Below are positions 1 through 64,000 of a stretch of DNA of 64,000 bases, one piece after another. The stretch is from Notamacropus eugenii (taxonomy: Eukaryota; Chordata; Mammalia; Diprotodontia; Macropodidae): positions 98,719,357 to 98,783,356 of the forward strand of contig NC_092879.1 in assembly GCF_028372415.1 (NCBI RefSeq). The letters are read 5' to 3'. The position numbers were made by a program, and so were the translations under genes. The notes under the pieces are model-generated. The model ran no database searches. It saw nothing but the letters and a program-made list of their open reading frames with translations, and was not told where the DNA came from. Positions within the stretch are counted from its first letter, which is position 1; the number at the start of each line of letters is the position of its first letter.

Positions 1-119
1 CCATGCCTTTGACCTGGCTATGTCCCCTCGGCCTGGAGTGCTCTCCCTCCTCAGCTCCACCTCTCAGCCTTCCCACTGTCTGTATCTGGTGCGGAGACTG
101 TTGCTTGTATGTTGTCTCT

Positions 120-228
120 CCCGTTAGAATCTAAGCTCCTTGAGGACAGGATCTTTTTATGCTCCAGTGGTTAGCGCAGTGCCTGGCTCATAGTAGGTTT
201 TACCTTGTTGATTGCTTGTTGATTGCCT
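120..228 (+). repeat. L2/MIR-type LINE/SINE tail fragment in CLCN5 intron
   Basis: The text 'gaatctaagctccttgagg ... gcagtgcctggctcatagtagg' is the widespread mammalian L2/MIR 3'-end wording. Related tails occur at about 19085-19190, 29834-29945 and 36165-36225. The family name is by recognition only. Confidence 0.55.
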
Positions 229-248
229 AGATTGATCTTTCCTGATGA

Positions 249-695
<447 letters not shown>

Positions 696-1947
696 TAGGG
701 CTGAATGTTCTTGTTGAAAACGTGGTTTCTCATAAGTAGGCCCTTGTTTTGTTCAGTGATAATGTAGGGGACCAAGATGTGATAAATATTTGAGAATAGG
801 CTGTTTGGGGTATATTCTGAATAATGGAGGCTTAACAAACCCTATTCAAGCCTCCAGCAGCATCCTATGATACTGCCTGGAGATACAGAATCAAGACACG
901 GTTAGCCACAGATAACTCAAGGTCTAAAATGACCATGTGACTCTCCCTTGCAAATTAGAACCCAGGACACAGTGGAGACACTATGAACCTGTGACATTGA
1001 TGCCCTCTGTTACCCTCTTACCCCTACCTTCAGCTTCACTTAATTCCTAAATGATAGTGGGGGCAGTATGATGTGGCCAAGCACCATTCAGATTTGGAGG
1101 AGCTGAGTTTGCGTTCTGACTCTGACACTTCCTTGTTGTGTGAACACGGGCCTAGTCATTTTCTCCTCTCTGAGCCTCAGCTTTCTCATTTATAAAATGG
1201 GGGCAATTACCCTCATACTATACCTTCCTCAAGGGATGGTTGTGTAACATGAAAGCCCGTGGAAATGTGAGTTCTGATTGTATCTCTTCTCCAAGTCTCA
1301 GGAGCTCCCATGGCCTCCTGAAGCATTCGGCCTGACTTTTCCACCCCCGTTGTACTCTCCCTTTTCACGATGTATTCTGGGCACATTTCCTGACAGTTGG
1401 TGACGCTCTTTCCCCGCCCCTGCTTTGTTCTTCTGATTCCTGCCCCTTTACCCACGTGACCTTTATGCCACATGCCATCTCTTCTGTGAAGCTACCTAGA
1501 CTCTCTTTGTCCAGTGAGCCCAGGCAGCCCTGAAGACAGTTAAAGGCCTTAACAGGACCTGGACTTTGTGCCTTGTATCCCTCACATCACAGTTATCTCT
1601 GTATGTCACTTCTCTTTCTCCTGCTGGGAGCAGGGGCCATGTCTTAGCACCAGGACACAATAGGTGCCAAAGAAGTGTTGATTTCAGTCTGAATTAGTGG
1701 CTCTGCAAGCTTAGGATTTCCATGGCACAGCCCAAAGTAAGGAGGCCAGGATTTGGAGTCCAAAGAACATTGGTTCAAATCCTGGTTCTCCTTCTTTGTA
1801 CCTATGTGACCTTGGGTTAGTTGCTTGACACCTCTAACCACTGAGAAATCTCTACTCCCAAAGGAATGATGGAATGGTTGGGGAAAAGCTACTTGTGTGA
1901 GGCCACATTGATGGAAAAAGCACTCCCAACATTTGTGTTTCAAATAG

Positions 1948-2164
1948 AAAATGCTCGGAAGAAGCAGGATGGCATTGTGAGCACTTCCATCATCCATTTC
2001 ACGGATCATTCTCCTCCACTGCCTCCACATGCTCCTCCATCACTCAAACTTCGCAACATCCTGGACCTTAGCCCTTTCACAGTGACGGACCAAACACCCA
2101 TGGAGATCGTGGTGGACATATTCCGAAAACTGGGACTTCGCCAGTGTCTGGTCACACACAATGG
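1948..2164 (+). CDS. CLCN5: CLCN5 coding exon (CBS linker and second CBS domain)
   Basis: This is the penultimate CLCN5 coding exon. The acceptor is CAAATAG at 1941-1947 and the donor is GTGAGA at 2165. The phase fits the preceding exon: its last G plus AA gives the Glu of ENARKKQDG. The peptide runs through the inter-CBS linker, including a Pro-rich stretch [10 protein letters not shown], into [14 protein letters not shown] and [16 protein letters not shown] of CBS2. In human ClC-5 a PPLPPY motif in this linker is a WW-ligase (Nedd4-family) site used for endocytic ubiquitination. Here the corresponding residue after PPLPP is His instead of Tyr, so the canonical PPxY is changed. That comparison relies on my recollection of the human protein. 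Confidence 0.95.
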
Positions 2165-2526
2165 GTGAGAGCGTCTGTGTAAGGTCAGAGATTGGAGTCT
2201 GGTAGAAGGGAGTGATGTATCTGGACAAGCATGTTGAGAGATGAGAGGCATCCCAGAAGGGGACCGACATTCATTGACGAAAGAGACAGGCTTCACATAG
2301 CCCACCAAAATGGTGGGAGTGGGAGCTTGGTGTCCCTCAGTTCCCTTTAGGTCCTTACTATAGAAATGCTTCCCTGCCACTGAGGCTCACCTTCCTGTTA
2401 CCCATTCAGTGGTCCTGCCCAAGACTGTGAGAAGTGAATGCACAGAGAGAGAGAAATGGAAAGCAACATTCACTCACTCCCTAAATTATCTTCAGGAGTG
2501 CAAGCCATTGTCTTTAAGAATTAGGG

Positions 2527-2672
2527 GTGGCTGGGGCAGCTAGGTGGTGCAATGGATAGAGCACCAGCCCTGGAGTTAGGAGGGCCTGAGTTCAAATCCA
2601 ACCTCAGATACTTGACACTTACTGGTTGCGTGACCCTGGGCAAGTGACTTGACCCTGATTGCCGCAAGAAAA
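2527..2672 (+). repeat. Marsupial tRNA-derived SINE in last CLCN5 intron
   Basis: It has the head GGGGCAGCTAGGTGGTGCAA, then a B-box-like GAGTTCAAATCC and the core 'gtgaccctgggcaagt', and ends near an A-rich run. The same SINE head occurs at 10490 and 30470. These tRNA-derived core SINEs (WSINE/MAR-like names in repeat libraries) are abundant in marsupials and are a main reason for the organism call. Confidence 0.8.
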
Positions 2673-2890
2673 AATAGACCCAAGAATTGGGAGTGGGAGC
2701 AATGGACATTACTGTCCTGTGAGCTGGTTGTGCCAGGTGGCTTTCTCCTTCCTCTCCAATGCCCAAAGGCATGTTTGGGCCTTTAAAAAAAAAGGATTCT
2801 AGCCCATAGTAGCCTTCTTAGGCCTTGCACTAGTAGCCTAGGCCAGTGAATGCTGATGGAGCAGGGGTGGGGTTGGCATTTTTTTCTTGA

Positions 2891-3001
<111 letters not shown>

Positions 3002-3265
3002 AGTCCCAGAACTGCGCTGGGGATGCGCCATCTAGATGTGAAACATCACTATTGTGTAGAAAACCTGAGTACCCAGTGCAGTGACTGGAACACTTTCCAT
3101 TTGGGAAGAAGGCTGATAATCACGTGTCGTTTGGGACTTCCCTCTCAGCTCACCTGTTGCACTACACAGTCTTCTCTTTAGGAGAGCATGCTCCTGAGGC
3201 TTTGAGGAAGTTACAATGCAAAGATTGCATGAAGGAGGAAAAGAAAATTGCCACAGGAGAATGCG

Positions 3266-3452
3266 CTTCCTTTCCCTTGTGCTCCTGTCTCCCTCTCTCC
3301 CCTCCCCTTTCTCCCCCTTCTCTTTCCCCTCCTTCCTCCCTGCCTCCCTTGCCCTTCCCCTCCCCCATCTCCTCTGTCCTCCCCTCCCCTGCCTATCCCT
3401 TCTGTCCCCTTCTCTTCCCTTCCCTCTCCTTCTTTCCTTCTTTTTTTTTTTA
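3266..3452 (+). repeat. Pyrimidine-rich tract (C/T) in the CLCN5 3' region
   Basis: About 190 bases consist almost only of C and T, ending in a T10 run. It reads open in all three plus frames for this reason (Ser/Pro/Leu-rich) and is not a gene. Confidence 0.85.
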
Positions 3453-4964
3453 ATAAGATCTTTATTTTTTTAACTTTGGTAACGAATGATTAGCCAGCTT
3501 AGCCATCACTAAAACCTCTGCAAGGAACCTCTTGCCCCACCTGGCCCCCTCCACCGTCTTCTGGCCCTTTTGGAGGTCTAGACTTCCAAACTTGGGCTTT
3601 ACTTGGTTTACTGACAAACAGGAAAACCTAAAAGTCCCATGGGATTCTCCCCAGATTGGGGGGGGGGGGGTCATCTCATAGCAGGTGGTCTTGTGCCTGG
3701 TAAACTATTTAGTGGGATTGCAGATTTTTGTTGTTCTCATATGTAGGGTGTAGATGGGGGAGGGGAAATGCCCCAGCCTCTCTTTGTGTGACATTCCCCA
3801 ATCCTCCCAGAATGCTGCTTGGTTTGACCTCTCGCTGTGTGCCAGGAGGCCCGCTTCTGTAGCTCGCTTACATACTTGTCGCTCAAGAGCACAAATGTTA
3901 TACTGCTTTCTATTTGCCTGCAAAAACGTTCGCTATTAATCAGCCAGATTTGTAAACAGTAGCAAAGAACGGTTTCTTACATGTTCATGAAACAAGTGCT
4001 ATGTGAGAAGTGATTCATTAAAGGACATAGGGAAAGAAAAACCTTAGCAGAGATGTGATAGGCATCTTCAGATGTTTGAAGGTCTTGTCGTGTGGAAAAG
4101 GGATGGGTAGAAATCACAGACAGGCAGTTTTAGGCTTGACGTGTTGGGAAAAACCTCTTAATTGTGAGAGCTGGGCCCAAGATGTGGTGACTTCCGCCTT
4201 ATTAATAAGCCTTAAACAAAAGCTGGGTGCCTACCTGTTGGGTTGTAGATTAGTCTGGTTGGACGAGATGTTCTTGGAAGTCCTGGAGATTCTGTGATTG
4301 GGGTCACAGCTCTAAGCTCCATCATAAGAACTGACTAAGCACAGAGGACTCTGCCGCTATCTCTAAAAGTGAGGGTATGTGACACAGTCCCAAGGACTAG
4401 GCCACTTGGTCCTCTTGCCTCTGTCCACTGGGCTTTCCAGAACTCCAGATGGGTTCAGGCATGTGGACTAAGCCTGTCATAGACTCCCCAGGGAAACTAT
4501 GGGTCCCCTAAAGTTCCTGATAATCCAAGTCAGAACCCCCCAGGCAATCCCATAAATCCCCAAAGTTCCCTGGGCTCCATGAGGGTGGCACCCAAAGGTG
4601 CTATGGTAAAAATCAATAGTCCTTTAGAATCCTGCGGGGATCTAGTGCCAAGGAGTAGAGTTACAGAGTCCTCAATTGTTTCCTTCCCTTCGTTTTACCC
4701 ACGTGTAGCTCTCCCTTCTGTTCCCCTTCAAACTCAGGACTGAACCCTATGGGATTCAATACTGTGACTAACAGAAGACACTCCCAAAAATCCCTTCTAG
4801 GATTACGCACATGTACCAAAGATGGCACACACTGTACTTTTCCTTAGTACACAGACTGATTCCTCCCACTTTGGGCAGGAACACAATGGCCACCCCACAT
4901 TCCTTTTCATCAATTGGCCAATATGACTGGAGTTCACCTCATTTCCAAACATGTACCCACCCTT

Positions 4965-4973
4965 ACACACATA

Positions 4974-5015
<42 letters not shown>

Positions 5016-5036
5016 CACACACGCACGCACACACAC
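4965..5036. repeat. (CA)n microsatellite
   Basis: An interrupted CA run of about 70 bases with a few AT and CG interruptions. Confidence 0.95.
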
Positions 5037-8000
5037 CCTCCACTCAATGATGGACAGACCTGCCATTCCATCTCCTCAGCATACCAAAAGGAAAAGGGGA
5101 GATCCACCACTGTAGGTCTTTGTAAAAGACTACCAAACCCTTCTTAGAGCTATTACTCAGGATTTTACACTTCAAATTCTAGCCTTCAGAAGTTCTTTTA
5201 TTACATATAATTATTTTGTAAATGTCAGACAGTCGCAAGGTAGCATAGACTCTCTTTTAAAATGTCAATCTGATGTTTTCAAGTAGCAGCCCAGAATGCC
5301 CTTGCCCAGGTAAAATAGCAGCCAGCTTCAGTAACATTCCATTTGCTGTTTCTTTGACATGGTCAGTTCATATGAAAGGCAGCTGACTGCGCTGAACTAA
5401 CCATCTGGTACCAGACAGACCCTGTGAAACACAGGGAACGTCAAGGTCTTGGCAGCGTGTCTTCTTTAATAGAGGTTCTGCTCCCACTGACGTTTGCTAA
5501 GATGACAAGTTGGGTTTTCTTTCTGTCACTCAGTGTTATCAAAAACTACCAGTTTGCTCTTGTTTCTTATATCTCCCTGAAATCTTTGGCAGGCAAGGCA
5601 GCCCCGAGATGCCACTTCCAAGCCTGGTACTGTCAGCATTGTCGGTGCTGGAGGCCATCGTGTGGTTCCCGAGCTTTTCTACACAATGCGAGCATCATCA
5701 CCTCTGGTTTTTGTTTTTTACACAGTTGTCATTTCTGAATACGCCCCCTCGGAGCACTCGCCCTGGCAACAAGGAAGTCAGATTAAGCCAAGCAAACAGA
5801 CAGAGTGACACCCGTATCTCAAAAGCACATGAACATGTCTCCTGCCATCTACTGAACGAGAGGAGAGACATGTTTCACCACTGGGCCTCTGGAGGCCAGC
5901 TTGGTCACTGCCTTGATCTGAGTTAGGCTCTTGGTTTACTTTGTGTTTTTATTGTCATTGCGGCTTTTCTTTCTTTGCTATGTATCAGTTCAGAGTGGTC
6001 TTCCCATATTTCTTTGAGTTGTTTGAAGAGCACAAGGGTATTCCATGACTATCATGAGTCACTATTGCTTTCCACCATTCCCCGCCTGTTTTCTGGTGTT
6101 TTGCTGCCTCTGAATCTCTTGGGTCAGGAGGCACTTGCTTCCTGGCGTCAGCCTCTTTGGAGGCTGTGCCCAGGCGTGGGCCTCTCAGTTTGGGAGGACT
6201 TTTCCCGATTACCATCCAGATGTAGTTGTGGCCTGGGCTGTGTATCCATCATGACACACTTACAACCCTGAGGAACTGGAATTTGCTCTGATTGTGGCTA
6301 AAGCTTCCTGTCAACTTGCTAGTTCAGCACCTTCACAGAGCCTCCTTTCTTGGCCTAAAGGAAAATGTGGACTGTATTTAACCATTAAGCCAAACAGATG
6401 CAGGGAGCTCTGACAGCCCAGGCCAGCGGCCACATGGCCCCAACTAGGGAATTCTGTGACCCACAGACTAATGAGCTAAGACTCATCTGTTTAGTGTAAA
6501 AGCAGTAAACTTGTTCTGTATGAGAGAGGAGGCTCGTGCTGGAATGCAATTGATTACTTCTGCAGAGTTCTGGCTTTCTAGTGAAGAATAGATCTGGTAG
6601 ACAGCCAGTCCTGAAAGGGATGAGAGGCCATCAGTTATTCTTTTAAAAGAAGACCTCCTTGTTCATCTGTGTTTGCACATTTTCACAGATTTTAAGTAGG
6701 GAAGATAGTTAACTCCCACTTATCTGAAGTAACGGAGGAGGAGTGTGGAGGGTAGAGACGAGGGGCAAATTCCATCAAAGAGTGAATACTTGGGGAAAAA
6801 AGTCATTTCTTTGGACTAATCATAGTGAAACATCCCTTTTCTACCTGGCCTCAACTTCCCCCTGGCTTCACTTTACTGTCAGCAGCCTGGGACCCAGCTG
6901 CATGGTGGGAAAGAGGCAGCCATCTCATGGCTTCCGTGGATAATGCTCGGGTGAGATCATCTCAAGGCGTTGATCCAAAAGCAAAGCAATTCAATTGTTT
7001 TGGCACCAAACAGCTGTATCTGAACAACTCTTGGCAGGAAGAGCTGAGAACAGGATTAAAATCTCCAATGAATCCTCAATTTGGTTAGAATATGAGCATG
7101 AGAAAGTAATGGTGAATTAGTACACTTTGAGACACTGAAGAACTTTGAAGCAAAGCCCTGTGAGCTCAGTAAAAGGAAAGAAAAAGGTTTTTAAAAAGTT
7201 ATTGCTGAAGAGTTCACTATAAGATGTTGCGATTGCCCTTCTGTGCTGTATGGGTCTAAATTGCTTCATCGAGGGGCATCTATGTGCCCCACAATGATCT
7301 TTCTGCTATGAAAGGCAGTTTTCAAAACTGAATTATTAGTGAACAGGTACTTAGTTGCCCACAAGTCTAATTTCTGAATGCTTGGGATTGGAAATAGCCA
7401 GTGTTTGTGTTTTCTAAAAGTGCTAAGCTCCCAGTCCAGCAATGGAAGAAGGAAGCTGTTTTGTCTCTCCTTACCTCGGACTCCTGTTGTATAAGAGGGT
7501 CTTGTGGAGAGAGATTCTGAAAGGACGTGTTCAAGGGAACCTTGATTTTTTTAATAACTAGTGTGTTTCAAACATAGGAAGGAGCCCCAAACCTTCAGTT
7601 TGGAGCAACTTGGTGGGTAGTTGGGATCCCTTTGAAATGTGAAATAAGTGAAGTGCCAGTGGGAAAGTGCCACTGGGTACCACTCCCAGCGCTTGGCCTG
7701 GAAATGTGGGAAAGAGGCAGTTGGTCTCCTCTACCCCCTTCCCCCCCCAACCCCCGCCCCCAGGCCTGGCATCTTGAAGATGCAATATTCCCATGCCTCC
7801 AGGGTAGTGAGGTCAGAACAGAAAAATTCATCAAGAGGACCAAGTACATAAAGCTTTACAAGTGTGAGAGGCAAAAGTGGGGCTCATTGAGGGGCAACAT
7901 CCTGGGAATGGGAGCTCACATGGGGATGTAACCTGCACCAGTACTGCCAAGCTGTCTTCAGCTGCCATGGCCTTTTTCCTAGTCTACAGTGGCATGTTCC

Positions 8001-8360
8001 CAGCCAGACCGATTTCACGGGCCCAGTGTGAAGGGGACATTTCTCAACTGTGTCCCAGTTCCAGGCATTATTAAACAAAGGCTTTATGGAGGCTAAGAAG
8101 GGTTTACATAAAAATGTTCACTTGGCATTGCACCACATGGATTTGTACCACTCCATATGGTAACATATGGTGCGGACCTCCCCTGGGCTGGTGTGGATGC
8201 GGGGGCTCTCTAGCTGACCACATGGCAACATGAAATCGACTCAAAAACCATTGACAGTAAAAAATAATAGTCTTAAGTCTCCCTTTTATATACTTCTTCT
8301 TCAGAAGAACTAAGTAGTGTAGACACTCCAGGGTTTCCTGGTGAAATAGAAGGTAGCTGT

Positions 8361-8366
8361 AATAAA
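8361..8366 (+). terminator. Candidate CLCN5 poly(A) signal AATAAA
   Basis: A canonical AATAAA is followed within 20-45 bases by a T/G-rich stretch (TGTTTACTATTTGTTCTTTG), the usual layout of a cleavage site with a downstream element. A second AATAAA occurs at 8841. Confidence 0.4.
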
Positions 8367-8390
8367 GTTGAGATTGAACCTGTTTACTAT

Positions 8391-9060
8391 TTGTTCTTTG
8401 TTTAGAATCTCAACCTAAATGATAAAAAGTTTGTTAAAGATTTGATTGTGTTGCTTGTTACATGGAAAGAATTTCTTGGAATTGTGGGCGTTAGCAACTT
8501 GAGAGGGTGCCAAAAACTCTTGCTGGCCACATCCTCATTTCTAGACATCTGGATTCTGGCTTCATTTCATGGGTGATACAGGAAATTAAAATTGCTTTCT
8601 TTCCACTGTGCTCTCTAATTTTGTCAAATCACCCCCAAAAAAGAAAACACTGCAAGACTGACCCTTACACGTGTCCTGAATCTTGGGGACTGAATAACTG
8701 TTTGAGAAAAAGCAGAATGTAATTCTCTCGAGTTCATAATTTTTAAATGGATCCTCACAATCCCTCTCCCCACTCCCCTCCTCCTCCCTTTCCAATCATC
8801 AGTTCTAACAAGTCTTCTCTTTTACTTGAGGGTCTTACTGAATAAAAAGCAATTTATTGCTAATGAGATAGAAGGAGAAAGAGTGAAAGAAATGGCATGG
8901 ACTCACTTAAAGCGACCAAAATTAAAGGTCCATCAGTAGTGTGAACATTTAATGTGAGGTTCTTGAGAATATTAAGGCAGATAACATGCTAAGCATTCAT
9001 TACTAAAACCGTAATTTTAGCAATTGGCCATGATCTACGGAGGCCTTGATTTACAGTGGA
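8391..9060. other. Intergenic DNA, nothing recognised
   Basis: No gene or clear repeat is seen apart from the second AATAAA at 8841-8846. Confidence 0.5.
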
Positions 9061-9063
9061 GAA

Positions 9064-9188
9064 ATTGTTGTTGTGTTCGTCCTTCATTGCCAAAGAAGAC
9101 CACGTCATCAGAGAAATGATGACATGATTTGCACTTGATGTTGTTTTGAGTGAAGAAGGACCGTGCAAGGTCACCAATCTCACTTCTC
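9064..9188 (-). repeat. SINE with RTE-like tail (antisense)
   Basis: Read on the minus strand it contains 'gcaaatcatgtcatcatttctctgatgacgtggtcttctttggcaatgaaggacgaacacaacaac'-type wording. A second copy lies in plus orientation at about 61884-62003. The 3' tail resembles the end of the RTE fragment at 48601-48653, so this is probably a SINE mobilised by an RTE element. Confidence 0.65.
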
Positions 9189-10320
9189 CCACTAGAATTA
9201 GAGTTACTGTGAATGTGGTTACCTCCCTTTCCCTCTCTGGACCTCAGTTTCCTCCTCTGTAAAATGAGGGGGTTGTAGTAGATATGGAATTAAATTGTTT
9301 TTAAAAGGCTATCCTGAGGAAGAGGGCTTGATTTGTTCTTTTAGGCCCACAAGAAAGAGCTGCAAGTGATTGGGGAGATGGGGTTACAAAGAGGGAGATC
9401 TAGGTTTAATATCATTAGGAAAACCTTTCTAACAATGTGAGTTGTTGAGAAGTAGAAAGGGCCAATGTGGTTGATTTTCCCTCTTTGGAGTCTTGTCACA
9501 TATTTCATGGTGGAGATGACTTTTGGGTATGGTTTGGACAAGGTGGCTGCCAAGGTCCCTTCCAACTCACAAATCCTATGATCCTGCCCAGAGAGGAGAG
9601 AGCTAGTTTTATTCCTGTGTCTCAGAACATAACTCCTCTCTGTCCCTTTGGCTATTAGTGTACATCTTCAAGAAAATTTGCGACTCTGGGGAGGGGGGTG
9701 TTCTCTGGAAAGGGACCTCAAATCCTTTCAACATGATTTTGTGTAGCCTAGATAAGCTCAATGTCTTCAGTGTGCCTTTCTTTGAAGCCATGCCACAAAC
9801 CATATGTGGACAAGTTTGTTGCTTAATAGGCCAGTTGGCTTCCCCTCTTCTAGTCTTACATCCAAAACCCTGCCCCACATGAGGATGCCCCATGCCCCAA
9901 TGTCACCTCACGTGAGGATGGTGCTGCCCCTTTGTCATAGGCACCAGGGCCACAACCAAGCTGCTAGCAGACCCCAAGTGGTGAGGCCCAGCCAAAGAAA
10001 CTGAAGCTACCCAACTGGATCTTGGACTTCCTGAAAGCTGGGACGAGTTCAGCAGAAACCAATATTTTACTAATGTCTGTATGTCAATAGCAAGTCAGCA
10101 TCCAGAAAGTTAATGGAGTAGAGTTTCCAGAGAAAACACAGCACAGATTTGTGCTGAGCAGTTAATCATATGAGGAAGGGTTGCCAACCCTTGAGACACT
10201 TCCTTAGCTTTATTCCATCCTCCAGAGGTATGATCTGAACTCCAGTCTGGCCGACTGTCACATAAAACGGTGTGGTCAAGTGTGGGAACTGCTCTAGGGG
10301 CTAGCTATGTGGAATTTGAG

Positions 10321-10482
10321 CTATCTGGTGCCTCTGTTTCCCTATCTATAAAATGGAGCTGATATTACTAGGGCCCCACCTACCTCACAAGGATACTGGG
10401 AGGAGAATGTAGCAATAGATGGGAAACACTTTGGAAAGTCAGTGCCAAATGATATTAGGTGGAATTCTTAATACTTTGGAAT
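10321..10482 (+). repeat. MIR-like SINE fragment
   Basis: It contains 'ctctgtttccctatctataaaatgg ... cctacctcacaaggat', the common MIR core and 3' wording. Confidence 0.55.
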
Positions 10483-10487
10483 ATTTG

Positions 10488-10626
10488 GAGGCAGCTAGGT
10501 AGGGCAGTGGATGGAGTACTGGCCCAGAAATCAGGAGTACCTGAGTTCAAATCTGGCCTCTGACACTTAGTAGCTGTGTGGCCCTGGGCAAGTCACCTAA
10601 CCCCAATTGCCTCTTCCCAAAAAAAT
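10488..10626 (+). repeat. Marsupial tRNA-derived SINE
   Basis: A GGCAGCTAGGT head, GAGTTCAAATCTGGCC and 'tgtggccctgggcaagtcacc' are followed by an A-rich end. It belongs to the same family as the copy at 2527. Confidence 0.8.
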
Positions 10627-10777
10627 GCTTCGAATATTTTCAGGCCCTGAGATTCACACTCAAAGTAGCGTTGCTTTCTTGTTTTGTGAATTAACTTGAC
10701 ATAGTAATTGTCCAGTCTGGTGCTCTGCTGTAGCATCTTTGATACCTCATACTGGCAACATGGAATCTCTACAGCAA

Positions 10778-11010
10778 GAGTTCTTAACATGGAGTTAAGA
10801 TCTTAGGGGATCCATGAAATTGAATAGAAAAAAAATCCTGTCTTATTTCCACTTATTTCAAACTAAGATATAGCATTTCCTCTAATTATGAGTTTGTTTT
10901 TATTTTTTTTAAATATGACTTTATGAAGGGGTCTTTCTGTAGGCTTTACCAGATAGCCCAAGAGGGTCAGGACACACACCAAAATGATGAGGGACCCCCA
11001 TTCTATAGCA
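10778..11010. repeat. DNA-transposon-like repeat (hAT/MER-type), copy 1
   Basis: The segment begins AGAGTTCTTAACATGG and includes '...tttatgaaggggtctttctgtaggctttaccagatagccc'. A second copy of the same wording is at 15387-15525. The 'ttcttaac...ggggtccat' ends recall non-autonomous mammalian hAT elements; the family is not certain. Confidence 0.4.
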
Positions 11011-11759
11011 AGAAGCTTCTACACCTGCAGACAGAGAACTACATTCAAAGGGAAGCCACAGCCTCAACCATTAGAATTGAGACTGGATAGGGAGGGATAG
11101 CTTATGTTTCCTGAATTCTACAAAAAGCCTTCCAGTGTCCATTTTCCAGGTGATAAGGTCCCTGTCCTTTGGCCCCAGGCTCTAGGGACCCCATTCTGCC
11201 ATCTCCTCCCTAACTTGTGCCTACTGATCTATCATATGCCATTGAAATTGTGCTGCTGGGACTTTGTCACTGCCCAATATTCTGGTGTGATCAAGAAGAG
11301 CTAAAAAAGGGTCACCCATGTTGAAAAATCTCAGCCACAGGCCTGGCACATGGTACCTGAAATTCTGACACTGCTCTTCCGTGGGAAGGTTGTTTGATGG
11401 GGAGATGGTAGTGGTGTTGCTTTTGTGGTAGGTTACTGAAAGCTAGGGGAGAGGGGCAGATGCATGCAAGAAGGCTCTGACTAATCAGAAGATACCACTG
11501 AGGAGGAGAGCAGTGGCACTTGGCACCAGTGGGAGTTTTTGTAATTTTGTCAAGAACTAGCCCATTTCTGATGTGAAAGAACCAGAGAAATATAACCCTG
11601 TCATGATTATTTTTTTAATTACTGCTATTACTTCTGAGAAGAGAGGAAACTCTCCCCCTCCAGATTGAACCCCGCCTTGTAATGGAAGAGTAAGGAGGAA
11701 AACCATTAGCTGTCCATGGCAGCTGACTGTAAATAATATTCTGTGCCAACAGTCCCCCG

Positions 11760-14380
11760 CCTCCTTTCCCTATCTGTTCTGTGACCACCATTGACTTGTC
11801 AATTAGTTGTTTTTAGTGATTCTTTCATTTATACTCGTGTAACCTTTGTATATATCCTCTTGTTTCTGCTTATTTTGTTCTGCATCAGTTCATTGAAATC
11901 TTTGCATGTTTTCCTGAATTCTCTGCATATCATTTTGTGTCGCAGTCTCCCCTTCCTTCCATTTATATGCCTCAGTTCTTTGTCTTCAGTTGTTTTACTA
12001 TCCCAAAGAGTACTGCTATGACTATTTTGGCATTTATTATCCCTTTGTCTCTGTCTTCAGCTTTCTTCCTTAGTGTAAATGCCGCACATCCCCAGTAATG
12101 AGCCTGTTGGATCAAGGGGTGTAGACCGTGCAGTCACTTTGTAAAATTTCCATATTCATCACTAAAATGGTGTTAGTTTGCATTTCTTTTACTTTTAGAG
12201 TCTTGCTTCATGTCATGTGGTTGTTATAGTTTCTGAGTCTTTTAAAAACTCTTGGATCACTTATTAACATGAAATACTCATGTTAATTCCTTGCATAATA
12301 TAGTTATCAAACATTTAAGATATTTTTATTATGAACTTGACAGTCTTCTGCAAACAAACATTTCCATGCATGTAGGGTCGTGCACCTGGGACTCGCTTCA
12401 CACATTTCAGCATTCTTCTTTGAAGCAGTTCCCCATTTCTGGTCTGGCTTCCCTATTAAGCTTCCTTGTGCTGTGGAACCATTTCATTGATGCTCTTTTA
12501 TTGTGTGTGCGTGTGTGCGCACGCATGTGCGTCCATCGCCTCCCCTCTACTTCCTCCTCCCCAAATAGAAGCTTTAATTTGTAACCAATGAATAGAGTCA
12601 AGCAAAATACACTTTGTGTTGCATTGGTCATATCTGCAAATGTATGTCTCACTCTGTATCCATTAGCCTCCCCATCCAGAGTCTGAAAGTACTGGTCGTG
12701 GCCTTGCTAAGAGTTCTTAAGACGTTTCAGGCTGTCATCCTCATAGCTCATCTATAAACTAGAAATCTACAAGCTTACATTGTCCTGGTTCTGCTCCCTT
12801 CACTACCCCAGGGCATGTAGGTCTTGCCAGGTTTCTCTGAAACCATGCCTTTTATCATGTCTTAGGACACAGTAACATTCTACCACATTCATATACCATG
12901 ATTTGTTCATCTGTACCTTGATTAATAGAAACCCCCCTAGTTTCTTGTTCTGTGCTACAGTAAAAAGCCTTAAATATTTGATATATATGGGTCCTTTTCC
13001 TCTTCTTTGGATCTTTTGATCTCTTTGGGGTATGGACCTAGTGGTGTTGTTGCTGGGTCAAAGGGTACTCCCAGGTTAGTGGCTTTGGAGGTCCTAGTTA
13101 CTAATGGCTTTCCAGAATGGTTGGACCAATTCATAGGGCCACTAACAGCGAAGGCATCATTAAAATGGCAGCCATCCTCCCTCAACCCTTCCAGGAACTG
13201 TTACTTTTTCTATTTTTATCATTTTTGCCAATTCAGCTCCTGTGAGGGGGAACCTCAAAGTCATTTTAATTTGCATTCTCCTATTAGTTATTTGGAGCAA
13301 GTTTTCCTATGACTGTTGATAGCGTGTATTTCTTCTTTTGAGAACTGCTTCTTCCTATCCTTTAACCACTTTATCTACTGGGGCTTGGCCTTTCTTCTTA
13401 TATATTTATGTCAGTCCCTTGTATATTTTGAATATTAGACCTTAATGAGAAAAATTTGCTGCAAAGATTTTCTTCAAGTTCGTTTTTCCCTTCTGATGAT
13501 CACATTTTTCATCAAAGCTTTTCAATTTCATGTATTTATCCATTATTTGTGGAAAAGTTTTCCCCTAATCCTCATTGTCAAAAAGATTCTCCTTCTCTCC
13601 TACCCTAATTTGTTTGGTATGACCTTTTATTTCTAGGTCTTTCATCTATTTGGAGATTATGGTGATTTGGGATGTTGGGGCTAAGCCTAATTTCTACCAA
13701 TTTTCCCAGCAGCTCTTGTCAAATCGCTAAATCTTTGTCCCTGGTGTCTCTGGGCTTATCGAGTATGCTCTGCTCTTATGTTCAGTTATTGCCTAATTTG
13801 TTCTACTGATCGATTTTTTTCCAACAAGTCCCAGATCGTTTTAATGATTACTTGTCCGCAGGATAGGTTGAGATCGGGTATTACTAGGCCCACTCCTTTC
13901 CTTCCCGCTTTTTTTTTCATTATTTCCCTTGAGATTTTGGACCTTTTATTTATGTGGATGAATTTTTCAAATGACTTTGTCTTCTTCTATAAAGAAATCC
14001 TTTGGTAGTTTGATTGGTATGGCATAGAATCTGTCAATTAATTTAGATAGTATTGTCATTGATATTAGGATGGCCCAGCCATAAGCAATTAATTCTTTTC
14101 CAATTCTTTAAGTCTAGATATTAGACTTTTATGGATGTTACCGAATACAAATATTTTCTCCATGTTACCAGTTCTCTTACATTTGATTTTTTGTGTTCTT
14201 ATTTATTCCTCCAAAAAATGTTTAGATTTTATGGAGCCAAAATGGCCTATTTGGGGGTTTTCTGGTCTCTTCAACCTTGTGTTTCATTAAGAATTGTCTA
14301 GCTTGCCAAAGTTGCAAAAGAGATCTGATCCTCTCTTTATTTTTATTTATTTATGATGAGACCTTTTAGATTCAGGTCCT
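11760..14380 (-). repeat. Old L1 3'-end sequence, antisense
   Basis: Long T-rich text such as 'gttgttgctgggtcaaaggg', 'ttccagaatggttgg' and 'tttaatttgcattctcctatta' matches the antisense of L1 3' regions across mammals. Two partial copies seem to be joined. The short ORFs here are not genes. Confidence 0.65.
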
Positions 14381-14724
14381 ATGTCCATTCTAAAATATGA
14401 TTACTCTTATGAAACAACCAGGAAATGGCCACCAGGTGTCAGGGCAGACAAGCTCAGTGGGTGCTTTCAGCTGTAGGAAAGGGAGAGATGTTGGTTCATG
14501 TCTTTTGAAAGAGGTGAAAAAGAACAAGTCCTCTAATTGTAATTTCTTCTCCTCTCCCCCTCCAACTTCTCCTATAAGGAGAGAGGATGATAAATAAATA
14601 AACCTATTACAGTAGAAAGACTCTGTTCTCCTTCCTCTCCCTCTCCATGAAATGAAGGTGATAGGAGTTGAGGGACTGAGATGGAGGTGTTAGGTCAACG
14701 ATGTAAATACCCAAGTCACTAAGT

Positions 14725-14815
14725 TACTAATAAATCAACAAACATTTATTAAGCACTGACTATGCTCAACATGCTAAGCACTGGGATTAAAATGAAAAAA
14801 AGAAACTGTTATTGA
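14725..14815. repeat. L2-type fragment
   Basis: It contains 'aacatttattaagcactgactatgctcaacatgctaagcactggga', the standard L2/MIR-associated wording. Confidence 0.5.
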
Positions 14816-15231
14816 ATTCTGGACAAAGGGAAGAAAAGGGGGCAGTGGATCAGAAGCAGATCCCTAGATCAATCACATATTCTTCTCTTTTACTGCCCTA
14901 TTTGCACAGAGGTAGAGTGAGGGGAGAGGAAAAAAGTATAAAAGGATGGAATAGAGAGAAATATATAATTAACAATGAATAACCATGAATGGAATGAACT
15001 CACCCATAAAACAGAAAACAACCAAATGTATTGTTTACAAGAAACACACCTGAAAGAGATTCACACAGAGTTTTAAAATAAAGGGAGGCAGCAGAATGTT
15101 ATCATGCTTCAGGTGACCTCAAAAAAGCAGAAAAAGCAATTGGTGCTATTTTAGACAAGACAACAGTAAAAAAAGATGATTAGAAGATATAATATGGAAA
15201 CTATGTTTAACGGTACCATAGATAGCAAATT

Positions 15232-15237
15232 ATACAC

Positions 15238-15275
<38 letters not shown>
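15232..15275. repeat. (CA)n microsatellite
   Basis: CA run with one CG interruption inside the old L1. Confidence 0.9.
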
Positions 15276-15278
<3 letters not shown>

Positions 15279-15386
15279 GGCATAGCTTCTAAATATAAGG
15301 TTTATTTCTTTACAGGGAGAAATAGTAAAACCGTAATAATGGAGACCCCTATTTACCTCTTTTAGACCTAGACCAAAAAATCTTGA

Positions 15387-15525
15387 ATTTAAAAAACATG
15401 TATTTTAACAAATGTTTCAATATAATTGGCTTTCTTTGTAACTTTATGTATTTATTTTATGCATTTAAAAACAATATTCTGAGAAGAGGCCAAGAAGCTT
15501 CACCAGACTGCCAAAGGAGTCCATC
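15387..15525. repeat. DNA-transposon-like repeat (hAT/MER-type), copy 2
   Basis: 'tttcaatataattggctttc ... tgcatttaaaaacaatattctgagaag ... gcttcaccagactgccaaagg' is the better-preserved relative of the copy at 10778-11010. Confidence 0.4.

Positions 15526-15582
<57 letters not shown>
15526..15582. repeat. (CT)n followed by (CA)n microsatellite
   Basis: A CT run switches directly to a CA run at about 15559. Confidence 0.95.
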
Positions 15583-15595
15583 TTTAGGGACCCCT

Positions 15596-15835
15596 ATTCA
15601 ATCGTTTCAGTTGTGTCTGACTCTTTGTAACCCCATTTGGGGTTTTCTTGACAAAGATACTGGAGTGGTTTGCCACTTTCTTCTCCAGATCATTTTACAG
15701 ATGAGGAAACTGAGGCAAACAGGGTTAAATGATTTGCCCAGGGTCACACAGCTAGTAATATGTGCAGCCAGATTTGAACTCAGGTCTTCCTGACTCCAGG
15801 CCTGACACTCTATCCACTACACCACCCAGCTTCCC
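15596..15835 (+). repeat. Marsupial SINE ('gtgtctgactctttgtaacc' type)
   Basis: The order is GTTGTGTCTGACTCTTTG, 'ggggttttcttgacaaagatactggagtgg', 'cattttacagatgaggaaactgaggc', 'gggtcacacagctagt' and 'ctccaggcctgacactctatccact'. Other copies of this type are at 24327, 33225, 48067 and 49617, with a reversed partial copy at 30470. Confidence 0.75.
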
Positions 15836-17700
15836 GAAGAACCCCAGACCTAAAGACAAATCTAACAAAAAGATAAACAAGTTAATGACCCGAGTAGAAT
15901 TTTAGAAAATTTTAATATAATAGACCTGGTGATTGTTGAATGGGAGGAGAAAGGAGTATACACATTCTCAGCTATGTATGGTACCTTTACAACAACTTAC
16001 CATATATTAAGGCATAAAACCTCACAAAGGCAGAAAAAGTAAACACATCTCAATGCCCATGATGCAATAAAATATATATTCGATAAAGGGCCTTTAAAGA
16101 AAAGATTAAAAATTAATTGGAGAATAATTTCATCCTAAAGACTTAGTCAAATCATAATAGATAGATTTCATCAAAGAAATGACAATGAGACAATATGCCA
16201 AAACTTTTGAAATGCAGCCCAAGGGAAAAATGGATATTTTCTAAATCCTTTTATCAACAAAGGAGAAAAAGAACATCAATAAAGTATGTAACTAAAAAAA
16301 ATAGAAAAGCAATAATTTTTTTTTAAAAAGCCAACTACATGCCAGAACAGAAAATTCTAAAAAAAAAACCAAAGAAGAGATTAACTAAATTCAAAGCATA
16401 AATAATTGACAAAACTAAGAACTACTTTTAAAAAACCTAACAAAATAAATAGCTAATCTGTTTTAAAAAAAACAAAAAGAGAAACACAAATTATCAGATT
16501 TTTTTCCAATTATATACCAACAAAATGAAACTTAGATGAAATAGATTCATACTTATAAAAGTATAAAATTCCCTGGGTAAAAAAAAAGCCATAAAGAATT
16601 GAAATAATCCAATTTCAGAAAAAGAAATTGAACAAACCACAAACTGAACTCCCAAAGAAAAAAGCCCCAGGACCAGATGGATTTACAAATGAATTCTATC
16701 AAACATTCAGAGAATAATTAATTCCAATACCATATAAACTAAAAAACAAAAGGAAAAAAAGGATCTTACCAAATTCCTTCTATGATACAAATATGGTCTT
16801 GAAACCTACATCTGGAAGTTACAAAGCAGAAAAACAAAACCATAGACCAACATCTGTATGAATATTGATATAAATATATTAAATAAAATATCAGCACAGC
16901 GTCTACAACAACATATTTAATAAACTGTACATTAGGGCTAGATTGGGTTGTACCAGGAGAATAGGGTTGGTTCATTATAAGAAAAATTATAAACACAATA
17001 GTCTATATTAATAAAAATAATGAAAAATTATATATCAATAGAGTTTTGTCAACAATTTTGATAAAATACAATGCCATTTCTGTTCAAATTAAAAGTATAG
17101 GAATAAGTGCACCATTCCATGAGATGGGAAACAATATCCAGCTAAAACCAAGGGTCAACATTATATGTCAATTACATGGAAAGACTTTGTAATATGAGCA
17201 ACTACAAAACCAAGATATTTATTATCCCCATTGTTAGTGGATAGAGTTTTTCAGAATGTTAGAGCAATAACACAAGAAAAGGAAACTAAGGGAATAAGCC
17301 GATGTAAAGAGTAGCCAAAACCATTGCTCTTTGTAGATATGGTATTCTATTTGGAGGGGTTATGGAAATACGCCATTGCATTGTTGGTGGAACTGTCAGT
17401 ATAACTATTTTATAAGCAATTTGAGATTATGCAAATGGAGTGGCTAAAGTGTCCATAATTTCAGTGCTAGACATGTATCCCAAGGAGGTCATTTCCAAAA
17501 AGAAAGTCCCCAAATACACCAAAATATTTAGAGCAGCACTTTTTTGTGGTAGCAAAGAAATGGAAAGAAAGTAGATGTCCATCAAATGGGGACTAAGCAA
17601 ATTGTAATACGTGAATTATAATGGAACATTACAGTGCTATGAAAAATGATATGATGAAGACAGAGAAACATGGAAAGACTTACGATAACCGGTCAGAATG

Positions 17701-19420
17701 AAGTCAGCAGAGCACTCCCCTCAGAACCAGTTTCTTCCTCTGTAAAAAGGGGAAACCGAGTTAAATGCAAATAACAAGGTTGGCCCAGATGACCTCTAAG
17801 GTTCCTTTCCATTCTAAATCCTATAATCTTTAAAATGCTACAGTTCTAGGATTCTTATTGACTTGAGAGTTAAGGTCACATAACTAAAATCTATGACTGC
17901 CAAGAGAAGGGAAATGTTTGTTTCAATGTGCCCCCACAAAGCTCTGAAAACCTCCAAGTCAGTTCCAGATCTGAATGCTTTTTTGAAGGCTACTCCTGAT
18001 TGGGGTTTTGATGTGTAGTGGCAACAGGGCTACCTCCAACCTGGCCCTCTCTATATATAAAACAGATTCAGTTTCCTGGAGTTTAACTAGTACATACAAT
18101 TGAAGAAACTTCTGGTAATTGTTCTGACATCTACAATTAGAGATTTACCTCCACAGAGACTGATTGGTGTCCCTGTTCTGAGGCAGCAGCTTTCCTGGGG
18201 CTTTCTCACACCATAACTCAAATTGATATTAGAGTGTCCCCAAAAATGCAGCTGTCAGTGAGAACTGTCTACAAATGGAGAGAGCTGAGAAGGAGCCCAA
18301 AGGTCTTCTTGCTGTGTGCTACATATACATATACATATATATATATATAGTCAACCCTTATTGATTGGGACCAATTCAAACTCAACTTTTCTGAAATCAC
18401 ACTTCTATACCCCCTCAACCCAAGCCTTTTCCTGACTGCCCCCATTACTGCCAACAATGTCACTCAGTCTGAGAAAGTAGTCACCCTTGGTACTCCTTCC
18501 AAAGGACCCTTGCATCCAGTCACCACCTCCCTCTGCAATCTCTCCCACATCCAGCCACCTCTTCTTTTCCACCCTCATTCCATGGACCCCATTACCTTTT
18601 CTCCAGACACTAGAGCAATCAATCAATCCATCATGAATATGCCACCATACAAAACTTCCCAAAACAGAACGTGGATCATCCCCTTTGTCAATCAATAACT
18701 TTAGTAGCTCTTCATTGGTTCCTGAAAGAAGTGCAGATTTCTCCATCTGGATCTCAAGAGGTTTGTTTTTATTTGGCAGTGGGGATGGGGAAGGGGAAAG
18801 CAACCGGTCTTTCAAGTTTTGCCTCACTCCTGTGATTTTCCCACAAGAAGTCAAGCATTTCAAGGGAAATAATTACAAAAGAGTGGGCACGAAGGAGGCC
18901 TGTCTTCATCAGATCTCAGAATATTCTCTAACGTCATAATCATCAGAAGTGTTTGGTCTAAGAGTCAAGAAGGCAGCCGCATTGGGTACAAAATGGATAC
19001 ACCATTTACAGACACGGCATTCAATGCTACTAGCCAAGAGTTTGAGAAATCAAAAGTTTCTCCCCTGTCACTGGGGAGGAGGGCTCTCTCTTAGACTGAG
19101 AGCTCCTCATGGGGCCCTCTTTGTGTCTTCAGTGCTTCCAACAGTGCCTAGCGCAAAGGGGCCACTCAAGAAATGCTAATTGACTATGATAAAACTATTT
19201 GAAAAAAAAAACCCAGCAATGGGACAGAAAATACCTTCAGATAGGATGGCTGGCAGTCTGACTGGAGAAACATCGGATGCCACAATAAGCTCCCAATGAA
19301 TGCATGACCTACATCTCAAAGATCACATCCCAAAATAGAAAAGAAAGGAAGGAAATGCTTTTCACATCTGTGGAGAAGGGAAAGGTTCATAACTAAACAA
19401 AGATTAGAAAGTCCCACAGA
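17701..19420. other. Intergenic DNA, mostly unique
   Basis: No gene is recognised. There is a short (TA)n-like run at 18322-18349 and an L2-type tail at about 19085-19190. Confidence 0.5.
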
Positions 19421-19429
19421 AGTGGACAA

Positions 19430-21940
19430 TTTTCATCATGACAAAAACAGAAGGGAGGCACAAACACACATGGGAATGGACACACGCACAAATGGGAAAC
19501 ACTCAAGGACAGATTGCAGTGTGTACCCAGAAATGGAATACAGGGTACAGAGAAAAACAAGGCTTACCCCCCAAAAAGCAAGGTTATACCCCAAAACGAA
19601 AGGGAGACACGGGGATGGAAACAAAGAGAGCACACCCACCAAAACTGGAGATACTCATCTGGATGAGTATGGACATGGAACAGAAACACAGAGACAAAAG
19701 GGGAACACACACAGGGAATACACAAATCCAGGAGGGGAAACACACGCATAGATGTGAAGGGACAAACTGATAGCCTGGGACACACACTTACAAACAAAGG
19801 GGGCCACAAAAAATGGGGGGAACACACTGAGAGAACAAGAAACAGCATGATTTAGAATCACAACCAAACAGGGCATACACAAATGTAGAGGAGACAGAAA
19901 CATAGCCTGATACGTGGATATGGAAACGTGAACCAATGAGAAAAGTGACATATGGGAGATAGGGGACACATGGACAGAAGGGAACACACGGACAAGTGGG
20001 GACAAATGGACAGAAGGGATATAAAAACAGATAAGAGACACACGGACATGTGGGGACACACAGACAGACAGGGACACACGGACAGACAGATGACACAGAA
20101 AGACAGATGGGGACACATGTACAGACAGACGAAGGACACACTGACAGATGGGGACAGACAGACAGATGGGGACATATGGACAGACAGGTGGTAGATACAT
20201 GGACAGATGGAGACACACAGACAGATGTGGACACATGGAGAGACAGATAGGGACCCATGGAAAGACAGATAGGTGGGAACACACAGACAGACAGTTGAGA
20301 ACACATGGACAGAGGAGGACACACAGACAGACAGGTGGGGACACACAGACAAGTGGGGACACATGGACAGATGGGGACACATGGACAGATGGGGACAGAC
20401 AGACAGATTGATGGGGACACACAGATAAGTGGGGACACACGAACAGACAGATGGGGACACACAGACAGACAGATGGGGACACACGGACAGATGGGGACAC
20501 ACAGACAGACGGGGACACACAGACAGGCAGGGACACATGGACAGGCAGATGGGGACACACAGACAGACAGGTAGTGGATACATGGACAGATGAAGACACA
20601 TGGACAGACATATAGGGACACATGGACAGATAGATGGGGACACACAGACAGATGGGGACACAGACAGACAGATGGGGACATACAGACAGACAGATGGGGA
20701 CACACAGACAGACAGATAGGGACACACAGACAGACAGGTGGGGACACACAGACAGACAAGTGGAAACACACAGACAGATGAGGACACAGTGACAGATGGG
20801 GACACACAGACAGGTGGGGACACGGATAGACAGATGGGGACACACAGATAGACAGATGGGGACACACAGACAGACAGGTAGTGGATACATGGACAGATGG
20901 AGACACACAGACAGACAGATGGGGGACACACGGACAGATGGGAACACACAGACAGACAGATGGGGGGACACAGACAGACAGATAGGGACACACGGACAGA
21001 CAGGTGGGACACACAGACAGATGGGGATACACGGACAGATGGGAACACACAGACAGACAGATGGGGGGCACATGGACAGATGGGGACAGACAGACAGACA
21101 GATGGGGGCACATGGACAGATGGGGACAGACAGACAGATGGGGCCACATGGACAGACAGATGGGGACACATGGACAGACAGATGGGGACAGACAGACAGA
21201 CAGATAGGGACACACAGACAGACAGGTGGGGACACACAGACAGACAAGTGGGAACACATAGACAGGTGGGGACACATGGACAGACAGGTGGGGACACATG
21301 GATAGACAGATGGGGACACACATATAGACAGATGGGGACACACGGACAGACAGATGGGGGACACACGGACAGATGGGGGGCATATGGACAGATGGCGATT
21401 CACAGACAGACAGATGGGGACACATGGACAGATGGGGACACACAGACAGACAGATGGGGGACACATGGACAGATGGGGATTCACAGACAGACAGATGGGG
21501 ATACATACAGACAAATGGGGATACACAGACAGATGGGGGACACATGGACAGATGAGGACACACAGATGAGGGACACATGGATAGATGGGACAGACAGACA
21601 GATAGGTGGGGACACACATACAGATGGTGACAGACAGATGGGGACACATGGACAGACAGATGGGGTCACACAGACAGGTGGGGACCCGCAGACAGATGGG
21701 GACACAGACAGACAGGTGGGGACAGACAGACAGATGGGGACGCAAGGACAGACAGGTGGGGACACGTAGACAGGTGAGGACCCAAAGACAAATGGAGATA
21801 CACAGACAGATGGGGGCACACAGACAGATGGGGAACACATGGACAGACAGGTGGGGAATACACGGACAGATGGGGACACAGGGACAGAAGGGGATATACA
21901 GATAGGAGACCCACGGACATGTGAGGACGCACAGACAGGG
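19430..21940. repeat. GACA-type minisatellite, about 2 kb of 18-22-bp units
   Basis: From about 19950 the sequence is a tandem array of 18-, 20- and 22-base units. The plain unit is CACATGGACAGATGGGGA, and longer variants carry one extra ACAG. The flanking 19430-19950 is a more diverged version. No stop codon can arise in the consensus in most frames, so very long but meaningless reading frames appear (up to 727 codons on the minus strand, Cys/Pro/Ser/Leu/Val-rich). The 4-base differences between unit types shift frame, which rules out a conserved protein. Confidence 0.95.
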
Positions 21941-21944
21941 GACA

Positions 21945-22270
21945 CACGCTTACTGGAAACTCCCTGCTGTGCTGCTCAGGAACACCAGCTATGACCAGAA
22001 GTTGTATGCTGAGTGGGGTCCTCCTAGTGTTCTCCTCAGGGACTTGTTTTGTGGGGCTCACTGTAGCCAGGACTTATCTGTTTGGGAGGGACTCCCTGCT
22101 GTGTTGTTGAGGGGCTTATAGGGGTATCAGATGACGTCTGCTGGGGCAGCGCGGGAGGCGGGGGGGGGGGGGGGGGAGGGGAGGGGAACAAGTCCCTGCT
22201 ATGCTGTTCAGGGATCAACAGAAATTGGTAGGACCCACAGACAGGGGAATAGCACTGTGAGAACACAGAA
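21945..22270 (+). repeat. Short array of a ~60-bp repeat
   Basis: It has four or five degenerate units built around ACTCCCTGCTGTGCTGCTCAGG followed by 'aacaccagctatgaccagaagttgtatgctgag'. The same unit makes up the 3.5 kb array at 50.2-53.7 kb. A G17 run (22160-22176) interrupts the block. Confidence 0.75.
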
Positions 22271-23260
22271 ACCCAAGGGAGAGGACCCACAGAGGTGATG
22301 AGATCTATGGGGACCTGCCTGTTGCCCGGCCTACCCCACTCTGATCACAGTGAAGGGACCATAGAAACCACTTGGTCCAACCCTCTTTCTATAGTAGGAG
22401 ACCCAGGGTTTTACCAACACCAAGACTGAGAAACCCCAGTGTTTGCTCCTGCTTGAATCTTGTGAGCTTTTACAATGTTGTCCTGAGCTAGAAATGGTTG
22501 CCTAGAGCACTTGCTAGGCGAGAGAACTTTTAAGAAAAGTATTTAGTATTTGTATTTCTAGGTATGAGTTCTCATTACCAGAATGGCCAACATGAAGGAT
22601 GTGCAAAGAGTAACGAGAAATGATGCAGAAGCCCAAAAGTAGAACGCAAAGAAACGTTCCCGCTGAACTCACCAGTGCCAAGGAAGAAAACCGGGATGGC
22701 TGGAGAGGACAAGTGGGCGCTTCCCGGAATGGCACCGGAAGGTTGCGTTTTGCTGAATTGGATATGGGACTCGGGATGTTAGTTTGGGGGGTGAGGGGAG
22801 AGGTGGAGGCTGTGATTAAGCGTTTTAAAGACGGGGCACCCCCACGGGCATTCCCTGGGACAGAGGTTATCGCAGGCCCCGGAGCAGTAGCCCTCTCCTC
22901 TAGTCTCATTCACTGTCCTTGGGTGTCCACAAGTGATAGCTTGCTTTCTTCGCCAGGCCCCCCTCTCAAGGGAAGGTATCTGAGGGTACGAACTCTTTTG
23001 TAACCCCCTTCCTCCCTAATCCCCACCTCGCCCCGCCTCCCCATCTTTTCTCCCCACCCCCGCTCCCCCACCTTCCCAACTCTCCTCCGAGCTTCCTCAA
23101 CCCCACCCTGCTTTCGCCACCTCCCCACTCCCTCCTCTACAACTCCCCAATCCCCCTCCCCGCTTCTTTCACTCCCTCCCCCACCCCTGTGCCCCTCTTC
23201 TGTGTGAGAAAGGTCCGAGAAAAAGGTCGACACTGAAACAGACACAGACACAGATTCGAC
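22271..23260. other. GC- and C-rich DNA downstream of the basigin-like gene
   Basis: No gene is recognised. 23015-23200 is strongly pyrimidine-rich (runs of CTCCCC). The plus-strand frame at 22620-23003 has no family resemblance. Confidence 0.5.
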
Positions 23261-23296
23261 ACGGCCGCCCATCTACACACCGCTGCAGGGGCAAGT

Positions 23297-23302
23297 TTTA
23301 TT
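23297..23302 (-). terminator. Poly(A) signal AATAAA of the basigin-like gene
   Basis: On the minus strand TTCGAAATAAAACTTG lies 65 bases after the stop codon. A signal this close indicates a very short 3' UTR, common in germ-line-expressed retrogenes. Confidence 0.6.
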
Positions 23303-23367
23303 TCGAAGCCGCGTCGGCTCAGCCGGCACTCGCCGCAGATGAGGTGGAAGTGGGTGTGGCTGACCGA

Positions 23368-24069
23368 CTAATCTTCGATGAACTCCTCGGCGAGGGTCCG
23401 ATTGTGTCCATTGAGCAGAATGATGGTGAACAGCACCAGCACTTCGAACAAGATGCCAAGGAAGGGCCAGAACGCGGACAGTCGTCTGCGCACCTTGAGC
23501 ATGACCACGGCGGCATGGTAGCCCTCGCTGTTGGTGCCAACGCAGATGTATTGGCCCGAGTCCTTGGACGTGTCTACATGACGGAGAAGCAACTCGCTGC
23601 GGTGGGCGCTCTCGATGATGAAGACCCGCTGTCCGTTGCTGTTGAGCAGGAGCACGTAGTCCTCCATCGGGTAGTACCGATACCACTTCCAGGAGTCGAT
23701 GGAAGGATACGAGTAGCTCTCGCACACGAGGATCACCTCTTCGCCCTCCAGGGCGTACTCCGTCCTGGGGTTAGCGAACACTTTGGGCCTCTCCTTCTCG
23801 CGCCGCGATGTATTCTGGCCGGTCACCTTACTCGGGAAAACGCGCTGGTCATTTCCGTTCTGGTCCTCCGTAAACCCCTTGAGCTCTCCGCGCCCGGACG
23901 TGTGGGTCAGATCTCCCTGGAACTGCGCCTCTTCCTCTGTCTGGTTCAGGGTGCAGGTGGGGTGCAGCTGGGGCTCGGGCTTGGCCACGGTCACGGTTTT
24001 CCAAAGGGCAAGCAGCAGGACAGTCAGGAGAGCAGCCTTCTGCAACTTGCCCAGTAGGGCGAAACCCAT
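23368..24069 (-). CDS. Intronless basigin-like immunoglobulin membrane protein
   Basis: A single uninterrupted frame of 233 residues. Residues 10-29 are a hydrophobic signal peptide; one C2-type Ig domain runs from about 105 to 183 (Cys116, Trp127/129, DSGQYIC with Cys166). The single membrane span at about 190-209 reads WPFLGILFEVLVLFTI. This span, with the Pro and buried Glu, is the signature of basigin/embigin/neuroplastin, the chaperones of monocarboxylate transporters; the Ig wording is closest to basigin Ig2. The normal first Ig domain is decayed: Cys39 is present, but its partner position reads Arg76 (RVF where basigin has CVF) and the Trp is gone. The cytoplasmic tail is only about 13 residues, acidic (LAEEFIED), and lacks the basic KRRK stop-transfer. 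Sequons are at Asn42 and Asn86. The start has a strong context (GCAATGG). No introns are present although BSG-family genes have several, so I read it as a retrogene kept open. Its function is inferred. Confidence 0.85.
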   Translation of the reverse strand: MGFALLGKLQKAALLTVLLLALWKTVTVAKPEPQLHPTCTLNQTEEEAQFQGDLTHTSGRGELKGFTEDQNGNDQRVFPSKVTGQNTSRREKERPKVFANPRTEYALEGEEVILVCESYSYPSIDSWKWYRYYPMEDYVLLLNSNGQRVFIIESAHRSELLLRHVDTSKDSGQYICVGTNSEGYHAAVVMLKVRRRLSAFWPFLGILFEVLVLFTIILLNGHNRTLAEEFIED

Positions 24070-24244
24070 TGCCCCGGCGACCTTTCCGACAGGCTTTAGT
24101 GTGGCTTCCTCCTTCTCCTCGCTCCCACCTGTCTCCCGCGCACCTCCCTGCGGCCGCCTCCCTCAGCCGCCTCCCTCACCCTGATGATCAGGTTGTCCAG
24201 GCGTTGCTATGAGGCTGGCTCTGGAGCCCAAATGAATAGTGCGA

Positions 24245-24252
24245 TGACGTCA
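24245..24252. promoter_or_regulatory. Perfect palindromic CRE (TGACGTCA)
   Basis: A full 8-base CRE consensus lies about 176 bases upstream of the minus-strand start codon at 24069, inside the CpG-rich region. A partial RFX-like half-site GTTGCTAT lies at 24203-24210. CRE sites bound by CREM are typical of post-meiotic promoters. The use of this one is inference. Confidence 0.55.
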
Positions 24253-24326
24253 CAATTAGCCCTCAAGTCATCGAGACCCCATACAACTTCCCGCGCCCTG
24301 CCAGCTCTTGCATAAGTTAAAGAGCT

Positions 24327-24517
24327 ACTTTCGTGTCCAACTCTTTGTAACTCCATTTAGAGTTTTCTTGGCAAAGATACTGGAGTGGTTTGCGATTTCC
24401 TTCTCCAGCTCATTTTACAGAGGAGGAAACTGAGGCAAACAGGGTTTAGTGACTTGCCCAGGGTCACCGACTTGCACCCAGGAAGATGAGCCTTCCTGTC
24501 TCCAGAGCTGGGCACAA
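24327..24517 (+). repeat. Marsupial SINE with 9-bp target-site duplication
   Basis: 'tcgtgtccaactctttgtaactcc ... ttcttggcaaagatactggagtgg ... gaggaaactgaggcaaacaggg' is flanked by direct repeats TAAAGAGCT at 24318-24326 and 24518-24526. It sits just upstream of the basigin-like promoter. Confidence 0.75.
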
Positions 24518-24526
24518 TAAAGAGCT

Positions 24527-26280
24527 CCATAGTACCTTAAACACAGCCTCCACAGCCAATCCCCATCTCCAGCTGGGTTGCCTTCCTCTGCACTCTCCAC
24601 CTGGGACCAACATTATTTTTCATTTGGGGTTTCCTCTGGTGACTAGGGCCATTTTACTGGCTTTCAACTGAAACCTGTCTCTTCCTACATTCCCAGCATT
24701 GCCAACACCACATTTTCCCCATTGTTTGGGGAAGATTTGGTTGGTCCCAAGGTCCCTTACTTCCTTTTCACTAAAGCAGGCCCAAATGATCTGCTTGGGC
24801 CAGTAGCACCTACTAAGGCTAAGTACATTACATCTAATGGCCTGATTTTCTGAAATGATATTTGGGGTTACTGAAATCACTGAAGGTCCAAAAGGGAGGG
24901 AGGGCTGAGTCATCTTGGTTTTCTCCTGTTATTAAGAGCCCTGGAAGGGGAGGAGGGCACTTCTGAGTCATTACAGCACCCTTGGGAGATGATTCACTTC
25001 ACTCACTACCTGAGTGCCTTTAGGAATATCACTCAGTTTCTCTGGGTCTCAGCTTCCCCATCGGTAAAATTGAGTGAAGGTCCTTCAGGCCCTGACTCCT
25101 GGTGTACTGGGCACTGAGGGTGGGGAGGGACAAAGGTATAAGAGCTCAGTCTAGTAGAGGGAGGAAAAACTAGATTATAATACAAAAGAGAGCATGGAGG
25201 AGGTCAGAGTGCGAAAATTCTAGGCACAAGGAAATAGTGTTCGCTAGGGCCAAAAGGAGAGGATGCAGGATGTGTATAGGGCATGGCAAGTAGCTCACTT
25301 CAGGAAATTGGATGAGAGACCTGGTCAAGCCATGGCTAATTTGGGGGCATGCCATCCCCAGCCCCCAGGCCCAGCCCCTGATCTAGTTTGACTTTTTCCT
25401 TTGGAGTCTGTGGGGAGAGAAGTAAAGGATGCCAGTGGGCAACAGCAGCTACAAGGCTGGCCTCAGGCCATATCTGTACATCTCCAGGGCCCCTGGGCAG
25501 CCTAGAAGGTCGTCCCAAGGTCTTCCCTTGGATACTTTCTCTGATCACACGGTGGGGGTGATGAAGTTCCGATTTCAAAGTCAGGCAAGCACAAAGCTTC
25601 TGAATTCCAGCAGTCCAAAGGAAACTAGCAATCAATAGATGTCCCACTCAGATGGTTTTGGGAAACCATCCAGAGTGTGAGCAAGGCATCTTCCCCACAG
25701 GGGCCAACACCTCTTGGACAACTTTCCTTTGCCTGAGGCTTCCTAAGTGGCAGAAGGCCTCAAGTCCCCTGCAGTGTTAGGAGGGGTGGGGTGAGGTACT
25801 ACAGGGACTGTGGCACTGCCCAGGCTGCAACCACTTACCTGCTTAGCTGGGGCTGTGTTTATTCAGTTCAAATGGTGCTGAAATGGCCCAGTGGAGAGAA
25901 AGCTGCCTATAGGGCCAAAGGCCCAGGGACCAAATGGTGGCTCCCCAGCAAGCATGGGCTAGTCATGGGCTCTCCTGTGGACCAGAACACTTCCAGCTTG
26001 ATCCCTTCCAGCTTGACTTCTATGACCATGGTAGTCATCCTGGCATCTACCATAGAATCATGGTAGCTCAAAGCACCTTTCTGACCCTTAGGTTTCCTCT
26101 CCTGTGGAATGAGCATATTAGCTCCCTGCTGCTGCAAGGCTCAAATGAGACAAGGGCCCAAAGCATCTCAAAAACCCATAGTGCCAAATGAAAGGAAGGT
26201 GTGAAGGGCTATGCATGTGGTCAGGGGTGAGGGATCTGACCAAGAGCATCACCCAGCGGGTGTTGAAAAGAATATGCAGT
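24527..26280. other. Intergenic DNA between the two minus-strand genes
   Basis: No gene is recognised. A MIR-like fragment lies near 24995-25105 ('cctgagtgcctttagg ... ctctgggtctcagcttccccatc'). Two CTGAGTCAT (AP-1-like) words occur at 24904-24912 and 24962-24970. Confidence 0.4.
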
Positions 26281-26285
26281 CTAGA

Positions 26286-26291
26286 TTTATT
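26286..26291 (-). terminator. Candidate poly(A) signal of the TRAIL-like gene
   Basis: AATAAA on the minus strand (GTTAATAAATCTAG) lies about 1.42 kb after the stop codon. If used, the 3' UTR spans 26.27-27.71 kb and contains C-rich runs complementary to the G-tracts at 26655-26695 and 26905-26927. Confidence 0.35.
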
Positions 26292-26654
26292 AACAGACAA
26301 ATCCAATAGAAATGATGGCCAGCAAGAGGAGGGGAACCAGTCCTTCACCAACCCTTACTCTATCAATCCTCTCCCTACCCCCCACCCTCCCCATACCTTT
26401 TGGCAGTTAGTCCTGTAAACAGTCAAAACCCTGTGACTCCCTAGCTAATATGCAGGTCCTCCCTTTCCATACAGATAAGAATGGCTCCCTATCAGGTCAA
26501 CAACCTGCTCCCAACAGCTCTGCTCCTCACACAGCCTTGTTAGGGACCTGGGATGGAGGAGGCAGTGGGAGCTGGGGGTGGGGACCTGAGATGGAAGGGA
26601 GGAGTGGGGGCTGGGAAGGGAGAGGAAGTATTGTCCCTGAAAGGGAAAGAGTGT

Positions 26655-26697
26655 GTGGGGGGGGGTGGGGGGGTGGGAGGGGCGGGGTATCTGTAGC
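26655..26697 (+). repeat. G-rich run with quadruplex potential
   Basis: Runs of 10, 7, 4 and 4 G separated by T, TGGGA and C: a classic intramolecular G4 layout plus an embedded GGGGCGGGG box. A second G-tract follows at 26905-26927. Confidence 0.6.
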
Positions 26698-27710
26698 CAG
26701 GCCCAACTGTAGGGCCTAGTTTCATCTGGCAGTGATAAGCTATATGGATCCCTGAATTCCAGCCCCATCCCCACTCCTAGCCAACCCTTTCACTGTGACC
26801 TCCTCTGGCCTTTGGTTCAGGTAGCAAAGGGTCCCAAGGTCAGGAGTGATCCTGGTAGAGCTCCCTTGTGTGGCATCAGGGCCACAGACTAGTCTTCCAT
26901 CCTGAGGTGGGGGTGGGGGGGGGAGGCGTCACATCTCCTAGGGGAAGCAGTAAGCTCTCTTTCCCTTGGGCTAGACCAGGAAGAGAGGGATGCTGTCTGG
27001 CCCCAAGGTCCCCTCCAGGGGAGCTGGCCCCCCACTTTTTTCCTAGGGTCAATATTTCCAGGAACCAGAGCTGAAATGCTCTGGGGACCCTTTCTAGATC
27101 CCTTGCTTCCTCGAAGATGTCTGAAATTAGTAAAGAGACATCTAAGGGTAAATCCTGGAGTAGGGGGCAAGGAGGGAGCAGGGCAGGGAACTGGCCTTTC
27201 TGTACCTGGGCTCCTTCCAATCCACATTCTTAGAGCTGCTCACCTTTGTCCTGTAGAAGGAAGTGTATTTTCTGGCCTGGTATCACTAGCTAGGTCAACT
27301 AGAGAGACTCATAGGACTTCGTCCTCCCAACCCCATCACCCCAATGCCTAGAGTCCTTTGTTCAACCTTCTCTTCAGATCACAGAGGTTCTATACTCCTG
27401 AGGCTTCCCCCCTGCCCCATCAGTCTGCCTCCTCCCTAGAAAACAATGAGGACACAGTGCTCAGAACACCCCCCCAAGAGCAGCTCCCCTCCCCCCCAAC
27501 TACCACCTAGGCAGAAAAGGAAAATCCAGTTCTCTGTCCTTTGGGATCTTTCCAAGCCTCCTTGGGGTAATGGATGAACAAGGCTGGAGTTGGTCCTGTG
27601 GTCCCCAGGAAGGTCAGCTGGAGCAAATGCATTAGACAGTTCAATCTTATAAGTCAGTTTCAGAGGAAAAGCTGGCCCCTAACACTCATCAAACTGAGGG
27701 CAGAGGCTTC

Positions 27711-28153
27711 TTACATAGCCAACCGGAAGGCCCCAAAGTAACTCGAGGTGCCATCCGTATCGTCCACAGCCAGGGAAGAGACAGATACCAGGAGCTCATC
27801 CCCTGCTTTCAGCTCAAAGAGGCCCCCCTGGTAGATGGCATGGAGGCCATACTCAGCCTCTGGAGACCAGCACTTGGTAGCCACGCCTTTCAGGAGCAGG
27901 ATGGGCTGGCGGTAAGCTGTCTGTCGGCTAATGCACTGGACCAGCTGCTGGCTTGTGGGCCGGCTCCCTTCAGCCTCAGCTGGATATCGGAAGTAGATCT
28001 GAGAATAGACATAGTACTTGCCCCCCTGGCTGACTCTCAGTGCACCTGTCTTGAAGGTGATGTTTTGCAGGTGGGAGAGCAGGCCTCGAGACTCCCAGTT
28101 GTGCAGAGGGTAGCGGCAGGACTGGGGCAGCTCCCCAAGGTGATCAAGGTTGT
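27711..28153 (-). CDS. TRAIL-like ligand, exon 5 (TNF homology domain)
   Basis: 443 bases including TAA; acceptor TTCTCCCTCTAG. It encodes residues 177-322: HNWESRGLLSHLQNITF, YYVYSQIYFRY, QTAYRQPILLLKG, CWSPEAEYGLHAIYQGGLFE, DELLVSVSSL and YFGAFRLAM. This is the whole receptor-binding beta-sandwich, and a sequon lies at Asn206. The cysteine before WSPEAEYG is the diagnostic TRAIL zinc ligand. No frame break is seen. Confidence 0.92.
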
Positions 28154-28847
28154 CTAGAGGGAGAAGAATAAGATACAGTTAAACTCAATGAGCAATTATT
28201 AAGCACCTATTAGATGAGGAACAAATTGAAAAGACCAGAGACTAGAAACAGGGAGATGAGGCAGGGAGGAAGGCCCCAAGCACAGGGTGGGAAGGGAAAT
28301 GGATCTGTAGCCTCCTGGCCAATCTCACACAGCCAGACCTCACCAAAGGAATCCCTAGTAGCCCACACCATACAGGTGGGCATCCAGCCTTCGCTTGAAG
28401 ACCCCCAGAGAGAGGAAAGCCACTCATGTTACCACATTACCAAGCTCTGCCTCAACCTCCCTCTCTGCAATTACCAACACCTCCCCCCATCTCCTCCCCC
28501 CCAGATAGAGGAAGAGGCACACTCAGAGAAGGGTAAATGTCTTACTCAAGGTCACACAGTTACGAAATTTGCTTTTTCTTCAATCTCCCCCATCAAGCTA
28601 GGGCTGGGCCAATCACTGGATACATAGTAAATACTGATTGGCTAAGACCCTCACATCACTTAGATAGAAGGGGAGGAGAGTACAGTGGTATACTCCTAAG
28701 CCAGTATGCTGTCCTTCTGTGTTCTTTCAGCAGGGGATAAGTGAAGGCCTGCTGTGGTTCTAGGGCCCATTCTTAGTTTCCTGAGGACCATGGTGGTCCT
28801 GAGTGCAAGGATGATAGGTCTCTGGGTGGATCTGGGTCTGCACTTAC

Positions 28848-28964
28848 CTGAACTGGCAGCAGTGTAGGGGATGAGGGTGACATGGGCTGAGGGCTGAGCT
28901 CCTATGGAGAAGGGGTGTGTCATTGGTGGCTGCCCCTCCACACCTGGAGAGGTACTCGTCAAAC
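28848..28964 (-). CDS. TRAIL-like ligand, exon 4 (pre-domain and strand A)
   Basis: 117 bases; acceptor TTTTTTCTGTAG, donor GTAAGTG. It starts two bases into a Gly codon and ends one base into an Asp codon. It encodes residues 138-175 ending QPSAHVTLIPYTAASS. The SAHVT segment corresponds to the AAHIT first strand of the TNF homology domain in TRAIL. Confidence 0.85.
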
Positions 28965-29835
28965 CTACAGAAAAAAGCAAATGAGAAAAAGCTGGAGGAG
29001 AAAGGGGGGAGGTTGCTTGTGATACACTCCCATCCCCCACCCCAGACCTCAAGGCCAAGGCCAAGAGGATGGCTTTCCCCTCTCTCACTCCCTTCTTCAG
29101 ATTGGGCAGGAGGAGTTATGAACAGCCAAAACACAAAGGGGGGGGGGGGGAGAAAGAGGAAGAGAAAGATGAGGAAGAGAGAGAGACAGAGACAGAGCCC
29201 TTGCACCAGAATCCAACACCCTTCCCCTTCCTTGTTTGTACTCATAATGCCTGACATGCTTGTCTAGCATTTTACATGACCTTATTTGAATCCTGCACCC
29301 ACTCTATGAGCTAGGTAACTACTTCCATGCATTATAAGCACCATTTCACAGACATTCCAACTGATGCTCAGAGAAGGTAAGTGACTTGCACAGAGGTCAC
29401 AGAGCTGTTGAGTATCTAAAGTGGAACTTGGACCTGGCTCTCCCTGACTCCAAGTCCAGTATTCTCTCCCCTGGACTCCCCAAATAGCCTCCTCACCAAC
29501 AATCTCTCCCCTCTCCAATCCTTCTTTCTTGAGCTGTCTTTGGAAGCCTTCTCTTCCCAGCATTCCTCAGTGCAGGCTCCCTGGCCAACTGTCTAGTTTT
29601 CACCCATTTGCCCTTCATTTGCCTAGGCTGTTCCCCATGCTCCCACACAGATATCTTCTCCTCATGTTAGCCACTTGGAATTCTGGGTTTCCTTTAAGAC
29701 AGCTCAAGCCCCATCTTTCACAAGAATCCCCTCCCCCTCCATTTCCTCCCCCCTACCCTCCCTAACTCCTTGTACCCATTTGGCGGATATTCTGAACATG
29801 AATGTCCTGGCAGCCTCAGGCCCCATTAATATGTA

Positions 29836-29945
29836 AGCTCCCTTATGAGGACTGTTCCATTATCTCTCCTTGTAGCCTCAGCCTCCAGCACAGTGCCTGG
29901 CACAAAGTAGGTGCTTAAAAAATGCCTACTGGTTGACTGATTCAA
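29836..29945 (+). repeat. L2/MIR tail fragment in intron 3 of the TRAIL-like gene
   Basis: It contains 'cagtgcctggcacaaagtaggtgcttaaaaaatgc'. A MIR-like fragment also lies at about 29285-29475 ('agagaaggtaagtgacttgca ... gactccaagtcca'). Confidence 0.55.
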
Positions 29946-30024
29946 ACTCACAAGCTAGTCAGTTTTTATTAAGCACCTACCAGTTCAAAATCACTGTTCT
30001 AGACATTTGAAGCAAAGAACTCAG

Positions 30025-30290
30025 AAGGTCAGAGTTGGTACCACAGTGGATAGAGCGCTGCATCCAGTTAGGGAGACAAGTTCAAATCCAGTCTCAGACA
30101 CTTTCTAGCTAGGTGACCCTGGTCAAATCACTTAACCTCTGTCTGCCTCAGTTTGCTCCAATGTAAAATGGGGATAAAAATAGCACTTACCTCTCCAGGG
30201 TTGTTGTGAGGCTCAAATGAGCAAACATATGTACAGCTGTTTGACAGACTTCCAAGTTCTATGTAAATGCGTGCTGACAATATTATTACT
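30025..30290 (+). repeat. MIR-derived SINE (Mon/Ther-like)
   Basis: 'gtaccacagtggatagagcg ... ctgcctcagtttgctcc ... tgtaaaatggggataa ... gggttgttgtgaggctcaaatgag'. Similar elements lie at 47345-47605 and 47740-48000. Confidence 0.65.
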
Positions 30291-30341
30291 ATCTCTCTAA
30301 GAGGGCAGGTTCTTAAACAAGCCCTGAGGGAATCAGCTCAC

Positions 30342-30378
30342 CTTTCTGTAAACTCCGGTGGAGAATGTTTTCAGTCAC
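30342..30378 (-). CDS. TRAIL-like ligand, exon 3 (37-base micro-exon)
   Basis: Acceptor ACTTCCAG, donor GTGAGC. It encodes VTENILHRSLQK plus one base of the next Gly codon. Only this short exon joins exons 2 and 4 in frame, and TRAIL also has a tiny third exon. It is easy for automated annotation to miss. Confidence 0.8.
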
Positions 30379-30469
30379 CTGGAAGTAAAAAAGGCAGACG
30401 TGAGAAAGGCCTGAGCTGGGAGGTCCAAAGTCAATCAACATTTATTGAGTACCTACTATGTGCCAGGTA

Positions 30470-30735
30470 CATAGGGACAGCTAGGTGGTGCCACAGTGTG
30501 CATAGAGCACGAGGCCTGGAGTTGGGAAGACTCATCTCCCTGAGTTCAAATCTGGCCTCAGACACTAGCTGGGTGACCCTGGCAAGTCACTTCACCCTGT
30601 CTGCCTCAGTCTCCTCATCTGTAAAATGAGCTGGAGAAGGAAATGGCAAACTACTTTTGTGTCTTTGCCAAGAAAACCCCAAATGGGGTCACAAAGACTC
30701 AGATGTGACTGAAAAACAACTCAATAACAACAGTG
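30470..30735 (+). repeat. Marsupial SINE, composite type
   Basis: ACAGCTAGGTGGTGCC head, GAGTTCAAATCTGGCC, then 'aaaatgagctggagaaggaaatgg ... gccaagaaaaccccaaatggggtcac'. The second half is the reverse complement of the element type seen at 15596 and 24327, so these are one SINE family in two orientations. Confidence 0.7.
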
Positions 30736-30739
30736 TTCT

Positions 30740-31135
30740 GCAACCTGGGGATACCCAGACAAAAACGAAACAGTCCCTGCCTGCTTTCTAAAGGCTTACA
30801 TTCTAACATTTAAGGGAATACTAGGTAGTTGAGGGAGGGAGGGAGGGAGGGCACAAGCAGCTGTGGGGCTCAAAATAGGCCTCCTGCAGGAAGTGGGCCT
30901 TGAGCTGAGTTCTGAAGGAAACCAGGGATTCTAAACGGTTAAAGAGGGAAGGCATTCCAGAGATGAGATGAAGTGTCCTGTGTGAGAAGAGCGGAAAGGC
31001 TACTTTGACCAGACCACAGATTGCACAGAGAGTAATACATAGAAAGCCTAGAAAGGTGGCTGAGAGCCAGGTTGTGAAGAGCTGGAAAGGCCGGACAGAG
31101 GGTCCTAAAGGTAAGAGGGAGCCAAATGCAGTTTA
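30740..31135. repeat. L2-type LINE 3' region
   Basis: 'cagtccctgcctgctttctaaaggcttacattcta ... aagtgggccttgagctgagttctgaagg ... ggcattccagag' matches the common L2/CR1-clade 3' wording. Another piece is at 41440-41950. It includes a short (GGGA)n run at 30832-30850. Confidence 0.6.
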
Positions 31136-31143
31136 CTGAGGAG

Positions 31144-31145
<2 letters not shown>

Positions 31146-31182
<37 letters not shown>
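31146..31182. repeat. (GT)n microsatellite in intron 2 of the TRAIL-like gene
   Basis: Pure GT run of 37 bases. Confidence 0.97.
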
Positions 31183-31183
<1 letters not shown>

Positions 31184-31262
31184 CAAAGACAGGCAATCAG
31201 ACAGTGGGCCAGGTCAGGAGGAAGGCCACTCCCCGAGGCCATGCTCCCCAAAGGCTGCTCAC

Positions 31263-31409
31263 CAAGGTCACATAGGATTTGATGCTACCCATGAGCTTGA
31301 GGCACGTCCGGTTGTTGATCAAGTCCTCCAGATTCGGGTTCTCTTGCAGGCTGTTGATCAGCTGGAGGCACTTCAGCTCCTCTGGAATCCCCTGGGCCTG
31401 GGTCTTTAA
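31263..31409 (-). CDS. TRAIL-like ligand, exon 2 (stalk)
   Basis: 147 bases, residues 76-124, phase 0 at both ends; acceptor CTCTCTTTAG, donor GTGAGC. It encodes LKTQAQGIPEELKCLQLINS and continues to a sequon NNRTC. Cys89 and Cys111 are 22 apart, almost as in the stalk exon of TRAIL. A long GT microsatellite begins 81 bases into the following intron. Confidence 0.85.
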
Positions 31410-31914
31410 CTAAAGAGAGACATACACACCCCAAATTTACTACCTCACTCTCTTGGCAACCAAGATTTCAGCCTAAATTCAAGCCAAGGAGTCCAACCCT
31501 GATTTGCCCTTGGCTCGCCACTGTGTGACTTTGGCCAAGTTGTTTAGGGTTAGGGTTCATTCATCTGAAAAACAGGTATATGAATACCTGCCATTGTCAA
31601 GGGAAGATGGTTTGGAGAAAGTCTGAAGGAGAAGCCTAAACACCTATTGAATGGAATTGACCCCAACAAGGCTTCAGGCTTCTCAGCAGACCTAAGCTGA
31701 GGCAGAATGGTGAAACATCCCTGTCAGCAGCATCCCCCGTCTCCACTCAGTCTGGGGTCCCTACATGGACTGTTTACTAGGACCCGGGCCTTTCCCACCA
31801 ATCAAAACTCCTCATCCCAAATCCCCCACTCTTAGGGCTGAACTCTCTATGGACCCACTCTCTGCCACTCCCTCCCCCAGGCTACTCTCACACACCCTGA
31901 CCCCCTACTGCATC

Positions 31915-32105
31915 GCACGTGGTTCTTCAAGCGTGGTCTGGGGATCCCTGGGACCATTTCAGGGGGTCCAACAAGGTCAAAACTATTTTCATAACATGAA
32001 GACATTTTAATTTTCAATACGATAAATATACTGCACATAAAAGTTCTTTGGGGAAGTCTTCGATAAATAAAGGGGTCCTGAGACAAAAAATGTTTGAGAA
32101 CCGAG
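31915..32105. repeat. Small hAT-like DNA element (tentative)
   Basis: The left end reads GTGGTTCTTCAAGCGTGG and the right end reads AATGTTTGAGAACCG, imperfect inverted repeats of a 'ggttctcaaa' type. The interior 'caaaactattttcataac ... ttctttgggg' is known mammalian MER-like wording. Confidence 0.4.
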
Positions 32106-35100
32106 GATGATGAGTAGTCTCATGGGTGGGATTCATTTGGAATATTCTAATTTGATTAACTGGGGCACGTTGCCCGGGGCCTCTCTCCCGCCCCTTCCTC
32201 TGGGAGCCTGGCTCCAGCTCCTGCCTCCCCTCCATGTGCCTATGACCCCACTTCTCTCCTTGTCCCCCTCATTTGCTTCCTTTCTCCCTCCTCATCTCTG
32301 CTGTCCTCCTTCCCTTTCGTTCCCTGGACCAGAGATACAGACTGTCCTCTCCTGGGCTGCTCTCAAGCTTTCTCAGTTCAGGCCATTGTCCCTAATAGGT
32401 GCCACCTGCGGGGAGGCCGATCTCAGTTAGCCTTGACTCTTCCCCCAGCAGTGCTATCCTGGTGCCATTAGACCCTGGAGGTAATTGGGGGGAGGCAAGG
32501 GGAGGCCTCTCTGAGGCTAAAATAGCTCTCACATGGTCCATGCTTTGGGACCAATTTCCACCCTATCAACAAAGGCATCACAGGATCAGGCCCTGACCTG
32601 AGGTAAAAACAAACAAAGAAATAAATAAACAAACGAACAAAAACCCCAAACCATGCATCAAATAAAGCAACAGCTTGGGAGTGCCCAGCACAGACAGCAC
32701 TGAGCCACGGCAGGACACCGGGCAGGCTTATCCAGGAAGCAGAGACAAGGTCTATGGAACAGCAGCAGTGGCAGCCAGATGGCGGGCAAATCCACCAAGA
32801 CCTGAAGGTTTGCAAACGGCTTCTCCACTACCTCATTGCAGGCTCACAGTCTCTCAAACAGCCTTTTAATGTTGGGATAAACTGCCCTGGACACCTCAGC
32901 ACAGGCCCTGCCTGCTCACCCAGCTGGAAGCATCCAATCCGCTGTAGAGAGTTTATGCCCAAAGAAACAGATGTGAGAAAACAGGAACCCCCTGGAGACC
33001 AATGAGGAGAACCTAAAAGGTGCAGTTTAGGATTTCAGTCAGAAGGAACTGAAGACATTTCAGCCTGAGAACACTAGAACATTCTTTACTAGCTTCTTTA
33101 TTTTGGGTTATGTTTAGAGGTAATAAGCCTTAGTGGAAAGGACAGGACCTGGATGCCAATCCTCCCTCTGACTCTGATAAGCTGCAACTGGACCCTGTTC
33201 TCCCAGCCTCAATTTCCCCTGTTGCTGTTTTTCAGTTGTGTCTGACTCTTTGGGGTCTTCTTAGCAAGTACGTGTCTGAGGTCACATTTGAACTTAGATC
33301 TTCCTGAGGCTAGCAACTCTCTAGCCACTATGCCACCCAGCTACCCTAGGTAAAAAAGAGTTCATTGGCATCTCACAGGGTCTTGTGAGGTCTCAAAGCC
33401 CAAAGTGAGCTCTCGATGGCTGGCTTATGGCCCTCCTGCAGCCTCTCTTCATTGTGCTCTCCCTTGGACACCTTCTCTTTGACATCCTTTTATTTTGATG
33501 GGTCTCTAATATTCCCCGTCCTGGACTTTCAACTACCAGCTACCTGTGCCTCAGCTCTAGCACTTAAGTGGTGGATGGATGCCTGACTGGCAGGGATGCC
33601 TCCAGCAATGGGAAGGAAGACAAAAGGGAAGTAGCTGGAATCCTAATCATGGGCCCAGAGAACATATAATGGCACAAGCTGGCATTGCTCTGGGGTGACT
33701 GGGCTGAAATGTTTTTTCTGGTTCCGAGAGGATTCATTCTCAAGGTGGCAGAGGATATATCCAGTGACGACACTGCCAGTAAAACAAGAGGCAACCATCA
33801 AACTTATCTTAAAAGACATAAAGTCCTCTGACTTGGATTGGAGTAACATATGAAAACATGTTGAAGAAATGCCATTATTAAGCTGGCAAGAGCCCTTCCC
33901 TTGCCCAGAAGCCTAGCCCAGTTCCCAGCTGCAGCCCCAGTTCAGGGCTAGGGGGAAATGAGGACGCAGGGGATCCATATCCTGAGAGCCTCAGAGGGCC
34001 ACCTCTTCTGTGCCAATTCCAGTCACTGGCTCTTCTACTCCATAACTCAGTGCTCCATAACACTGGCCAAGGTCTGGCCTTCCTCAGCTGAGACCTCCCA
34101 GAGACTGAAGAGGCAGTCAGTGGGACATAGTGGGGGAACAGAGATTTTAGAACTGAATTGGCCCTCCAGAGATCATGGGGGTCATTCTTCCAGGCAGATG
34201 TTTCCTCCTCCACAAAATGACCACTGATGACACACACAAAGAATTCTGAGACACTCTGGGTTATTACTTCCCCCATTTGACAAATGAAATAACTGCATCC
34301 CAGAGTTAGTTTCCTGTCCAGGGTCCTCTGGCTAGTACTAACTAGCTTTCCTGACATACTATATACTTTCCCCTACCCTACAAGGATGCCCTAAACCTCT
34401 GGTCAACCTTCAAAAAATGTAACTGTGGAAGACATACACACACCTAGAAAAATTTTACAGGATAATCTTGCCCAACACAATATCCATTCATTTTCCAGAT
34501 GGGGAAACTGAGCCCCAGAGAGGGGAAGGGCCCTGTAGATTGACAGAGGTGGGATCAGAACCCAGGTTTCCCGAGTCCAAATCAAAGGCACCTTCTGCCA
34601 CATCACCCCAACTGCCTCCCAAACACTGTACCCAACACCACTCCTGTGCCAACTCCTTGATAGAGCTAGGGGGCTAGAGCTCAGAGCTCTGCTAACAGTT
34701 CCTTTGCTCCCAAGGTGCTTTGGGTATATCTGGGCTGTAGTGGACAGAATCCATTGCCTGAGAACAGCCCAAGCCTGCCAGACTATCCCAAGGCAGGACA
34801 ACAGGATCAGCCTAGTCTTGTGTTCCCAAGTCCCTGATTCTGGAGCCCTTCTGCACCAAGGGACAGCACCCAGAAGTCCAAAGGGATAGGGAGGGAATGC
34901 CTCAACTCAGAAATTCAACTGAAGAACCAGAAGCCAGTCAGCTTTTTCCCTCAGGGTAGCTCAGTCTGGAAGACTGTGCTGGGCCTCCTATTGGCTAGGA
35001 TCAGGGGGTCTTGTACTTCCCTGGCCCCCTCCCTGACCCCTCCCCCACTCTGTGCCCAGTCCAGGTCTTGCAGTCAGGCAGGGTTCCCCAAATGCCAGTG

Positions 35101-35265
35101 GAATGACTAGTTATGTTCTCCTTCAGCCTGTCTTCTTCTGGAGGGCCAAAGTCTCTCACAGAGCCAGTCAGCTGTATTTGCACATGGCCTAGTAACAAGA
35201 AAGATTCCCTGAGGTCAAGAAGACGCCTTCCTTCTTGAACTAGTGAGACAGCCAAAAGACTGGAA
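32106..35265. other. Intron 1 sequence of the TRAIL-like gene, middle part
   Basis: No exon is recognised. It holds an A-rich run at 32600-32650, a SINE tail fragment at about 33225-33345 and a MIR-like fragment at about 34490-34600. Confidence 0.45.
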
Positions 35266-35352
35266 GATAGAATGGAGAGAGAGACAGAGACAGAGAGAAA
35301 GAGAGAGACAGAGAGAGACAGAGACAAAGACACAGAGACACAGATAGAGACA
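35266..35352. repeat. (GA)n-rich purine run in intron 1
   Basis: Repeats of GAGAGACAGAGA with few interruptions. It creates Ser/Leu/Cys/Val-rich minus frames that are not genes. Confidence 0.85.
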
Positions 35353-38090
35353 AACACTCTTTGGTGAGAAGGCAAAAGGCCTGGATTTGGAGTTTGGAAA
35401 GGGGCTGGGTTGCAATTCCAGGTCCCCCTTTAAGATGTTCCATCTAGTCTTGGGAGACCCACTTCCAACCTAAAATGGGACAAGTGCTATGAAATTAACA
35501 AACCATCCCTTATTGCCAAATATTTACTGATCACCTCCCCACTGAAGAGGTGGCCCAGTAGGTGATGTAGCAGAACTGTACTGGGTTTAAGGACAGAGGG
35601 CATGAGGCTGAATCCCAGCTTCCACTCTGTGTGATCTTGGATAAGTTACTTGTTTCTGGGCCTCAAGTTTCCTCATAGACTCAGTGAGCCACAAGGGGCC
35701 ATTCAACTCTTGATGCTACAACTCTCAGAATCCGGAAGGTCCATTTGGCTTCCAGTGTTTCAGGGACTGAGATGAAGGGAGAAGTGGGCTTTGACTCAAG
35801 CTGGACGGATCCGTGCACCCCTCGGTCCCCTGGGCCTAGGCTGTGCCAGTTAGTCATTGGGGAAGCTGACTTAGCAACATTTTGGAAATACCAAATTCTA
35901 TTGGCCTCTTCGCTATTCAGTCATTTCTGGAAGTACCGCCCCCTCCCCAACTGAACTCTCCCTTGTAATAGAGAAAAAGAATCAACGACTAGTTAAGGGG
36001 GACACAGTTGAAGGGCCTCAGTCAGTACCGATTTCCCTTCCTGCTAGTCCCTTCTGAGGTTCTGTCCCACCTGCCCTGTATGCATTATGTATGTACACAG
36101 CTGTAACCCTAAATGTGTGAAAGTGAGCTCATCTAGGGGAGGGACCAAACTTTTTCCTTTGTCTGAATTCCCCAGACATAGTACAGTGCTCAGAGCATAG
36201 TAGGTGCTTGCTGACTGGGTCAAATCCAAGTATCAATATCTTTTTAAAAATACAAGTAAACCAAGGTGTGAGTGAGGTGGGGTGGGGTAGGGTGGGGTGA
36301 GAAAGCCCGTCCTGACATGCCCAGGTCAAAACGGACCCACAAACCAAGTGTCAGGAACTGCAAGCTAAGATTCTGCACTGGCTGTGACCCTGGGCCTGCT
36401 CCATTCTGGAAAAGGCAAAACTTGCAGGGGCAGCTCAGGTGGGGCAGGGAGAATAGTCAGAGCCAAGCCTGGGGTAAGGAGGAGCTGTAAGTTCAGATAG
36501 AGACAATCAGACTAGGCTGCAAGCGTGTGCCTGGGGGGGCGGGATGGGACAAGGAGGGGGCTGTCTCCCCTCCCTGTCTCCCTCCTTCCCTCACTCTGTA
36601 ATTTATTTCCAAGATTTCCCAAGAAATCCATCACCATATACCACATGGGGCAAACAGCTGGGATTTGCCAGCCACCCCTTCCCCACCATGCAAAGATCCT
36701 GGAGCTGAGTCAAGCTCTGGCTCTGAGCCCTGGCTTTGTGGCTGGCTCAGACAAGCCAGATATCTGCAGACTGGTAGAAAGTTAGGGCTGAAGGGACTTT
36801 AGTCTCAGCCGTAAAAGGAGGGAGCCTTGGGGAAGTCAAGTGAGTTGGCCAGATTCCCACAGCCACAGTGGCAGAGGTGGAACAGAACCCAGGTCTCCAA
36901 ACTCCCTAGGTCTGGCCTCTGTCAAGTGTTCCAGCCTCACAAACCTGGAGTGCAGTGAGGGACCAGTGAGATAATGCAGAGTGCCAATGGTGCAGGGACA
37001 CAGGTCCTTCCTTGGTGCCTGCTCTGAGAGGGGCAGCAGTGGCAAGGAGGCAGTATTTGCATAGCCAGATCCAGCCACCGTGGGAGAGGAGAGCAAGACA
37101 AATGAAAAGAGGGGGAGCGCCTCTCTGGACCCCCAAAGGCTCAGTGGCAGTAGTGAAATTGCCAATGGAAAGTGTTCATCATGACACCAACCAGAATGGC
37201 AAACAGAGGCTCCCCTTCCATGGAAGTGTCCCATAGTCACCGGAACAGGCCCCTTTTATATGCTGTGCCACCTGGGTGCCAAACAGCAGCAAATTTAAAT
37301 AGTCCAGAGACAAATCAGGTTATAAGCTAGGACTCCCAAGGCCACCTTTCCAGTGGGAAAGGAAGTAACAAGGTAAGTCCCTTCTAACCTAGAGGAAAGC
37401 CCAGCAGTGGGAAGACCTGGATACCTGCTGGGAATAGGTCACAGATTTAAGTGAGAGGACCATGAGGGAGGATGATCCACAGTACTCTTTTTTTTGCAAA
37501 GAAAACTGTAGTGAAGACTTGTGAACCCCTGTAAGAGGAGCTGGTGGTGGTTCCTCTAGGTTAAGTGCCAGATACTAAAGCCCCCCTCCCCACCAGCTTC
37601 CACCTATGGGACAATAAGCCCATCAATAAGTAAGAAGTTCCCAAAGTGTATGCAGGCTGATAGCATCAGGAGGTGCCTCAATTGGAAAGGTTATTCTATT
37701 TATACTGATAAACAGAGGTAAGCATTTCTCTGCCCAGAAAAGAAATGGGGCAGAGAAACAGCCTCGGAGATATGAGTGCTTCATCTTCCATTTCCTCAGC
37801 TTGACCTAGCTCTTCTGAGCTATGGCAACCCTGTGAGACTGGGAGTAAGACAGGCAGCGGAGAGTGAGTGTGGGATTTGGAGTCAAAGAATTTAGGTTCT
37901 AATCGTGGCTCTGTCATGATCTATGCAATCTTGGCGAGCCCTCTAATCAAGCTGAGTCTCAGTTTCCCCGGGGGTTAAATGAGGGGGTAGGAACGGGGAT
38001 TCGAAAAAGGTCAAAGCTCACAGGTGACCCTACAGAGGTGGGGGTAAGGGTATTAAGTGTGGACTCTTTCTGGTCACAGGGGTCCAGGTT
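35353..38090. other. Intron 1 sequence of the TRAIL-like gene, promoter-proximal part
   Basis: Apart from the G-tract repeat and an L2/MIR tail at about 36165-36225, I see only what looks like unique sequence. No exon is recognised. Confidence 0.4.
36277..36300 (+). repeat. GGGGT-repeat, quadruplex-prone
   Basis: Four G-tracts of 3-4 separated by T or TA (GGTGGGGTGGGGTAGGGTGG). Confidence 0.6.
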
Positions 38091-38266
38091 TTGCCAGAAG
38101 GCACTTCGAATTGGCCAGGCCCGGGACTCGCCCCTGTCTGGCCCCCCTGGCGCCCGTTCCTGCGCTCCTGCCCAGCAAGCTCTCTGCAGCTGCCTCGCTT
38201 TTCCACAACATCACTTTTGTTTTTCCACAGTTTTCACAGCAAGCCACCTCCCTTCGTCGCGCGGGC

Positions 38267-38285
38267 TTCGCTTTCGTTTTCGTTT
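38267..38285 (-). promoter_or_regulatory. Tandem IRF/ISRE-like element
   Basis: On the minus strand AAACGAAAACGAAAGCGAA: GAAA half-sites at exact 6-base spacing, i.e. the GAAANNGAAA rule bound by IRF proteins and close to an ISRE. It lies in intron 1, about 560 bases after the exon 1 donor and inside the CpG-rich region. TRAIL is interferon-inducible in placental mammals; use of this element is inferred. Confidence 0.5.
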
Positions 38286-38841
38286 ATAGCCGACGAACCT
38301 GCCCTTTGTCCAGGCGCCCAGGTCCTCACGAGCGAGGCTAGGCGCCTTTGGTCCAGGCCAGGAACGCGCGCGGAGGTCACGGCCGCGAGGGACCTGCCCA
38401 GGGCCAGCAGGGCAAGTCCGTAAACTGCCAGCAAGCTCTCCCTTCCCAGGCAGCCCAAGGGGTGGGAGAGAAGTGGAACGTGGCCGGGCGACTAGCCTCC
38501 ACCCACTCCATCCATACGGCTGGAGTCGCCAAACTTCTCAGAAAGCAAAGGAGTCTCAAGGCCGTAGCCTTCGCAGAACTAAGGATTTATGTATGTGCAC
38601 CGACTAGGTACGAATGTACCAAGATCGAAAAGAAAACAGATCCCTCCCCTGGTACAATTCCCTGTGTAGCTTTTTCCTAACCCGCCCCTTGTTCCAGGGG
38701 AGCTCCTCCTTCAAAGACTGAGCGGATAGATCGAGGGGCAAGCACACGTGCCTCGCCTTACCTGTCTGCCGCCAGTGCCTAGGTTTTTTGGAGAAAGGTG
38801 GGGGCCACCCACAACCCAACCGAGCTCCCGCCCCGGCTCAC

Positions 38842-39066
38842 CTTGGAAATGGACATGGTGAAATAGACAAAGAGACCAGTGGTGGAGGCGACCTGCAGCG
38901 CCAGGATGGCCATAGCCGTGGTGGCAAGCCACATCGGGCTGCAAGACCCAGACCTCCCCTGCATCCTCCTCGGGACCTCGGGATCCTCAGAGGCCCCCAT
39001 CATGCACGCCGAAGAGTCGCTGCTGTCCGATCGGAAATAATGCTGGGTGGGGGGCGGCAGGCCCAT
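38842..39066 (-). CDS. TRAIL-like ligand, exon 1 (cytoplasmic tail and membrane anchor)
   Basis: It encodes residues 1-75. The ATG at 39066-39064 is the first in-frame ATG and has a good context (GGTCATGG, G at -3 and +4). The frame stays open upstream to about 39228 but has no earlier ATG. In-frame ATGs at 39003 and 39000 are alternatives. The tail is Ser/Asp-rich (SDSSDSSA), followed by the membrane span from MWLATTAMAILALQVASTTG. The exon ends in AAG at the donor GTGAGC, phase 0. Confidence 0.85.
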
Positions 39067-39300
39067 GACCAGGCCAAGGCGGCAGCTGCTGGCGAGCGAG
39101 AGGTCGAGTGGGGCAGCCTGTATGTAGGTGGAGAGCCGGGTCCGTAGGTCAGGGAGATGCCAGGGATCCGAAGGAGTAGCCAGAAGCGTCTCCGCCTCTC
39201 CAGGGTCCGCCCCCCGACACACCAGCACACAAACACAAAAACAGCCCGGCCCGCAGGCCAGACGAGGGGGAGGGGGGGGGGGGGCGTGGGAGAGCCGGGG

Positions 39301-41439
39301 AGGAGTTGCCGAGATTGTTTACTAAGTCCTAGGCGGGTCCCAGGAGTTCAACGACTCCCCGCTACTTAGAATGCGGTGGAAAGGTAAACTCTTCTACAGC
39401 TAGTCCAGCTCCCAGGGTCCTTTAGGAAAGGTCCGGTTCTTTTGGTCCTTTCCGAGGATTCTGGAAGCTGGTGGAGCCACTGGACCGAGCCCCAGGGGCC
39501 TTTGCAGCAGCTGGCATTCTGCTTGGGAAAGCCTGCAGGATTCGTTCGCTCCTTAGCCCTGTGGCACTGCCCAGTGCTTCTCTGGCCATGGCCCGTCGTT
39601 CTCTTCCCAACTTCGTCCTTCCTTTATAAACCGATCACACTCGCCTGTCGGGGAAGAGCGTCTGTGCGCTCCTTGAGCCCCAGCTGGGAAGAAGCTCCGC
39701 AGTATGTCTGAGCAGCCCTTTCCGCGGACGAGGAGCTGAGGCCAGAAGTTGGGGTTAGGGGGCTTGACTTGAAAACCTGGTTCTGCAACTTCAAGTTGTG
39801 ACCTTGCCCAGTTAGTTAGCTGTCTCCTGGACAAACTCAAGTTTGTCTGGAGAGACTCCGGGGTGATGACTTTTTCATCCCTACAGACTCTTCGAAGACC
39901 ATCTCCCAAAGCACAGCGAGCTTGGGAGGCTTGTGATGGCACCTGGAATTTCCGAAGTCTTGTTAATACTGGAAAATGCCATTCATGGCTCCCTGAGCTA
40001 CCTCAAGTGCTTGTAGTGCTCTGTCTCCTCAGATCACCTCAGATTTACTGTTCTGTGTATATCGTGTAGAATAATCCCCAAGTCGAATAATCACGGTGGC
40101 TAATATTTGCATAGCGTTTTACAATTCTGATCCTCAACCACTCTGGGAAGATAGGAGTTCTTTTCTGCATTTAGTAGATGGGGAAATTGAAGCGGGAAGA
40201 GGTTAGTGCATTCACATACTCTGGACTACATGTCCGGTGTCCTGGCCACTGTCCCTCCAGTCACCTCAATCTCAGCTCCTGGGGGACAGGGGACTGGTCT
40301 CCATCTCCAAGGTCTAGCATCCTCCCTTGCATGTTTAGTGAGAGAGGAGGAATAAGCATTTATATAGCACCTACTATATGCTGAGCTGAGCACTGTGCTA
40401 AGCACTTTTTACAAATATATCATTTGATCCTCACAACAACCCTGGGAGGTAGGGGCTGCTACTGTCCCCATGTTACAGTTGAGGAAACTGAGGCAGACAG
40501 AGGTTTGTTTTTTTTAACTTACCCAAGGTCACCTACCTAGGAAGAGTCCGAAGCTAGATTTGAATGAGGATCCTCCTGACTCCAGCCCCCCATCCTACCC
40601 CTACACACATTTGCTCTGCCACAGCTCCGATCAACTTCTATATAGTAATGAATACTTGTTGGTCTTAAGACAGAAGTCCTGGGTTTGACGCTGGCCTCTT
40701 TCACTTTTAATTTAATGACCTCAGGCAAAGTTCATCCCCTTTCTGGACCTGAGTGTCATTAGCATTAGCATTAAAAGGAAGCTGGTCTTGCCAGGCCTAG
40801 AGACCTAAGGGCTACCAGAGTCTTACCTTACCTGTCGCAGGTCTTGGGCTGGCCAAACGGATAAACGTATGAGAGAAGAGACTTTCCAGAGTCGAACAAG
40901 GGTTAGGCTTTATTCAGGGTCTTGGTTACATGTGCAGGGTAAATTCTTCCTTAGGAGAGAGGAATCCTCTTCCCAAGGAGGCAAAGATCTTACAGTAAGA
41001 GAATGGAAATGGAAGAGGGGAGAGGGGAGAGGGAAGAGAGAAGAGAGGAGAGAGGGAAGAGGGGCCTTCTGTCCTCTAAGGGCCCCTCAGCGCTAAGAGC
41101 GCCTTCAGGCTTTCCTGACCCTGCTGAAGCTCTCTGGCCGCATAGTTTGCACCTGAATACCGTGCCTGTTAGACAACAACAGGTGTGCTCAGACCCAGGC
41201 CAATCTCGAGGGCGAGGGCGGGGATGCTCTCTCCCAGCAGGAAGAGGCGGAAATGCACGAGATAGCCCAGTCTCACACCTCAATTCCCAGCTGTTCCCTG
41301 GGGGGGCCTCATGAGAACTCTAAGGTTTAGAAGTCCTCACTTTTACCTGCCCGAGACTGTCCACATGGAACTGAGCTTACACCCCCAACATGGTCTAGAT
41401 CCACTGTCATTACTGTCTGCTCTGTAACCCCAATCACAA
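39301..41439. other. Intergenic DNA upstream of the TRAIL-like gene
   Basis: No gene is recognised. MIR-like fragments lie near 40093-40200 ('tatttgcatagcgttttacaa') and 40350-40560 ('gagcactgtgctaagcac ... gaggaaactgaggcagac'). Confidence 0.5.
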
Positions 41440-41950
41440 AACATTTATTCTGAGGCAGGCTGGGTGCTAAATTCCCAGGCTACAAAAAGAAGCAAAAGAC
41501 AGTCCCTGCCCTCAAGGAGTTTACAATTTAATTGGGAAGAAGACATATAAACACATATATACAAAGAAAACCTGTACGAAGCATAAACAGGGAATAATTT
41601 GAGAAGGAAGTCACTGAAATTAAAAGGGAGTTGCAACTTGTAGGAAGTCAGGGAAGCTAAGAGGCAGAGATGAGTTGGGAAAGCCTTCCAGGCATGGGGG
41701 TAGGGAGGAGGAATTTCTCAGAGCCAGGAGATGGAGTATTTAGGGTTAATAGGGCAGCCAGGGGGCCAGAGTCAGTGGATTGAAGGGAGTTGTCTGGCAT
41801 TAAGGTTTAACAAGACTAGGAATATAGGAGGGGGCTATAACGAAGGGTCATGAAGGTTATGAAAGTCAAACAGAGCATTTTGTATTTGCTCCTGGAGGCA
41901 ATAGAGAGCCCCTAGACTTTATTGGGGGGACGCAGGTGACATGATCAGAC
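41440..41950. repeat. L2-type LINE 3' region
   Basis: 'aaagacagtccctgccctcaaggagtttacaatt ... gccttccaggcatggggg ... tttgctcctggaggcaatagagag ... acatgatcagacatg' is the L2 3' wording, longer than the copy at 30740. Confidence 0.6.
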
Positions 41951-44300
41951 ATGTACCAAAATTCTTCTTTGCCCTCTCCCTCCATCTCCAATCTCCTCCT
42001 CAGATCCCTTAAACCATCCATCTCTGCTATTCGAGGGACATAAACTACACAAAAAAAACTTCAAGCCTACCTAGCCAACTAGGAGAGCTAGAACGGAGGA
42101 AGAAAATCTTATAAGACATCTTGTCAGATCCTCTCATTTGAAGTGATGAGGAAACTGAGATCAAAAAGGGACTTGCCCAGTGTCACACGGATTATAAATG
42201 GCAAGAGCCAGGATATGAACAGGGTCCCAAGTCCAGAACACTTTCTTAAGCAGTTTTTGCTTATATTGAAAATGCCCTTGGCCTCTCTAACATTTCCCCA
42301 TTGGTCACAGTTGTGCTGTCTTGAAAGAAAAATCTAATCCCTTTTTTACTAGACAACAATTCCAATACTTTTATTGTATTCATCTCTAGAGAGATTAGCA
42401 CTAGAGCCTGGCTGGTCTGCCCTCCACCTTCCACCTCCCCCGCCCTGCCTGCCCTGGACACTTGGCTCTTTCTAATCTCGGCCCTCTGGAACCCTCGGCT
42501 CCAGAGCTGTCCTGGTCACTCCATCCCTTTTACCCTCAAGCACCCTCTGAAACCTAGCTTTGTCCTAACGCTCCTTTTCTCTTCCAGTTCCCCAGCCCCC
42601 TCTGCCTAGAGGAGGGGGAGACATGTGCAGACCTTCCCTCTGTTCCCATTATTTGGCAGCCATCTCTCTTTCCAAGGTGACTTTGTCCAAGCTTCCAGCT
42701 CTCAGCTGAGGACCTCCAGAGTGGCTCTTCCCTCACCCCTACTTAGGTCTCTCCCATCTTGAATCACATTCACAGTTTGTTTCTCTAGCCCTAGCCTGTT
42801 TCTCTTCCCAATACCCCTCCAGCCTCCCATTTCCTTAACTTTCCTCTGCCTCCAGGCTCCCAGGACCACATACATAAATGATCATCGCTAAGAACCGAGG
42901 CCGAATAGTCACCGAGCGCCCGGAGAAGCAAGTCTAGGAGGCAAGAGGACTCTGGTGAATAACAACGCTTCAACTGCAGTCTGTCTCTAGCGTTTCTTAG
43001 GTGCTTATGCTAATTTGCATATAGCCCTTTCCAAGAACTTCAAGTGTGGGACAAGGGTGGGGGGAGGAGATTTCCTGAAAGTAGAAGGGTACAGGGTAGG
43101 GAACCTAGTTTGGGGTTCAGTGGGGGTGGGGATTTGGTTGCTGTTTTAACTTTTGACTTTGGTAACCCTAAACTGAATTCCCAGTCCCACTGATGGTCTT
43201 CAGCACAGCTATACCCCCAAACCCTAATTGTATTCCCTAGATCCTTACTCCCATGAGCAAAGGTTTCTGGGCAATTCATTTTGTTTTATGACTTTGTTGA
43301 GGGGCCTTTTCCACATAGAAAAGAGCTGGTTAATCCCCTTAAGACCTCAGCCTGTGAGAGAGGCTGACCTGGAGGAAGAAGGCCCAAAGCAGAGCTCTAA
43401 TTCAGCTCTAAGACCTCTGGGGAGACTCAGGAGTTTGGGTTTCTATCAAGATCCCTAGGGCGTAGGCCTAGTTGGGAGTTATGGTCTGTAAGGTCAACAG
43501 GGTCAGAGAAATCATAGACCAATTTAAACAATTTTTGCAAGTTACTTGACTTACAAAGTCTCCTCCACTTCCTCATTGTTTTTGTGAGTGTGTGTGTACA
43601 GGCTGGGAGGTGGGGAGGGACCTTCACCTGTGTCTGGGAAGGCAAGGTCCAGGGTGCTCCTGACTGCCGCCTGAAGGCCTGCCTTGGAGGGGAGAGGCTT
43701 CTCTGAAACCCTGAGGGTGATGAATTCTATCCCTTCCCAGCAGGAGAAGGAAATGTCCCTTGGTTCGAAAGGGAAGTGAAAGGGGGAGGGAGATTTTAAG
43801 AATCTCATCATCTTTCCACTTTCTACTCTCAAGAATCCGCCTCTCAATCCTTTAAATTCACCGTCAAATTATTTTCCTCTTGTGGTAGGTTTAAAGCTTC
43901 TCTAGGAAAGGATGATCATCCTGCTTAAATCAACCCAATCTTTTTTCCCCATTTGGCAGAATCACCTGATCCTTCCTGTGGGCTGTGTTGCTGTCCTGTC
44001 TCTCCTCACTGATAAGCTTCTGGAAAAAGTTGTTGAGACCCAGTACTACTGAGAGATCCCACCCTCACTTGAGCCTTAAAACCTTGTCAAGACAGCACTA
44101 TAGGAATTATCGTTCCATCGTTACAGATAAGGAAGCATCTCTGACTAGCTAGTCAACAGGCAAGCAAGGACTGGACTCCAGGTCTCCACTGCTTCCCAGG
44201 ATGATGCCACCAACTTGACCCAAATACCTCCAAATCTTCACTACTGACTCCAGCCTTGCAACCTCGACTTCTGCTGAAAACCCGTTCTTTCAAAGGCCTT
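41951..44300. other. Intergenic DNA, no gene recognised
   Basis: A MIR-like piece lies at about 42120-42230 ('gatgaggaaactgagatc ... ttgcccagtgtcacac'). The rest shows no clear family. Confidence 0.45.
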
Positions 44301-44313
44301 AAAGAATACCTTA
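44301..44313 (+). repeat. Target-site duplication, left copy
   Basis: AAAGAATACCTTA, identical to 47087-47099 on the other side of the HAL1-type element. Confidence 0.9.
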
Positions 44314-44993
44314 GGGGGGCGGAGCCAAGATGGCGGAGTAGAAAGACGCAAATACACATAGCTCCGAACCCACAACCCATACAACATCGGTATAAAGTAA
44401 CTCACGGCGAACTCTGGAGCAGTGAGGCCACAGAACAGTGGAGCGAAGAAGATTTCTGTTCCAGAGGGACCTGCAAACCTCTCGCAAAAGGTCCGTTGCG
44501 CTGCAGATGCGGAGCCCAGCCCAGACCTGCTGTGGCCACGGCACCAAGAGGAACAGACCCGAGCAGGCTTCAGGGACGGGATCTCCAGCAGCCGCACAAG
44601 TCCCTCCACCCACAGGTGACGGGGTTGGTGAGAGAGTCTCTTTGGCGGGTCGAGAGGGGAGTGGGGTGCCCCCATGGCTCGGGCCCCCTCGGGAGGCAGA
44701 AGCTGAGGGGCGGCGGCAGACCAGGGCTCCCTGGGGGGGGGAGGGGTAGGAGCCTGGATCCATTGTTGAAGGTCTGTGCATAAACCCCCTGAGGGAACTG
44801 AGCCTGAGAGGGGGCCCTGCCCAGACCTGAGCACCTGATCTTAATCTCACACTGAATAGCAGCCCTGCCCCCGCCAAAAGCCCTGAGGCTGGAAGCAGCA
44901 TTTGAATCTCAGACCCCAAACACTGGCTGGGAGGATCAGGAGGCGAGGTGGGTGTGAGGAGAATATTCAGAGGTCAAGTCACTGGCTGGGAAA

Positions 44994-46007
44994 ATGCCCA
45001 GAAAAGGGAAAAGAAATAAGACTATAGAAGGTTACTTTCTAGGTGAACAGGCATTTCCTCCCTGCCTTTCTGATGAGGAAGAACAATGCTTACCATCAGG
45101 CAAAGACACAGAAGGCAAGGCTTCTGTGTCCCAGCCCACCCAATGGGCTCAGGCCATGGAAGAGCTCAAAAAGAATTTTGAAAATCAAGTTAGAGAGGTG
45201 GAGGAAAAGCTGGGAAGAGAAATGAGAGACATGAAGTCAAAGCATGAACAGCAGGTCAGCTCCCTGCTAAAGGAGACCCAAAAAAATGTCGAAGAAAATA
45301 ACACCTTGAAAAATAGGCTAACTCAATTGGCAAAAGAGGTTCAAGAAGCCAATGAGGAGAAGAATGCTTTCAAAAGCAGAATTAGCCAAATGGAAAAGGA
45401 GATTCAAAAGCTCACTGAAGAAAATAGTTCTTTCAAAATTAGAATGGCACAGATGGAGTCTAAGGACTTTATGAGAAAGCAAGAAATCACAGAACAAAGC
45501 CAGAAGAATGGAAAAATGGAAGATAATGTGAAATATCTCATTGGAAAAACAACTGACCTGGAAAATAGATCCAGGAGAGACAATTTTAAAATTATGGGAC
45601 TACCTGAAAGCCATGATCAAAAAAAGAGCCTAGACATCATCTTTCATGAAATTATCAAGGAAAACTGCCCTAATATTCTAGAACCAGAGGGCAAAATAAG
45701 TCTTCAAGGAATCCACAGAACACCGCCTGAAAGAGATCCAAAAAGAGAAACTCCTAGGAACATTGTGGCCAAATTCCAGAGTTCCCTGGTCAAGGAGAAA
45801 ATATTGCAAGCAGCTAGAAAGAAACAATTCAAGTATAGTGGAAATACAATCAGGATAACACAAGATCTAGCAGCTTCTACATTAAGGGATCGAAGGGCAT
45901 GGAATAGGATATTCCAGAAGTCAAAGGAACTAGGACTAAAACCAAAAAATCACCTACCCAGCAAAACTGAGTATAATACTTCAGGGGAAAAATTGGTCTT
46001 TCAATGA
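44994..46007 (+). CDS. LINE-1 ORF1 protein (nucleic-acid-binding chaperone)
   Basis: The 337-residue frame is open from ATG to TGA. N-terminal region 1-50; long heptad-rich coiled coil about 52-185 (trimerisation); RRM-like domain starting at ENRSRRDNFKIMGLPE (about 190-205); RTPPERDPKRETPRNIVAKF near 242-261; C-terminal domain with ITQDLAASTLRDRRAW near 288-303. This is the ORF1p that coats L1 RNA. The last residues read GEKLVFQ then TGA, but the next frame over continues about 28 codons with ORF1-like text to a TGA at 46081-46083. The copy therefore probably carries a one-base indel near 45990 that trims the C-terminus. It is still recent, as over 1 kb has no other break. Confidence 0.88.
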   Translation: MPRKGKRNKTIEGYFLGEQAFPPCLSDEEEQCLPSGKDTEGKASVSQPTQWAQAMEELKKNFENQVREVEEKLGREMRDMKSKHEQQVSSLLKETQKNVEENNTLKNRLTQLAKEVQEANEEKNAFKSRISQMEKEIQKLTEENSSFKIRMAQMESKDFMRKQEITEQSQKNGKMEDNVKYLIGKTTDLENRSRRDNFKIMGLPESHDQKKSLDIIFHEIIKENCPNILEPEGKISLQGIHRTPPERDPKRETPRNIVAKFQSSLVKEKILQAARKKQFKYSGNTIRITQDLAASTLRDRRAWNRIFQKSKELGLKPKNHLPSKTEYNTSGEKLVFQ

Positions 46008-46199
46008 AATAGAGGACTTTCAAGCATTCTTGATGAAAAGACCAGAGCTGAAAAGAAAATTTGACTTTCAAACACAAGAATGAAGAGAAGCATGAAAAGG
46101 TAAACAGTAAAGAGAAGTCATAAGGGACTTATAAAAGTTGAAGTGTTTACATTCCTACATGGAAAGACAATATTTGTAACTCTTGAAACATTTCAGTAT

Positions 46200-46262
46200 C
46201 TGGGTACTGGGTGGGATTACACACACACATATGTACATACTCACACACACATAGAGACAGAG
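46200..46262. repeat. CA/CT-rich stretch inside the HAL1 3' region
   Basis: Interrupted (CA)n within the element's 3' UTR (ACACACACAT ... CACACACACATAG). Confidence 0.7.
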
Positions 46263-47086
46263 TGCACAGAGTGAATTGAAGAGGATGGGATCATATCTTA
46301 AAAAAATGAAATCAAGCAGTGAGAGAGAAATATATTGTGAGGAGAAAGGGAGAAATTGAATGGGGCAAATTATCTCTCATAAAAGAGGCAAGCAAAAGAC
46401 TCATTAGTGAAGGGATAAAGAGGGGAGGTGAGAGAAAAACATGAAGTCTACTCTCATCACATTCCACTAAAGGAAAGAATAAAATGCACACTCATTTTGG
46501 TACGAAAACCTATCTTACAATACAGGAAAGTGGGGGATAAGGGGATAAGCAGGGTGGGGGGAATGATAGAAGGGAGGGCATGGGGAGGAGGGAGCAATTT
46601 GAGGTCAACACTCATGGGGAGGGATAGGATCAAAAGAGAATAGAAGAAATGGGGGACAGGATAGGATGGAGGGAAATATAGTTAATCTTATACAACACAA
46701 CTATTATGGAAGTCATTTGCAAAACTACACAGATATGGCCTATATTGAATTGCTTGCCTTCCAAAGGGAAGAGGTGGAGAGGGAGGGAGGTAAAGAAGTT
46801 GGAACTCAAAATGTTAGGATCAACTGTCGAGTAATGTTCTTGACACTAGGAAACAAGAAATATAGGTAAAGGGGTATAGAAAGCTATCTGGCCCTACAGG
46901 ACAAAAGGGAAGACAGAGACAAGGGCAGAGAGGGATGATAGAAGAGAGAGCAGATTGATCACAGGGGCAATTAGAATGCTTGGTGTTTGGGGGGGGGAGG
47001 GGATAAAAGGGGAGAAAATTTGTAACCCAAAATTTTGTGAAAAAGAATGTTAAAAGTTAAATAAATAAATTTAATATATATATAAA

Positions 47087-47099
47087 AAAGAATACCTTA
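47087..47099 (+). repeat. Target-site duplication, right copy
   Basis: AAAGAATACCTTA, identical to 44301-44313. Confidence 0.9.
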
Positions 47100-47344
47100 A
47101 TGGCTGCCTCTCACTTCTCAGCCGCAAAGGGACCTGCCTGGTGGCAGCATTGTTTCCCAACACATACACACTCACATGTTACATAGGGCAGCCCTGCTGT
47201 CTCTGGAGTGTCTATCCTGACAGCTCCACTCAGGAACACAAACTGGAGGCCTGGGTTCTCCAGGTCTGCTACTGACTTTGGGTATCAAGCTGACGAACCA
47301 TATGTAGCATCTCCTTGATGGAAGGAATGGCAGAGGACATCTGG

Positions 47345-47605
47345 TCCCACCTCTGTTGGTGGCACAGTAGAGAGAGCACTGAACCTGGAGTTCTGAGTTC
47401 AGATTCAGTCCTAGACAATTCCTAGCTGTGTAACTCTGGGTAACTCTCTTAACTTCTGTCTACTTCAGTTTCCTTATCTGTAAAGTGGGTCTAGTAATAG
47501 CACCTACCTAACTCTAAGGGTTGTTGTGAGGATCAAATGAGATATCAAACAAACAGAACCGCTTAGCATGATATCTGGCACACAGTAAGTGCTTCACAAA
47601 TGCTT
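47345..47605 (+). repeat. MIR-derived SINE (Mon/Ther-like)
   Basis: 'tggtggcacagtagagagagcac ... cttcagtttccttatctgtaaagtgg ... gggttgttgtgaggatcaaatgagat ... cacagtaagtgcttcacaaatgc'. Confidence 0.7.
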
Positions 47606-47739
47606 ATTCTCTTCCCTAACTTCCCCCTCCCTCCAACAAGAAGATAAATTTAGGCTTCAGCAAGGGGGAGCCTACTGGCTTCCAAAGGCATCCTTTGCTT
47701 CCCTTTGGGACTGCTCTCATTGGTAGTAGTTTCCTCATT

Positions 47740-48000
47740 AAGCAGTTAGATGGTCCAGGGAATTGAGTGCTAGAATTAAAATAAGACTGAAGCATGAATC
47801 CTGTATCAGGCACTTCCTAACTGTATGACCCTGGGCAAGTAATTTAACCTCTGCCTCAGTTTCCTCATCTGTAAAATGGGCATGATAATAATAGCACGTA
47901 TTTCAAAGGGTGGTTCTGAGGATCAAATAAGAAAACATGTTAAGCTCCTTATCAACCTTATAATGCTAGGTAAACTGAGGGCAATTATTATTACCGTAAG
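47740..48000 (+). repeat. MIR-derived SINE
   Basis: 'tgtatgaccctgggcaagtaatttaacctctgcctcagtttcctcatctgtaaaatggg ... ggttctgaggatcaaataag'. Confidence 0.7.
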
Positions 48001-48066
48001 CCCAAATTTGCTTCCTGACCTCTTCTTTAGGGACTAAAGTAGAACCAAGTCTAATCTCTCTTCCAC

Positions 48067-48830
48067 TTGTTGTTCAGTCACTTCAGTTGTGTCCAACTCT
48101 CCGTGGCCTTGTTTGGGGTTTTCTTAGCAGAGATACTAAGGTACCAGACACTGAAGTCCTGGCTCGAGCTGAACTGCCAAGTATTCAAACTATGCTTCAG
48201 AGAGCACAACTTGGATGGGCTGGCCACGTTGTTCGAATGCCAAATGTACGGTTGCCAAAAAGACTATTTTATGGAGAACTCGCATGGGGCAGGCGATGAC
48301 ATGGTGGCCAGAAGAAACAATACAAGGACACTCTCAAGGTCTCTCTCAAGAACTTTGGATTTGACTGTGCAAAATGGGAGGCACTGGCACAGGAACGCTC
48401 AGCATGGCGTGCCCACATCAGAAAAGGTGCTGTGCTCTTTGAGCAAAGCAGAATCGAGACAGCACAAAGTAAACGCAGGATGCTCAGATTTGGGATATCC
48501 ACCCCAAATATTTACATGGACTATCTGTGCCCAGCTGGTGGTAGAGCATTCCCAGCTCGTATTGGTCTAATCAGTCACAGTCGGACACACTGAAACTGCA
48601 CTTTATCGTGGTGATGTCATTTTGGTCCTCTTCGAAGACAAAGGACAACAACCAGCAGAGATACTGGAGGGTTTGCCATTTTCTTTTCCAGCTCATTTTA
48701 CAAATGAGGAAACTGAGGCAAACAGGGTTTAGTGACTTACCCAAGATCACACAGCTAGTAAGTGGATATGGCTGGATTTGAACTCATGTCTTCTTGACTC
48801 TAGGTTTGGCACTCTACCCACTGCTCCCTA
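48067..48830 (+). repeat. Marsupial SINE split by an RTE insertion
   Basis: The left part (48067-48137) ends in the 'ggttttcttagcagagatact' section of the SINE. The right part (48654-48830) resumes with 'agcagagatactggagggtttgccatt ... gaggaaactgaggcaaacagggttt'. The duplicated word marks the insertion point. Confidence 0.8.
48138..48653 (+). mobile_element. 5'-truncated RTE-class LINE fragment (nested)
   Basis: Flanked by a perfect 12-base duplication AGCAGAGATACT (48126-48137 and 48654-48665). In broken frames it encodes the C-terminal tail of an RTE-type ORF2: QRAQLGWAGHVVRMPNVRLP, then a KDTLKVSLKNFGFD-like stretch. It ends CTTCGAAGACAAAGGACAAC, the typical RTE 3' tail. It is too short and frame-broken to act. 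Confidence 0.75.
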
Positions 48831-48966
48831 TTTAAGAGATTCTCAAATAATTGAACCTCCTCCCTCACACATACACTTTTCTAGACCAAACATTCCATAT
48901 TTTTCTTTCCCAGAACCCTCAAATGGCATGATGTCTAAGCCCTTCACCATTTTAGCTCCTTAAACA

Positions 48967-49088
<122 letters not shown>

Positions 49089-49616
49089 CCATTGAACTTA
49101 CTATTCATCTGGAATCTGAGCAGGCCGAAGAGAAGGGGCCAGTTGGTTGGACCATCTGTCTTCTGTTCCTGAGTCTGCAACAGAGGACACGCCCTATGTT
49201 GGCATTCACTTTCTTTGCTGTTACTGTATACTTTGGAAACCACTTGATCCTTGCTCATCCCCATTTGTATTCCACTCATCGTGTCAAGATCTCTTGGGTT
49301 CCTGACTCTGTCATCCTCCTGGCTTGGTGTCATCTACAAATGTAATGAACTGGCAGTCTATACTTTTACCCCAGTCACTGATAAAAGGGTTTGAAGCTGC
49401 TAAACCCAGAGCCCTGGGGCATTGCCCCTGGATACCTCTTCCAGTTTCAATTAGGTTTAAAGATTCACTAATCACTTGCTCTCACTAACCCTGCCCTGAG
49501 GTGCCCTCCCCTTAATGGGGCCCCTTAATGGAAGGCAGCCGGAAAAGCGTCGTTCAGCCTCCAGGAACCTTTCTCTCATCCCCCCAGGCAGGAGTCCTTT
49601 CTCCCCTAAACTCTCA

Positions 49617-49875
49617 CAATAATGATAATTCAGCTAGAGTACTCAGTTGCATCCAGTGCTCCAGGACTCCATGTGGGGTTTCCTTAGTAGAGACACTAGA
49701 GTGGTTTACCATTTTCTTCTCCAACTCATTTGACAGATAGGGAAGCTGAGGCAAACAGGGTGAAAGGACTTGCCCAGGGTCACCCAGCTAGGTAGTGTCT
49801 GAGCCTGGATTTAAACCCAGGTTTTCCTGACTTCAGGCCCTACACTTTATCCACTGAGACACCCAGATGCCCCAA
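49617..49875 (+). repeat. Marsupial SINE
   Basis: 'cagttgcatccagtgctccagg ... ggggtttccttagtagagacactagagtgg ... gggaagctgaggcaaacaggg ... gggtcacccagctagg'. Confidence 0.7.
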
Positions 49876-50159
49876 TAGAGTACTTTAAGACTTGCCAAAT
49901 AGTTTCTTCACAACCTCTGGGTACCAGTGTTGTTACCACCATTTTGCAGATTAAGACACTGAGCGGTAAGGAGCTGGAGGACAAGAAGAGAGACTGGGAC
50001 CCCTCCCCATCCCTCCTCCCACCCTGCCCACTGGCCTGAGCCTACCAGGGCTTCATAACAGGTAGAAAGGCCCTGGGGCCAAAGGCCATTACCCACCTCA
50101 TGGAGACACTTATGATACCGAGAACCACCTGCTGCCCTCTCAAAACAGCCAGTTCTGAG

Positions 50160-53100
50160 CAGAGGGCTGTGAGGTTGGGGAGGACTCTCTGCTGGTCATC
50201 TCCAACCTTTACCAGGGGTTATATAATGACACGGGATTCCCACTTCAGTATGGTGACCAGGGATTGTAAACTTTGCGTGGAATTTCCTGCTGTGTTGCAC
50301 TACGATATGGCCAGGGCTTGCAAACTGCTGGGATTCCCCTCTGGGCTGCCCAGGGCCCCCTCTTTGGCCAAGCGTTGTAAGCCGAAGGCAGGTTCCCTGC
50401 TGTGCTGCTAGGGGTAGGGGCCCAGGATTGGGCCAGCTGTGTAAACTTGGGTCAGATTCAGTCAGGTGTGTGTGGAACTCTCCCTGTGAAGCTTAGGATC
50501 CTCATTTTGGCCAGATATTAAAAGCTATGAGGGGCTCCCTGCTGTGCTACTGAGAGACCCTAACTTTAGTCAACAATCATAAGGGGTGTGTGTGTGTGTG
50601 TGTGCAGGACTGCTCGTTGCCTCTACATTCAATCAGACTAAAAGTTGTGTTCAGGGTGCTCCCCACTGGACTACTCGAGGCATCCCACCTCTCTGAAGGA
50701 TTGTGATCCATGTTGGGGGCCCCTGCTTTGATCTGGGATTGTAAACTATGGGACCACCCCCACTGTGAATGTCACATCCCCCTACTTCAGGCAATAGCTT
50801 TAATGTGTATGAGGGGGACTCCCTGCTGTGATGTTCATAGTTCCTCATCTTGGCAAGGAGTGGAAGCTGTTGGGCTTCCCCACTGTGACACTCAGTGCCT
50901 TTCCCCCGACTGTGGCCTGGTATTGTAAACTATGGGGAGACTCCCTGATGTGCTGAGGGCACCCAACCTATGTAAAGGACTGGAATCTGGAGGGAACTTC
51001 CTTCGGTGCTACTCAGGGAGCCCACTTTGGCCAGGGGCTGTAAACTGTGTACGGGGGACATCCCCCTGAGGTATCAGAAGACCCCACTTTGGTTAAGGGT
51101 TGAAGCTGCCAAGGTTCCCTATGGGGCTACTCAGGACTTTGGCTATGGGTCGCATGCTGACTGGGCACCCCAATGTGCTGTTTATTGTACCTTATTTGGC
51201 TGTTTGGGGACTCCACCATGTGCCCCTCAGGGCCCTCTATTTTAGACATAAGGGGACTTTTTCTGTGTTGCTCAGGGACCCTAACTCCAATGAATAGCTT
51301 TCAGCTGTGTGTGTTGGGGGGCCCTACTGTGCTGCTGTGAGGAGACTCCCTGTAGAGCTGCTAAGGGGCTCTAAGTTCAGGGAGAGGCTATAAGCTACTT
51401 TAATCCCGTTCAATGACCCCCTAACTATGGCCAGGGACTATATACTGAGTGGAGAATCTCTGCTGGGATACTCAGGGACCCCCATTTTGTCCAGGTGCTG
51501 TCTGCATAAGGGAGACTCCCATGTGTGCTGCTGAAGTAACCCTTACTATGGCCTGGGGCTGCTGTTGAGTGGATAATTTTCTGTTTTTCAGTGATTACTC
51601 ACGATGACCAGGAGCTGTCTTAGGAGGGAAATTGTGCACCCCCTTAGAGGGGAAACTCAGGGCACACCCCTCAGCCCCGCCCCCCCCAAAACTCTGAGCA
51701 GTGCTGATCAGGAATCTTCCATAATGACCAGGGGTTATCCGCTGAGGGAGGACTCCCTTCATATTTTCTTAGGAGTAACCCCCCATCCTGCGCTGCTCAG
51801 TTGACCCTCTTTTGGCTAAAAGCAGTATTTTCACTGAGGACCCCTTCTTGTGCTGCTGCAGCGCCCCCTACTGTGAACCAGAGCTGGAGTCCTAAGGCTA
51901 ACACCCTGCTCTGGAATCCCTACACCTCACCCCACTGTGAAACACAGAGGTCTTCCTGGGGAAGACTCCCTGCTGTTCTCATGGGGTACCTCCCACTATG
52001 ACCAATGGATTTTTAGGAAGAAGTATGCCTGACTCTGCAGGCAGGATTCCCCAGTGTGTTGCTCTGGGACCTTCTCTTTGGATGGGAGCTGTCAGTATGG
52101 AGGACTCCCTATGTGCAGCTTCGGGAACCGCTCCCCTCTTCCCCCATGAACCAGAACTGTCTTCCTTGGGAACATCTGCTGTTGTCTCCCTCGGGAAGAA
52201 AGATGTATGACTCTGTAGGTGGTACATTCAGCTGTGTCACTCTGGAATCCCCAATTGTGGATAAGAACTGCTTTAGCATGAAGGATATAGCGTGTAGCCC
52301 CTGTTGCCCAATGCCTTTTCCCTTGCGAGGACCCCCTGCTGTGTTCTTCAGAATCTTTCCCAGCTATGGACCAGAGCTGTCTTTGTAGGGAGAACTCCCT
52401 TCAGCGCTGCTCAGGAATCCTTCACAATGGTCCAGAGCTGCCTTCGTATAAAGGACTCCCCGCTGTGCTACTCAGGGCCCCTCCCCCCCACTGTGGATTA
52501 GACATATGTTCATAGGGAGAACCCCTTGGTGCGTACCTCAGGAAATTCTCCCCCCGCCAAAGGATTAGAGCTACTTTAGGAGGGAGACCACCGCCAAACT
52601 TTGCAGTTTAGAAAACGTCTCTTTCCCACTGTCGATTAGAGCTAGCTTATTAGGGAGAACCCCCGCTGTGCTGCTCAGGGACACCCCCCCACCCCACCCC
52701 ACTACGGATTAGCTTGTCTTAGTGTAGAGGACTCCCTGAGGTTCTACCCACTAGGATAGTGGGTAGGATCCTCCACTAGTTCCAGTGAATGTATTTTTAG
52801 GGAAGAATACACATGACTCTGTAGGCATGACGTCTGGCTGTGTTGTTCTGGAACCTCCAACAGTTGATGAGAACTGCCTTAGTATGGAGGATTCCCAGCT
52901 GTGCAGCCCGCTGTTGCCCAATGCTTTCTTCCTTGGGAGGACCTTAGAACCAGCTTAATACAGAGAACTCCTTGGTGTGTTATCCAGGAACCCCATGATA
53001 GAGACCAGAGCTGTGTTCATAAGGACTTCCTGCTTCAGGGTATATTCCCCCACATCCTGTGGATTAGTACTAGCTTAGTACAGATAACCCCTCTGCTGTG

Positions 53101-53700
53101 CTATTTCGGAACCCCGTAGGAAGGAACAGAGCTACTTTAATAGGAAGGACTCCCTTCAGCGCTGCTCAGGAACTACACACAGTGAGCCAGAACTGTCTTC
53201 ATAAGGATTCCCCTCTGCTGTGCTGCTCAGGAACCCCAAATTCTGTGTTAGACCTAGCTTAGTAGACAAAACTCCCTTACTGTGCAGCTCAGGCACCCTC
53301 TCCGCCAACTGTGGATTAGAATTACTTAGTAGGGAGAACCCCTGTTCAGGGACCCCCTCCCCAACTCTGGACCAGAGTTGCCTTTGTAAGGAGGACTCCC
53401 TTCAGCACTGCTCAGGAACCACACACAATGGATCAGGGCTCCCTTTATAGCCTCCCTGCTGTGCTGCTCATGGTTCTCGTATTTGTAGGGAGAACCCTTT
53501 CATCTGCAGCTCAGGAAACCTCTCCTCTCCCCCTCCCTTGGGAGGATCCTCTGCTATGCTCCTCAGGGTCTCCCCATACCAGGTACCAGAGAGGTCTTTG
53601 TAGGGCTAATCCCTCGATGTGCAGCTCGGTAACCACTCACAAAGGACCAGATTAGTAGGGACAACTCCCTGTTGAGCGTCTAAGGTACCCAACCCCCCTC
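50160..53700 (+). repeat. Degenerate ~60-bp satellite array, 3.5 kb
   Basis: About 55-60 diverged units. Each has a GACTCCCTGCTGTGCTGCTC word, then AGGGACCCC, then a CTTTGGCCAGGGGTTGTAAA-type word. Typical unit starts 58-64 bases apart can be seen near 50335, 50393, 50475, 50535, and 50817, 50875, 50939, 50997. From about 51.7 kb the units shift to a second subtype (CAGAGCTGTCTTAGTAGGGA). No array-wide reading frame is kept. A related short block lies at 21945-22270. Confidence 0.85.
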
Positions 53701-56700
53701 CCCCCATAGCCAGTGGATGTAGGCTCACTCTGGCTGTGTCCCGATACCTCCCTCACCAGCCCTAGGACTCAACAGGATGCAGAACCTCCCTCCACTGGCA
53801 ATAGAAAGCCCAGGAAGATGCCCATTCTCCAGGCTCTGCTTCCTTCAGTAGCCCACAGGCTCTATCCATCCCTCCAAGAAACCAGTCAACTGGCTTCCCT
53901 TCACTAACTCACTGTCACCCAAAACTTCTGAGGCCCAACCTGGGCAATAGAAGGAGTAATAGGACAGACCTGAGGATAGAAAGAGAAGAAGCCCATTAGA
54001 AGAGCTCATAGGGGTCTAGCCCTCTTCCACAAGGAACCTTGCTCTATTTCCACCCAGGCCTGGAGGACAGAGAGCCACAGTGGTTGGGAGCTTGGAAACT
54101 GGCTGCTGTTTCTGTTACCTTACTGGGGGACAGTTAGTTTGGGTCTTCCCCTCTGTGTCAATTGAGGAATAGCAGGCCAGATAACCCTAAGGTCCCTTCT
54201 GGCTCCAAATGTTTAGGATTTGGTGAAGTCACTAGCCCCAGTCCCTGGCTTGTACTTTTAAACTTAAAAGGGATTCCTGAAAGTACCTGTTAGGTTTTCA
54301 TAGCCCGGAAAAGGGCTCTCTCTCTTTGCAGCATACCCCATTCAGGGAGTCATTGACTGACACTGATTGACACTCACATTGTTTGGAATGCTTGCTTCAT
54401 TCTCTGATGGTCACTCAACTCCATCCAAACACTGGAAATCCTGCCTTTCACTTGGGCATTTGCAGTTTAACACAGATGCCTCCAGCTCACCTCTAAGGCC
54501 ATAGTCCCCTTTTGGGGGAGATGGCACTTGACCCCACTTCTACTTTCTTCTCTCTGCCTGGACTGTATAGCAGCATGGCCCACCCTCTCCCCTCTCTTGT
54601 TCTCATACTAAAGTGCATTGTCCTCTTGTTTGCTTCCCAACCTGGTTTTGGGCGTTGATCCTGGCAGCTCCCCAGATGCTTTTCCCTTTAGGAAGTCTAG
54701 CAAGCTTCCTGCATTGAGCAATAGCCAGCCCCAGGCTTCCTTGTCACTTCTCTTCCAACATACACACCAACTTGTCTAAGTCTCCTCTGTGAGAACCACA
54801 CTCCTTTCTCCAATGCTGGTGCCAGACTCACAGTACAAGATGGGCACACACAGCTGTCTGGAACACTGGCTCTGCTAGCGGTGCATTGGACAGAGTCCCC
54901 CAAATCTGGAGGACCTGGGGTCAAATATCACCTCTATCACTTACTGCCTGTGTAATCTTGGACCAGTCACTTACTTTTCTGGGCCTCAGTTTCCCCATCT
55001 GTAAAATGGTAGTGGGAGAAGGGGGGGTTAGACCTCTCAGGTCCCCTCCATCTCTAACCCTATGTTCCATAGTACTAGGTGTCAAAAGAGAGGAGAAAGC
55101 CTTGGTATTGTCTTGATTCTGACTCATTTACTTAGTTCTTGAAAATCTAAATCCTTTCATAGATTCTTTGACCTGGAGGGGACAACAGATTACCTCATCT
55201 AAACCCCTCCCAGGCTCAGAGAAGGCAGTACCTGGCCCGTGGGCACAGCCAGGAGGAGGCAGAGAGAACTTAGCTCCAAGTCCTTTGCTCTTGCCCTCTC
55301 TCCAGGGACTAATGGGAGCGGGGGAGATGTGAGTAGGCAGGCCTATGAGAGGGCTGGGCTTGGAGCCACTTCTACCTGGGAGACTGGGCTCAAGAACCCT
55401 CCTCTCGGTGCCTCAGTTTCCTTCTCTCTACAATGATGGGATTGAACTGAGTGACCTCCAAGATCCCTTTCAGGGGATCAATGGTGGGCCTATGATCCTA
55501 AGTCCTACGAAAACAGAACCAGAAGCTAACGATACAAGGCAGTATTGAGAGAGACCAGCTGTGGGCAGGGGCAGGCCAGACTGCTCCCCAAGAGCAGAGG
55601 CTGCTTCCTTGTTCTCTCTTTGTTTTAGTGCTCTGGCACAGTGCTTGGAATACAGTGGGCAGTGCTTGCTGCCTGAGATGTCCCAAAGTGCCAAATGTCA
55701 TCACTCTCATTTGAACCTCCCAGTAATCTTGTGAAGGGGGGGATTCAAGTATTACGAACCCCATTTTACAGATGAAGTAGAAGGAAGTGACTTGTCTAAG
55801 TCAGAGCTAAGAAGTGACTCAAGTTGGACAGGCACCAACCCCCTCCCCCCCCCCAATCTTCTACTGCCTCAGTTTGGGAAATTTACTCCCAAGGAAATAA
55901 CCCCAAAGGAAAAAAAAGCATAGCCTACAACCAGGGCAATCCCCTCACTCTAACCAATTGTAGTTATTAAATGCCTGCTGTATACAGAACATCTAAGAGC
56001 ACAGTGTCTGCCATGCATACTGCTGCTCTCTCCCTTCCTCCTGGACTGCCTCATCAGAAAGGAAGTGGCTCTGAGTTCTAGAGCTGGAAGGGACCTCAGG
56101 GTCATTTCACAGAGAAGGAAAATGAGGCAGCCCTGAGAGGTTAGATGATCCACCTCACTTTACACAGTAGATAAAGTTAGAGAATTTAGAGTTGAAAGGG
56201 ACAGATGAGGAAACTGAGGTCCAAGGAAGCATAGTGACTTGCCAAGTAGCAAAACCTGTGACCAGTGACTCCGCTCCATTGGTTCTTGTCATGACACCAA
56301 ATTGGAATTAGGGGTGTGAGAACAGACCCGGTGATGGGTGGCTTGTCATCCAAGGCCTGGATGGCATGGTGATGGTGAGTCGATGTATCTAGAGAGGCGT
56401 GGAGGGCCCATGATTATTTCCTAGAGCATCTGCAGGGGTGAAATAGACAAAGACAAAACTGACAGTTGGTTGTGTGTTCAAACTTCTCTGCCTGCCATTC
56501 AAGGTCTTTCATTTCCAGTGCTCCATGCACAGCAGGCTCCAGACCACCTGGGCTGTTCTCTGCCCCTCCAAATATTGTCTGTCCTTTCCCTCCTTGGTGC
56601 ATTTGTTCATACTATGGGCCTGGGATGCCCTCCTTCCCTCTCTTTGTCACCCATCCTTGAAGCTGAACTCCAATACAGTGTCCTCCATGAAGTGTCCCCT

Positions 56701-59700
56701 TCCCTCCCCTATTCCTTGTCGCCTCTCTTTAACATCATGCAAACTACATGTGAACACTTAACTGGCATCTTCCCCAACTTTGATCCAGGGTGTGGACATT
56801 CAGGCAGATGAGTCACATGACTAGGCCTCGAAGGAGGTTGATGATTCTGGTGGAGGCATTAAGGAAGGGTTAATGATGATGGGGGGAACCAGGGAACAGC
56901 CAAACTGGAAAGCCCCAGGAGGAGGTTGGTGCCAGTCCTAGGGGTTCTTGCTGTAAAAGGGTTTCCAGCTGGGGGAAGTTGAGAGATTTTGTGGGGGCAA
57001 ACTAGATAAGACTGAAGATGAAAGGTTGGGACAGGAGGGAGGAGGATGGATCTTAAGAGGATGCCAAGATCAGAGGCCCAGGAGAAGGACACCACTGGTG
57101 CTGGGGTAATTAAGAGATTACCTAGCACACCATCCCTGGCGCTATAGAGTTCCCAATGGGATTTTGGGCTAAAGCACCCATATAATTAGTCATGGCTGGA
57201 TACAACATGAGAGAAGGCCAGGGAATGAGGTAGAAATAGAGCAAGAACAAATGTACAAGAAAAGAACGGGGTGGGAGGAATGGGGATCATTTACACAAAG
57301 GAAGACTGGGCTTTGAATTCTGATTCTGCTACTTGTTAGTTGTATAAACCTGGCTAAGTCCCCTACCTTTTCATACATAAAATGACAGCGATGACAGGGA
57401 TATTGTGCCACCTACCTCACTGGGCTGTTGTGATACTTGAATGAGGTAATGTAGGCGGCCAAGTGCTTTGTGGAAATCCCAGTATTTCCCAGCTGGCGGG
57501 GACCTCGGTGCCCATTCAGCTTCACTCCCACCTACAAAGAAATCCTCAAGGAATCAGACCCATCCAATGGGCATCCAGACTTTGCTTGAAGCCTTCTAAT
57601 GAGGGGCCCCCCTCTCTGCAGCACCATCCCATCCCTCTTTGGGACAGACAGCTTTTCACTGGCCTCCTCAAAGTTCTGTCCCTACCTATCCCCCCCCCCC
57701 CTGTTCTGCTTTCTGGTTTTGAGATTTCCTGCTTCCCCCATAATCCCTCAGATAACTGGCTTTCAGACAGCTAATATTATTGCAGTAAGAAAGGAGCTGT
57801 CAAGTTCCCACCGTGTGTCTAGCCCTACATGTTGGGAATTGAAAATCTGGTTTTCTACTGGGAAATCTACTCTAATCTACCTCATTGGGTAGATAAATAC
57901 CTGGCAGTAGGATAGCTTTAAAACCTTATTTATGGGAACAATTGGTAGCTCATGAGGTGACAAGGGTAGAGGGGCCTTTGGGCAGTGGGGAGGGAGGTAG
58001 AGGACCTCCAACCCTGGGGCCTAGGAGTTTAGAGAAGGAAAACTTGCTCAGCTCCTTCATGGCTGACATTGGACTTTGCCTCTTTGGACCTCAGCTTTCC
58101 CCTCCTCTTCCTCCTCTCTGTGCTGGAGGGTGGGGTCAGTGGCAGCTACTTAGCCTTCAAGATCTCCCCGGCAATACTGGCATTCTGTCTTCTATAACTG
58201 ATTCTGTACCAAAATAATGGGAGCCCAGAACTCTGAGAGGCCCAAGGTTCTCCCTGCTGCAGGGGCCCTCTCCAGCCATTTCCTTACTTCCCTGCTGAGC
58301 ACAGGGTGCCAGATTCCACATTAATCCACTGGGCTGAAGTGCACCATCCCTGGTGTGGCCATTGCTATGGGCATGACCTCATGACTCCTCAGGGGCCTAG
58401 GATTGTTTTTCCTCTTGGAGGACGATCAGAAAGATCAGAAAGTCCTGTTGATTTTGCTCCACTGGACTTCCCCTGACCACAGCTGGACCTTCCTCATGGA
58501 CTAAGTTACCTTTGGAGTCATCTCTTTTCCTGGCTGGGGCCTAAGGGAGAGTCAGACTCCAGTGCAAAGCAGGATTTGGAAGTTAGAGGTTCTGGATTTC
58601 TGCCACTTACTAGGTCTGTGACCTTGACCCAAGTCCCCTCCCCCTCTCTGAGTACCAGTTTTCTCCTCTGTAAAATGAAAGGATTAGGCTCTGGTCGCTA
58701 AGATCCTTTCCAACCCTAAAGTCTGTGAATCCTCAGAATCACAAGGCATTCCCACCATGTTCACTTACTTGAGAAACCACCAAAAAGAACCTCTTCATCC
58801 CCTGTCCCATTTGAATGGTATGTGCATGTGGTGATTGGCGAGGGGGGGCGGGGCACCATAAATATTACATAACTGGAGGAAACAAACCACCAAGGAACCT
58901 GAGTCATCAGTGATGTTCTATCAGCCATGGCTGCCATTGGGTTTTTCCAGCAACAAAAGGAGCATTCCCTGCTGGTGAAACTGCAAGACTATTGCCCAGG
59001 GCAGGGATGATGACTTGGAGGGGCCTGGATTTCTCCACCTCTGATTGGTACCAGCACAGCCAGCAAAATAGTTGTCAGCCAAATCTCCCTTTGGAGGCTC
59101 CTCTGACCCCTAGTAATTTAAATAAACTCATCAGATTACAGATTTAGAGCTGGAAAGAACCTTGAAGGTCATCTAGTCCCACATTTCCCAAATATGGAAA
59201 CTGAGGCCCAGAGTTGGGAAATGATATGTACAAAGTTCCACAATCAGGGACAGAGTTGGAGTTAAAAATTAATTTCCATTAACTAATAAAATAGATGAAT
59301 ACGATAGATGATGTATGAGACGTAGCTGCATTTACTCCATCATTTTATGCTCCAGTTTTCCCAAGAGTGTTCATCAGAAAGTGACTCTTTCCCCCACTGT
59401 TGTCTCTTCCCAATTCTGGTCATATATAGCTGGCACTCATAATACCTGACATTTATTTACACAGGGTGCTGTGTGGCCCTCATGACAAGACTGGGGAGAT
59501 GGCTGTTTCAGGGGTCATCAACCCCTTTTCTAGAGAAGGGACAAAGGCCTATAGAGGTTCTGTGACTTGCCTGGGTCACACAACAAAGAAAGATCAGGAG
59601 CTGGATTTGAATCTCTAGCATTCCCCCAAACCACATCTTTTATGGGAGTTCAAGCCAGTGCTATCGGTTTATTTATTTGTGTTTGAACAACTGACCCTTA

Positions 59701-62700
59701 TGCCTGAATTCGATGAAAAATGGATTTGGAAGGCTGGGCCCCCACTGCCACATCTTTCTCTCCATAGAATTTTTGGTTGTCTTGCCCTCTTTGGGGAGTT
59801 TAATTTTCCAACGTGATTCTTAGAGGGGCCGGTTGCTAAGGGAATCCCACTGTCCAACAGTAAAGAATTGTTAGTACAGAGTTCTTCTAACCAGTGGAAG
59901 GGTCAGTGGGGGTGGGGGATAGCCAGAAAACAGACTGTGATATGATAACAAGAGGTACCAATGCAACTTTTTTTTTTTAAAAAAAAAGGTATTTCATTTT
60001 TTCCAGTGACATGTAAAAGATAGTTTTCAACATTCATTTCTTATAAGATTTTGAGTTTCAAATTTTTCTGGACCCCTCAAATAGAGACAATGTCTTGGAC
60101 AGAGGGAATCATCTCTGTGATGGAAGAAGACAGGCATTTGCCATCTGAAGATGCCCTCAGATGGCAAGCCACTGAACTCCTAGTCTGGGAGCTGGCCATC
60201 TCAAGACTTGGACTGCCTCTTCCCCAGGAACACAGGACTCTGCTCAGAGCTGGAAGGACCCCACGTACCGTCTAGTCCACGATGCCTAACCTTGGCTCTG
60301 TGACTTTGATTTAAATACATTTTTGTTGGTAACTACATTTCAATAAAATTGTTTTATGCGTTGAAAACCCTTATTCTGTGGAGGCTTTCCCAGACAGTCC
60401 GAGGGGTTAAAAAAAATAAAGAAACTGCGATCTAATCTAACCTCTGCCTGAGAAAGAAGCTCTCCCTCCCATCCCCTCCCCCCCGGCCCTTCCAAGGAGA
60501 ACAAGACGAGCCTCTCCTCCCAGTGATGGCCCTTGAAATACCTGAAGCCAGTTATGTTCCCAAGAGTTTCCTCTTCTCTAGTTCCTTGAGGCGGCTCATC
60601 ATCTGACAATGCTTTAGTTAGCCTTCAGCTTACCCGTCCATGTCCTTCCCAAACCGAGGTTCCCAGAACTGAACCCCTAGAGCCAGCACTCCAGGCTGTC
60701 TTTACTACAATGCCTGTGAAGTGTTTTCTCACCACAAAGCCCTGGGCTTACCTAATTCACCCATGTTGTCATTCTCCAAAGAAGAAGCCTTTTTCCTGGG
60801 GAGTAGAAGACAGCAGATGCCATCACAACGCTATAGGAGGTGAGCCCCCTCTCCCCCTTAGGGAGATGGGGTCACAGTAAACTCCACTTATTGCCAAACT
60901 TAGCTTTGAAAACTACAGCAGGATTGGCCAAGGTTGTCCAGTAGTGGCCCACAGGGTCTAAAATGGGCAACTCCTTTTCTGGATCTCCATTTCTAATCCT
61001 GCTCCGGGCAGGAGAGCTAGCAAGGGACAGCAGCAGGCAGGTAGGTAGTCTGTCCTACAAGTCAAATGAGACTTACAGAATGTTTTCCTCAGAATCATCC
61101 TAGGAGACAGATTTTGTAAGCATTACTTACTGTGCTCCTTTTATAGATGAACCTGAGGCTTTGTGAGGTGGTATGGGATTTTGTCCAGGCTACCCAGACA
61201 ATTTCGCAGTGCCTGAATGGCATTCCAATCCAGGCCTCCTGATGACAAGTCCAGGACTCAGCCTACTCGTGGGTCCTGTATGTTGGGCAAACTAGTACTT
61301 TGACAAAAGTCTTAGCTGGTCAGCACATGGAGTCAGAAGGGCCTGCACTGGTGCAGTCAGCATGTTGGAGGCTGGGGATCCTGGGATCTAAGACTTTCAT
61401 CTGGGAGTTCTGAACCTTTCAGTCTTCAGATGACCAGGAAGTTGGCACCCTGAGGAAGAAACAGGTTCTTAAGGACTGAGGTGAATGTTCTTTGGAGCTG
61501 TCACAGCTGCTAGTGGACAGTGACCTCCGGGAGCCAAGAGCCCCCTGAGCTGCAGACCAGGGCAGACTAGGGCTCTGCCAGCCAGCTCTTGCCTCTTTTC
61601 CCTGACAAGTTCCTTGCAAATGTGGACCATATCTGATGCCTCTGCTTCCTATTCCTTCTCTCAAGTCTTGGAAATTTGGCTTTATCTTCCCCTCTCTCCA
61701 TTCCGCGCCCCGCCCCCCCCCCCCCAAGATCTCTCAGCTGTCACCAGTGACCTCATAACCAGCATATCCAGCTTGGATTTCTTAGAACTTTGGAGTTCTA
61801 AGCCTCTTGGGCTTTCTTGAAGCCTGTGACTGATGCTGTGGACCACTCACTCCTCTTGATATCTGGCACTGGATCCAGATGGCTCAGGAGGAGAAACTGA
61901 GGCTGGTGACCTTGCACAGTCCACCCTCACTCAAATCCAAATCAAGTGCAAGTCATGTCATCATTTCCCTGATGTCATGGTCCTCTTGGAAAATGATGAA
62001 CACCTTGAGGCCTTGTTGTGCCTTAGCTCCAACAGGGCCCACTCGTCCTGTTCTCTGGCTTCCCCAGATGCTGCTTCTCTTTCCTCTCTCCTCCCCCCAA
62101 CCCCCACCTCCATCCCAGTCCTCAGGCCTACACTCTACTCTTTCCCTTAGGCATTTCCTTTTCCTCCTCGCTTCCACTGCCCATCTAAGCAGATGTCTCC
62201 CCCAGGTTTCCCAGGGCTTGCAGAGCCAGCCTAGTCTGGCTTCTCTGCTGAGGTTTCCCCCTTCCCAGTCTTACATGTTGCCTACAGGAAGAATTCAACC
62301 CTTATCTCTGGGATAGTACTGGTACCTCCTACTACATCATGGGCCAACTGAGCTTAGCAGCACCTTCCCTAGACTCCTTCTGACTTCCCAGTGTCACCTC
62401 TGTCTCCATGTTTATGGCCCCTGGGGACCATATCTCTGCTCCTTGACCACTTGGGAGAGGGAGGGGACCTGACTTCAAATGTTTGTCTCCTTTACCTTAA
62501 TTACTCTGAAGTTATATGAATGAGGACCATTTAAAACTCCACCCCCACTTCTTCCATATCAGGAAGGTCTAATGTTACTTATGTGATATATAATGCCCCC
62601 ACCCCACTCCTGCTCTGCTAGCAGAATTACTCTGCTGGTTTATGTTCTTATTTTTATTTGAATTCCATGCCAGGTCTGAGCTTCAGGCCTTGTAGCTCTC

Positions 62701-62880
62701 TGTAGACATGCCCCCCCCCCCCCACCCCTACTCGGTTTGTATAATGTCTGTGGATGGCAGAGGCAGGAGGGCACCCTGCCCCTCACCGCAGGCCCACCCT
62801 TCTCGGAAAAATCTGTCACAGTGGATTCTCTCCCCTTCTACCCCCCCCCCCCCATAGAACGCCCCCTGGGGCTTGCTCAA
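53701..62880. other. Intergenic DNA between the satellite array and AKAP4
   Basis: No gene is recognised. MIR-like fragments lie near 54870-55030, 55150-55210, 56060-56260, 58590-58700 and 59140-59240. A marsupial repeat end sits at about 59970-60065 ('agtgacatgtaaaagatagttttcaacattcat'), and several C-runs lie between 61 and 62.9 kb. A GGGCGGGGCACCATAAATATTA word at 58847-58868 looks promoter-like but leads to no credible frame. Confidence 0.4.
61884..62003 (+). repeat. SINE with RTE-like tail (sense)
   Basis: 'gaaactgaggctggtgaccttgcacagtccaccctcactcaaatccaaatcaagtgcaagtcatgtcatcatttccctgatgtcatggtcctctt' is the plus-strand counterpart of the copy at 9064-9188. Confidence 0.65.
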
Positions 62881-62925
62881 AGTTCAAAAGACTACACAAA
62901 GTTTGCTTTTTTGTGAGGCATGTGT

Positions 62926-62931
62926 TTTATT
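62926..62931 (-). terminator. AKAP4: AKAP4 poly(A) signal AATAAA
   Basis: On the minus strand ACGAATAAAACACATG lies about 185 bases after the AKAP4 stop, so the 3' UTR is short. The downstream minus sequence is purine/pyrimidine mixed with T-runs. Confidence 0.6.
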
Positions 62932-63115
62932 CGTTTTGTGCCCAGCTCGTTGGACATTCAATGTCATTCGTGGTACAATCACTCGTTGTGTCATTCAATA
63001 CCATCGCAGAAACGTGCGTGAGGTTTAATACCTTAGTAGATGGAGCATGGCACTCCGGCTGGGACAGAACGCTGGTGGAGGGAGTATAATGGAGAGGATT
63101 TGATGGAGTGGGCTC

Positions 63116-63271
63116 TCACAGGTTAGCGAGCAGCCAGTCCAGCAGTTGCTTTCTAGCCATGTTCCCGACTGCTTCATCAAGTTGTCTTTCTTTGGCAAAC
63201 TTCATGACCTCTTGGAGGAGATCTCCAACGCTGTAGCCCTTCTCAGCAGCCTTGGCTGACACTTCAGGAAG
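63116..63271 (-). CDS. AKAP4: AKAP4 terminal coding exon
   Basis: Acceptor TTTCTTTCTGCAG. It encodes [20 protein letters not shown] and ends [10 protein letters not shown] and TGA at 63118-63116. This is the highly conserved C-terminus of A-kinase anchor protein 4, the main fibrous-sheath scaffold of the sperm flagellum. The phase joins the previous exon (DGQLEK) without a break. Confidence 0.96.
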
Positions 63272-63427
63272 CTGCAGAAAGAAAGAAAGAACAGAGCTTT
63301 GTTTAGACTGGGCTGTGGACAATGACACTGGAGCTGCTGTCCAAGGGGGCGCACATGCTATTTTTCAGTGAGTGTCTGGTCTGCGGGGGTGGGCCTGCAG
63401 GGCTTGCTCAGCATTTTTTGTGCTCAC

Positions 63428-64000
63428 CTTCTCAAGCTGACCATCCTCATCTCCCATAAAATAGAGCATGGGAACGTTGAATTGCGAAGCAGCAATCCAT
63501 TGGAGCACAGCTTGGAGCTGCTTCTGAAGGTTGCTGGTGGAAGATTGGTTGTTGACAATGACCTCAGGCCCAGGGTTGTCGTGGAAGGAGTGAGACATCA
63601 TGGCGTCCTGAGCGCACCTGGAGTTGCTAGCGCGGAAGCTAGGCGAGTGATTCAGTTGCTGCTGTTGCTCCTCCAGCTCAGCGAGGCCCGCCCCGTTGTT
63701 GCTATACTTGGCCATGATGAGGCACAGCTTCATCACAGATTCCACCAGCTGGTCAACAAACTGGCGGTTTACTTGCTTCATCCCACTGATGAAATCGAAC
63801 TCCTGATGGTCCTGGAAGTGTTCCTCACCCCTTTCAGACCGTTTTGAAGTAGAAGAGGAGACTTTGGATTTTGACTCAGTCCGTTTGCTCTCACCTTCAC
63901 ATTGGTCATCCAAGCTGAATGGACTCTCACTCAGGAGTTTCTGGATAAGCATCAAAACGATGTTGGACATGTCCAGTTTCTGAGTGTCCAGCTCTTTGGG
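63428..64000 (-). CDS. AKAP4: AKAP4 large coding exon, 3' part (partial)
   Basis: The frame is open from the window edge to the donor GTGAGCA at 63427. It carries DMSNIVLMLIQKLLSESPF, FVDQLVESVMKLCLIMAKYS, PGPEVIVNNQSSTSNLQKQL and LQWIAASQFNVPMLYFMGDE. These are hallmarks of the AKAP4/AKAP3 C-terminal sheath-assembly domain, and the wording is AKAP4 instead of AKAP3. The N-terminal part with the PKA-binding helix lies beyond the window. A Glu-Gln5-type run (EEQQQQLNH) is seen in a variable segment. In placental mammals the gene is expressed in post-meiotic male germ cells. Confidence 0.96.

Follow-up and report, generated by a model that had tools for sequence, protein, structure and literature searches.

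A TRAIL-like TNF ligand gene between CLCN5 and an AKAP_110 gene in the marsupial Notamacropus eugenii, very probably the orthologue of TNFSF-Fish4/TNFSF11B

A 64,000-nucleotide stretch of the Notamacropus eugenii genome (the window; C25:98719357-98783356 of a 3.45-Gb assembly, in which C25 is a contig of 103 Mb) carries, on the minus strand at 27711..39066, an intact gene for a TRAIL-like ligand of the TNF superfamily, the five exons of which join into a coding sequence of 969 nt (322 codons and a stop). We consider this gene to be, very probably, the marsupial orthologue of the ligand gene named TNFSF-Fish4, TNFSF11B and TNFSF10L in different studies: an ancient sister of TRAIL and RANKL, located on the X between CLCN5 and AKAP4, lost in eutherians and encoding a type II trimeric ligand. 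The gene structure, the TNF domain, the flanking genes and the existence of separate TNFSF10 and TNFSF11 genes were computed in this work, and positional orthology and eutherian loss are taken from published papers.

This ligand gene has been retained in marsupials, monotremes, birds and fish and lost in placentals, and its history has already been published. According to the relevant passages of Marín 2020 (PMC7674686), TNFSF-Fish4 is found in marsupials and in the platypus (wombat LOC114053674, platypus LOC107547878) at exactly the position it has in fish, in a locus the neighbours of which, not named in these passages, have X-linked human counterparts, and has been lost in eutherians. In an extract of Marín 2025 (PMC11762692), the gene is given the new name TNFSF11B because it closely resembles TNFSF11, and an extract of Morris 2015 (PMC4662006) describes a TNFSF10L in the Tasmanian devil. 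Given its stated distribution, the devil TNFSF10L would be the same gene as TNFSF-Fish4/TNFSF11B, and we infer from family, chromosome and lineage that the gene in the window corresponds to the published one. A preliminary description of this DNA had suggested, as one of two possibilities, that an old paralogue of TNFSF10 survives in marsupials but not in placentals, and this agrees with all three sources in the parts cited; the same passages on eutherian loss contradict a placental orthologue at this site. The novelty that it implied does not hold: that the gene exists, where it lies and that it was lost have all been published (PMC7674686, in the part cited), and the interest lies only in the function of the ligand.

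The gene, its neighbours and its contig

The coordinates of the exons and of the flanking markers are collected in Table 1. The reading of five exons with consistent phases and a complete 322-residue product holds: all four introns are GT-AG, their joins give the 969-nt frame, and the running phases at the ends of exons 1 to 5 are 0, 0, 1, 1 and 0. An intact five-exon TNF ligand gene at these coordinates is real and far beyond chance. Pfam recognises a single family in the protein, TNF, at residues 194-320 (E 3.2e-31; 108.4 bits for a cut-off of 23), and this C-terminal TNF homology domain makes the product a member of the TNF ligand superfamily. The description of the ligand as TRAIL-like is likewise borne out, the best relative found by phmmer in the PDB being TRAIL (2.2e-32), followed by RANKL (2.5e-21) and then by TL1A and FasL (both 1.3e-11). 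Within exon 4, the alignment with the TRAIL chain 8slr (phmmer against the PDB) sets in at residue 162, opposite the first residues of that chain, and a hydrophobic stretch, judged by eye only, covers approximately residues 45-69.

Table 1. Exons of the TNF ligand gene and associated features, in positions of the window
Feature	Position	Strand	Details
Coding exon 1, cytoplasmic tail and putative membrane segment	38842..39066	-	225 nt; ATG start; donor GTGAGC; phase-0 end
Coding exon 2, stalk	31263..31409	-	147 nt; acceptor ...CTTTAG; donor GTGAGC; phase 0 to 0
Coding exon 3, short stalk exon	30342..30378	-	37 nt; acceptor ...TTCCAG; donor GTGAGC; phase-1 end
Coding exon 4, stalk and beginning of TNF domain	28848..28964	-	117 nt; acceptor ...CTGTAG; donor GTAAGT; phase-1 end
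Coding exon 5, bulk of TNF homology domain, stop codon	27711..28153	-	443 nt; acceptor ...CTCTAG; Pfam TNF
GC- and CpG-rich stretch (~2 kb) over exon 1	38001..40000		CpG o/e 0.50-0.81; GC 0.54-0.64
CLCN5 exons, flanking marker	249..2168; open frames 249-698 and 1845-2168	+	PDB match of joined CBS part
AKAP_110 gene pieces, flanking marker	63119-63271, 63422-63571, 63665-63988	-	three Pfam AKAP_110 matches on C25

The stretch over exon 1 stands out in a scan of positions 37001-41500 in 500-base intervals, seven of which have the CpG o/e given in the table and ten others values of 0.0-0.39; it is likely to be the promoter of the ligand gene.

The ligand gene sits between a CLC gene and an AKAP_110 gene, which had been named CLCN5 and AKAP4 in the preliminary description. 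The first name stands, as the joined CBS part of the left-flank gene matches ClC-5 better than ClC-3 in the PDB (4.9e-83 against 4.4e-66); one piece taken alone matched ClC-3 best (3.4e-45), because the solved ClC-5 chain spans only 26 of its 84 residues. On the right flank, the AKAP_110 family assignment stands, but the stronger AKAP_110 gene of this genome is on contig C4 and not on C25, and the name AKAP4 therefore rests on position; by family and position, the gene at 63119..63988 is presumably AKAP4. Together with an exon at 57.96 Mb of C25 that we take to be CD40LG-like, these two neighbours suggest from gene content that C25 is the marsupial X.

The window contains other elements. An intact, intronless frame of 264 codons lies between CLCN5 and the ligand gene, at 23368-24162 (-), and is basigin-like: residues 60-224, counted from its Met, match basigin (PDB, 1.7e-30), and it has one Ig domain and, by eye, a membrane segment of the basigin type. 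The match of a basigin-like gene on contig C14 to this frame is broken by intervening sequence into two blocks with 42% and 52% identity; as the stretch that is split in the C14 gene is continuous in the window, we read the frame as a retrogene, probably an old and conserved X-linked basigin retrogene that is still intact. A literature search for a marsupial basigin retrogene gave no report of one. Elsewhere on C25, at C25:48192755-48193291 (-), another basigin-like sequence is 31% identical, contains nine stop codons and is a probable dead copy. Positions 19957-21902 are occupied by a long degenerate minisatellite with units of about 18-22 bases, which gives rise to open frames of up to 764 codons that were rejected as artefacts of the repeat. 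An open frame of 349 codons at 44958-46007 (+) resembles LINE-1 ORF1 (Pfam Transposase_22, 1.5e-13) and is perhaps a fairly young L1 copy.

Kinship with TRAIL and RANKL

Searching the whole genome with the Pfam TNF family gave at least 12 matches, the window gene included, and searching it with the window protein gave, at E values no higher than 10, at least 14, including four exons of the window gene itself; several mammalian ligands did not come up, and both figures are therefore minimum counts. The matches include a separate TNFSF10 at C23:351681213, with a domain 72% identical to human TRAIL and a membrane exon upstream, and a separate TNFSF11 at C23:292699409, with a domain 90% identical to the RANKL chain 5bnq. 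For the remaining TNF ligand matches of this genome we assumed the names that their sequences suggest.

The TNF domain of the window gene is 47% identical to that of the TNFSF10 of the same genome, 45% to human TRAIL, 44% to mouse TRAIL (chain 8slr) and 32-33% to RANKL. The near-equal identity to the wallaby's own TNFSF10 and to human TRAIL fits a split that preceded the parting of marsupials and placentals. With 72% identity to human TRAIL for the C23 gene and 45% for the window gene, the latter is not a one-to-one orthologue of human TNFSF10. The window gene and TNFSF10 share a phase-0 end of exon 1, which in TNFSF10 falls just after a Y-F-T motif, and the phase-1 intron before the last exon is compatible with the likely acceptor of TNFSF11 and with one of two plausible acceptors in TNFSF10 (all read from the DNA of this genome). 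The window ligand differs from TRAIL in a stretch before the putative membrane segment that, by eye, is longer.

Two trees were constructed, both with 14 rows, four of them from the PDB and the other 10 from among the 12 TNF-domain matches in the genome. Left out were the distant ligands at C1:434200300 and C14:75074482, which we take to be TNFSF8- and TNFSF9-like. Both trees split the window gene, three TRAIL rows and three RANKL rows from the seven other ligands, with SH-aLRT values of 99.6 and 99 and bootstraps of 92 and 90, which are under the 95 mark. Plain IQ-TREE brought together the TRAIL of this genome, of human and of mouse without the window gene (SH-aLRT 86.4, bootstrap 85). The mixture-model tree put the window gene beside RANKL at 69/86, which is not significant, and in it the fork parting the TRAIL rows from the window gene has support below 80. 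By the AU test, neither the pairing of the window gene with its own genome's TNFSF10 (p 0.222) nor its union with all TRAIL rows (p 0.302) was rejected. A TNFSF10/TNFSF11 tree, which the preliminary description had proposed as a check, groups the gene with TRAIL and RANKL but does not fix its exact branch, and the sequence of the short TNF domain alone does not settle whether TRAIL or RANKL is the closer kin.

An alternative is that the ligand acts like RANKL rather than like TRAIL, binding RANK and OPG and bearing on signalling in bone, lymphoid or mammary tissue, which we regard as doubtful. The pairing with RANKL in the mixture-model tree, although unsupported, and the presence of an OPG-like exon in this genome would agree with such an action, as would the name TNFSF11B, chosen for similarity to TNFSF11 in the passage of Marín 2025 (PMC11762692) mentioned above. 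Identity to RANKL is nevertheless lower than identity to TRAIL (32-33% against 44-47%), and at the 40 columns that separate TRAIL from RANKL the window gene agrees with TRAIL in 22, with RANKL in 7 and with neither in 11. Furthermore, Cys230 of TRAIL, the zinc ligand, is present in the window gene and is a tyrosine in RANKL.

A marsupial duplication, the other possibility raised in the preliminary description, would mean that a copy of TNFSF10 arose within marsupials, was transferred to the X and diverged rapidly there; this is very unlikely. The highest identity of the window gene is indeed to the TNFSF10 of its own genome, the pairing of the two was not rejected, and, among the columns in which this TNFSF10 departs from the human and mouse residue, the window gene goes with it in four and with human and mouse in two, a faint hint of marsupial duplication. 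Against this, the identity to human TRAIL is only two points lower and plain IQ-TREE unites the TRAIL rows to the exclusion of the window gene; the marsupial, platypus and fish genes occupy one and the same position in the account of Marín 2020 (PMC7674686), in the passages cited.

It is just as improbable that the window gene, rather than being the retained orthologue, is a relic with an intact frame and lost expression, for its 322 codons, its four GT-AG introns and its CpG-rich 5' end are all intact. Eutherians split off more than 100 million years ago, and neutral decay over such a time would have broken the frame. A counterpart is moreover reported from the Tasmanian devil in the extract of Morris 2015 (PMC4662006). 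Lastly, the possibility that this is the sole TNFSF10 of the genome, relocated to the X, which would have undone the paralogue reading, was rejected and is next to impossible, as the check for a separate TNFSF10 found one on C23, with its membrane exon and with 72% identity to human TRAIL against 45% for the window gene.

Residues, receptors and possible mode of action

We compared 31 selected TRAIL positions. The human TRAIL residue is kept at 14 of them by the window gene and at 23 by the TNFSF10 of this genome. Those kept in the window gene include Gln205, Val207, Tyr216, Cys230, Glu236, Tyr237, Asp267 and Asp269, and the 17 changed include Arg149, Gln193, Tyr209 and Asp218, the first of which is absent from this genome's TNFSF10 and from mouse TRAIL as well. 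Gln205, Glu236 and Asp267 are common to the window gene, TRAIL and RANKL; these shared residues and the 17 changed positions suggest that the receptor choice of the window ligand may differ from that of TRAIL. An AlphaFold2 monomer model of the exon-5 domain, based on a 9-row alignment, reached a mean pLDDT of 78.6 and a pTM of 0.77, and its ten best structure matches in the PDB are all TRAIL, with RANKL next.

From the TRAIL-like residues and the TRAIL-like diagnostic columns, a zinc-centred membrane-bound trimer would be expected, and the product is most likely a membrane trimer that works much like TRAIL. The gene would encode a type II membrane protein, the C-terminal domain of which most likely assembles into a homotrimer; at its centre there is probably a zinc ion to which each chain contributes one cysteine, as in TRAIL. 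By drawing together receptors of the TNF family on an adjacent cell, such a trimer would give rise to a death signal or an NF-kB signal. In zebrafish, Tnfsf10 and Tnfsf10l3 act via Tnfrsfa on NF-kB according to an extract of a preprint (PMC12190914), which is not counted as evidence here.

For the receptors, loose Pfam searches gave at least 12 matches to TNFR_c6 and at least 28 to Death. All 12 TNFR-repeat matches fall in nine frames; no TRAIL receptor was recognised in these nine or in the 14 death-domain frames, out of 28, that were read, which with such loose searches is no proof of absence. One of the TNFR-repeat frames is OPG (PDB, E 7.2e-64) and represents an OPG exon of this genome; the other TNFR-repeat and death-domain frames carry names that we presume from their sequence. 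One TNFR repeat is located on the X contig itself, at C25:27026836-27026955 (-), and looks like EDA2R.

What this assembly of very long contigs adds is an exact model of a ligand gene that placentals have lost, with both flanks in place and both sister genes on another contig. Among the literature matches listed, none was a functional study of the ligand in marsupials, and the gene model makes it possible to ask about the role of an additional TRAIL-like ligand in a mammal, be it in the tumour immunity of the Tasmanian devil or with respect to X dosage. Tentatively, we suggest as one possibility that the marsupial X carries a second working TRAIL, zinc-centred and triggering a death or NF-kB receptor, with a dose set by incomplete X inactivation; its receptor may differ from that of TRAIL, and placentals may have lost this receptor too. 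If this were true, the extrinsic cell-death system of marsupials would have an input that placentals have lost.
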